Of a stretch of DNA of 29,339 nucleotides, positions 1-29,339 are shown in pieces. The translations under genes were made by a program, and so were the position numbers. The stretch's first letter is position 1, and the number at the start of each line of letters is the position of its first letter. The notes under the pieces are model-generated. The model made no database searches and was not told the DNA's origin. It saw nothing but the letters and a program-made list of their open reading frames with translations. Where the stretch lies: positions 1 through 29,339 of the IMG/VR virus record IMGVR_UViG_3300027777_000109; one strand, given 5' to 3'. Origin of the DNA: a virus.

Positions 1-64
1 TGATAATGTTGTTTTTCTTTTGCGGGCTGCCATGTAGTTTCATAAGAGTGGTCTTATGCTCCAT
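1..64 (-). CDS. Partial small reading frame running off the left edge
   Basis: After the stop of the gene at 70-249, two minus-strand frames are open to the window edge. One starts with ATG at 64 and begins MEHKTTLMKLHGSPQKKN. The other starts with ATG at 33 and begins MAARKRKTTLS. Neither has a good Shine-Dalgarno sequence, so the true frame cannot be chosen here. By position at the front of the late operon this could be the start of a small terminase or another packaging gene, but that is a guess from gene order only. Confidence 0.3.
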   Translation of the reverse strand, partial: MEHKTTLMKLHGSPQKKNNII

Positions 65-69
65 AGGGA

Positions 70-249
70 TTATAAATATTTAGCTAATTCAGCAACTAGT
101 GCTTCTGCTTTTAGTTTGATTGCATCTACTTCTTCATCTACCCATTCAGAGAATGTTGTTTCAGCGTTGGCAAGTGCAGCAGTTAATCCTGCTACTTCTT
201 GTTGAGCTAAGTCTAGTTTCGCTTGGATTGCTTGCTTTAAAGTTGCCAT
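70..249 (-). CDS. Small coiled-coil-like hypothetical protein (59 aa)
   Basis: A 59-codon frame starts MATLKQAIQAKLDLAQQEV and ends AELAKYL. An AGGA Shine-Dalgarno sequence lies six bases before the ATG. The composition is rich in Ala, Glu, Leu and Lys with no Pro, which suggests one long helix or short coiled coil. It follows the 53-aa gene at 258-419 on the same strand and belongs to the start of the late operon. I do not recognise a family; small helical proteins at this place are common near phage packaging genes. Confidence 0.65.
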   Translation of the reverse strand: MATLKQAIQAKLDLAQQEVAGLTAALANAETTFSEWVDEEVDAIKLKAEALVAELAKYL

Positions 250-257
250 TTGTTATC

Positions 258-419
258 CTATTTTGTCATTAGCGCTTTGGCTAGTTTTTGAGGGTCTTTC
301 TTTACGCCTTCTGATGCCATTTGCTTGGCTTTGTCTTGAGGGATGCCTACACGTTTGGCTACAGCAGGATCATGAGCTGCTGCTTGAAATAACCTTTCCT
401 GCGCTGGTGACCACGGCAT
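258..419 (-). CDS. Small late-operon protein of the 'SPAQERLF...AKRVG' type (53 aa)
   Basis: A 53-codon frame begins MPWSPAQERLFQAAAHDP, continues AVAKRVGIPQDKAKQMASEG, and ends in a basic tail. AGGATG precedes the ATG. It resembles a widespread class of very small phage proteins that begin with MPF/MPW plus a 'kaQqrfm' helix followed by 'iAkr', whose function is unknown; this link is from memory. It is the first gene after the terminator at 436-466, so it is expected to be the promoter-proximal late gene. Confidence 0.65.
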   Translation of the reverse strand: MPWSPAQERLFQAAAHDPAVAKRVGIPQDKAKQMASEGVKKDPQKLAKALMTK

Positions 420-435
420 ATAGCATCCTTTAGAT

Positions 436-466
436 AAAAAAATGGACTAGGTTTTTACGCTAGTCC
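436..466 (-). terminator. Intrinsic terminator between the Q-like gene and the late genes (tR'-like)
   Basis: Read on the minus strand, GGACTAG and CTAGTCC form a perfect 7-bp stem (arms 460-466 and 444-450) with a 9-base loop. One A and then seven consecutive T (442-436) follow. It lies about 60-90 bases after the predicted start of the 534-562 promoter and just before the Shine-Dalgarno sequence of the first late gene. It would stop both early read-through and basal late transcription unless antitermination occurs. Confidence 0.8.
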
Positions 467-533
467 GAACCCACGGAGATGAGTTGAATGTCGGATTGCA
501 TATCATACAGACGTGCGAAGTCCAACTGTTGTA

Positions 534-562
534 ATATTACCACACTTTTAAGAAAAAGTCAA
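534..562 (-). promoter_or_regulatory. Strong sigma70-type late promoter (pR'-like)
   Basis: On the minus strand TTGACT (557-562) and TAATAT (534-539) are separated by exactly 17 bases. Each matches the sigma70 consensus at five of six positions. The -10 lies inside a perfect 10-base palindrome, GTAATATTAC (531-540). A second -10-like hexamer, TATGAT (502-507), sits about 20-25 bases after the expected transcription start, which recalls the sigma-dependent pause elements of lambdoid late promoters. The transcript would run directly into the terminator at 436-466. Confidence 0.75.
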
Positions 563-566
563 ATAC

Positions 567-893
567 TTAATATAGATTTTTCTCTGTCAATCTTTTTTGT
601 AACATTACCAAAGCTGAATCGTAATAGTTTTCCAATACCTTAATGTCCATCATAGACTTTTGACCCAGGTATACAATGTAGATAGAAGTCTTTTGTGGCG
701 TAGGCAGATCGTCTATTACTTTGTCTACGGCTCTAGCTGCATCTCTATCTACTTCATCGCCTAAATCCTCAAAGCTATGTAAACCCCCTGACATGAATCC
801 TGTTGACTTTGATTTGTATCCTAGCTTGTTGTTATCAAACTTCATAAAGTCCCTCCACAGATCAAGGTAATAAATGACACGGCCAGCATCCAT
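567..893 (-). CDS. Putative Q-like / RinA-like late transcription regulator (108 aa)
   Basis: The N-terminal half has the pattern YYLDLWRDFMK...LGYKSKSTGFMSGG. The C-terminal half (about residues 55-105) looks like a sigma-region-4-type helix-turn-helix: VDKVIDDLPTPQKTSIYIVY, then a helical YDSALVMLQKRL. Small phage proteins of this shape sit at the end of early operons and are sometimes annotated as antitermination Q. The ATG overlaps the RusA stop (TAATG), with GAGGA upstream. It is the last gene of the early operon and directly precedes a promoter-terminator pair, which is the strongest support for a late-switch role. Sequence similarity alone would leave it hypothetical. Confidence 0.6.
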   Translation of the reverse strand: MDAGRVIYYLDLWRDFMKFDNNKLGYKSKSTGFMSGGLHSFEDLGDEVDRDAARAVDKVIDDLPTPQKTSIYIVYLGQKSMMDIKVLENYYDSALVMLQKRLTEKNLY

Positions 894-1276
894 TATATAT
901 AATCCTCATATTGTTCTAGCATCTGGTGAACCTTATTGTACTCAACTAACACGACCTTACACATGCCACCCTGCACTACAGGTCTACGTACTACCCACAG
1001 AAAGTCTACCTGCTCATCATCTAAGAATACGCCAGCTAGTTGTAACGCATCTTGGACAGCTTTGACACGGTTATCTATATCAAATTTACGCTTAGTGGCT
1101 GGATACAATGCTATAAAGATAGCAAGCCTTCCTGATATTTTAGCTTTGGCTTCTATTGCTGCTTCTGTAACTGCTTTTCTAAAATCTATGGCTTCCTTCT
1201 TAAGATACTTTCGTTTACCTGACATTCCCCACATGTGGTTTACTGTTGGCGGAAAGGGTAAGGTTAGGTTAATCAT
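893..1276 (-). CDS. rusA: RusA-family Holliday junction resolvase (127 aa)
   Basis: This would cleave four-way DNA junctions formed during recombination or replication. It starts with the family's typical beta strand and PFPPTVNH. The metal-binding segment KRKFDIDNRVKAVQDAL gives Asp66 and Asp68, Lys72 follows, and Asp87 lies in GVFLDDEQVD. The 19-residue gap from Asp68 to Asp87 matches E. coli RusA Asp72 to Asp91. The length matches the family (about 120 aa). The start overlaps the end of the Ref-type nuclease gene, indicating translational coupling. It acts with NinB and Ref in this operon and with ERF and SSB from the divergent operon. Confidence 0.92.
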   Translation of the reverse strand: MINLTLPFPPTVNHMWGMSGKRKYLKKEAIDFRKAVTEAAIEAKAKISGRLAIFIALYPATKRKFDIDNRVKAVQDALQLAGVFLDDEQVDFLWVVRRPVVQGGMCKVVLVEYNKVHQMLEQYEDYI

Positions 1277-1562
1277 TTAGCAATGCCTTTACTTTTTCTA
1301 ATAGTTCGGTTTCAGTCCCATACTTACGCTCAAACTCTTTTATCCCTGCATGGAGGGCAGTCCCCCAAGGGCCATGAAGATGATGATTGGGACACAAAGG
1401 AATAGCATTAGTCCAATGACTTTTTTGCCCTGCACCTGCGCCATGTCTAATATGATGTATGTGTGGAGGAGAATAGCCGTAGTTAAGATTGTGGCATACA
1501 ATACAGCCAAGTTGAAATAGTTTATCATAATGTTCTTTCTCTGCCTTAGATGACATACTCAC
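1269..1562 (-). CDS. Ref-type HNH / RecA-dependent nuclease (97 aa)
   Basis: The protein has paired metal ligands and an HNH-like core: CIVCHNL near residues 20-26, PHIHHIRHGAGAGQKSHW, then PLCPNHHLHG, and a C-terminal FERKYGTETELLEK. This matches the phage P1 Ref family (recombination enhancement function, a RecA-dependent nuclease domain) in motif order and small size. The longest start is GTG at 1562; an ATG at 1556 is in frame and could be the true start, since neither has ideal Shine-Dalgarno spacing. It overlaps the previous gene by 17 bases and the RusA gene by 8. Confidence 0.85.
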   Translation of the reverse strand: MSMSSKAEKEHYDKLFQLGCIVCHNLNYGYSPPHIHHIRHGAGAGQKSHWTNAIPLCPNHHLHGPWGTALHAGIKEFERKYGTETELLEKVKALLND

Positions 1563-2022
1563 CGCTCATTGATGACTGAAACTTGCCATGAAAGTTTGAC
1601 TTGTAGTTTAGCTCCCATTTTACAGTATCCTCACGGCTATATTGCTTAACAACGTCTTTGCTAATACGGCCTTCGTAGATAGCATCACGTAACTTAGGTT
1701 CTAGATCAGGGTATAAGCTGTTATTAAAGTAATCTCGTAATGGATCAGCGGATCGTAAATAAGTTTTAGACCACGGAAAGCTATCTACGTTAATTGCTGT
1801 AAATTCTGTAGCTGCCTGTCCGCTACCTTGCCGTCTAATCTTTTTCCATGTCACAAAGTTGTTGTCTTGAAACCACTTGCAATGTTCCCATATGATAGAC
1901 GGGTAGGTGTGCATTTCATTACATAGATCGCTAATGGTTTTAGGGCCATTAATAATATACTGAAAGGCCACGCAACGATTAAAAGCGTTTTCTACTGAAT
2001 TTTCATAATTGTTTTTGTTCAT
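1546..2022 (-). CDS. Hypothetical protein with winged-helix-like N-terminus (158 aa)
   Basis: The start at 2022 is chosen because AGGAGG lies five bases upstream; a longer in-frame ATG at 2037 has no such site. Residues of about 20-75 look like a winged helix: a helix, TISDLCNEMHTYPSIIWEHC as a possible recognition region, then NNFVTWKKIRRQGSG as a beta wing. The C-terminal half is polar and unrecognised. It lies between the PPCRAWG protein and the Ref-type nuclease. A DNA-binding role is inferred from fold pattern only; it could be a regulator or a replication accessory. Confidence 0.7.
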   Translation of the reverse strand: MNKNNYENSVENAFNRCVAFQYIINGPKTISDLCNEMHTYPSIIWEHCKWFQDNNFVTWKKIRRQGSGQAATEFTAINVDSFPWSKTYLRSADPLRDYFNNSLYPDLEPKLRDAIYEGRISKDVVKQYSREDTVKWELNYKSNFHGKFQSSMSGEYVI

Positions 2023-2567
2023 TATATCCTCCTGCAAATTTCGGTTATAAAATCAATTAAAGCATCTGGCGTATATTCTCGCTGATACTGCGTACATCTT
2101 TTAGTTCCTTTTACATTTCCACAAATAGACCTATCAGTAGGCGATAGATTGGGGGGGGGTAGCTCAGGTAATTCTCTCATAGCAATACCGCAAATGTAAA
2201 GCTTAGTTTTTTTATGTGCTACATGACCAAAATCATATTGATCTACCTCAATTGTAAAGCCACCAAACTCATCAGGAAACTCGCCTTCTAATGGCAGATA
2301 AGCTTCTTTCCATAGACGTGAGCCAGCAGGATGTTCTAATACTCCACCGTTAAGCCTTACTTGAGCCAATGCAAAATAAGCTAATTGCTTTTCATCAGGT
2401 CTAGGGTTAGCCATGTGTGACAGCATACCCCAAGCACGACAAGGAGGATGTGCTAATACAGGATAACTTTTACAATAGTTTCTTGCATCACGATTGATGT
2501 CGTATACGTCATATCCATCTAATTGTTTATAACGGCTGTCATCTCTAGCAAATAATACAGCTATCAT
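2022..2567 (-). CDS. Phage 'HPPCRAWG' protein, possible DNA-modification role (181 aa)
   Basis: The protein begins MIAVLFARDDSRYKQLDGYD and contains HPPCRAWG (residues 40-47), RPDEKQLAYFALAQVRLNGG, LEHPAGSRLW and VDQYDFGHVAHKKTKLYI. This set is known from many phage replication regions. The PPC sequence resembles the catalytic Pro-Cys of C5-cytosine methyltransferase motif IV, but I see no S-adenosylmethionine motif, so catalysis is not established. A run of nine identical bases (2151-2159) encodes three prolines and is a possible slippage point. The start overlaps the methyltransferase stop (ATGA). Confidence 0.75.
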   Translation of the reverse strand: MIAVLFARDDSRYKQLDGYDVYDINRDARNYCKSYPVLAHPPCRAWGMLSHMANPRPDEKQLAYFALAQVRLNGGVLEHPAGSRLWKEAYLPLEGEFPDEFGGFTIEVDQYDFGHVAHKKTKLYICGIAMRELPELPPPNLSPTDRSICGNVKGTKRCTQYQREYTPDALIDFITEICRRI

Positions 2568-3151
2568 TTTTGAAACACCATAAAATAACTATGAAATATT
2601 CTGGCGTGTTTTTGTTTTCCATTTTTATTAGGGCTTGGCATTCTATTTTTTGCTGCTAAAACAAATAAATCTTTTAATTTTAATCCTGCTTCATTAGCCC
2701 ATTGTGTTGCAAATATATGAGTGGGATGAAGCTTGTGATTATGAACAATATCTTGACATTTTAAAATTAAATAACCTTTTTTCTTTAATACTCTATTACA
2801 TTCTATAAATGTTTTTGAATAATGTTCTTGTAACTCATCATAACGCCAATATCCAGAAAATCTTTTACCCATTACCATATTTGTATCACGTCCTGCTTTT
2901 ATATAAGTTAAAAAAGGAGGGTCAAATACAACGCTTTCTAATGTATTATCAAAAAATGGCAAATCATCACTACTTGCTTGTTGTGTATTTGACGTTTGTG
3001 GGTCAATATCAATTTTATATTTTGGTTCATAATTATTTTTATAAAAAGAACCATTGCCATAAGTAATATCAGCATCAAATCCAGCAGGACAATATAATTG
3101 CATTATGCTATGCAATATTTCATTTTGGTCATAAGACAATGACTTAATCAT
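2564..3151 (-). CDS. DNA methyltransferase, N6-adenine/N4-cytosine type (195 aa)
   Basis: Residues 30-37 (TYGNGSFY) look like the S-adenosylmethionine-binding motif I, and DPPF at residues 77-80 is the catalytic motif IV; the order is I then IV. Between them, DDLPFFDNTLESVVF is the usual acidic strand before DPPF. A helix, ECNRVLKKKGYLILKC, follows as in other phage N-4/N-6 methylases. The start at 3151 is chosen because AGGATTGAT precedes it and the upstream gene stops at 3153; longer frames begin inside NinB. It probably protects phage DNA from restriction, or forms a modification set with its neighbours. Confidence 0.85.
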   Translation of the reverse strand: MIKSLSYDQNEILHSIMQLYCPAGFDADITYGNGSFYKNNYEPKYKIDIDPQTSNTQQASSDDLPFFDNTLESVVFDPPFLTYIKAGRDTNMVMGKRFSGYWRYDELQEHYSKTFIECNRVLKKKGYLILKCQDIVHNHKLHPTHIFATQWANEAGLKLKDLFVLAAKNRMPSPNKNGKQKHARIFHSYFMVFQK

Positions 3152-3152
3152 A

Positions 3153-3461
3153 TCAATCCTGTAAGTAAATTCCATGTTCAGCAGCATAGCGTTCTACCCT
3201 GTCCATGAAGTTGTTAAGTTCTTCCACCGTTAAATCAGCAGTCCCACGTAAACTATATACTGTTTTCCCATTAGTGACAACCTCATTGTAACCAAGCCAG
3301 CGATCCTTCATTACAATTTTCCACCACATCGCATGGTGTAACAATCCGTCAGCGCCCTTTACCTTTTCAGAGATAGCTTGAAACAATAAATGCAGTCGAT
3401 TGTTCTGAGGATTACTTCTTCTTGCGATTTGCCCGCAAGTCGGGCATTTTGAATGCGACAC
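3153..3461 (-). CDS. ninB: NinB / lambda Orf-like recombination mediator (102 aa)
   Basis: NinB (Orf) helps load recombination proteins onto SSB-coated DNA. The core RRSNPQNNRLHLLFQAISE is followed by HHAMWWKIVMKDRWLGY and the end TADLTVEELNNFMDRVERYA. Together they match NinB proteins, which share the SxxQN start and the 'aaehGv' C-terminus (here AAEHGIYL). The predicted start is a GTG at 3461 with GGAGGT eight bases upstream. The N-terminus carries an extra CPTC pair that is unusual and would vanish if translation began further in. It overlaps the upstream gene out of frame by 50 bases. Confidence 0.8.
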   Translation of the reverse strand: MSHSKCPTCGQIARRSNPQNNRLHLLFQAISEKVKGADGLLHHAMWWKIVMKDRWLGYNEVVTNGKTVYSLRGTADLTVEELNNFMDRVERYAAEHGIYLQD

Positions 3462-3600
3462 TTGGTGTTACCTCCTTGTACAATACATCCTCGTATTTCA
3501 ATAACCACTTGGTGCTTTTATGTATTTTACCATCATTGGTGGTAACTTTCCATTCACAATCACCAAACTGTTTATAAAACTCAGTTTCAGCAAAGTTCAT
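3412..3600 (-). CDS. Small hypothetical protein (62 aa)
   Basis: This frame begins MNFAETEFYKQFGDCEWKVT and ends with the basic tail RANRKKK. Its start overlaps the stop of the gene at 3597-3758 (ATGA), so it fits the coupled operon. Its last 50 bases overlap the NinB gene in a different frame. The composition suggests a small soluble beta protein with a basic C-terminus that could contact nucleic acid. I do not recognise a family. Confidence 0.6.
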   Translation of the reverse strand: MNFAETEFYKQFGDCEWKVTTNDGKIHKSTKWLLKYEDVLYKEVTPSVAFKMPDLRANRKKK

Positions 3601-3758
3601 TGTAATGTTTCCGTAAAGTTATCAAAGTCTACAATCTGAAATGTTAATGGATTATCAAAACTAGCATTTTCCATAAAATCATCTAAATCGTATTGTGAGA
3701 TAAAGTTCATGGTGCATACAAAGTTATCTTGTGAATCGTAAACAAAAACTAATATCAT
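3597..3758 (-). CDS. Small acidic hypothetical protein (53 aa)
   Basis: A 53-codon frame begins MILVFVYDSQDNFVCTMNF, ends NFTETLQ, and is strongly acidic and aromatic. It overlaps the helicase stop at its start and the next gene's ATG at its end, both through ATGA. This stop/start coupling on both sides is the main reason to accept it. It lies between the helicase and NinB. No family is recognised. Confidence 0.6.
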   Translation of the reverse strand: MILVFVYDSQDNFVCTMNFISQYDLDDFMENASFDNPLTFQIVDFDNFTETLQ

Positions 3759-4612
3759 GATATGCCCTTGTAAAACTCTTGTTCGTTAATATATGTAGCC
3801 TTGTGATAATCATACAACAAATCAGCCATGCCAGGCGATCCTGTACTGTTAAATCTTACTTTTTGTATATGAACCTGTGTCTGTTGTGGATTATTCGCCA
3901 CATCCCGCCAAATTGCAATACAATTATCTGCTTTGTTATACCAATGAGCGCTGCCACTTATGTCATAAGGCCGTGGAACAGGATAGTTACCATCTTTATC
4001 CTTTTGCATCTTCATCGGATGCGCTACTAAAAACAAATGTGTCTTGTAATCTCTAGCTGCCCTACGCAATTCAGTAAGAATACGGCTAATGTATTCAGTT
4101 TCGCTTAATCCTGCTGGCCTGTAATGGTCCATCTCATTCCACGGGTCAATTACCAAAGCTCTAGGTTGTGTTATAGATTGGTCAAGCCACGGCAAAGCCT
4201 CATTAATAATGTGCATAGGAGTAAACTCAGTTTCGCTTGGTTTAATAAACGAAAAGTTTTTATTCATACGATCAAGTGAATCTAACATTTCTTCCTGTGA
4301 CATACGTTTATTACCAAAGAAAGGTTTTTGTGCATACTTCTCTATAATCTTTTTAGCGTGCATTTCTAATGGATGATTTTCAGGACTAAACATAGCAATA
4401 CGATAATTGTGATGTACAGCAAGATTAACGCACAACGCATCCAGCCACTCGGACTTCCCATGACTAGGCATACCAGTTACCACAGTAAACTCACCTTCTT
4501 TCACGGTAAAGAACTGATCTACGTTAGACCACCCTGTAGTATGACCTTTAGCAACGCCTTTAACGTATAAATCATCTATTTCTGTTAATAAACTTCTAGG
4601 ATTGACTATCAT
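3755..4612 (-). CDS. DnaB/Twinkle-type replicative DNA helicase, RecA-like core (285 aa)
   Basis: This is the motor that would unwind DNA at the phage fork. GMPSHGKS (residues 47-54) is the Walker A loop, FSPEN (about 75-79) carries the catalytic Glu, LVIDPWNE (about 153-160) is Walker B, LFLVAHP (about 193-199) is the H4-like sensor, and GSAHWYNKADN (about 220-230) is a typical Twinkle/T7 gp4 segment. There is no N-terminal primase or TOPRIM domain, so it is a helicase-only version and priming must come from elsewhere. The start at 4612 is chosen because GGAG lies six bases upstream; the longer frame begins inside the previous gene. Confidence 0.88.
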   Translation of the reverse strand: MIVNPRSLLTEIDDLYVKGVAKGHTTGWSNVDQFFTVKEGEFTVVTGMPSHGKSEWLDALCVNLAVHHNYRIAMFSPENHPLEMHAKKIIEKYAQKPFFGNKRMSQEEMLDSLDRMNKNFSFIKPSETEFTPMHIINEALPWLDQSITQPRALVIDPWNEMDHYRPAGLSETEYISRILTELRRAARDYKTHLFLVAHPMKMQKDKDGNYPVPRPYDISGSAHWYNKADNCIAIWRDVANNPQQTQVHIQKVRFNSTGSPGMADLLYDYHKATYINEQEFYKGIS

Positions 4613-4613
4613 C

Positions 4614-5453
4614 TCAATCTCCGCAAAAACATTCAATAGACTCGTCTATAAAATCTATGGTTTTCTGATTATGTGCATTGTCATACATCTGCTGATAACT
4701 AGGGCGATCCTTCCTAAATCTGCCCCCCCCACCAAAGGACAGATTTGAGGTCTGAACCATTGTTTCCATCTTTGCCCACCAAATTGCACGTTCTGGCTTT
4801 TCTTCAATAAGCGATTGTACTTGCTTCCCACCTTTAAGAAAACACAAATCACAATTTCCGTGCATTGTAGTTCCATTGTTATTAAATAATCCCAAATCAA
4901 AAGATTGAGCTTTCCAAAAATTGCCAACAATTTCTTTGGTAACTCCATCGCTTCCTAATGGAGCAACTTTTTCTCCATATTTTCCATCATAATTATTAGC
5001 AACTTTAGCCAATCGTCTTTGTTCATCAGCTCTAATACCAATCATGTTAATTACAGATTCAAGTCCAATTGATTTTGCATAACGTTGCATTGTTTTTATT
5101 TTCAATTCAGCAGTACAAAACCTACTAACTGGGTTGGGTAAAAATTTACGTTTAATAATTAATGCTTCAAAAGGCTCACCATTACGACTAGCTGTTTCAT
5201 AATTAACAATTTCAAATTTTGATTCACTATCTCTAAATTCTAACCAAACAATATTAACATTCCAATTAACGCCACAATCATTTACAAACTTTAATGTAGC
5301 TTCTTCTTCTTTACCTGTATTAGCAAAAACAACCATTGCCTCTTTGGGAAGTTTTCCATTATGAGCTTCTAATACTTTCCAAAGCATATAACCAGATGTG
5401 CGACCTCCACTAAAGCTAATAAATGTTGGCTCTGTAATTAAATATGGATTCAT
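4614..5453 (-). CDS. PAPS-reductase / adenine nucleotide alpha-hydrolase family protein (279 aa)
   Basis: The PP-loop SGGRTSG (residues 15-21) binds the nucleotide phosphate, followed by VVFANTGKE, which is characteristic of the PAPS-reductase/DndC superfamily. Cysteines at 113 (SRFCTAELK), 201 and 204 (CDLC) and 275/277 (CFC) could hold an iron-sulfur cluster, as in DndC-like members. Such genes are frequent in phage replication regions. Reported guesses range from sulfur assimilation to DNA sulfur modification; the substrate cannot be read from the sequence. A G8 homopolymer (minus strand, 4723-4730) encodes part of a four-glycine run. The start overlaps the replication protein stop, with AAGGTGG upstream. 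Confidence 0.82.
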   Translation of the reverse strand: MNPYLITEPTFISFSGGRTSGYMLWKVLEAHNGKLPKEAMVVFANTGKEEEATLKFVNDCGVNWNVNIVWLEFRDSESKFEIVNYETASRNGEPFEALIIKRKFLPNPVSRFCTAELKIKTMQRYAKSIGLESVINMIGIRADEQRRLAKVANNYDGKYGEKVAPLGSDGVTKEIVGNFWKAQSFDLGLFNNNGTTMHGNCDLCFLKGGKQVQSLIEEKPERAIWWAKMETMVQTSNLSFGGGGRFRKDRPSYQQMYDNAHNQKTIDFIDESIECFCGD

Positions 5454-6022
5454 AATACCACCTTGTTTTTCTTTTCATCAGGAACTTTAGCCCAATTGTC
5501 TCTTATGGCTTTCATAAATGCAGCATCCCAATTTGTGTATTTATAGTTTCTAGCTATAGATGATAAAACAAAATTATCAAAATGTTTTTGTAAATTTGTA
5601 TATCCATTTTTTTGCGCCCAATCTATCACTTTATCAGTCATGTAAAAATCAACAGGAATTGTTGTCTCTCTCTGTCTCTTCTTTGTCTCTGTCTCTGTCT
5701 CTGGGATAGCATCCTGCAAGCATGGCGCTAGCATAGTGCTAGCATCTAAAAAGAATCCATTGTCAATCAAAGGTTTAAGTGCAGATTCTAATTCTTTTTG
5801 TGATATTCTTAAACGAAATTCAAGTTCATCAAAATCAGCATCAAAAATACCTTCTACAGATTCAGACGCTAGCAACCATAAAACAGGTGCTAGACCTTTG
5901 CTAGCAAGTGGCAAGCGCATAAATTCTTTATCGTTTAATAGATCACGGTGTAATTTAATCCAAGGAGGATTTCGATCTTTATAATGCTGGAACTTAACCC
6001 AGTTCTTAGGTATTAATTTCAT
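5450..6022 (-). CDS. Replication initiation protein, O-like (190 aa)
   Basis: The start at 6022 is chosen because AGGAGG stands four bases upstream; the longer frame from 6097 runs through the leader. Residues 1-100 contain KNWVKFQHYKDRNPPWIKLH and a probable winged-helix region (PLASKGLAPVLWLLASE, FRLRISQKELESALKPLIDN), seen in phage initiator and DnaT-like proteins. A repetitive linker (ETETETKKRQRET) leads to a C-terminal helicase-loader-like end (YTNWDAAFMKAIRDNWAKVP). It is first in the operon, upstream of the helicase, like lambda O and P. The coding DNA holds repeats that may be the origin. Confidence 0.75.
   Translation of the reverse strand: MKLIPKNWVKFQHYKDRNPPWIKLHRDLLNDKEFMRLPLASKGLAPVLWLLASESVEGIFDADFDELEFRLRISQKELESALKPLIDNGFFLDASTMLAPCLQDAIPETETETKKRQRETTIPVDFYMTDKVIDWAQKNGYTNLQKHFDNFVLSSIARNYKYTNWDAAFMKAIRDNWAKVPDEKKNKVVL
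5664..5905. repeat. Repeat cluster inside the initiator gene, candidate replication origin
   Basis: Five copies of GTCTCT (plus strand) start at 5664, 5674, 5685, 5691 and 5697. Four perfect GCTAGC palindromes lie at 5727-5732, 5738-5743, 5868-5873 and 5900-5905, with a degenerate GTGCTAGAC at 5888-5896. The cluster is inside the replication initiator gene, as lambda's iterons are inside gene O. An origin function is inferred from this placement; the repeats also encode protein, so codon bias cannot be excluded. Confidence 0.45.
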
Positions 6023-6046
6023 ATAACCTCCTAATATTCCCTCTTT

Positions 6047-6108
6047 AAAAAAACTGGGCAGGATACGGAGGGAGGAACGTATCTTTTCGGTCTGCATAAC
6101 CTAGCCCA
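6047..6108 (-). promoter_or_regulatory. Leader inverted repeats with T-run: possible attenuator of the early minus operon
   Basis: In the untranslated leader of the initiator gene, outer arms TGGGC/GCCCA (6104-6108 and 6055-6059) enclose an inner pair GATACG/CGTATC (6078-6083 and 6062-6067). The outer arm is followed on the minus strand by G and seven T (6053-6047). The inner loop is a pyrimidine stretch, TTCCTCCCTC, able to pair with the downstream AGGAGG. This could be a terminator or a translation control. The outer stem is only five pairs, so confidence is modest. Confidence 0.4.
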
Positions 6109-6113
6109 TAAAG

Positions 6114-6142
6114 ATTAAATCATAGTTATTTAATAAATGCAA
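6114..6142 (-). promoter_or_regulatory. Weak candidate promoter for the early minus operon
   Basis: TTGCAT (6137-6142) and TTTAAT (6114-6119) are 17 bases apart on the minus strand in a very AT-rich stretch. The -35 is poor and the -10 matches five of six. Some promoter must exist here to drive 6022 to 567; this is the best-spaced pair I found, but an activator-dependent or phage-specific promoter is equally possible. A nearby TATGAT (about 6120-6125) is an alternative -10 without a good -35. Confidence 0.35.
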
Positions 6143-6175
6143 ATAAAATATTTTTAAAATAATTACAAATAATGC

Positions 6176-6203
6176 TTGACACGTTCCGACATTGGTATAA
6201 AAT
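6176..6203 (+). promoter_or_regulatory. Sigma70-type promoter for the plus-strand early operon
   Basis: A perfect consensus -35 TTGACA (6176-6181) is followed after 16 bases by TAAAAT (6198-6203), which overlaps TATAAA (6196-6201). It lies about 30 bases upstream of the ATG at 6230, whose Shine-Dalgarno sequence is AGGAG. It is the strongest plus-strand promoter seen and would drive the genes from 6230 to 10057. The strong -35 suggests host polymerase acting immediately after infection. Confidence 0.75.
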
Positions 6204-6229
6204 GACTACATCAACACAGGAGATACAAA

Positions 6230-6436
6230 ATGAAAACAGAACAAATCTTAGCAGACCTTACAGCAGAATTAAAAGCTGATAATGATAAAGCAGAACTTAA
6301 AGCTGCGTTACGTGCAATTAATGAACAGTATATTAACAGTCAAGTTTACAAAATAGCAAAGGCAACACCAACAGTATGTTTTGATCGTGTAAACGATCGT
6401 ATTGGTTTGACACAAAACGGCAAGACTAAATTTTAA
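6230..6436 (+). CDS. Hypothetical early protein (68 aa)
   Basis: This is the first gene after the plus-strand promoter, with AGGAG upstream of the ATG. It begins MKTEQILADLTAELKADNDK, a long charged helix rich in Lys, Glu, Ala and Asp, and ends VNDRIGLTQNGKTKF, probably a short beta hairpin. I do not recognise a family. As the promoter-proximal early gene it may be a highly expressed host-takeover or regulatory protein, but that is inferred from position only. Confidence 0.75.
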   Translation: MKTEQILADLTAELKADNDKAELKAALRAINEQYINSQVYKIAKATPTVCFDRVNDRIGLTQNGKTKF

Positions 6437-6446
6437 GGAGATGATG

Positions 6447-6545
6447 ATGTTAGATAATATCGCAATATTAGCTTTAGGTGGTGCAGTAGTATTAGTAATA
6501 TTTGTAATTTTTGAATTGATAGCGAAGTGGAGGAACTGGAAATGA
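6447..6545 (+). CDS. Single-span membrane micro-protein (32 aa)
   Basis: A 32-codon frame begins MLDNIAILAL and has a hydrophobic core (residues 4-25, including GGAVVLVIFVIF) and a basic end (AKWRNWK). This predicts one membrane span with the C-terminus inside. AGGAG lies six bases before this ATG; two further ATGs immediately upstream are in frame. Its stop overlaps the next gene's start (ATGA). Function unknown; membrane micro-proteins are common in phage early operons. Confidence 0.6.
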   Translation: MLDNIAILALGGAVVLVIFVIFELIAKWRNWK

Positions 6546-6829
6546 GTTTAAGTTCATATGAAGACATGGTAGACGAATATCTACATAACGAAATTGAAGA
6601 AGCTGCCTGGGAAGATAATTTTGTTTGGAATTTACTTAAAGACGAATACGTTGATGAAAAAATAACCAAAGAAAAATTGGCTATAATGTTTAAAGCTTAT
6701 TGTCGTGTTTATAGCAGCTCTGGCGCTAGTAAAGAAAATGCAGAAAAAGATTTATTGCTAATGACCAAATCTTTAATGAAAGATATGTATCAAGAAGCTT
6801 ATCATATTTGCAACGAAAGGAATGTGTAA
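6542..6829 (+). CDS. Acidic helical hypothetical protein (95 aa)
   Basis: The start at 6542 is preceded by GGAGG and overlaps the previous stop; an in-frame GTG at 6527 is less likely. The protein begins MSLSSYEDMVDEYLHNEIEE and is mostly helical and acidic, ending YHICNERNV. A central part (KEKLAIMFKAYCRVYSSSGA) is more hydrophobic. No family recognised. It belongs to the coupled series of small early genes ahead of the ERF gene. Confidence 0.7.
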   Translation: MSLSSYEDMVDEYLHNEIEEAAWEDNFVWNLLKDEYVDEKITKEKLAIMFKAYCRVYSSSGASKENAEKDLLLMTKSLMKDMYQEAYHICNERNV

Positions 6830-6831
6830 TC

Positions 6832-7020
6832 ATGCCTAATTTAATTTTAGATAAAGAAGAAGCTGAATTGCTAGACAAAGTAGATTGGGATAAAACAATG
6901 GAAAAACACCAAGACAAGTTTAGCGATTTTATTAGAGGTGAAAAAGGTTGGAGTATTATGGATTTAGAATCAATGTTTGTATTAGAACATTTAACTGATG
7001 ATGAAATTATTTGGAGTTAA
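6832..7020 (+). CDS. Acidic hypothetical protein (62 aa)
   Basis: The ATG at 6832 follows AAGGAATGTGTAATC, two bases after the previous stop; an earlier in-frame ATG at 6808 lies within that gene. It begins MPNLILDKEEAELLDKVDWD and ends EHLTDDEIIWS, is highly acidic and predicted helical. Such acidic small proteins can be nucleic-acid mimics, but nothing specific supports that here. Confidence 0.65.
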   Translation: MPNLILDKEEAELLDKVDWDKTMEKHQDKFSDFIRGEKGWSIMDLESMFVLEHLTDDEIIWS

Positions 7021-7022
7021 TC

Positions 7023-7088
7023 ATGTGCCAACAACAATTTGAAGCTGAAGTAATGGACGAACTTAAACAACAGGAGCAAGGCAAGTGA
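7023..7088 (+). CDS. Very small acidic/Gln-rich peptide (21 aa)
   Basis: A 21-codon frame begins MCQQQFEAEVMDELKQQ and lies two bases after the previous stop. Its own stop overlaps the GTG start of the helix-turn-helix gene at 7085. It may be a true micro-protein or a leader that couples translation to the next gene. Evidence is limited to its placement and the stop/start overlap. Confidence 0.4.
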   Translation: MCQQQFEAEVMDELKQQEQGK

Positions 7089-7231
7089 GTGAACAATTAT
7101 ATAGCGTTGAGGAAATTGCAGCGCAGATGAAAAAGTCAACCAGGTGGGTTCGCAAACTTTGCTTGACTGGTAAACTTAATGCAGTTAAGGTAGCTAATTC
7201 TTGGATCATATTAGAAAGGTGGAGTAAATGA
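7085..7231 (+). CDS. Small helix-turn-helix DNA-binding protein, MerR/excisionase-like (48 aa)
   Basis: Reading from GTG at 7085, the protein is a nearly complete helix_turn_helix_17-type domain: YSVEEIAAQMKKSTRWVRKL gives helix-turn-helix, then GKLNAVKVANSWIILERW gives the wing and the end. Small phage proteins of this type act as excisionases, Cox-like or MerR-like regulators. No integrase is in the window, so a regulatory role is as likely as excision. GGAG lies upstream within the previous gene and the stop overlaps the next ATG (ATGA). Confidence 0.75.
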   Translation: MSEQLYSVEEIAAQMKKSTRWVRKLCLTGKLNAVKVANSWIILERWSK

Positions 7232-7455
7232 TTACACATTTAAATTTGGAGGATGGGGTAACGCTTGAGGTGGAGTTTGATTATGAAGAACCAACTTACG
7301 CATACTTTGGGGATTTAGAAGCATTGACTGAGTCTGTGGCTAGGGCTAAAAAGGCTTTGTTTTTAGGGGTGGATGTGTTACCATTAATCAAAGCGTTAGG
7401 CCTTTACAATGAGCTTAACTTGATTATTGTAGCCAATATGGGGGCGTTAGAATGA
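7228..7455 (+). CDS. Hypothetical early protein (75 aa)
   Basis: It starts MITHLNLEDGVTLEVEFDYE and ends ELNLIIVANMGALE; both ends overlap neighbours through ATGA. An N-terminal beta hairpin region is followed by a helix (ALTESVARAKKALFLG). No family is recognised. Its position between a DNA-binding protein and the ERF gene suggests a role in early DNA metabolism, but nothing in the sequence is specific. Confidence 0.7.
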   Translation: MITHLNLEDGVTLEVEFDYEEPTYAYFGDLEALTESVARAKKALFLGVDVLPLIKALGLYNELNLIIVANMGALE

Positions 7456-7523
7456 GTAAAGAATATTATGAGGCATTGATGAAACTACATGGTCAAATTA
7501 AAGATTTTTGGGGTAAAAAATGA
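7452..7523 (+). CDS. Micro-protein upstream of ERF (23 aa)
   Basis: A 23-codon frame, MSKEYYEALMKLHGQIKDFW plus GKK, overlaps the previous stop and the ERF start, both by ATGA. It fills the 64 bases between these genes exactly, which supports translation through coupling. It is a short amphipathic helix with aromatic residues. It could be only a coupling leader for ERF. Confidence 0.5.
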   Translation: MSKEYYEALMKLHGQIKDFWGKK

Positions 7524-8152
7524 GCAATGTATATACAAAATTAATGACTGCTAGGTTAAAGCTACAAAATAGCAAACTTGAAAAGTCAGGTCACAATAAA
7601 TTTGCTGGTTATAAATATTTTGAACTTGGTGATTTTTTGCCAACAGTACAAAACATTTTTAATGACTTGGGTTTGTGTGGTGTTGTATCTTATACGGCAG
7701 AACTTGCAACGCTTACTATTACAGATGGAACTGATAGTATTGTTATTACAAGCCCTATGGGTAGCGCAGCGTTAAAAGGTTGCCATGAAGTGCAAAATGT
7801 AGGTGCAGTAGAAACATATCAACGTAGATATTTATGGGTAACAGCTATGGAAATTGTAGAACATGATGTATTAGATGCAACCACAGGGACGGACAAAGGT
7901 GCGCCTGCAAAAAAGCCTAACGTTGTAGAGCCACCAAAAGAATCTATTACTCCAATGGCTGGGGCGTTAGATGGCTTTACAACAAATGAGTTGGATTCAT
8001 TTGCAAGAATAGCAGAGGAAGTTACATACTTTGTTAATAATGATGATGTGCCAAGTGCAAAAAATGCAGTAGTAGGACTTTCTAACGATGAACAAAAAGC
8101 TGTATGGGCATTGTTAGAATCACATATTCGTAGTAAATATAAAAAAGGATAA
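7520..8152 (+). CDS. erf: ERF-family single-strand annealing protein (210 aa)
   Basis: ERF proteins (P22 Erf) anneal complementary strands and help circularise or recombine phage genomes. Residues 1-125 match the family: KLMTARLKLQNSKLEKSGHN, then KFAGYKYFELGDFLP (typical 'f.yy.l..i'), and VGAVETYQRRYLWVTAM (95-110), the conserved TYxRRY motif. The C-terminal part (125-210) is a variable linker and a helical end. It is followed directly by the SSB gene, as expected for a phage recombination pair. Length fits the family. Confidence 0.92.
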   Translation: MSNVYTKLMTARLKLQNSKLEKSGHNKFAGYKYFELGDFLPTVQNIFNDLGLCGVVSYTAELATLTITDGTDSIVITSPMGSAALKGCHEVQNVGAVETYQRRYLWVTAMEIVEHDVLDATTGTDKGAPAKKPNVVEPPKESITPMAGALDGFTTNELDSFARIAEEVTYFVNNDDVPSAKNAVVGLSNDEQKAVWALLESHIRSKYKKG

Positions 8153-8155
8153 ATC

Positions 8156-8428
8156 ATGGCTGAGAAAAAAATATACTTAGATTCAGGTTTTACTAACACG
8201 GTTAAAAAGACGTCTGACAAATCACCAGACTATCGCATTAACATTACGCTAGGGGTAGATACCATTGACGCTATTATTGCAAGTGGTGGCAAGCTACAGC
8301 TATCCGGATGGAAAGCTAATTATGGCAAAGGCGATACTGTAAGCTGGAAGGCTTCAGCAGATATTTTTGTACCAAAGACAACAGATGCTAAGGACTTATC
8401 TGACGTAGACTCAGACATTCCTTTTTAA
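8156..8428 (+). CDS. ssb: Single-stranded DNA-binding protein (90 aa)
   Basis: The C-terminus DVDSDIPF is the acidic SSB tail that recruits replication and recombination partners. The body contains an OB-like pattern: YRINITLGVDTIDAIIASGG, LQLSGWKANYGKGDTVSWKA and SADIFVP. At 90 aa it is shorter than bacterial SSB (about 175), as in compact phage versions. AAAGGA precedes the ATG, four bases after ERF. It would coat ssDNA for the ERF and NinB pathway. Confidence 0.85.
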   Translation: MAEKKIYLDSGFTNTVKKTSDKSPDYRINITLGVDTIDAIIASGGKLQLSGWKANYGKGDTVSWKASADIFVPKTTDAKDLSDVDSDIPF

Positions 8429-8520
8429 AATCAATGGGGGAAAGCACACTCTGTTATTGACTGAACAGAACTCAATATATTGTGATTATTATATGAACCG
8501 TGTGAGTACCCCACCATTTT
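8427..8520 (+). ncRNA. Structured intergenic element, candidate cis-acting RNA
   Basis: The 103-base gap after SSB can fold as follows. AATGGGGG (8433-8440) pairs with CCC-A-CCATT (8510-8518, one bulged A). CACAC (8445-8449) pairs with GTGTG (8500-8504). TCTGTT (8450-8455) forms a hairpin with AACAGA (8464-8469). CAATATATTG (8473-8482) is self-complementary. The element ends just before the AGGAG Shine-Dalgarno sequence of the gene at 8532. A weak promoter (TTGACT 8457-8462, TGTGAT 8481-8486) could share the site. This is a manual fold, not an energy calculation. Confidence 0.45.
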
Positions 8521-8531
8521 AGGAGCTTGAT

Positions 8532-8684
8532 ATGAATGACCAACAGATCAAATACATTATGCAGCGTGTCCAAGAGTGGGAATCAAAGATACGTGATACT
8601 GACGTGCAATACGATACAGAACTAGAGAATAAGCTAGTGCAGACGATTGAGCATGGTGAAGCCATTGTCGTGGAGGCAAAATGA
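8532..8684 (+). CDS. Small helical hypothetical protein (50 aa)
   Basis: A 50-codon frame begins MNDQQIKYIMQRVQEWESKI and ends AIVVEAK, with AGGAG seven bases upstream. It follows the structured element at 8427-8520 and overlaps the next ATG (ATGA). It is predicted to be one or two helices. No family recognised. Its expression may be governed by the upstream structure. Confidence 0.65.
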   Translation: MNDQQIKYIMQRVQEWESKIRDTDVQYDTELENKLVQTIEHGEAIVVEAK

Positions 8685-8929
8685 AGATTGAATTTACAGC
8701 AGATGATAACGACTTATTATATGATGTGCTAAACGCAATGTTTATAGCACAATTAAAAAGCCAATTAAAGCTTACTAGGGAAGATATTGAAACTGCCTGG
8801 AATGATGAAGATCGAGATGCAGCACAAGGTGTCATTAATGCTTGCTTGTGCTTGCTTGCTTATTACACAACTCAAAAAGAGTTTAATGATTTCATTGATG
8901 ATGAAGAGCTTATACCTTTAGGAGATTAA
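8681..8929 (+). CDS. Acidic helical hypothetical protein (82 aa)
   Basis: It begins MKIEFTADDNDLLYDVLNAM and ends DFIDDEELIPLGD. It is strongly acidic, with a central amphipathic part (GVINACLCLLAYYTTQKEF). The start overlaps the previous stop (ATGA). No family is recognised; the composition suits a small soluble helical bundle. Confidence 0.7.
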   Translation: MKIEFTADDNDLLYDVLNAMFIAQLKSQLKLTREDIETAWNDEDRDAAQGVINACLCLLAYYTTQKEFNDFIDDEELIPLGD

Positions 8930-8930
8930 A

Positions 8931-9017
8931 ATGAAACTAGAATTGTTTTGGTTAATTTATTGGGGATGTGTCATTGGATTTTTTGTATTGATCTGGGCGA
9001 TTGTGAATAGAAAATGA
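8931..9017 (+). CDS. Single-span membrane micro-protein (28 aa)
   Basis: A 28-codon frame, MKLELFWLIYWGCVIGFFVL then IWAIVNRK, is one hydrophobic span ending in a basic tail. GGAG lies upstream of the ATG at 8931 and the stop overlaps the next ATG (ATGA). It is the second of three such membrane peptides in this operon (also 6447-6545 and 9736-9855). Function unknown. Confidence 0.6.
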   Translation: MKLELFWLIYWGCVIGFFVLIWAIVNRK

Positions 9018-9235
9018 CTAAAGACGATTATGTATTGATATGTAAAAGATGTGGTGATGATTTAGGGATTGAATATGTGCCTGATGAACAACAAGAGCCT
9101 TATGCTTATGCGTATATAAGAGAAGATGGGGTTGGTCAGCTTTGTTGGGCTAAAAGGGATGCCAGCCTATTTAAAGACTTGCTGGATGGATGGAAAGAAA
9201 TTCCGCTTTATACAAAGGAAAAGAATCATGAGTGA
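9014..9235 (+). CDS. Small CxxC hypothetical protein (73 aa)
   Basis: It begins MTKDDYVLICKRCGDDLGIE. The CKRC pair and a later single Cys (GQLCWAKRD) could bind a metal, but a full zinc ribbon is not complete. The C-terminus is DLLDGWKEIPLYTKEKNHE. The start overlaps the membrane peptide's stop. 'WKEIPLYT' endings occur in many small phage proteins with tryptophan-rich ends; function unknown. Confidence 0.7.
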   Translation: MTKDDYVLICKRCGDDLGIEYVPDEQQEPYAYAYIREDGVGQLCWAKRDASLFKDLLDGWKEIPLYTKEKNHE

Positions 9236-9530
9236 ATTTAAAGTAAATGAGTTTGATTTTGAAGTCATTAGGGTTGAGGAATATGAAGATGGTTCTGCCG
9301 ATTTGGAAGTACACATGAGTGAAGAGTCTAAACGATTTTTAATTAACTATGCGTTTTTAGACATTATCAAGAAAGCAGCAAGTCAGTTTGAGGAGCATTT
9401 TAGTGATAACGTTCAAACCATACAAGTTCCCGACAGGCCGACTGAATTTAATTGGTCGTATGAGAAGGGTGCGGAGATCAAGCAAAATGTCAACAAGGGC
9501 GATTCAAAAATGGATGAAACGGAGAAATAA
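9228..9530 (+). CDS. Hypothetical early protein (100 aa)
   Basis: The start at 9228 has AAAGGAAAAG upstream; a longer in-frame version from 9126 lies inside the previous gene and is rejected. It begins MSEFKVNEFDFEVIRVEEYE, continues as a short beta/alpha domain (GSADLEVHMSEESKRFLINY) and ends in a charged tail. No family recognised. Confidence 0.7.
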   Translation: MSEFKVNEFDFEVIRVEEYEDGSADLEVHMSEESKRFLINYAFLDIIKKAASQFEEHFSDNVQTIQVPDRPTEFNWSYEKGAEIKQNVNKGDSKMDETEK

Positions 9531-9752
9531 ATGGAAATGCTAGAGGAAAAGTATTTAGAAACGCTAGGACGCAATATATTGTTGCAGCTTGAGCTTAACA
9601 AAGATATCACAGCGTTGGAGTTGGGTAGCTATGCTTGGTTAGTAGCTAACTTTGTGCAGGGTGAACAGGATAGGGATTCTATTAACGATCTAGAGTGGAA
9701 TGAAGGCAGAATGGATATAATCGGGCAAAATGGAAATGTGGGCTATGATTAA
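9531..9752 (+). CDS. Hypothetical early protein (73 aa)
   Basis: It begins MEMLEEKYLETLGRNILLQL and ends DIIGQNGNVGYD, with GGAG upstream of an ATG that directly follows the preceding stop. The middle (ALELGSYAWLVANFVQGEQD) looks like a helix-turn-helix-sized pair of helices, but no motif is convincing. The last bases overlap the membrane peptide gene at 9736. Confidence 0.65.
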   Translation: MEMLEEKYLETLGRNILLQLELNKDITALELGSYAWLVANFVQGEQDRDSINDLEWNEGRMDIIGQNGNVGYD

Positions 9753-9855
9753 ACTAGTAATTGACTATTTGTTGTGTTACGCCAGCGCCTTTGCACTAGG
9801 ATTCTTTTGTGCATTAATGCTGGCGTATGTTTACATAAAACTTACTTATCCATAA
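9736..9855 (+). CDS. Single-span membrane peptide (39 aa)
   Basis: A 39-codon frame begins MWAMIKLVIDYLLCYASAF and ends with MLAYVYIKLTYP, forming one long hydrophobic segment with small residues. A second in-frame ATG at 9745 is an alternative start. It overlaps the end of the preceding gene by 17 bases. Function unknown; the Shine-Dalgarno sequence is weak, so translation may depend on coupling. Confidence 0.5.
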   Translation: MWAMIKLVIDYLLCYASAFALGFFCALMLAYVYIKLTYP

Positions 9856-9871
9856 AAAAATAGGAAATATA

Positions 9872-10057
9872 ATGAAAACAATAGTTAATACAGATGTAAA
9901 AATTCCAAAAAAAATGTTAGATGCACTTACATTATTTGAAACATATTGTGTAGCTAATATGAAAAAAGAAACTACTGAAGACGAAGTAAAATCTTTTTTG
10001 GAAAGTTTGTTTAGTAAAGGATTTGCTAATAAATTTAAATCAGAATATTTATATTAA
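9872..10057 (+). CDS. Last gene of the plus-strand early operon, hypothetical (61 aa)
   Basis: It begins MKTIVNTDVKIPKKMLDALT and ends SKGFANKFKSEYLY, with AGGAAA upstream of the ATG. It is helical and basic at the end. The stop (TAA, 10055-10057) overlaps the stop of the convergent late gene on the other strand. No family recognised; there is no terminator after it. Confidence 0.7.
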   Translation: MKTIVNTDVKIPKKMLDALTLFETYCVANMKKETTEDEVKSFLESLFSKGFANKFKSEYLY

Positions 10058-11238
10058 TAGCCTAAAGCTTTTAACATATCTGCAGTTAATATTCCAGCGT
10101 AAGGTTTCATTTGCAAAGCTCTAATATCTTGTTGAGATGGATTTCTAGGATCAATAATTCCACGAGATTCAGCAGCATTAGGAAGCAATTGGAATGCAGA
10201 TAAATCTTTATCCAAAACTCCCAATCCTTGCCCTGGAACTCCTTTTGGATATGCTTTGTGTCCTGAACTTTGAATCATAGGTAAATCAGGAAATATTTGT
10301 CCTACATTTTGCAATCCAGAATCAGCCCCCATTAATTGGGATGGATCTGCCACAGCCAATCTTGCTTCTCCAATACTTAATCCACCCTCATTTCTGTATT
10401 TTTTATCAAGCATATTTTTTAATGCTTTTCGTGTTTGGTCCGAAGCATTCCTAAATTGGTCTATTCCTTCTTCAGAACCCATGCCTTTAAAATTTGGAAT
10501 AAAAGCTTTTATATCAGAATTAACATCTCTTTGAGCCGCCCTTCCCATGTTATTGTTCATATAACGAAGCATTGTTTCGCCTGTCATATTTGCAAAATCA
10601 CCGCCAGTTGGAGCCATTCGCCAAGGCATATATAATGGATTTTTCCCTGTAATATCTTTTAGCATTTGAGCATTTTTAATAATTGCATTAGATGGTGCTT
10701 TAGCTGAAGCCCATACTTGCCCTGGATTATTAAACATATAATTTTGGCCACCTTGCAAATCAACCCCAATAGGGACATCATTTATTGAATGCAATTGACC
10801 TACATTAGTTCTATCAGACATAGAAGTAATAAATGGATAGCCTTCGTAATCTGCAAGAGAAACTTTATTTTGAGCATGCTCTGGAACATCTACTTTTGTG
10901 GTTAAATTATTTAATCTTTGTTGTTCTAATTTTCTAGGATCAAATCTAGGATCAAATCCTAAATCTCCCATTTTTACTTCTTTTATAACTCCTCCTAATG
11001 AGGGGATAAAAGGCAATAATCCAACACCATTTAACAATGCACTAGCATATTTTTTATTCTTAACGTCATTAACTGCTTGTATACCTGATTGAATATCACC
11101 ACTAATAGGCATAAATGAATTAACAAACTGACCTGTTTCAGCTAAATCTACGTTAGGAATACCATTTTTAGTATACGGGTTTGTTTGGTTAGCCATTGGC
11201 ACTCGTAGTGCGTCTATAAGCTTTCTAACGTCTGCCAT
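10054..11238 (-). CDS. Large unknown protein at the end of the late operon, pretoxin-like N-terminus (394 aa)
   Basis: The N-terminus contains SGDIQSGIQAVNDVKNKKY and ALLNGVGLLPFIPSLGG. This pattern (helix, 'daykkgdy.gAaln..gllPfvP') is known from pretoxin-like segments of polymorphic toxins and phage polyvalent proteins. Residues of about 120-390 hold an uncharacterised domain with YEGYPFITSMSDRTNVGQL, VDLQGGQNYMFNNPGQVWAS and YMPWRMAPTGGDF, ending IRALQMKPYAGILTADMLKA. I recall similar blocks in internal proteins of aquatic phages but cannot name a function. It follows Rz (TAATG overlap) and is the last late gene. It may be an injected virion or effector protein. Confidence 0.7.
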   Translation of the reverse strand: MADVRKLIDALRVPMANQTNPYTKNGIPNVDLAETGQFVNSFMPISGDIQSGIQAVNDVKNKKYASALLNGVGLLPFIPSLGGVIKEVKMGDLGFDPRFDPRKLEQQRLNNLTTKVDVPEHAQNKVSLADYEGYPFITSMSDRTNVGQLHSINDVPIGVDLQGGQNYMFNNPGQVWASAKAPSNAIIKNAQMLKDITGKNPLYMPWRMAPTGGDFANMTGETMLRYMNNNMGRAAQRDVNSDIKAFIPNFKGMGSEEGIDQFRNASDQTRKALKNMLDKKYRNEGGLSIGEARLAVADPSQLMGADSGLQNVGQIFPDLPMIQSSGHKAYPKGVPGQGLGVLDKDLSAFQLLPNAAESRGIIDPRNPSQQDIRALQMKPYAGILTADMLKALGY

Positions 11239-11687
11239 TATTTCAACTCCAAGTTTTGTTTAATCCACTTTTGTAATTCTAACAATTGTAATACGTCATT
11301 AGCGCAGTCTACGGGCGAAGCTCCTTCGGCACTAGGTTCAACGCTTTTGGTTGTTCCATTAGCACCTTTGGCGGTGTCGGATAGGTCGGACACTTGACTG
11401 CTTGCGGGACTGACTGGCAACCACTTAACAGGACGATTAGAATAATAAGATTTAAGCGAGTCCACAGCATGAGCGTATTCCTTCGTAATATTTTCACTAA
11501 TAGTATGCTGATTCTTAACCAGCGCAGCATTTTTTTCTTCCTGTATGTGTGCATTAGCCTCTGTAAGCGATTTAAAGGTGTCATACGCCCGTTTTTCATG
11601 GCTATAACCCTCGTAGTATCCAAAGACAAAAATAATGGCCGTAGAGGCCACAATTACAATCTGCTTCCAATACATTGTCCAGATCAT
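11238..11687 (-). CDS. Rz: Inner-membrane spanin, Rz-like (149 aa)
   Basis: Rz forms the inner half of the spanin that fuses the two membranes in the last step of lysis. One N-terminal membrane span (QIVIVASTAIIFVFGYYEGY, about residues 8-27) is followed by a long periplasmic helix (HEKRAYDTFKSLTEANAHIQ onward) and a C-terminal region with one Cys. AAGGATACAAA gives its Shine-Dalgarno sequence inside the holin end. It contains the Rz1 gene in another frame (11309-11470), the classical nested arrangement, which confirms identity. Confidence 0.88.
   Translation of the reverse strand: MIWTMYWKQIVIVASTAIIFVFGYYEGYSHEKRAYDTFKSLTEANAHIQEEKNAALVKNQHTISENITKEYAHAVDSLKSYYSNRPVKWLPVSPASSQVSDLSDTAKGANGTTKSVEPSAEGASPVDCANDVLQLLELQKWIKQNLELK
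11309..11470 (-). CDS. Rz1: Outer-membrane spanin lipoprotein, Rz1-like, nested in Rz (53 aa)
   Basis: A frame shifted relative to Rz starts at ATG 11470, with AAGGA eight bases upstream. It encodes MLWTRLNLIILIVLLSGC, a lipoprotein signal with lipobox LSGC cleaved before Cys18. A short proline-rich mature part follows (CPTYPTPPKVLMEQPKALN). This is the standard Rz1 layout: lipid-anchored in the outer membrane and pairing with Rz. The upstream part of the open frame lacks a sensible start and is not needed. Confidence 0.88.
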   Translation of the reverse strand: MLWTRLNLIILIVLLSGCQSVPQAVKCPTYPTPPKVLMEQPKALNLVPKELRP

Positions 11688-11899
11688 TTTGTATCCTTCT
11701 TTAAGTACATTCCGCTTCCTGCTCCTGCCATAATAGAACCCAGACCAATACCAAAGTCGGTGAAGCTAAAAGTATGATTAGCAATAACGTGAGTGACGCT
11801 GCACCAAAAAAACACCAAAGTGCCAGTTGCCGCAATCGTTTTAACAAGACAATACGTTTCATTATTTGGCTCGGTTAGTAAATCTTTAAGAAATTTCAT
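11684..11899 (-). CDS. Putative holin (71 aa, two membrane spans)
   Basis: Hydrophobic segments at about residues 19-40 (KTIAATGTLVFFWCSVTHVI) and 46-65 (SFTDFGIGLGSIMAGAGSGM) predict two membrane spans, followed by a short charged tail (KKDTK). The size and place, between the lysozyme and Rz genes, fit a holin that forms the hole releasing lysozyme. GGAGGGG precedes the ATG. Its stop overlaps the Rz start. No single holin family is certain. Confidence 0.75.
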   Translation of the reverse strand: MKFLKDLLTEPNNETYCLVKTIAATGTLVFFWCSVTHVIANHTFSFTDFGIGLGSIMAGAGSGMYLKKDTK

Positions 11900-12309
11900 T
11901 ACCCCTCCTTAATCATTAACGAGAGGCGTTTAGCTCTTGCTCCTACTTGAGTAGCCCATTTAGATTTGAGCATTGATTCAGAAGCCTCTGTATATTTACC
12001 CTCTTTAATCAGTCCGAGAGTTGTAGCGAATCCTAGCAGTCCTTTTAAGCCTAAATTAAAACACATATTGGTTAATGCTCTTTGTCTTACGTCAGACAAT
12101 GTTAATACCCACGGCAAGGCACTTGTAAGCCCCGCAAACGCTTTATTTATATCATTTAATAGTAGGAGGTCAATCTCGTCATCTGAGAGTCCTACGTCAG
12201 TTAAATTGCGTCCTATGCCAATGGTCATTTTACCGACTGTATCAACATAGGGCTTGTTACGTTTACCTTCGTCTATCGTTAATTCTTGCTTTAATACGTC
12301 AATATTCAT
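11899..12309 (-). CDS. T4-lysozyme-like endolysin, GH24 (136 aa)
   Basis: It would cleave the glycan strands of peptidoglycan. The catalytic triad of T4 lysozyme (Glu11, Asp20, Thr26) is found as Glu14 (IDEG), Asp23 (YVDT) and Thr29 (KMTIGIG) with identical spacing. The stretch DEGKRNKPYVDTVGKMTIGI is typical of the family, as is RQRALTNMCFNLGLKGL. There is no signal peptide or membrane arrest segment, so a canonical holin should be needed. The start overlaps the upstream zinc-ribbon gene (ATGA). Confidence 0.93.
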   Translation of the reverse strand: MNIDVLKQELTIDEGKRNKPYVDTVGKMTIGIGRNLTDVGLSDDEIDLLLLNDINKAFAGLTSALPWVLTLSDVRQRALTNMCFNLGLKGLLGFATTLGLIKEGKYTEASESMLKSKWATQVGARAKRLSLMIKEG

Positions 12310-12464
12310 TCTTTTCCTTTTAGATAAGCAAGATCCTCATCATTTAACATTCCAATAGAGTCGGTATCATAAAATTCACATTCCCCACAAACGTCAACCT
12401 CAATTTCATTTTCGTCTATTTCAAATGCATTTCCACACCAACTACAAATGCTTATCTTTTTCAT
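12306..12464 (-). CDS. Small zinc-ribbon-like protein (52 aa)
   Basis: A 52-codon frame begins MKKISICSWCGNAFEIDENE. The pairs CSWC (7-10) and CGEC (26-29) make a complete four-cysteine zinc ribbon, and the acidic end is DEDLAYLKGKE. It overlaps the secreted protein's stop at 12461 and the lysozyme start at 12309. Function unknown; small zinc ribbons can bind nucleic acid or protein. Confidence 0.7.
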   Translation of the reverse strand: MKKISICSWCGNAFEIDENEIEVDVCGECEFYDTDSIGMLNDEDLAYLKGKE

Positions 12465-12754
12465 GTATCAGGCTTCATTAAGAATACGTTAGCAGGAAGG
12501 ATTGTTTTATCGCCTTGAATCCATTGTATGACAATGTCATCTTTTTCGTGTGTAAAGCAGCCTGGCAATACTTGACCGTCTTTGCGCAAGGCTACTACAG
12601 CGAATTGAAACTCTTTAGAGATTGATTTAACAGGACACGCTATGCTAGAGATTCTGATCACTACGTTTTCATTGAACTGATACGAAAGAAACTTGTCCTC
12701 AGCGTTAGCATTAAGTGTAAAAAAAGCCGTTAATACGGCTAATGTCTTTTTCAT
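12461..12754 (-). CDS. Secreted or periplasmic small protein (97 aa)
   Basis: The start at 12754 is chosen since GGAG lies six bases upstream; a longer in-frame ATG at 12766 uses that same GGAG as codons. The N-terminus MKKTLAVLTAFFTLNANA is a Sec signal peptide with an Ala-x-Ala cleavage site before ED. The mature part has two Cys (IACPVKS and PGCFTHE) that could form a disulfide. It sits just before the lysis genes and may act in the periplasm during lysis or exclusion. No family recognised. Confidence 0.7.
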   Translation of the reverse strand: MKKTLAVLTAFFTLNANAEDKFLSYQFNENVVIRISSIACPVKSISKEFQFAVVALRKDGQVLPGCFTHEKDDIVIQWIQGDKTILPANVFLMKPDT

Positions 12755-12755
12755 C

Positions 12756-13538
12756 TTAATCTCCAAACTTATCTTTAAGATATTTCAATGTTAAAGGTAG
12801 CTCATCAAATCGTCCGTCACATACGTCATATAACATATAGCAACCACGAAAATGATTATTGCCCTGTGCGCCCAAATAGCTCTCATTATGTTCGTAACAT
12901 GAACCACAGATAATGGCAGTCATCTCAGAGCCGTCAGCTCGCATCCCATAAGCAATCTGTCTACCTTGCTGGTGTCCAGCAAAACAGCTCATGTGCTTTT
13001 TAGTTAGCAAGGCCTGTGCAGAACCAATCGGTCTACCCATAGCGCCTGACGTAAAATAGTGAGAGTAAGCAATACCGTCAATCGTAATCACTTCTAGAAA
13101 AGGGATCACTTCCCAGTCTTGATACGGAAGGTCATCTATAGAGATAAGTCCGTCTAGCTTACGATCTTCATTGACAGCACGAAGGATACGCTCCTCGTGG
13201 TTACCCAATGTTAGAACCATGCGAGGATGATATTGCTTGTCTTTGTTGCGTTTGGCTTTAGCATTGAACTCGTAGATAGGGATCAGTAACGCATCCATAG
13301 CCTCACGAGCCGCTTGAATATCTTTGTTGTAACTTCTGCCCTCGAATGACTTTTTGCCTACGTCATAAGAAGAAAGGGACTCCATATCAGCGAAGTCCCC
13401 TATACAAATAATTACGTCTGGTTTTTTAGCAACGATATATTTACCGATGCAGGTTAAGAATGAGAAATCATTTCCATCTTTGGCCTGTACGTCAGGCAAG
13501 ACGAAATGCGTCTTAGTGGGTGGCGTCTGGTAGCTCAT
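12756..13538 (-). CDS. Calcineurin-like metallophosphoesterase (260 aa)
   Basis: The metal-site motifs appear in order: PDVQ (15-18), GDFAD (47-51), GNHE (112-115), a single His in YSHYF (about 160) and GHQQ (about 188-191). The usual first motif is DxH; here Gln replaces His, which is common in phage 'PDxQ' versions but could alter metal binding. The start at 13538 avoids a long run into the 58-aa gene upstream, whose coding it still overlaps by 26 bases. The substrate is unknown; phage members include nucleases, phosphatases and ligand-cleaving enzymes. Confidence 0.82.
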   Translation of the reverse strand: MSYQTPPTKTHFVLPDVQAKDGNDFSFLTCIGKYIVAKKPDVIICIGDFADMESLSSYDVGKKSFEGRSYNKDIQAAREAMDALLIPIYEFNAKAKRNKDKQYHPRMVLTLGNHEERILRAVNEDRKLDGLISIDDLPYQDWEVIPFLEVITIDGIAYSHYFTSGAMGRPIGSAQALLTKKHMSCFAGHQQGRQIAYGMRADGSEMTAIICGSCYEHNESYLGAQGNNHFRGCYMLYDVCDGRFDELPLTLKYLKDKFGD

Positions 13539-13689
13539 AATAAAGTTGTAAGTCCTCATCAGAAAATAGAATAATTCTCGTTCCATCTTCTATATACATT
13601 ACAAACTCATCATTGTCAATACCTGCTTCAACAATAGTTTGACCTACCATGCGTTCTATTAATGATTCTACTGCTTCTTGTTCACTCAT
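13513..13689 (-). CDS. Small acidic hypothetical protein (58 aa)
   Basis: A 58-codon frame begins MSEQEAVESLIERMVGQTIV, contains FVMYIEDGTRIILFSDEDLQ and ends YELPDATH. It overlaps the upstream stop (ATGA) and the start of the metallophosphoesterase. The beta-hairpin pattern 'v.iedGt.I.f..edL..yyE' recurs in small phage proteins; function unknown. Part of it lies in frame-overlap with a spurious N-terminal extension of the next gene. Confidence 0.65.
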   Translation of the reverse strand: MSEQEAVESLIERMVGQTIVEAGIDNDEFVMYIEDGTRIILFSDEDLQLYYELPDATH

Positions 13690-13919
13690 TTATCAGCCTT
13701 GTGGTCTAGTTTTTCAAAAATACGGTTAAGTGAGGCTTCTATTCTATCTAGTCTAGCTTCTAAATCTTCTTTGCGAACATAGTGTGTAGGCAAATCTACT
13801 TCAATTTGTTTCATGTCAGATTTAAGGTCTTGAACTGCATCCCATAATTGTCTAGCAAACCAGCCTAAAACAGAGAGAACTGCACCGATGATTAAATTGA
13901 TGATGGATTGGTCTTGCAT
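13686..13919 (-). CDS. Membrane-anchored coiled-coil protein (77 aa)
   Basis: An N-terminal span (residues 6-25, IINLIIGAVLSVLGWFARQL) is followed by a heptad-rich helix (KEDLEARLDRIEASLNRIFE). GGAG precedes the ATG, which overlaps the fibre gene's stop. It resembles small one-span phage proteins placed between fibre and lysis genes. A second holin or pinholin-like role is possible but unproven. Confidence 0.75.
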   Translation of the reverse strand: MQDQSIINLIIGAVLSVLGWFARQLWDAVQDLKSDMKQIEVDLPTHYVRKEDLEARLDRIEASLNRIFEKLDHKADK

Positions 13920-15676
13920 TATTTAACTCCATATACCAAGATTGAGCCATTATCAAAACTTCCCGCACCTGCTGCAAAAGTAATAGATGTACTTGCAGTA
14001 GATAGTCCAGAATTGTTTGTATAAGAAGTAGCAGTTCCGCCAGTATCTGAAGTGGTTGCTGTGTAATATCCAGTTGTTAAATCAATTAAAACAGTTCCAT
14101 ACATATTTGATGCGCTAGAAGGAGTTATATTATTGCTATTTAATTTAATATTGCTAGCACTTGAAATTGAAGCACCATTTAATTGACATTGAATTTGTTT
14201 ATATCCTGTTAATGTTAATCCTGTTAATGATTGTGATGTACCACTTGTTGTTGTAATAGTACCTAATAATGTCATGCCACCTGTTGATGGCGTAGGAGCT
14301 ACACTTGCCCAAATGTTAGTTGTCGCTGCTCCTGTACCAGAACCTACAGCAGTAGCAGTAAATACTGTGCCTACAGATGGCTGCAAAGTAATTGTAGTAG
14401 AAGCTACTGTTTGTGATGCTGATACTGTGTAAGTTCCTGTTCCACCTGTACCTGTGCCAAGAGCAGTAATATAAGTACCAGCAGTTACACCTGTTCCTGA
14501 TATATATGTGCCTACAGCTAAAGTTCCTGAGCCGACTGCTGTTACGGTAAGCGTAGTTGTAGCAATAGAACCTGTTACAGAGCCTGACGCAGTTGCACCT
14601 ACAGTAGTCCAATCAGTAGACCCGATTGTAGATAATGTGTATTGAGTACCTACAACAAATGAACCTGCGTTTACAGTTGATACTGTTTGTGATGTTAATA
14701 CGTTACCTGTAGCTCCTGCATATACAGGTTTTAATCCTGATGTACCATTGCCTAAAAACAAGTTATTTAACAAGAATGAATTAGTACCTGTGCCGCCATT
14801 AGCTACGTTTAAAGTACCATCTAATACTAAATTGCCTGTTGAGCCAAGTATCCCAAATGTATGTGTGCCTGAACCCGCAGCAGTCGTATTAATCGCTGCA
14901 CCACCACTAGTTAGCGATACGTTAAATGTCGTAACACTAGAGTTTACAACATAATAAGTCGTATTAACGCTTAAACCTGTTGGCAAAGTGCCTGTAGTAA
15001 ACAACTCAATTTGTGTGTTGTTAGCAGGTAAATCACCACTAGAAACAGTGAATACGGCAGGACTAGCAAATGAAATTGTGACTGATTTAGTAGGTGTAGT
15101 GTAAGTTTTTAAACCTGTAGCACCGCCACTCCATGACGTAACTAATGTATTTACATTTAGATAAGGGTTAAGTAACTGAAATTCTGTGCCATCATAAACA
15201 ACTTGCACTACTGCGCCTGATTGAATATCTCCCGCCACAAGAGCAGTTGTTCCTGTTTTAGTTACAGACTTAACCCCAATAGAGTTAATATTTAGCGTAC
15301 AAGCACCTGTATTGGTCGATGGAGCTACAAAAAAGAAACGTTGACCTGTTACATAGGCTGACATACCTAAAGCCGCTGTAGCCGTCATAACGTTAGTGCC
15401 AGCAGCACTTGTTAAGTAAGTAAAAGCTGAATCTTGAATCTGACCTGCACTAGCGTATTGCGTTCTAACTGTTGCATCTGCTACGCCTGTATGAGCAAAT
15501 CCGCCCATAGGCAAGTTACCTGTAGGTGTAGTTTGACCATCAGATGAGATTGATTGTGTTAAGGCTGTTGCCATATCATTAAACGTATTATTCGTTGTTG
15601 TAGATGATATAGTAGTGCCTGTGACTACAGGATTACCTGCTGGAAGTACGTATGTACCTGCTCCGTTACGTGCCAT
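13919..15676 (-). CDS. Tail fibre protein with T7-like N-terminus and inserted beta domains (585 aa)
   Basis: The N-terminus [20 protein letters not shown], then [20 protein letters not shown] and [20 protein letters not shown], is a familiar phage tail-fibre anchoring region. A stalk follows (residues of about 85-180). Next come Thr/Gly-rich beta domains: [14 protein letters not shown] (231-244), the [12 protein letters not shown] linker, and a domain (338-451) that appears split by a second one (365-432). The C-terminal part (470-585) may be the receptor tip. No S74 chaperone is present. AAGGAG precedes the ATG. It mediates host recognition; the receptor is unknown. Confidence 0.85.
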
Positions 15677-15776
15677 TTATTGCTCTCCTTGTGGTATAAT
15701 CTTATTATGGATTATATTGATTTTCTTTGGATTAAATTAATTGTTGTTACTGTTGTATGCTTTGTAATAGGATTTA

Positions 15777-17420
15777 TTATTGAGCTATAAGAGTAGGGTC
15801 AACAATTGGCAAGCCTTTACGCAAAGCTTCCGCTAATTTACTATTTTTTGTGGCTTTATTTTCTACAAAGTTTTTAACAGCATTGCTATGTAAAGCCGCA
15901 TTTAATCCTCGACCAGCAGCAATTGAGCCAATAAGCGTTGGTATTCCTGCGCCTAAACCAACAACTGAACCAGCCAAAGCTCTTTGCATTGAGCTATGTT
16001 GACTTTCTCTTTGTTTAACAAACTGAGCTGCAATATCTGCTAATGTTTGTAACTCAGGATTATTAATATTTTTCATATTAGCTAAACGAGCTACAGAAAT
16101 TCCACCTTCTGCGCCATTTTGAGCTAAATTTTCAAGAGATAACATGTTGCCATATTGTTGACGAGTTTTTGCAAAAGCTTGAGCTTGATCTGGCCCTAAT
16201 GAACGATTTAAAGCATCCATTAGTTTCTTTTTTAAATCACGAGCATAAAATGCTTCAGGGCTATTTCTATCTGAAATAATATCCAAACGTTTTTTAATGT
16301 TATAAGCTGCTTGGCCGTCAATTTCACCAGTTTGATTGGCTTTTGCAAGAATTTCATCAACTTGATTTTTAATAATTTTAGCTTGATCAGAGCCAAGTTC
16401 TTTTCCTGCTGTATCTGCTGATTGAGATAAATCATTAAGAAAAGCATCGTCAACTTTAACTGTATTGTTTTTTAATGTATCTTCAAACTTACCGCCCAAA
16501 TCAGTTTTAGCATTGCGTAATGCTTGCGTAATATTGTGATTGTCTTGACCAAATAAATTAGATGCGGCTTTGTTAAGTTGTTGCTCCATTGCATGCTCTA
16601 CTTCACCACGTCCGCTAAAAGGAACATAATTAAGTGTAGATGCTACAGCGTTCATAAATTTACTATTAGTTAATCTATCAGCAGGAATATCAATTCCTAA
16701 TGCTTCTGCTTTATCTGCTAATGCACGAACTTCAGGAGATACCCCTTGCCCTCTAATTGCTTTAGCTAAAGCACCGCCTGTAGCACTAGCAGCTTTTCCT
16801 AATACTGGAATAGCAACACTAATACCAGCACCTTGAACAGCATCTTCAGGATTAATTGCAGCCGTAGAAGCACCGCCAGTTACAGCGCTACCTAAAGCTC
16901 TTGCAGCAAGACCGCCAACTCCTTTAGCGCCATTTACATCCATACCGCTAGATTCAATAGCTTTAATTAATGTTGGTGAATTTTTAAGAAGCGGAACATA
17001 TTTAGCTGCTTTTCCTAAAACACCACCCACAGGAGCAGTCATTCCAATGTCACCTATTACTTCACCTGTTTTAAATAAACCAGATTCAGGATTTACACCT
17101 TGCTCAGCAAATGTTTTTTCTAATTGTTGTCTATTAAACTCAGAGATAGGTTGACCATTATGAGTCATTCCTAATTTATCAGCAATTGGCCCTAATACAT
17201 TGCTTGCTGTAGTAACGGCAGATTTAAGGCCTCCCATTGCCATTGTTTTTAATGGATTAGCTGGTTGAGCTAAATTCATTGAAGGAATTGGTGTAGAATC
17301 TTCCCATGAAGAAGGTTGATTGCCAGTTCTTATTTGTTGAATACGAGCTTTAATTACATCATCAGGAGTTCCATCAGGTATCCCACGAAGCAATATTCCA
17401 TCTTTAGTTTGAATGTCCAT
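15777..17420 (-). CDS. Internal virion / DNA-ejection-type protein (547 aa)
   Basis: The ATG at 17420 overlaps the upstream stop (TAATG), with GGTGG upstream; a TTG start six bases earlier is less likely. The N-terminus MDIQTKDGILLRGIPDGTPD then DVIKARIQQIR is a short domain seen at the front of many phage structural proteins. A glycine/alanine-rich middle (GGLAARALGSAVTGGASTAA) and amphipathic helices follow, ending with a hydrophobic ALAGSVVGLGAGIPTLIGSI segment (about 495-520) suited to membrane insertion. Together with its two upstream neighbours it forms the likely set of ejected proteins. Confidence 0.7.
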   Translation of the reverse strand: MDIQTKDGILLRGIPDGTPDDVIKARIQQIRTGNQPSSWEDSTPIPSMNLAQPANPLKTMAMGGLKSAVTTASNVLGPIADKLGMTHNGQPISEFNRQQLEKTFAEQGVNPESGLFKTGEVIGDIGMTAPVGGVLGKAAKYVPLLKNSPTLIKAIESSGMDVNGAKGVGGLAARALGSAVTGGASTAAINPEDAVQGAGISVAIPVLGKAASATGGALAKAIRGQGVSPEVRALADKAEALGIDIPADRLTNSKFMNAVASTLNYVPFSGRGEVEHAMEQQLNKAASNLFGQDNHNITQALRNAKTDLGGKFEDTLKNNTVKVDDAFLNDLSQSADTAGKELGSDQAKIIKNQVDEILAKANQTGEIDGQAAYNIKKRLDIISDRNSPEAFYARDLKKKLMDALNRSLGPDQAQAFAKTRQQYGNMLSLENLAQNGAEGGISVARLANMKNINNPELQTLADIAAQFVKQRESQHSSMQRALAGSVVGLGAGIPTLIGSIAAGRGLNAALHSNAVKNFVENKATKNSKLAEALRKGLPIVDPTLIAQ

Positions 17421-18748
17421 TACCAATCCACCGTTCTGACTTTAGGAGCAGCTTTAGAAAGAGGAGTATATTCATCACCAAAAGAACCAGCAATTGAATT
17501 ATTTACTCCAGCATAATTTGCTCGCAATCCTTTTAATTTTGTTAATGTTGTATTTTTATCATCATTTGGTTGCGGAATTAATGGTGCAGTAGAAGCATTT
17601 TCACTAGGTGTTACAGCACCGCCTAATAAATCATGACGTTTTACAGAAGCAACACCATTAACTGCTTGTCTTACTCCAACGCTATCAGGATAACGTCTTG
17701 ACATATAGGTATTGCCTAATCCTGCTTGCAATCCAAAATATTCTTTAGGAGCATTTTCTACTGCCGCAATTGCATCATCAATTTGTTTTAAACTTGCTTC
17801 ATTTGCAGAATAGGCTTGACGAGCAGTAGGAGGAATTTCTTTTAATGGTTTATCAGCAGGGCCACCTTTTAATTGAGTTAATATAAAATTGCCATTTTCA
17901 TCTAGTTTAGTTCTTCCAGTAGTATCTTTTGCAAATCCATAACCTGAAGGAGGTTGAGAACCAGCTTCAGGAGCTATGCGAGTTTCTTTAGCAATAGCAG
18001 CTTTATATGTTGCTCTTAATGGGTCATTAGGTGCAAGTTTATTCATCTCGCTTGTTAACTTACCAATAGTTGATTCGCCACCTTGACTAGCTGTTGTTTC
18101 TTTTTTAATAGCATCTTGATATTGTGGAATGCGTGGATCATTAGGATTTGCTGATTGAATTTGTTGCAATTCAGAAGTAAGTTTACCTAATGTAGAAAAT
18201 GTAGTTTTATCTTCTTTATCAGGAGCAGAATAAAGGACTTTTCCTGATTTAGTAACAAGATTTTTTCCAACAACCATTGGAGTATCTTCTTTAAATTGAT
18301 TTGCAAATTGAGTTTCAAGCATTTTAGGAAGCATCTCAGGCATTGCTGAACCAACTTTAGCCATATATTCTTGTTGAGAATATGGTTGTTGCGTAGTTTG
18401 TGTAACTCCAGGTATACCACCAGCATCTTGATAATCTACAGGAGATTCAACTTGCTTTCCTTTTGACAAATCAGACAATAATGCACCAAGTTTAGCTGAT
18501 TTAGCAGTTTGATAGCCACCATATTGCTTCATCGCTTCATTTTCTTGTTGACCAGCTATATATTTATTAGCTAATCCTGCCAATTGTTGAGTCCATGAAG
18601 GAGCTACATAATGACCTGATACCATCTGACCTTGAGGCATCTCTTGTTGACGTAAAGCATCAGCCATCGCTAGTTTACGTTTAAGCTGAAGTTGAATCAT
18701 TGCATCATCAGCAGGAATTCCGCTTAAGTCTTGAGCGTTGTAGTCCAT
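17420..18748 (-). CDS. Internal virion / ejection-type protein (442 aa)
   Basis: The N-terminal region ALRQQEMPQGQMVSGHYVAP then SWTQQLAGLANKYIAGQQEN is a recurring block in podophage internal proteins. The rest is helical, rich in Gln, Ala, Lys and Thr, with internal repetition of IGKLTSEMNKL / LGKLTSELQQI and PNDPLRATYKAAIAKET / PNDPRIPQYQDAIKKET. Those two copies (about residues 185-215 and 223-257) are a tandem repeat of about 34 residues. It sits between the S74-tagged protein and the 547-aa protein. Confidence 0.7.
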   Translation of the reverse strand: MDYNAQDLSGIPADDAMIQLQLKRKLAMADALRQQEMPQGQMVSGHYVAPSWTQQLAGLANKYIAGQQENEAMKQYGGYQTAKSAKLGALLSDLSKGKQVESPVDYQDAGGIPGVTQTTQQPYSQQEYMAKVGSAMPEMLPKMLETQFANQFKEDTPMVVGKNLVTKSGKVLYSAPDKEDKTTFSTLGKLTSELQQIQSANPNDPRIPQYQDAIKKETTASQGGESTIGKLTSEMNKLAPNDPLRATYKAAIAKETRIAPEAGSQPPSGYGFAKDTTGRTKLDENGNFILTQLKGGPADKPLKEIPPTARQAYSANEASLKQIDDAIAAVENAPKEYFGLQAGLGNTYMSRRYPDSVGVRQAVNGVASVKRHDLLGGAVTPSENASTAPLIPQPNDDKNTTLTKLKGLRANYAGVNNSIAGSFGDEYTPLSKAAPKVRTVDW

Positions 18749-18750
18749 AT

Positions 18751-20103
18751 TTAAGCCCCTAACATTGCGTAATTAACAAGTTTATAGCCATCTTCATGTG
18801 TAGCTACAGCTTCAGGTATTACTTTTTCAACTTCTTGCGCCATAACGCCAATATGTGAGCCATGACCCCATGTATCTTTATATTCAGGCTTGTAATTAAA
18901 CTTGTAAATGTTAATGCCATTGTTAAGTGCGCCAATTTTACTAATATTTTCTTTAATGTTTTGGTCAGAACCAATTGCTCCCCATGCACTAGGCATAGAT
19001 AATCCTGTAATTCCAGTACCTGCTGCTGCGCCACCGCCTAATGCGCCTAATCCACCTAACGCCCCACCTGATAATAATGTTCCACCAAGTCCTAATAATC
19101 CACCCATAAAATTGCCTGATGCTGCATTTTGAGCATTATAATTAGCTAATTGTGAATTATAAGTATTTTGAGCTGCGCCTGTTAAATCTGGACCAGCAAC
19201 CTGTGGCATTTGAGCAGTATTAACACCTTGAGGATTTTGTACTTGTGCGCCTGTTTCTAATGAATTAATCATGTTGATTGGATTATTCATATTTTGCAAT
19301 GCTTGGTTGTAAGCTTGTTGGTTAGCAGTTAACCCTACACCCATACCACCAGTAATTGCTGATGTGCGTTGATCGTTTTGACCTTGAGCAAAGTTACGAT
19401 AAGCATTGTCATACGCTTGAGTGCCAGGTACAACACCTTGATTAGCCATTTGAGATTCAAAAGACTGTTGAGCTTGTTGCATTTGTGGCTGAAGTCTACG
19501 CATAATTGCATCAGAATATGTTTCGCCAGGATTAATGCCATAACTAGGAAGCTGTGACATATCTACGCCACCTTGACCGTTTCTAGATTTATTTAGCAAA
19601 TCTTGAGCATAACCAAGTTTGCTTGTACTTAATCCTTCTTTTGCATTAAGAATAGCTTGTTCAGCAGGGCTTAATGTTTGTGTAGCAGTCCATTGATTAG
19701 AGCCTTTAGTATAATCAGCAATATTAGGTGCTTTTAAATTATTATAATTGTTTTTACTAGAAGTACCACCACCTATGCCAAAAATACCACCATTTTGACC
19801 ATAGTTAATTCCTTTAGAAGCCCCATATGAATTAGAAGCTGCTAATTGGTTATTGTAAGCCTTTAAAGCTGCATCATAACCTGCTTGGTCAATAGTAGGT
19901 GAACCTTGAGAATAAGTAATATTTCCGTAAGGAGTTACTTGATTGACACGATTAGCTTCTGTTGTATATTTAGCTAAAGCTAAATTATCTGCTGCTTGTT
20001 GTTTTGCTAGAGAAGTATAATCAGGAGTTGCTGGGGCTGAACCACCTTTGCCACCATTGTAACCAGGGTGTTTTAATACACCTAAAAATTTACTATTAAA
20101 CAT
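18751..20103 (-). CDS. Virion protein with C-terminal S74 chaperone domain (450 aa)
   Basis: The last 72 residues, beginning SDQNIKENISKIG and including GVMAQEVEKVIPEAV and VNYAML, are a peptidase S74 intramolecular chaperone. Ser379 and Lys384 correspond to the Ser-Lys catalytic dyad. The body is glycine-, Gln- and Asn-rich: PDYTSLAKQQAADNLALAKY, TTEANRVNQVTPYGNITY and a poly-Gly stretch GGLGALGGGAAAGTGITGLS. This suggests an internal or fibre-like assembly protein rather than a classical receptor-binding fibre. GGAG precedes the ATG. It follows the acetyltransferase and precedes the ejection-type proteins. Confidence 0.78.
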   Translation of the reverse strand: MFNSKFLGVLKHPGYNGGKGGSAPATPDYTSLAKQQAADNLALAKYTTEANRVNQVTPYGNITYSQGSPTIDQAGYDAALKAYNNQLAASNSYGASKGINYGQNGGIFGIGGGTSSKNNYNNLKAPNIADYTKGSNQWTATQTLSPAEQAILNAKEGLSTSKLGYAQDLLNKSRNGQGGVDMSQLPSYGINPGETYSDAIMRRLQPQMQQAQQSFESQMANQGVVPGTQAYDNAYRNFAQGQNDQRTSAITGGMGVGLTANQQAYNQALQNMNNPINMINSLETGAQVQNPQGVNTAQMPQVAGPDLTGAAQNTYNSQLANYNAQNAASGNFMGGLLGLGGTLLSGGALGGLGALGGGAAAGTGITGLSMPSAWGAIGSDQNIKENISKIGALNNGINIYKFNYKPEYKDTWGHGSHIGVMAQEVEKVIPEAVATHEDGYKLVNYAMLGA

Positions 20104-20499
20104 TTATTTACTCCAATTTAACATACGGCAGTTTTCAGGCCATAAAGTCATAATTAATAAATCACCATTACGACCTGCATCTTTGAGGGTAGCCTCGATG
20201 ACAAATCCTATGTGCTTGTTAAGTTTTATTGCTTTGTAATTATCTGCTTCAACAGTTGCTGTAAAACGTTTTACTTTAGCAATGTTAAAAATGTAATTTG
20301 CTACTTGAAACCAATACTCTCTAGGAGGGTTAGCATCTATGCGTTGATGACCAAACATATTATTGCCGTTAAAATCTTCAAACGCAGTTCCAGCAATTAA
20401 GATGCCATCTTTTTCCCAACCAACCGCTGTCATTCCTTCTGTGAAATGCCCAATCCCTTGCATAGTCCAATGAGCAACATCATCACCAGAAACCATCAT
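20104..20499 (-). CDS. GNAT-like acyltransferase in the tail module (131 aa)
   Basis: The start at 20499 is chosen because AGGAG lies eight bases upstream; the longer frame begins in the previous gene. The protein has the phage GNAT-like pattern HFTEGMTAVGWEKDGILIAG, an NGNNMFGHQRID centre, then RFTATVEADNYKAIKLNKHI and GFVIEATLKDAGRNGDLL. In GNAT folds the 'N..A....lGF..eg' segment helps bind acetyl-CoA. Similar small genes sit beside podophage tail genes; the target may be a virion or host protein. At 131 aa it is near the minimum for the fold. Confidence 0.75.
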   Translation of the reverse strand: MMVSGDDVAHWTMQGIGHFTEGMTAVGWEKDGILIAGTAFEDFNGNNMFGHQRIDANPPREYWFQVANYIFNIAKVKRFTATVEADNYKAIKLNKHIGFVIEATLKDAGRNGDLLIMTLWPENCRMLNWSK

Positions 20500-20539
20500 A
20501 ATAAATGCTCCTATAATATGGCTTGACTTTGAAACATGT

Positions 20540-22060
20540 CTAAAGTATGGCGCCACCCTCAATAACTAAATCTGTAGATACCCATCTTACCTGAATACCT
20601 GAGCATGATGTTTTTACAACAGGTGCGCCATAATAACCAACACCATTTAATCCTTGCCAATTCTGTAATACAGATAATCCACCGCCCCATGTAGAGGCAT
20701 CCCATATAGCAGTATCCCATTTAGCATAGGTACTTGGAGTATAGGTTAAAGATGTTGTAGGGATTTCAATATTGAAATCAATGTTTACGCCAGCAAATAT
20801 AGAAGGTTGACCATCAGTTCTAAAAATGGGGCGTGACATAGTAAAGCGTTTTAAAGCACCTGCATTACCAAAGTTTGTAAATGCTTGTAATGCTGTGCCG
20901 GTAATGTTATTTACATCATCAATATTTCCATTATAAGCATGGGCTACATAACCATTGCCACCAAAGTAAGGCTCATCGTTGAACATTTCCATGCAATTAG
21001 CGTTCCAGCCTGTGTAGTTACACCAAGCCCCTGTAATGGTATTCATTACATATTGTTGCTGATTGTTGCCTTCTTGCACAGGTACATTTAGCCACAATTG
21101 ATTGATTGTAGGAACGTACATAGTCTGCCAACCAAAGTTACTTGCATAATTGGTGACTGCTTCTGAAATAGCGTACTGAATCTTATCTGTAATAGCTACT
21201 CTAGGTTGTACACGAGATGATTGCAAAGCGCCTGACAATGGCACTACGCCATCTTGCGTAATTAAAAGCATATCGCCAGCATATTTATACATGCTTCTGC
21301 GACCTACAGGAGAGCCAATATCCCACACACCTACCATTGCCCATGTTGTTGTGCTTGTAGGGTCTGTGCCTTGATAGACGATTACTTGACCTTTAGATGT
21401 AACAATTACATAGTGGTCATTAACGCCTGTACCTGCATCAATAGTCCATGTGCCGTGAGCAACAATGTAACCGCCTTTAGTAGCCAAAGCAGAAACATCA
21501 ACTGAATTAACTGCTCCTGCAATAGAATTTACAGGTAAATACCATGTTTTAAGACTATTTTTGCCAACAAAGAATTGACGTTGAGCATAAAGAATAGGGT
21601 CTAGCAAATCAGTAGAAGTTACCCCTGTAATGGTAGGTGTAGACCATGCAGAGCCATTATAATTGCGTGGGGCATCTACACCATTAGCCATTGATATAAA
21701 GTTGCCACCAGCCGTTGCAATGTTGCAATAACCCCATCTAGCATTAGTTAATCCTGTTACTACCGCTGCTCCTACTGCACCACCTGACGATACGTCATAA
21801 ACAGATGTGCCAGCAATAGCAAATAGTTTATTAGTAGCTGCACCTGAGTAAGCCATGATGGTTTCTACTTGACCTGTAATGCCTGTAGCCCATTTAGTAT
21901 AACCATTACGCAAAATACATTCTGTTGTAGCAGGATACCAATTTTCTAAAGTAACTGCTTCATTTGGTTGCATAGAGGTAAGTGAATCTCTAGCGTTCCA
22001 TCCACCTACAGGAGCTGGCATTGATACTGGCTGTGATACAGCTCTTTTAGCTTGTGCCAT
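20540..22060 (-). CDS. Tail hub / packaged-DNA stabilisation protein, P22 gp10-like (506 aa)
   Basis: The N-terminus PVSMPAPVGGWNARDSLTSM then QPNEAVTLENWYPATTECIL is the conserved start of phage stabilisation proteins. The body consists of beta-propeller-like repeats (YSGAATNKLFAIAGTSVYDV, GTWTIDAGTGVNDHYVIVTS, GDMLLITQDGVVPLSG). It would seal the neck after packaging and form the tail hub. GGAGG precedes the ATG. It is directly after the adaptor gene, the expected order. The length is close to P22 gp10 (472 aa). Confidence 0.82.
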   Translation of the reverse strand: MAQAKRAVSQPVSMPAPVGGWNARDSLTSMQPNEAVTLENWYPATTECILRNGYTKWATGITGQVETIMAYSGAATNKLFAIAGTSVYDVSSGGAVGAAVVTGLTNARWGYCNIATAGGNFISMANGVDAPRNYNGSAWSTPTITGVTSTDLLDPILYAQRQFFVGKNSLKTWYLPVNSIAGAVNSVDVSALATKGGYIVAHGTWTIDAGTGVNDHYVIVTSKGQVIVYQGTDPTSTTTWAMVGVWDIGSPVGRRSMYKYAGDMLLITQDGVVPLSGALQSSRVQPRVAITDKIQYAISEAVTNYASNFGWQTMYVPTINQLWLNVPVQEGNNQQQYVMNTITGAWCNYTGWNANCMEMFNDEPYFGGNGYVAHAYNGNIDDVNNITGTALQAFTNFGNAGALKRFTMSRPIFRTDGQPSIFAGVNIDFNIEIPTTSLTYTPSTYAKWDTAIWDASTWGGGLSVLQNWQGLNGVGYYGAPVVKTSCSGIQVRWVSTDLVIEGGAIL

Positions 22061-22062
22061 TA

Positions 22063-22980
22063 CTAGCCTCCGTAGTTTGCGTCAGGTATATTTTCGTATC
22101 CAATTAACACGTTAGCGGCTCTTGGCGCAAAGGATAGTGTAGCAGAACCTTGATCGTTTGCTTTAGAGATATTCAATTCCATATCGTAGTCACGTTGGTA
22201 TGAACTTGAGTCAAAGCCCTTCACCTCAAAGTATTTCTTCTTTAAGGCAAGCACCATTAAACGGTCAGGGAATATGCAAGTGTCGGTATCTAATACAAAG
22301 CTTGTCTGAGGGACGCCAGCAGCGCTATCAGCCCATGCGTTAGAAATATATTCGTAGCCTAGATACTCGTTAGTAGAGATAATAGGCCATATTTGAAACT
22401 CACCGCCCATGATACGATAACGCATACGTGGGCCTGTTGAGATATAGCTAGACTTCAAGAACTGCCATTGTTGAGGTGTTTCAGGGCCTAGCATTTCCCA
22501 GCGTTTAGACTTGTCGTAGTGTGTACGATCTGTCTGTCTATCGTAGTCGCTAGGGAGTGAATATTTAGTTTGACCTAAAGTCAAATAAACATTGCCAGTA
22601 GCCGTTGGTAATTGTGAAACTGTTACGCTTGTAGAGGTTGGTGTGCCAGTGATATAAGTATCTTGATTGATACCTGTGCCTGTAATCATCCAATTGGTTG
22701 CGCCTACAGCGTTTATTGCTGTTACTACAGAAGCATCTAGCCCTGTAATTGTAGATGAGCCTGTAACTACATCACCATAAGATTGTTGGTATTGTGTGTA
22801 GAACCTATATTCACGGTTTAAAGCTTCCCACGGGAACTCTCTTGACAACTCATACCCTGCTGCATTAATTAAATAGTTTAATTGAATAACATCGGTAGAA
22901 GTATTACCTGCTACCTGTGTAGGTACAGCCAAGCCCATTTCACCTGTGGCCTGTTGTACGAGTTGTAAAAGAGTTGCCAT
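22063..22980 (-). CDS. Head-tail adaptor / tubular protein A-like (305 aa)
   Basis: Residues 1-62 (MATLLQLVQQATGEMGLAVP, LINAAGYELSREFPWEALNR) and 138-305 (KYSLPSDYDRQTDRTHYDKS, RYRIMGGEFQIWPI) match the podophage adaptor or tail tubular A type. Between them, residues 73-130 look like an inserted beta domain (GSSTITGLD, MITGTGINQDTYITG, VTVSQLPTATGNVYL) that most shorter homologues lack. It joins the portal to the tail hub. AAGGA precedes the ATG. Confidence 0.78.
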   Translation of the reverse strand: MATLLQLVQQATGEMGLAVPTQVAGNTSTDVIQLNYLINAAGYELSREFPWEALNREYRFYTQYQQSYGDVVTGSSTITGLDASVVTAINAVGATNWMITGTGINQDTYITGTPTSTSVTVSQLPTATGNVYLTLGQTKYSLPSDYDRQTDRTHYDKSKRWEMLGPETPQQWQFLKSSYISTGPRMRYRIMGGEFQIWPIISTNEYLGYEYISNAWADSAAGVPQTSFVLDTDTCIFPDRLMVLALKKKYFEVKGFDSSSYQRDYDMELNISKANDQGSATLSFAPRAANVLIGYENIPDANYGG

Positions 22981-22992
22981 TATTTTTCCTTA

Positions 22993-23577
22993 TTAAGCTG
23001 CGCTTTTGGCTTTTTCCTTTGGCGCTGATTTTACTTGTGCAGCAAGTTCTTCCAACTGACGTTTCATGGCAGCAATCTCATCATCACGTTGACGTAAGGC
23101 TTCTGCTTGTTGTTGTACGACTGCTGAATCTTTAGCATTAGCTAAAAACGCTTTAGCTTTATCACGGAAGGATAGAGGACTCATGCCTACCATCATACCA
23201 ATAGAGCCAATCTGCTCATCTGAAGCCGTTGCTACTTGTTCTACGGTATAGAACTTAAAGTGCTTTAATTCGCTTGCTTGAGCTGCATTTAAGATAGGCC
23301 AATCTTTTAATAGAGTGCCTTGAATTTGGTCACCACCGTCAGACTTCTCGTTTTGATACATTGCCCATTGAACAGGGAAGCGTCTTTTATCTTCATCCTT
23401 TGCAAAGGTATCAATAATAGTTAAGCGATCACCAGGAACTTCAATCCTAACAAAGTCAGCCATAAACTTAATCGGTCTGCCTTCTGCCAAGCTTTGAAAC
23501 TCGTTGTCCATCTCTTTACTATAAAATTTTACTGCTAGTCTTGAATCGGGGTTGTTTAAATCTGTATCAATAGCCAT
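22993..23577 (-). CDS. Hypothetical head-region protein with C-terminal coiled coil (194 aa)
   Basis: It begins MAIDTDLNNPDSRLAVKFYS and has a globular part of about 125 residues (FMADFVRIEVPGDRLTIIDT, FPVQWAMYQNE). A helical end follows (AEALRQRDDEIAAMKRQLEE LAAQ) with a Lys/Ala tail. It lies between the capsid/decoration genes and the adaptor. Similar proteins are seen at this place in podophages of this type, but the function is not known. TTGGAG precedes the ATG. Confidence 0.72.
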   Translation of the reverse strand: MAIDTDLNNPDSRLAVKFYSKEMDNEFQSLAEGRPIKFMADFVRIEVPGDRLTIIDTFAKDEDKRRFPVQWAMYQNEKSDGGDQIQGTLLKDWPILNAAQASELKHFKFYTVEQVATASDEQIGSIGMMVGMSPLSFRDKAKAFLANAKDSAVVQQQAEALRQRDDEIAAMKRQLEELAAQVKSAPKEKAKSAA

Positions 23578-23611
23578 TTAGTTCTCCAAAGTGGTTTGGG
23601 GTTTGTAGGTA

Positions 23612-23661
23612 ACTCTCAAAATAAAAGATACCTAGAAACCCATCCCCGAAGGGATGAGAGT
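23612..23661 (-). promoter_or_regulatory. UUCG-tetraloop hairpin between head genes
   Basis: In the 92-base gap after the 96-aa head gene, the minus-strand RNA has CATCCC-UUCG-GGGATG (23641-23656), a perfect 6-bp stem closed by the very stable C(UUCG)G tetraloop. Outer arms ACTCTCA/TGAGAGT (23655-23661 and 23612-23618) could enclose it. No immediate T-run follows, so a terminator is not clear. It may reduce or protect the abundant capsid messenger from decay. Confidence 0.5.
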
Positions 23662-23669
23662 CTTAACTA

Positions 23670-23960
23670 TTAAACTGAAGCTTTACTGAACCAACCGTAA
23701 TCGCCTGTTACCATACCTGTAGCTGGAGATGTGTAAGAACCACCTGAAGCTGTTACCAAGAATGATGTAGCGTTTACTGTACATGCTGTTGTTGAAGCTG
23801 TGATAGTTGCGTTAGCTTTACCGAATACATAAAGCAAGCCGTCTGAACCCCATACTTGAACACCAAGCAATTGGTTGATAGGATAACCAGCAGTGATTTG
23901 AACTGCGGTTACTGTGTTTACTAAGTCGATGCCCACTAAAGGGGTTACTGAATATGCCAT
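23670..23960 (-). CDS. Small head protein, possible decoration protein (96 aa)
   Basis: It begins MAYSVTPLVGIDLVNTVTAV and is beta-rich and neutral, with ANATITASTTACTVNATSFL and a C-terminal TGMVTGDYGWFSKASV. It follows the capsid gene by 11 bases, with AGGGAAA as Shine-Dalgarno sequence. Size and place suit a capsid decoration or stabilisation protein. No family match is certain. Confidence 0.7.
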   Translation of the reverse strand: MAYSVTPLVGIDLVNTVTAVQITAGYPINQLLGVQVWGSDGLLYVFGKANATITASTTACTVNATSFLVTASGGSYTSPATGMVTGDYGWFSKASV

Positions 23961-23971
23961 GATAATTTCCC

Positions 23972-24967
23972 TTAAGCTGTTAAGACACCGTTGAATTGAG
24001 GGCCAGAGCTTGTCATGTTACCAGCCCAACCAATCAATTTAACGATAGCGTCTTGGTTTACAGATTGACGTTCGCCACCGATAGGCACGAAGTTACGTTC
24101 TGCATGAGGACGGAAGAAGATGTAATTAGTGTTCAAGAACCACATATGGTTCGCTGTAGCTTGAGCGCCAATACCACCACCAAGAACTAGGTCAGCAGAT
24201 GTACCACCACCGTAGAATTTCAATGAAGCGAAACCAGATGCGCCTTCTTCAGCAGAAGTTACACGTTGGATAGCTTGCAATGAGTTTACGTATAGTGAGT
24301 AGTAGTTGTTATCTGCAACAATCAAGTCAGCCTTGTCATTACCACGAACTAGCTTTAGAGCCAATTGTGTCATGTAGTTTTGAATGTTAGCAGCAGATAC
24401 AGCAGCACCACCGTTAGTTACGCCTGAGAACGCTTGGTTACGCCAGAAAGTCCATGTAGCACGATCAATACCACCGTAAGTGCCTGAAGTTGGAGAGTCA
24501 GCAACGGCTGCACCCAAACCTGTCAAGTTCTTACCTGAGTTACCAGTACCGTTACCATAAATGTCTGTTTGGATACGGTTAGTCAATTGAGCTTCAGCAA
24601 CTTGGATACGGCCTTCTAACAAGTCAATGATTTGTTCTTTAGAGCTATTTTGTAGCATTTCAAGACCACTGATTGTTACAGCAGAAGCGTATTGTGAGAT
24701 GTTGAATTGAGCAGCAGAAATTGGGCTGTTAGGCGCAATGTTCAATGTTTCGTAGCCGCTGTATGAGTTAGTGTTGTTAGTTGTTGAGTCATTGTACATT
24801 ACTTCTTCCAAGATGACGTTACCGCCAGAGAAAGGACGTACATTGCCACGCTTACGTAGGCGTTCAAGAACTGGGTTGTTGTTTGTTACGTTGTCTGCTA
24901 ATTTACCGCTACGTGATTGGATGGTGGTAGCGATAATGTCAGACACTGATGAGTTGGCAAATGCCAT
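23972..24967 (-). CDS. Major capsid protein (331 aa)
   Basis: It begins MAFANSSVSDIIATTIQSRS and contains a GKLADNVTNNNPVLERLRKR arm, NVRPFSGGNVILEEVMYND, a helical 'spine' (EQIIDLLEGRIQVAEAQLTN), and an end with HAERNFVPIGGERQSV. This is the pattern of podophage HK97-fold capsid proteins of about 330 aa. TAGGAG precedes the ATG. It follows the scaffold gene by 16 bases. Its codons favour common triplets such as GGT, GTT and ACA, as expected for a highly expressed gene. No internal protease site is visible. Confidence 0.88.
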   Translation of the reverse strand: MAFANSSVSDIIATTIQSRSGKLADNVTNNNPVLERLRKRGNVRPFSGGNVILEEVMYNDSTTNNTNSYSGYETLNIAPNSPISAAQFNISQYASAVTISGLEMLQNSSKEQIIDLLEGRIQVAEAQLTNRIQTDIYGNGTGNSGKNLTGLGAAVADSPTSGTYGGIDRATWTFWRNQAFSGVTNGGAAVSAANIQNYMTQLALKLVRGNDKADLIVADNNYYSLYVNSLQAIQRVTSAEEGASGFASLKFYGGGTSADLVLGGGIGAQATANHMWFLNTNYIFFRPHAERNFVPIGGERQSVNQDAIVKLIGWAGNMTSSGPQFNGVLTA

Positions 24968-24983
24968 AATAATCTCCTAAGTG

Positions 24984-25991
24984 TTAGATAATTGAACCCG
25001 ATGACTCAAACTGCTTTAACAGTTCGTCACGGATACTTGCGCCTTTTCCACCTGTACTCGTAGACGCTGTTGGCGATGACGATTTCGGGGATAGAGCCTT
25101 AGCTTTAGCATTGGCTATTTTTGCTTGACGATCTGCTTCAGATTTGTGAGCCTGTTCGGCCTGTACTTTCTGAGAGATATTGTCATTCAATCGTATAGCT
25201 TTGTCATAAGCAGATTGGAGGTCATTAGCCATTCCAGCTTGGAGTAATCCAGCCATCGTTTCTCTAACCTCATCGAAATACGGCTTGTCTTGCGAGAAGC
25301 TTGATATTTCACTTTGTAATGAAGCCTGTTCAGTCCGTTCTTGTTGTGTCTGAAACTGATTCCATTGGTTCTTAATTTGGTTTAATTCTTGTGCTATTAA
25401 AGAGAACTGAGGGTCAGCATAACCGCCACCCACTTCATTTAAACTTACACCATAGTCGTTAGCCAACTGAGCAAACATTTGTTGCTTTTGTTCAGGACTA
25501 CCTAAAGCTAATACAGAGTGCGCTCTACCCAAGTTACTGATCCATTGTGCTGGATCAATATTATGTTGTTGTAAGATAGGGGCAAAAGGTTCAATTGCTT
25601 GGATTAAAGGTTGAGCAGAATCCCATTGGTTTTTGTAAGTAGATACGCCTTTAGCATAATCCGCTTCACGTTGCTGGATGTAATCCTGCAAAGTTGGGTC
25701 TAATTTACCCCAATGTTCCTCATAATCCTTCTTCCAAGAGCTAGGACGAGGTTTAACTTGCATTTCTGGTGCTGTTTCTTCTTCAAATGCCTCTGTAACG
25801 CTTTCCTGAGCCTTTGAAGAGCTTTTGGCAAACTTTCCTGACTCATCCCTAGATCTGCTTGTTTTAGGAGCTTCTAGGGTGCTTTCTGTGGCTTGACTTT
25901 CTGCTTCTGGTGTATCGGTTACTTCAATAGCGTTTTCGATTGTATCTCGAAGGCTAATTGGTTCTTCCAAAGTAGTTTGGAGGTTTTCCAT
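24984..25991 (-). CDS. Scaffold protein (335 aa)
   Basis: It is highly charged, helical and low in hydrophobics. A disordered acidic N-terminus (residues 1-80) carries the phrase SRDESGKFAK, a frequent phage scaffold marker. The middle is SSWKKDYEEHWGKLDPTLQD then YIQQREADYAKGVSTYKNQW. A long coiled coil and a disordered Ser/Thr/Lys-rich end (KALSPKSSSPTASTSTGGKG) follow. It lies directly upstream of the capsid gene, the normal place. No protease domain is seen, so prohead maturation may be protease-free or use another gene. Confidence 0.85.
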   Translation of the reverse strand: MENLQTTLEEPISLRDTIENAIEVTDTPEAESQATESTLEAPKTSRSRDESGKFAKSSSKAQESVTEAFEEETAPEMQVKPRPSSWKKDYEEHWGKLDPTLQDYIQQREADYAKGVSTYKNQWDSAQPLIQAIEPFAPILQQHNIDPAQWISNLGRAHSVLALGSPEQKQQMFAQLANDYGVSLNEVGGGYADPQFSLIAQELNQIKNQWNQFQTQQERTEQASLQSEISSFSQDKPYFDEVRETMAGLLQAGMANDLQSAYDKAIRLNDNISQKVQAEQAHKSEADRQAKIANAKAKALSPKSSSPTASTSTGGKGASIRDELLKQFESSGSII

Positions 25992-26010
25992 TTGACTTCC
26001 TTTATGTTAA

Positions 26011-26376
26011 TTAAGCTGAAACGATAGCAATCCAGTTCGCGCCACCGATTGATACGAATTTTGCTGTCTTACCTGCTGCAACTGCTAAAGCAGCGTTAGC
26101 TGAACCTGAACCAATTGCACCACCTGTAGAAGGCCATACGTTGATTGAGTTAGCTGTGTTGTTAGCAATAAAGTAGCTATCGCCTGATTGCGCTGTAGAA
26201 GGCAATGTTGGGCCGTTAGATGCTGTAGAAGTTGAATACACTACAATGTCTGTTGGCAAGGTTAATGTGTTTTGTGAAGCACCTGTAGCCGCTTGTGCTG
26301 TTGTTACGAAACCTGTAATGGCATCGGATGTTAATCCTGGAACGCCAGAACCGTTTAAGTTTACTGTTGTTGTCAT
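26011..26376 (-). CDS. Beta-rich structural protein (121 aa)
   Basis: It begins MTTTVNLNGSGVPGLTSDAI, is rich in Thr, Ala, Ser and Gly, and ends AKFVSIGGANWIAIVSA. The second half (DSYFIANNTANSINVWPSTG) follows a pattern seen in phage head-fibre or tail-fibre-like beta domains ('s..IaN.t..si.VyP..g..i'). AGGAG precedes the ATG. It lies ahead of the scaffold gene, which suggests a capsid-associated fibre or decoration protein. Confidence 0.68.
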   Translation of the reverse strand: MTTTVNLNGSGVPGLTSDAITGFVTTAQAATGASQNTLTLPTDIVVYSTSTASNGPTLPSTAQSGDSYFIANNTANSINVWPSTGGAIGSGSANAALAVAAGKTAKFVSIGGANWIAIVSA

Positions 26377-26385
26377 TTAATACTC

Positions 26386-26793
26386 CTATCTAAATTTGTT
26401 TCTGTTTTGGGGGTTGTGCATTACTTCGTAAATCAATCGCTCTTTCAAGCTGTTATCCTTCGGTCTTTCGGGATTCTTCAAAGGCATATCAGCAGCCTCA
26501 ATGCAATTGTTACTCTTTAAATGCTCTCTATGTGCTTTACGGCCTTCTATCATTCTGCCGTCAATCATTGACTGATACGGCTTAATGTCATCACGAATAT
26601 ATGGCCCTTTGTTCTCACTAGGAGCGTAGTATTCGTCAGCAGGAACTAGCTTAAATGTTTCAGGGTCTTGAATCCATCTTTTAACGCTTGACTTCTCTTT
26701 CTTACCAAATATTCTTTCGTGGCCTTCTTCAAACTCTTTAGAAGTCGTGCGAGTCTGAATACTATCGCCTGTTATATCATTGATTGCTGCCAT
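26386..26793 (-). CDS. Conserved head-module protein with REHLK motif (135 aa)
   Basis: The central part GPYIRDDIKPYQSMIDGRMI, EGRKAHREHLKSNNCIEAAD is a recognisable block of small phage proteins near portal and capsid genes ('DI..Y.SpidG..I.gR..hreHLk..gc.E'). Its function is unknown. The N-terminus lacks the zinc-ribbon often fused to this block and instead is charged. It overlaps the upstream gene by 17 bases, with GGAG nine bases before the ATG. Confidence 0.7.
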   Translation of the reverse strand: MAAINDITGDSIQTRTTSKEFEEGHERIFGKKEKSSVKRWIQDPETFKLVPADEYYAPSENKGPYIRDDIKPYQSMIDGRMIEGRKAHREHLKSNNCIEAADMPLKNPERPKDNSLKERLIYEVMHNPQNRNKFR

Positions 26794-27133
26794 ACATATT
26801 GCTCCAATTAGGCATAGGTTGACCGTTAGGACTCATCATTGGTTGTTGTTTGTTTACTTGACCCATATTAGGGCTAACAGGACTGCCTTGCATAGGCGTG
26901 TACTGTGGTAACTGATTTGAGTTAGGTTGCATAGGATTGTCAGCAGACATAGGATTTTGCCCTGGCGTTTGTGAAGGGCCACGTAATGCTTGGATAAGTT
27001 TAGCGATCTTATCGCCCATACCACCAAAGTTACCTTGCTGTTCAGGCTTAGGTGCGTTAAACATATTGGCAGTACCAAAGCCACCATTGTTGTCTTGGCC
27101 TTGAGTGCCTTGTGAGTACCAATCAAATGACAT
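26777..27133 (-). CDS. Disordered Gln/Pro/Asn/Met-rich protein (118 aa)
   Basis: It starts MSFDWYSQGTQGQDNNGGFG and is mostly low-complexity (QNPMSADNPMQPNSNQLPQY, SPVSPNMGQVNKQQPMMSPN). A short helical part (GGMGDKIAKLIQALRGPSQT, about residues 37-56) is the only likely ordered segment. AGGATAAATT precedes the ATG. Proteins of this kind appear beside podophage portals; it may be a flexible assembly factor. No family is certain. Confidence 0.65.
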   Translation of the reverse strand: MSFDWYSQGTQGQDNNGGFGTANMFNAPKPEQQGNFGGMGDKIAKLIQALRGPSQTPGQNPMSADNPMQPNSNQLPQYTPMQGSPVSPNMGQVNKQQPMMSPNGQPMPNWSNMYGSNQ

Positions 27134-27141
27134 AATTTATC

Positions 27142-27501
27142 CTATATAAGCATTAAGAGGAGTTCTTCGTCCTCATGTTCTTGTTGTATTGCCTGCGCTC
27201 TAGCAATAATGTTTTGTACCATTTCAACGCTATTGAGCAATAAGTCATAGTCAATTGCATTTGGTGTTACTTCTTCTTTAGCATAAGGCTGTAAAGCCTC
27301 TAGCATTTCTTCTTCCACGACAGGTTCAGCAAAGATTGTCGCTAGATACTTTTTGATCTCAGAGCGTTTGGATTGAGCAATATGCTCTTTCTTCTTCTTG
27401 CCTACACCGCCTGTCTGACCCCATGTATATGGAGTTACGCTTGTTACTACTTTGCGTAGAGAATTAAAGGCCGTTGAGGCTAACGGACTAAACCCAAACA
27501 T
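27142..27501 (-). CDS. Hypothetical head-module protein (119 aa)
   Basis: It begins MFGFSPLASTAFNSLRKVVT, has a basic patch (GKKKKEHIAQSKRSEIKKYL) and an acidic helical end (EHEDEELLLMLI). The start overlaps the upstream stop (TAATG), with no strong Shine-Dalgarno sequence, so coupling is likely. Its place between a fibre-like gene and head genes suggests a minor head part. No family recognised. Confidence 0.68.
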   Translation of the reverse strand: MFGFSPLASTAFNSLRKVVTSVTPYTWGQTGGVGKKKKEHIAQSKRSEIKKYLATIFAEPVVEEEMLEALQPYAKEEVTPNAIDYDLLLNSVEMVQNIIARAQAIQQEHEDEELLLMLI

Positions 27502-27767
27502 TATGCGTCCGTAGCGTCAGAGAAGTCTTTAGCCTTTAATGCCTTGTAAACTTCTGCACGGGTAGCGTCTTGAATGTACTTATCGCCATTCAATGTTAAG
27601 TTATTCCATGATACTGGATCAAGATTAGCATCCCTTACCTCTTTAGAAGCGTAACCAACAATGACTACTTCATTTATCTTATTTTTAAAATCTTCTTGTA
27701 CGCTAAAAATATTCCAGTAATTAGCATCTACACCAAAATTAGTTTTAACTGCTTTTAATAAAGCCAT
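27501..27767 (-). CDS. Small hypothetical protein (88 aa)
   Basis: It begins MALLKAVKTNFGVDANYWNI and contains FSVQEDFKNKINEVVIVGYA, SKEVRDANLDPVSWNNL and AEVYKALKAKDF. The 'fGv.a.YW.i......f....' pattern is frequent in small phage proteins that directly follow fibre-like genes. AAGGAAAAATC precedes the ATG. It may aid assembly of the upstream fibre-like protein; this is inferred from position. Confidence 0.7.
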   Translation of the reverse strand: MALLKAVKTNFGVDANYWNIFSVQEDFKNKINEVVIVGYASKEVRDANLDPVSWNNLTLNGDKYIQDATRAEVYKALKAKDFSDATDA

Positions 27768-27776
27768 GATTTTTCC

Positions 27777-29339
27777 TTAAATTGCTGTTATTGTTTTCCA
27801 ACCCACATTGTCACAAATGCGTAGTTTGTGTAATGTAGTGTCATAATACATTGCGCCTTCATACACAGCAGGTGCGCTTGATAATGATGGTGGTTTAAAA
27901 TATGTGCCAAGGCAACCTATAAAGTCACCATTTAAAATTACTGAGCTTTGACTATTAGGAAGAAAAGAACCAATAGTTACATTACAATATTGATTTCCAT
28001 TAACATTATAACTATCTGTACCAATATAAATATCTTTAGTATTAGCTTGACCACCACCAATATAAACTGTTCTTCCCGAAATAGGGGGGCTATTTAAATC
28101 ATCATAAGAAGCAATGTTTACTTCTTGATTACTACCAGCACCATTTTGAATATTACAAATGCCATTATCGGAAGAACCAATACTAACTACACTTCCAGAA
28201 CTACCAAGCCGATTAATATTAACAGTTTGAACGCCCGAACCATCAGCAATACGAGTTGATTGACTACTGCTACTTCTGCCTATTGTAATTATTCCCGAAG
28301 CAGATGTTGCGCCAACATTTATTGTTCCTGCACCACCAATATTTAATGTGCCTGATGTTTGTGATGTTCCAATATTTTGAGTTGCTGTAGTTGAACCAAT
28401 AAGTTGTAAATTACCGCTTACATTTAAACTACCAGCACCTGAGTCTGTAGTGTTACCTAAACTTAAACCACCACTAGCAAATAATGTCATAGCTTGGGTT
28501 ACAGTTGCAACTGCACCAGCAGTTCCAGAAGCTACTGTGTACCATTGATGTTGACCAGTATTAGCAATATTATAAACACCACCAGATGATGATGTTTTAT
28601 ATATAAATTGACTAGATGAGTTTAAATATAATCCACCCCATAATCCAGCACCGCCAGTATCGCCTTCTAAAGCTGCAAATGTTGATATATCTATTGCTTT
28701 TGTAGCTCCTGCTGTACGCCAAGCACTAGGAGTTACACTAAGACCTAGATTACCATTTAAATCAAGAATCATTCTATATGCACCAACAGTGTCATCGTAA
28801 AAAACAAATCCTTGTCCTTCAGAACCTATGGTATATCTATGATAAGAACTTGCAGTAAAATCTTGATAAGCGTTTGTTGTACCATATACTGATACTTTAC
28901 GTGTAGGACTACTTGTACCAATTCCTACGTTACCATTCATCACAGTAGTAGATGTACCAAGAGTAGAGCCAATGGTTGTAGTCGTTGTAGAACCAACAGC
29001 GCCAGCAGTTCCTAACTTAATTGTATTGGTTTTGGTAGATGCTGTTACACCATTAGAAATGTCTACTTCTTGTGTGTTTGTAGACTGACCTAATTTAATA
29101 GTGCCTGTGGCACTAGGGCCACCTATTGATAAAGTGCCTGTGGTTTGTGTTGTAGCAATATTTTGATTAGTTGTAGAATCACCAGTTAATTGTAATGCGC
29201 CAGTAGATGTGATTGCAGTAGTAAATGTAGGGCTGTCAGATAATACAACACTACCTGTGCCTGTAACTGCTTTGCTTACTAGGTTTTTGCTTGCATCTGT
29301 AAATACTGCTTGTGATGCTGTAAGACTTGGAATGGTTAT
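27777..29339 (-). CDS. Fibre-like / beta-helical virion protein, partial at the right edge (at least 520 aa)
   Basis: The frame is open without a stop to the window edge; a GTG at 28943 is only an internal codon, since coding sequence continues upstream (VLSDSPTFTTAITSTGALQL and SVSIG-like repeats). The protein is Thr/Ser/Gly-rich with short repeated units such as ATQNIGTSQTSGTLNIGGAG and TNQNIATTQTTGTLSIGGPS, which suggests a beta-helix or trimeric fibre. The C-terminus EGAMYYDTTLHKLRICDNVG is a frequent fibre end. It lies upstream of the head genes, an unusual place for a host-binding fibre. Confidence 0.78.
   Translation of the reverse strand: MTIPSLTASQAVFTDASKNLVSKAVTGTGSVVLSDSPTFTTAITSTGALQLTGDSTTNQNIATTQTTGTLSIGGPSATGTIKLGQSTNTQEVDISNGVTASTKTNTIKLGTAGAVGSTTTTTIGSTLGTSTTVMNGNVGIGTSSPTRKVSVYGTTNAYQDFTASSYHRYTIGSEGQGFVFYDDTVGAYRMILDLNGNLGLSVTPSAWRTAGATKAIDISTFAALEGDTGGAGLWGGLYLNSSSQFIYKTSSSGGVYNIANTGQHQWYTVASGTAGAVATVTQAMTLFASGGLSLGNTTDSGAGSLNVSGNLQLIGSTTATQNIGTSQTSGTLNIGGAGTINVGATSASGIITIGRSSSSQSTRIADGSGVQTVNINRLGSSGSVVSIGSSDNGICNIQNGAGSNQEVNIASYDDLNSPPISGRTVYIGGGQANTKDIYIGTDSYNVNGNQYCNVTIGSFLPNSQSSVILNGDFIGCLGTYFKPPSLSSAPAVYEGAMYYDTTLHKLRICDNVGWKTITAI

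Follow-up and report, generated by a model that had tools for sequence, protein, structure and literature searches.

A putative Q/pR′/tR′-type late switch with a conserved leader in freshwater phages

We analyzed a 29.3-kb stretch of DNA from a freshwater phage (hereafter the window), a linear record that ends just past the first late genes. The locus at 436–893 on the minus strand appears to be a Q/pR′/tR′-type late switch, in which the gene for a small Q-like protein is followed by a promoter, a short leader and an intrinsic terminator. This reading, which derives from sequence comparison and modeling, is well supported because the promoter-terminator pair is unique in the window, relatives of the protein are annotated as antitermination proteins, the top fold match for the model of a homologue is Q21, the gene order follows that of prophage DLP12, and the cassette recurs in relatives. 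We further consider it quite probable that the switch includes a Q-like protein, a sigma-dependent pause at TATGAT, recognition of approximately +1 to +27 rather than of the −35/−10 spacer, and terminator readthrough. The initial annotation had called the locus lambda-like. Its Q/pR′/tR′ arrangement, sigma4-like C-terminus and −10-like hexamer are retained here, whereas a separate protein family and lambda-like loading are not.

Late promoter, terminator and their occurrence in relatives

The pR′-like late promoter is located at 534–562(−) and consists of TTGACT (562–557) and TAATAT (539–534) separated by a 17-bp spacer, with TGG, containing the TG of an extended −10, directly before the −10 hexamer. 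The −35 and the extended −10 are kept in relatives. A tR′-like intrinsic terminator at 436–466(−) was recognized by its pattern and by folding, and is composed of a 7-bp stem (GGACTAG, 466–460, and CTAGTCC, 450–444), a 9-base loop, A443 and seven T residues (442–436). The folding energy of the terminator stretch was −11.7 kcal/mol (z −6.3 against shuffles), and that of the whole leader was −28.7 kcal/mol (z −4.1 against shuffles). A standard scanner, which accepts loops of up to 8 bases, missed this terminator. When a pair was defined as an extended −10 promoter with a stem and T-run in the next 40–130 nt, scanning the two strands of the window yielded a single occurrence, namely this locus; the mean expectation was 0.017 pairs per shuffled window (1 in 60 dinucleotide shuffles). 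A 9/12 promoter match alone is at the chance level. The unique pair, together with the same cassette in relatives, supports the lambda Q-pR′-tR′ order of the initial annotation, whose coordinates for the ORF, promoter, TATGAT and terminator were all exact.

The first gene past the terminator (258–419(−)) encodes a 53-aa protein with no assigned function and also stands first in two relatives, L002 and L003. The second late gene (70–249(−)) encodes 59 aa. In L003, the terminator is followed by the 53-aa gene, the 59-aa gene, a probable small terminase gene and then the large terminase gene, and in L002 the 53-aa gene leads to a terminase identified using Pfam. Structural-type genes at 10054–29339 of the window lie on the same strand as the Q-like gene. 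An inverted repeat, CATAAGA/TCTTATG, is located at about 40–62(−), shortly before the next late gene begins, and a similar short inverted repeat is common to L005, L007, L009 and L026. In L006, an Rfam int-alpA RNA (RF02996, 50.1 bits) was found at 3678–3745(+), immediately past the late terminator.

Almost every freshwater relative with sufficient sequence has the promoter-leader-terminator cassette behind the Q-like gene, in some cases with an inserted gene between the two. The search of relatives for the pair, which the initial annotation had recommended, thus found the layout in dozens of them with altered promoter spacers and terminator stems, and the layout is kept at 53–82% protein identity. 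We also scanned for the leader pattern without reference to the protein, with 8 of the contigs already known from the protein search. The Q-like gene was upstream in 29/29 loci having enough sequence; the 30th locus has only ~100 bases of upstream sequence. Because the loci are related, this count reflects co-inheritance in a single group of phages and does not amount to 29 independent events, and the conservation is partly inherited from the common ancestor of the relatives. Pattern matches in L131 and L132 were rejected as chance, as neither locus showed a Q-like gene, a promoter or a terminator.

In regards to the more distant phages, the layout follows the Q gene of ctXG6705 (35% protein identity) as the sole such pair found in 41 kb. 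Venkman phage (L080), a cultured relative, keeps the gene, but a search of its whole record, including the stretch behind the gene, gave no promoter-terminator pair. The late promoter was not placeable in Venkman, whose late genes are on the strand opposite the Q-like gene. A relative with the gene and lacking the pair had been named beforehand as evidence against the switch; Venkman corresponds to this case in part.

In L002 (3412–3963(−)) and L004 (3319–3879(−)), the Q-like gene and the late promoter are separated by what appears to be an endonuclease-type gene in the opposite orientation. Its product has a sigma4-like helix-turn-helix and matched Sigma70_r4 at 3.1e-7 in L004. Where this gene is present, the edge of the insert supplies the promoter −35. 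Insert-like sequence also follows the Q-like gene in L011, L014, L051, L053, L056 and L058; the insert was read as protein in L002 and L004 only.

The Q-like protein and its gene neighborhood

The Q-like antiterminator gene (567–893(−)), assigned from its ORF, its relatives, and models with fold matches, encodes 108 aa. The protein gave no significant sequence match in Pfam, PHROG or the PDB, and no match to the lambda Q families in Pfam or PHROG up to E 10. A scan of bacterial genomes gave no relatives, and relatives in viral contigs exhibited 36–82% identity. Two relatives belong to named phages, both at ~35% identity: Venkman gp37, annotated as “antitermination-like protein”, and a ctXG6705 protein, annotated as “phage antitermination protein Q”. 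The Venkman homologue matched PF06530 (Phage_antitermQ) weakly, at 16.4 bits against a curated cut-off of 26 bits. The window protein had no PF06530 match, and no member of its group reached the cut-off; the protein is therefore not to be filed as a PF06530 member. A profile comparison, as called for by the initial annotation, was performed using hhalign against a PF06530 alignment built here, and the match was collinear over residues 6–69 but weak (E 0.0033, probability 9.7%).

QuuD of prophage DLP12 is a clear PF06530 member with a sequence match to Q21 (7.6e-7). The window contains genes for NinB (3153–3461(−); PF05772, phrog_72), an HNH/RecA-dependent-nuclease-like protein in the position of DLP12 ybcO (1269–1562(−); PF16786, PF06147), and, immediately before the Q-like gene, a RusA resolvase (893–1276(−); PF05866, 1.8e-12). 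The resulting order, from NinB to HNH nuclease, RusA and the Q-like gene, matches ybcN, ninE, ybcO, rusA, ylcG and quuD of DLP12.

The predicted structure of the window protein (pLDDT 75.6) comprises an N-terminal helix (residues 3–21), a disordered loop (about 22–41), and a three-helix sigma4-like part (41–61, 65–76 and 84–104). Its fold matches in the PDB are mostly sigma region 4, which is the best match for residues 41–108, in agreement with the sigma-region-4-like C-terminal end proposed earlier. Against Q21 (6p1a), 89 residues were aligned over 1–108 with a Z of 6.3, the longest alignment among the better matches, and Q21 was the top match for the model of a homologue, L026 (56% identical, pLDDT 78), with a Z of 8.1 over 98 residues at full length; four Q21 entries matched the L026 model at full length with Z values of 7.0–8.1 (7.0–7.2 for those other than the top), and such scores are, by the tool's own warning, near background for helical proteins. 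The Q21 match gains credibility from spanning the whole protein and from the gene context, which is an independent line of evidence.

Q21 with 21pR′/tR′ (6JNX, 6JNY, 6P18–6P1C) resembles the window system in its full-length fold, as predicted for the window protein, and in the order of promoter, −10-like hexamer and terminator before the late genes. It differs in length (162 aa, compared with 108 aa), and the two proteins have no significant sequence match. PF06530 proteins, represented by QuuD, share the neighborhood of NinB, nuclease, RusA and Q and the weak collinear profile match, whereas the window group scores below the family cut-off. Lambda Q with pR′/tR′ shares the functional layout, but no sequence match was found, and lambda Q is reported to be structurally different from Q21 (PMC6606751). 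These comparisons indicate that Q21/PF06530, rather than lambda Q, is most likely the family to which the 108-aa protein is very distantly related, and that the protein probably works like Q21. The earlier suggestion of a distinct antitermination family is corrected accordingly: no direct family match was obtained, but the protein is most likely not wholly separate from the known families.

The loading region and the leader RNA

The known Q-binding element of Q21, a direct repeat, is located in the −35/−10 interval (PMC6606751), as is the binding element of AlpA from Pseudomonas aeruginosa (PMC9371919). With the −10 as the alignment anchor, the relatives showed conservation of the −35 and the extended −10 but not of the spacer, which mostly contained 0.15–0.45 bits. 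When they were aligned on the GTC core, conservation extended from ~14 bases upstream to 8 bases downstream of the core end. This interval corresponds to roughly +1 to +27 when transcription is taken to start 7 bases past the −10. L011 and L013 share one Q protein sequence, and their spacers are identical at 4/15 positions whereas their leaders are identical at 34/36; L012, with the same Q protein, has a third spacer and a second leader class. Because the spacer is unconserved, also where the Q proteins do not differ, a common binding site within it is unlikely, and sequence comparison among the relatives gave no conserved Q-binding element between −35 and −10. These results suggest that the loading signal belongs to the initially transcribed region rather than to the promoter. 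The term lambda-like therefore fails for the loading site, where a transcribed element with hairpins is conserved instead.

The conserved start of the late transcript in the window (490–527(−), ~+1 to +38 from the putative start) contains a GG...GCACGTC core and hairpin H1 (z −2.3). The candidate sigma-dependent pause element TATGAT is located at 502–507(−), ~+21 to +26. An NANNNT hexamer was found two bases past GTC in 17/25 distinct leaders, and in ≤6 leaders in the other listed registers; L028 was counted as a miss in this tally and is a miss by eye too, and A2 or T6 is absent in about one third of the leaders. TATGAT, already pointed out in the initial annotation as −10-like, is thus part of a motif in fixed register, which fits a −10-like pause element.

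Since the divergent leaders align poorly, H1 was judged by per-sequence folding and H2 by a fixed-register test. RNAalifold predicted no pairs in an automatic alignment of all leaders, and an Rfam search gave no match for the leader. H1 folded better than its shuffled versions for most types of leader (mean z −1.9); it was weak in L051, L057, L060 and L062, with no gain over shuffles in the last three. The outer arms of H1 differ in sequence between leader types, and their pairing is retained. A pseudoknot resembling that of putL, considered by eye for H1, was dropped because its first stem is broken in several class I leaders. In regards to H2 (468–485(−)), which carries the loop box AUCUCCG (480–474), 98% of the cells were paired in nine main-group sequences, with double changes in 4/6 pairs, in comparison with 5–46% for slid versions. 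H2 thus exhibits covariation. Its stem is missing in L051, L056, L057, L062 and L028, which still have the box; AUCUCCG is nearly invariant in the window and relatives even without the surrounding hairpin.

HK022 putL is ~70 nt long and contains two stem-loops just downstream of the promoter, with an NANNAT hexamer at +23 to +28 that may pause polymerase (PMC9378689). The layout of the window leader clearly resembles that of putL RNA, with a pair of predicted hairpins where the transcript begins, a −10-like hexamer close to the putL position, and a terminator downstream. Unlike the window system, putL is protein-free and belongs to an early promoter, and sequence homology between the two is not established. 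The stem-loops of HK022 put RNA bind the β′ zinc-binding domain, and the window leader has two predicted hairpins. A literature search, limited in coverage, gave no account of such a leader.

Proposed mechanism and alternatives

The Q-like protein is most likely a Q21-like processive antiterminator that loads at the leader pause. Early transcription of the minus strand would yield the 108-aa protein last. Host polymerase would initiate at the 562–534 promoter, synthesize a leader of ~92 bases and stop at 466–436. The Q-like protein, with its predicted sigma4/Q21 fold and a flexible loop where Q21 forms the RNA nozzle, would join the polymerase at a sigma-dependent pause on TATGAT, and the loaded polymerase would read through the terminator into the terminase and the remaining late genes. 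AlpA likewise loads at a sigma-dependent pause with a terminator downstream, but from an element between −35 and −10; the recognition signal proposed here would lie upstream of the −10-like hexamer and overlap it, within the transcribed stretch. The leader hairpins probably aid loading or retention. The Q-like protein may read the leader as DNA, as RNA or as both.

A tentative alternative is a hybrid system joining both known modes, a Q protein acting on DNA and a put RNA acting by itself, in which a Q21-fold protein is loaded via the structured, put-like RNA leader of the late transcript; H1 and H2 would bind polymerase, and the protein would act on or with this RNA rather than on a DNA element. 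The covariation of H2, the folding of H1 with its differing but paired outer arms, the z of the window leader, and the putL-like placement of two hairpins at ~+1 to +60 and the hexamer at +21 to +26 point in this direction. It is doubtful nonetheless, as a number of relatives lack the H2 stem and four have a weak H1, putL needs no protein whereas the gene is always coupled to the leader here, and neither an Rfam match nor homology to putL links the two.

The sigma region 4 match of residues 41–108 and weak Sigma70_r4_2 matches in two relatives would also suit a sigma-like phage protein that activates the late promoter by recruiting polymerase, the hairpin being incidental or a partial terminator. 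We regard this as unlikely: with a near-consensus −35 and an extended −10 an activator should be unnecessary, a terminator with altered stems is present in nearly every relative whose sequence extends there, and the Q21 match reaches the N-terminal helix. It is very improbable that the gene is unrelated to the terminator and that the pair insulates early from late transcription or produces a small RNA. Venkman, with no pair near its gene, and the relatives with other genes between the gene and the promoter are consistent with such a separation, but the 29/29 coupling argues against it, and a promoter just before a terminator would silence the late genes without an antiterminator, barring other promoters.

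Antitermination by a Q21-like protein loading at the leader pause offers a likely function for a gene that is unannotated in this group of aquatic phages. For lambda Q, Q21 and AlpA, the sequence recognized is described as a DNA element within the −35/−10 interval, whereas the signal of the window group appears to be transcribed. A group that has the Q fold and the terminator but a transcribed signal and RNA hairpins would show how the loading site can change, and its leaders, which accompany near-identical proteins, provide a natural series for testing.
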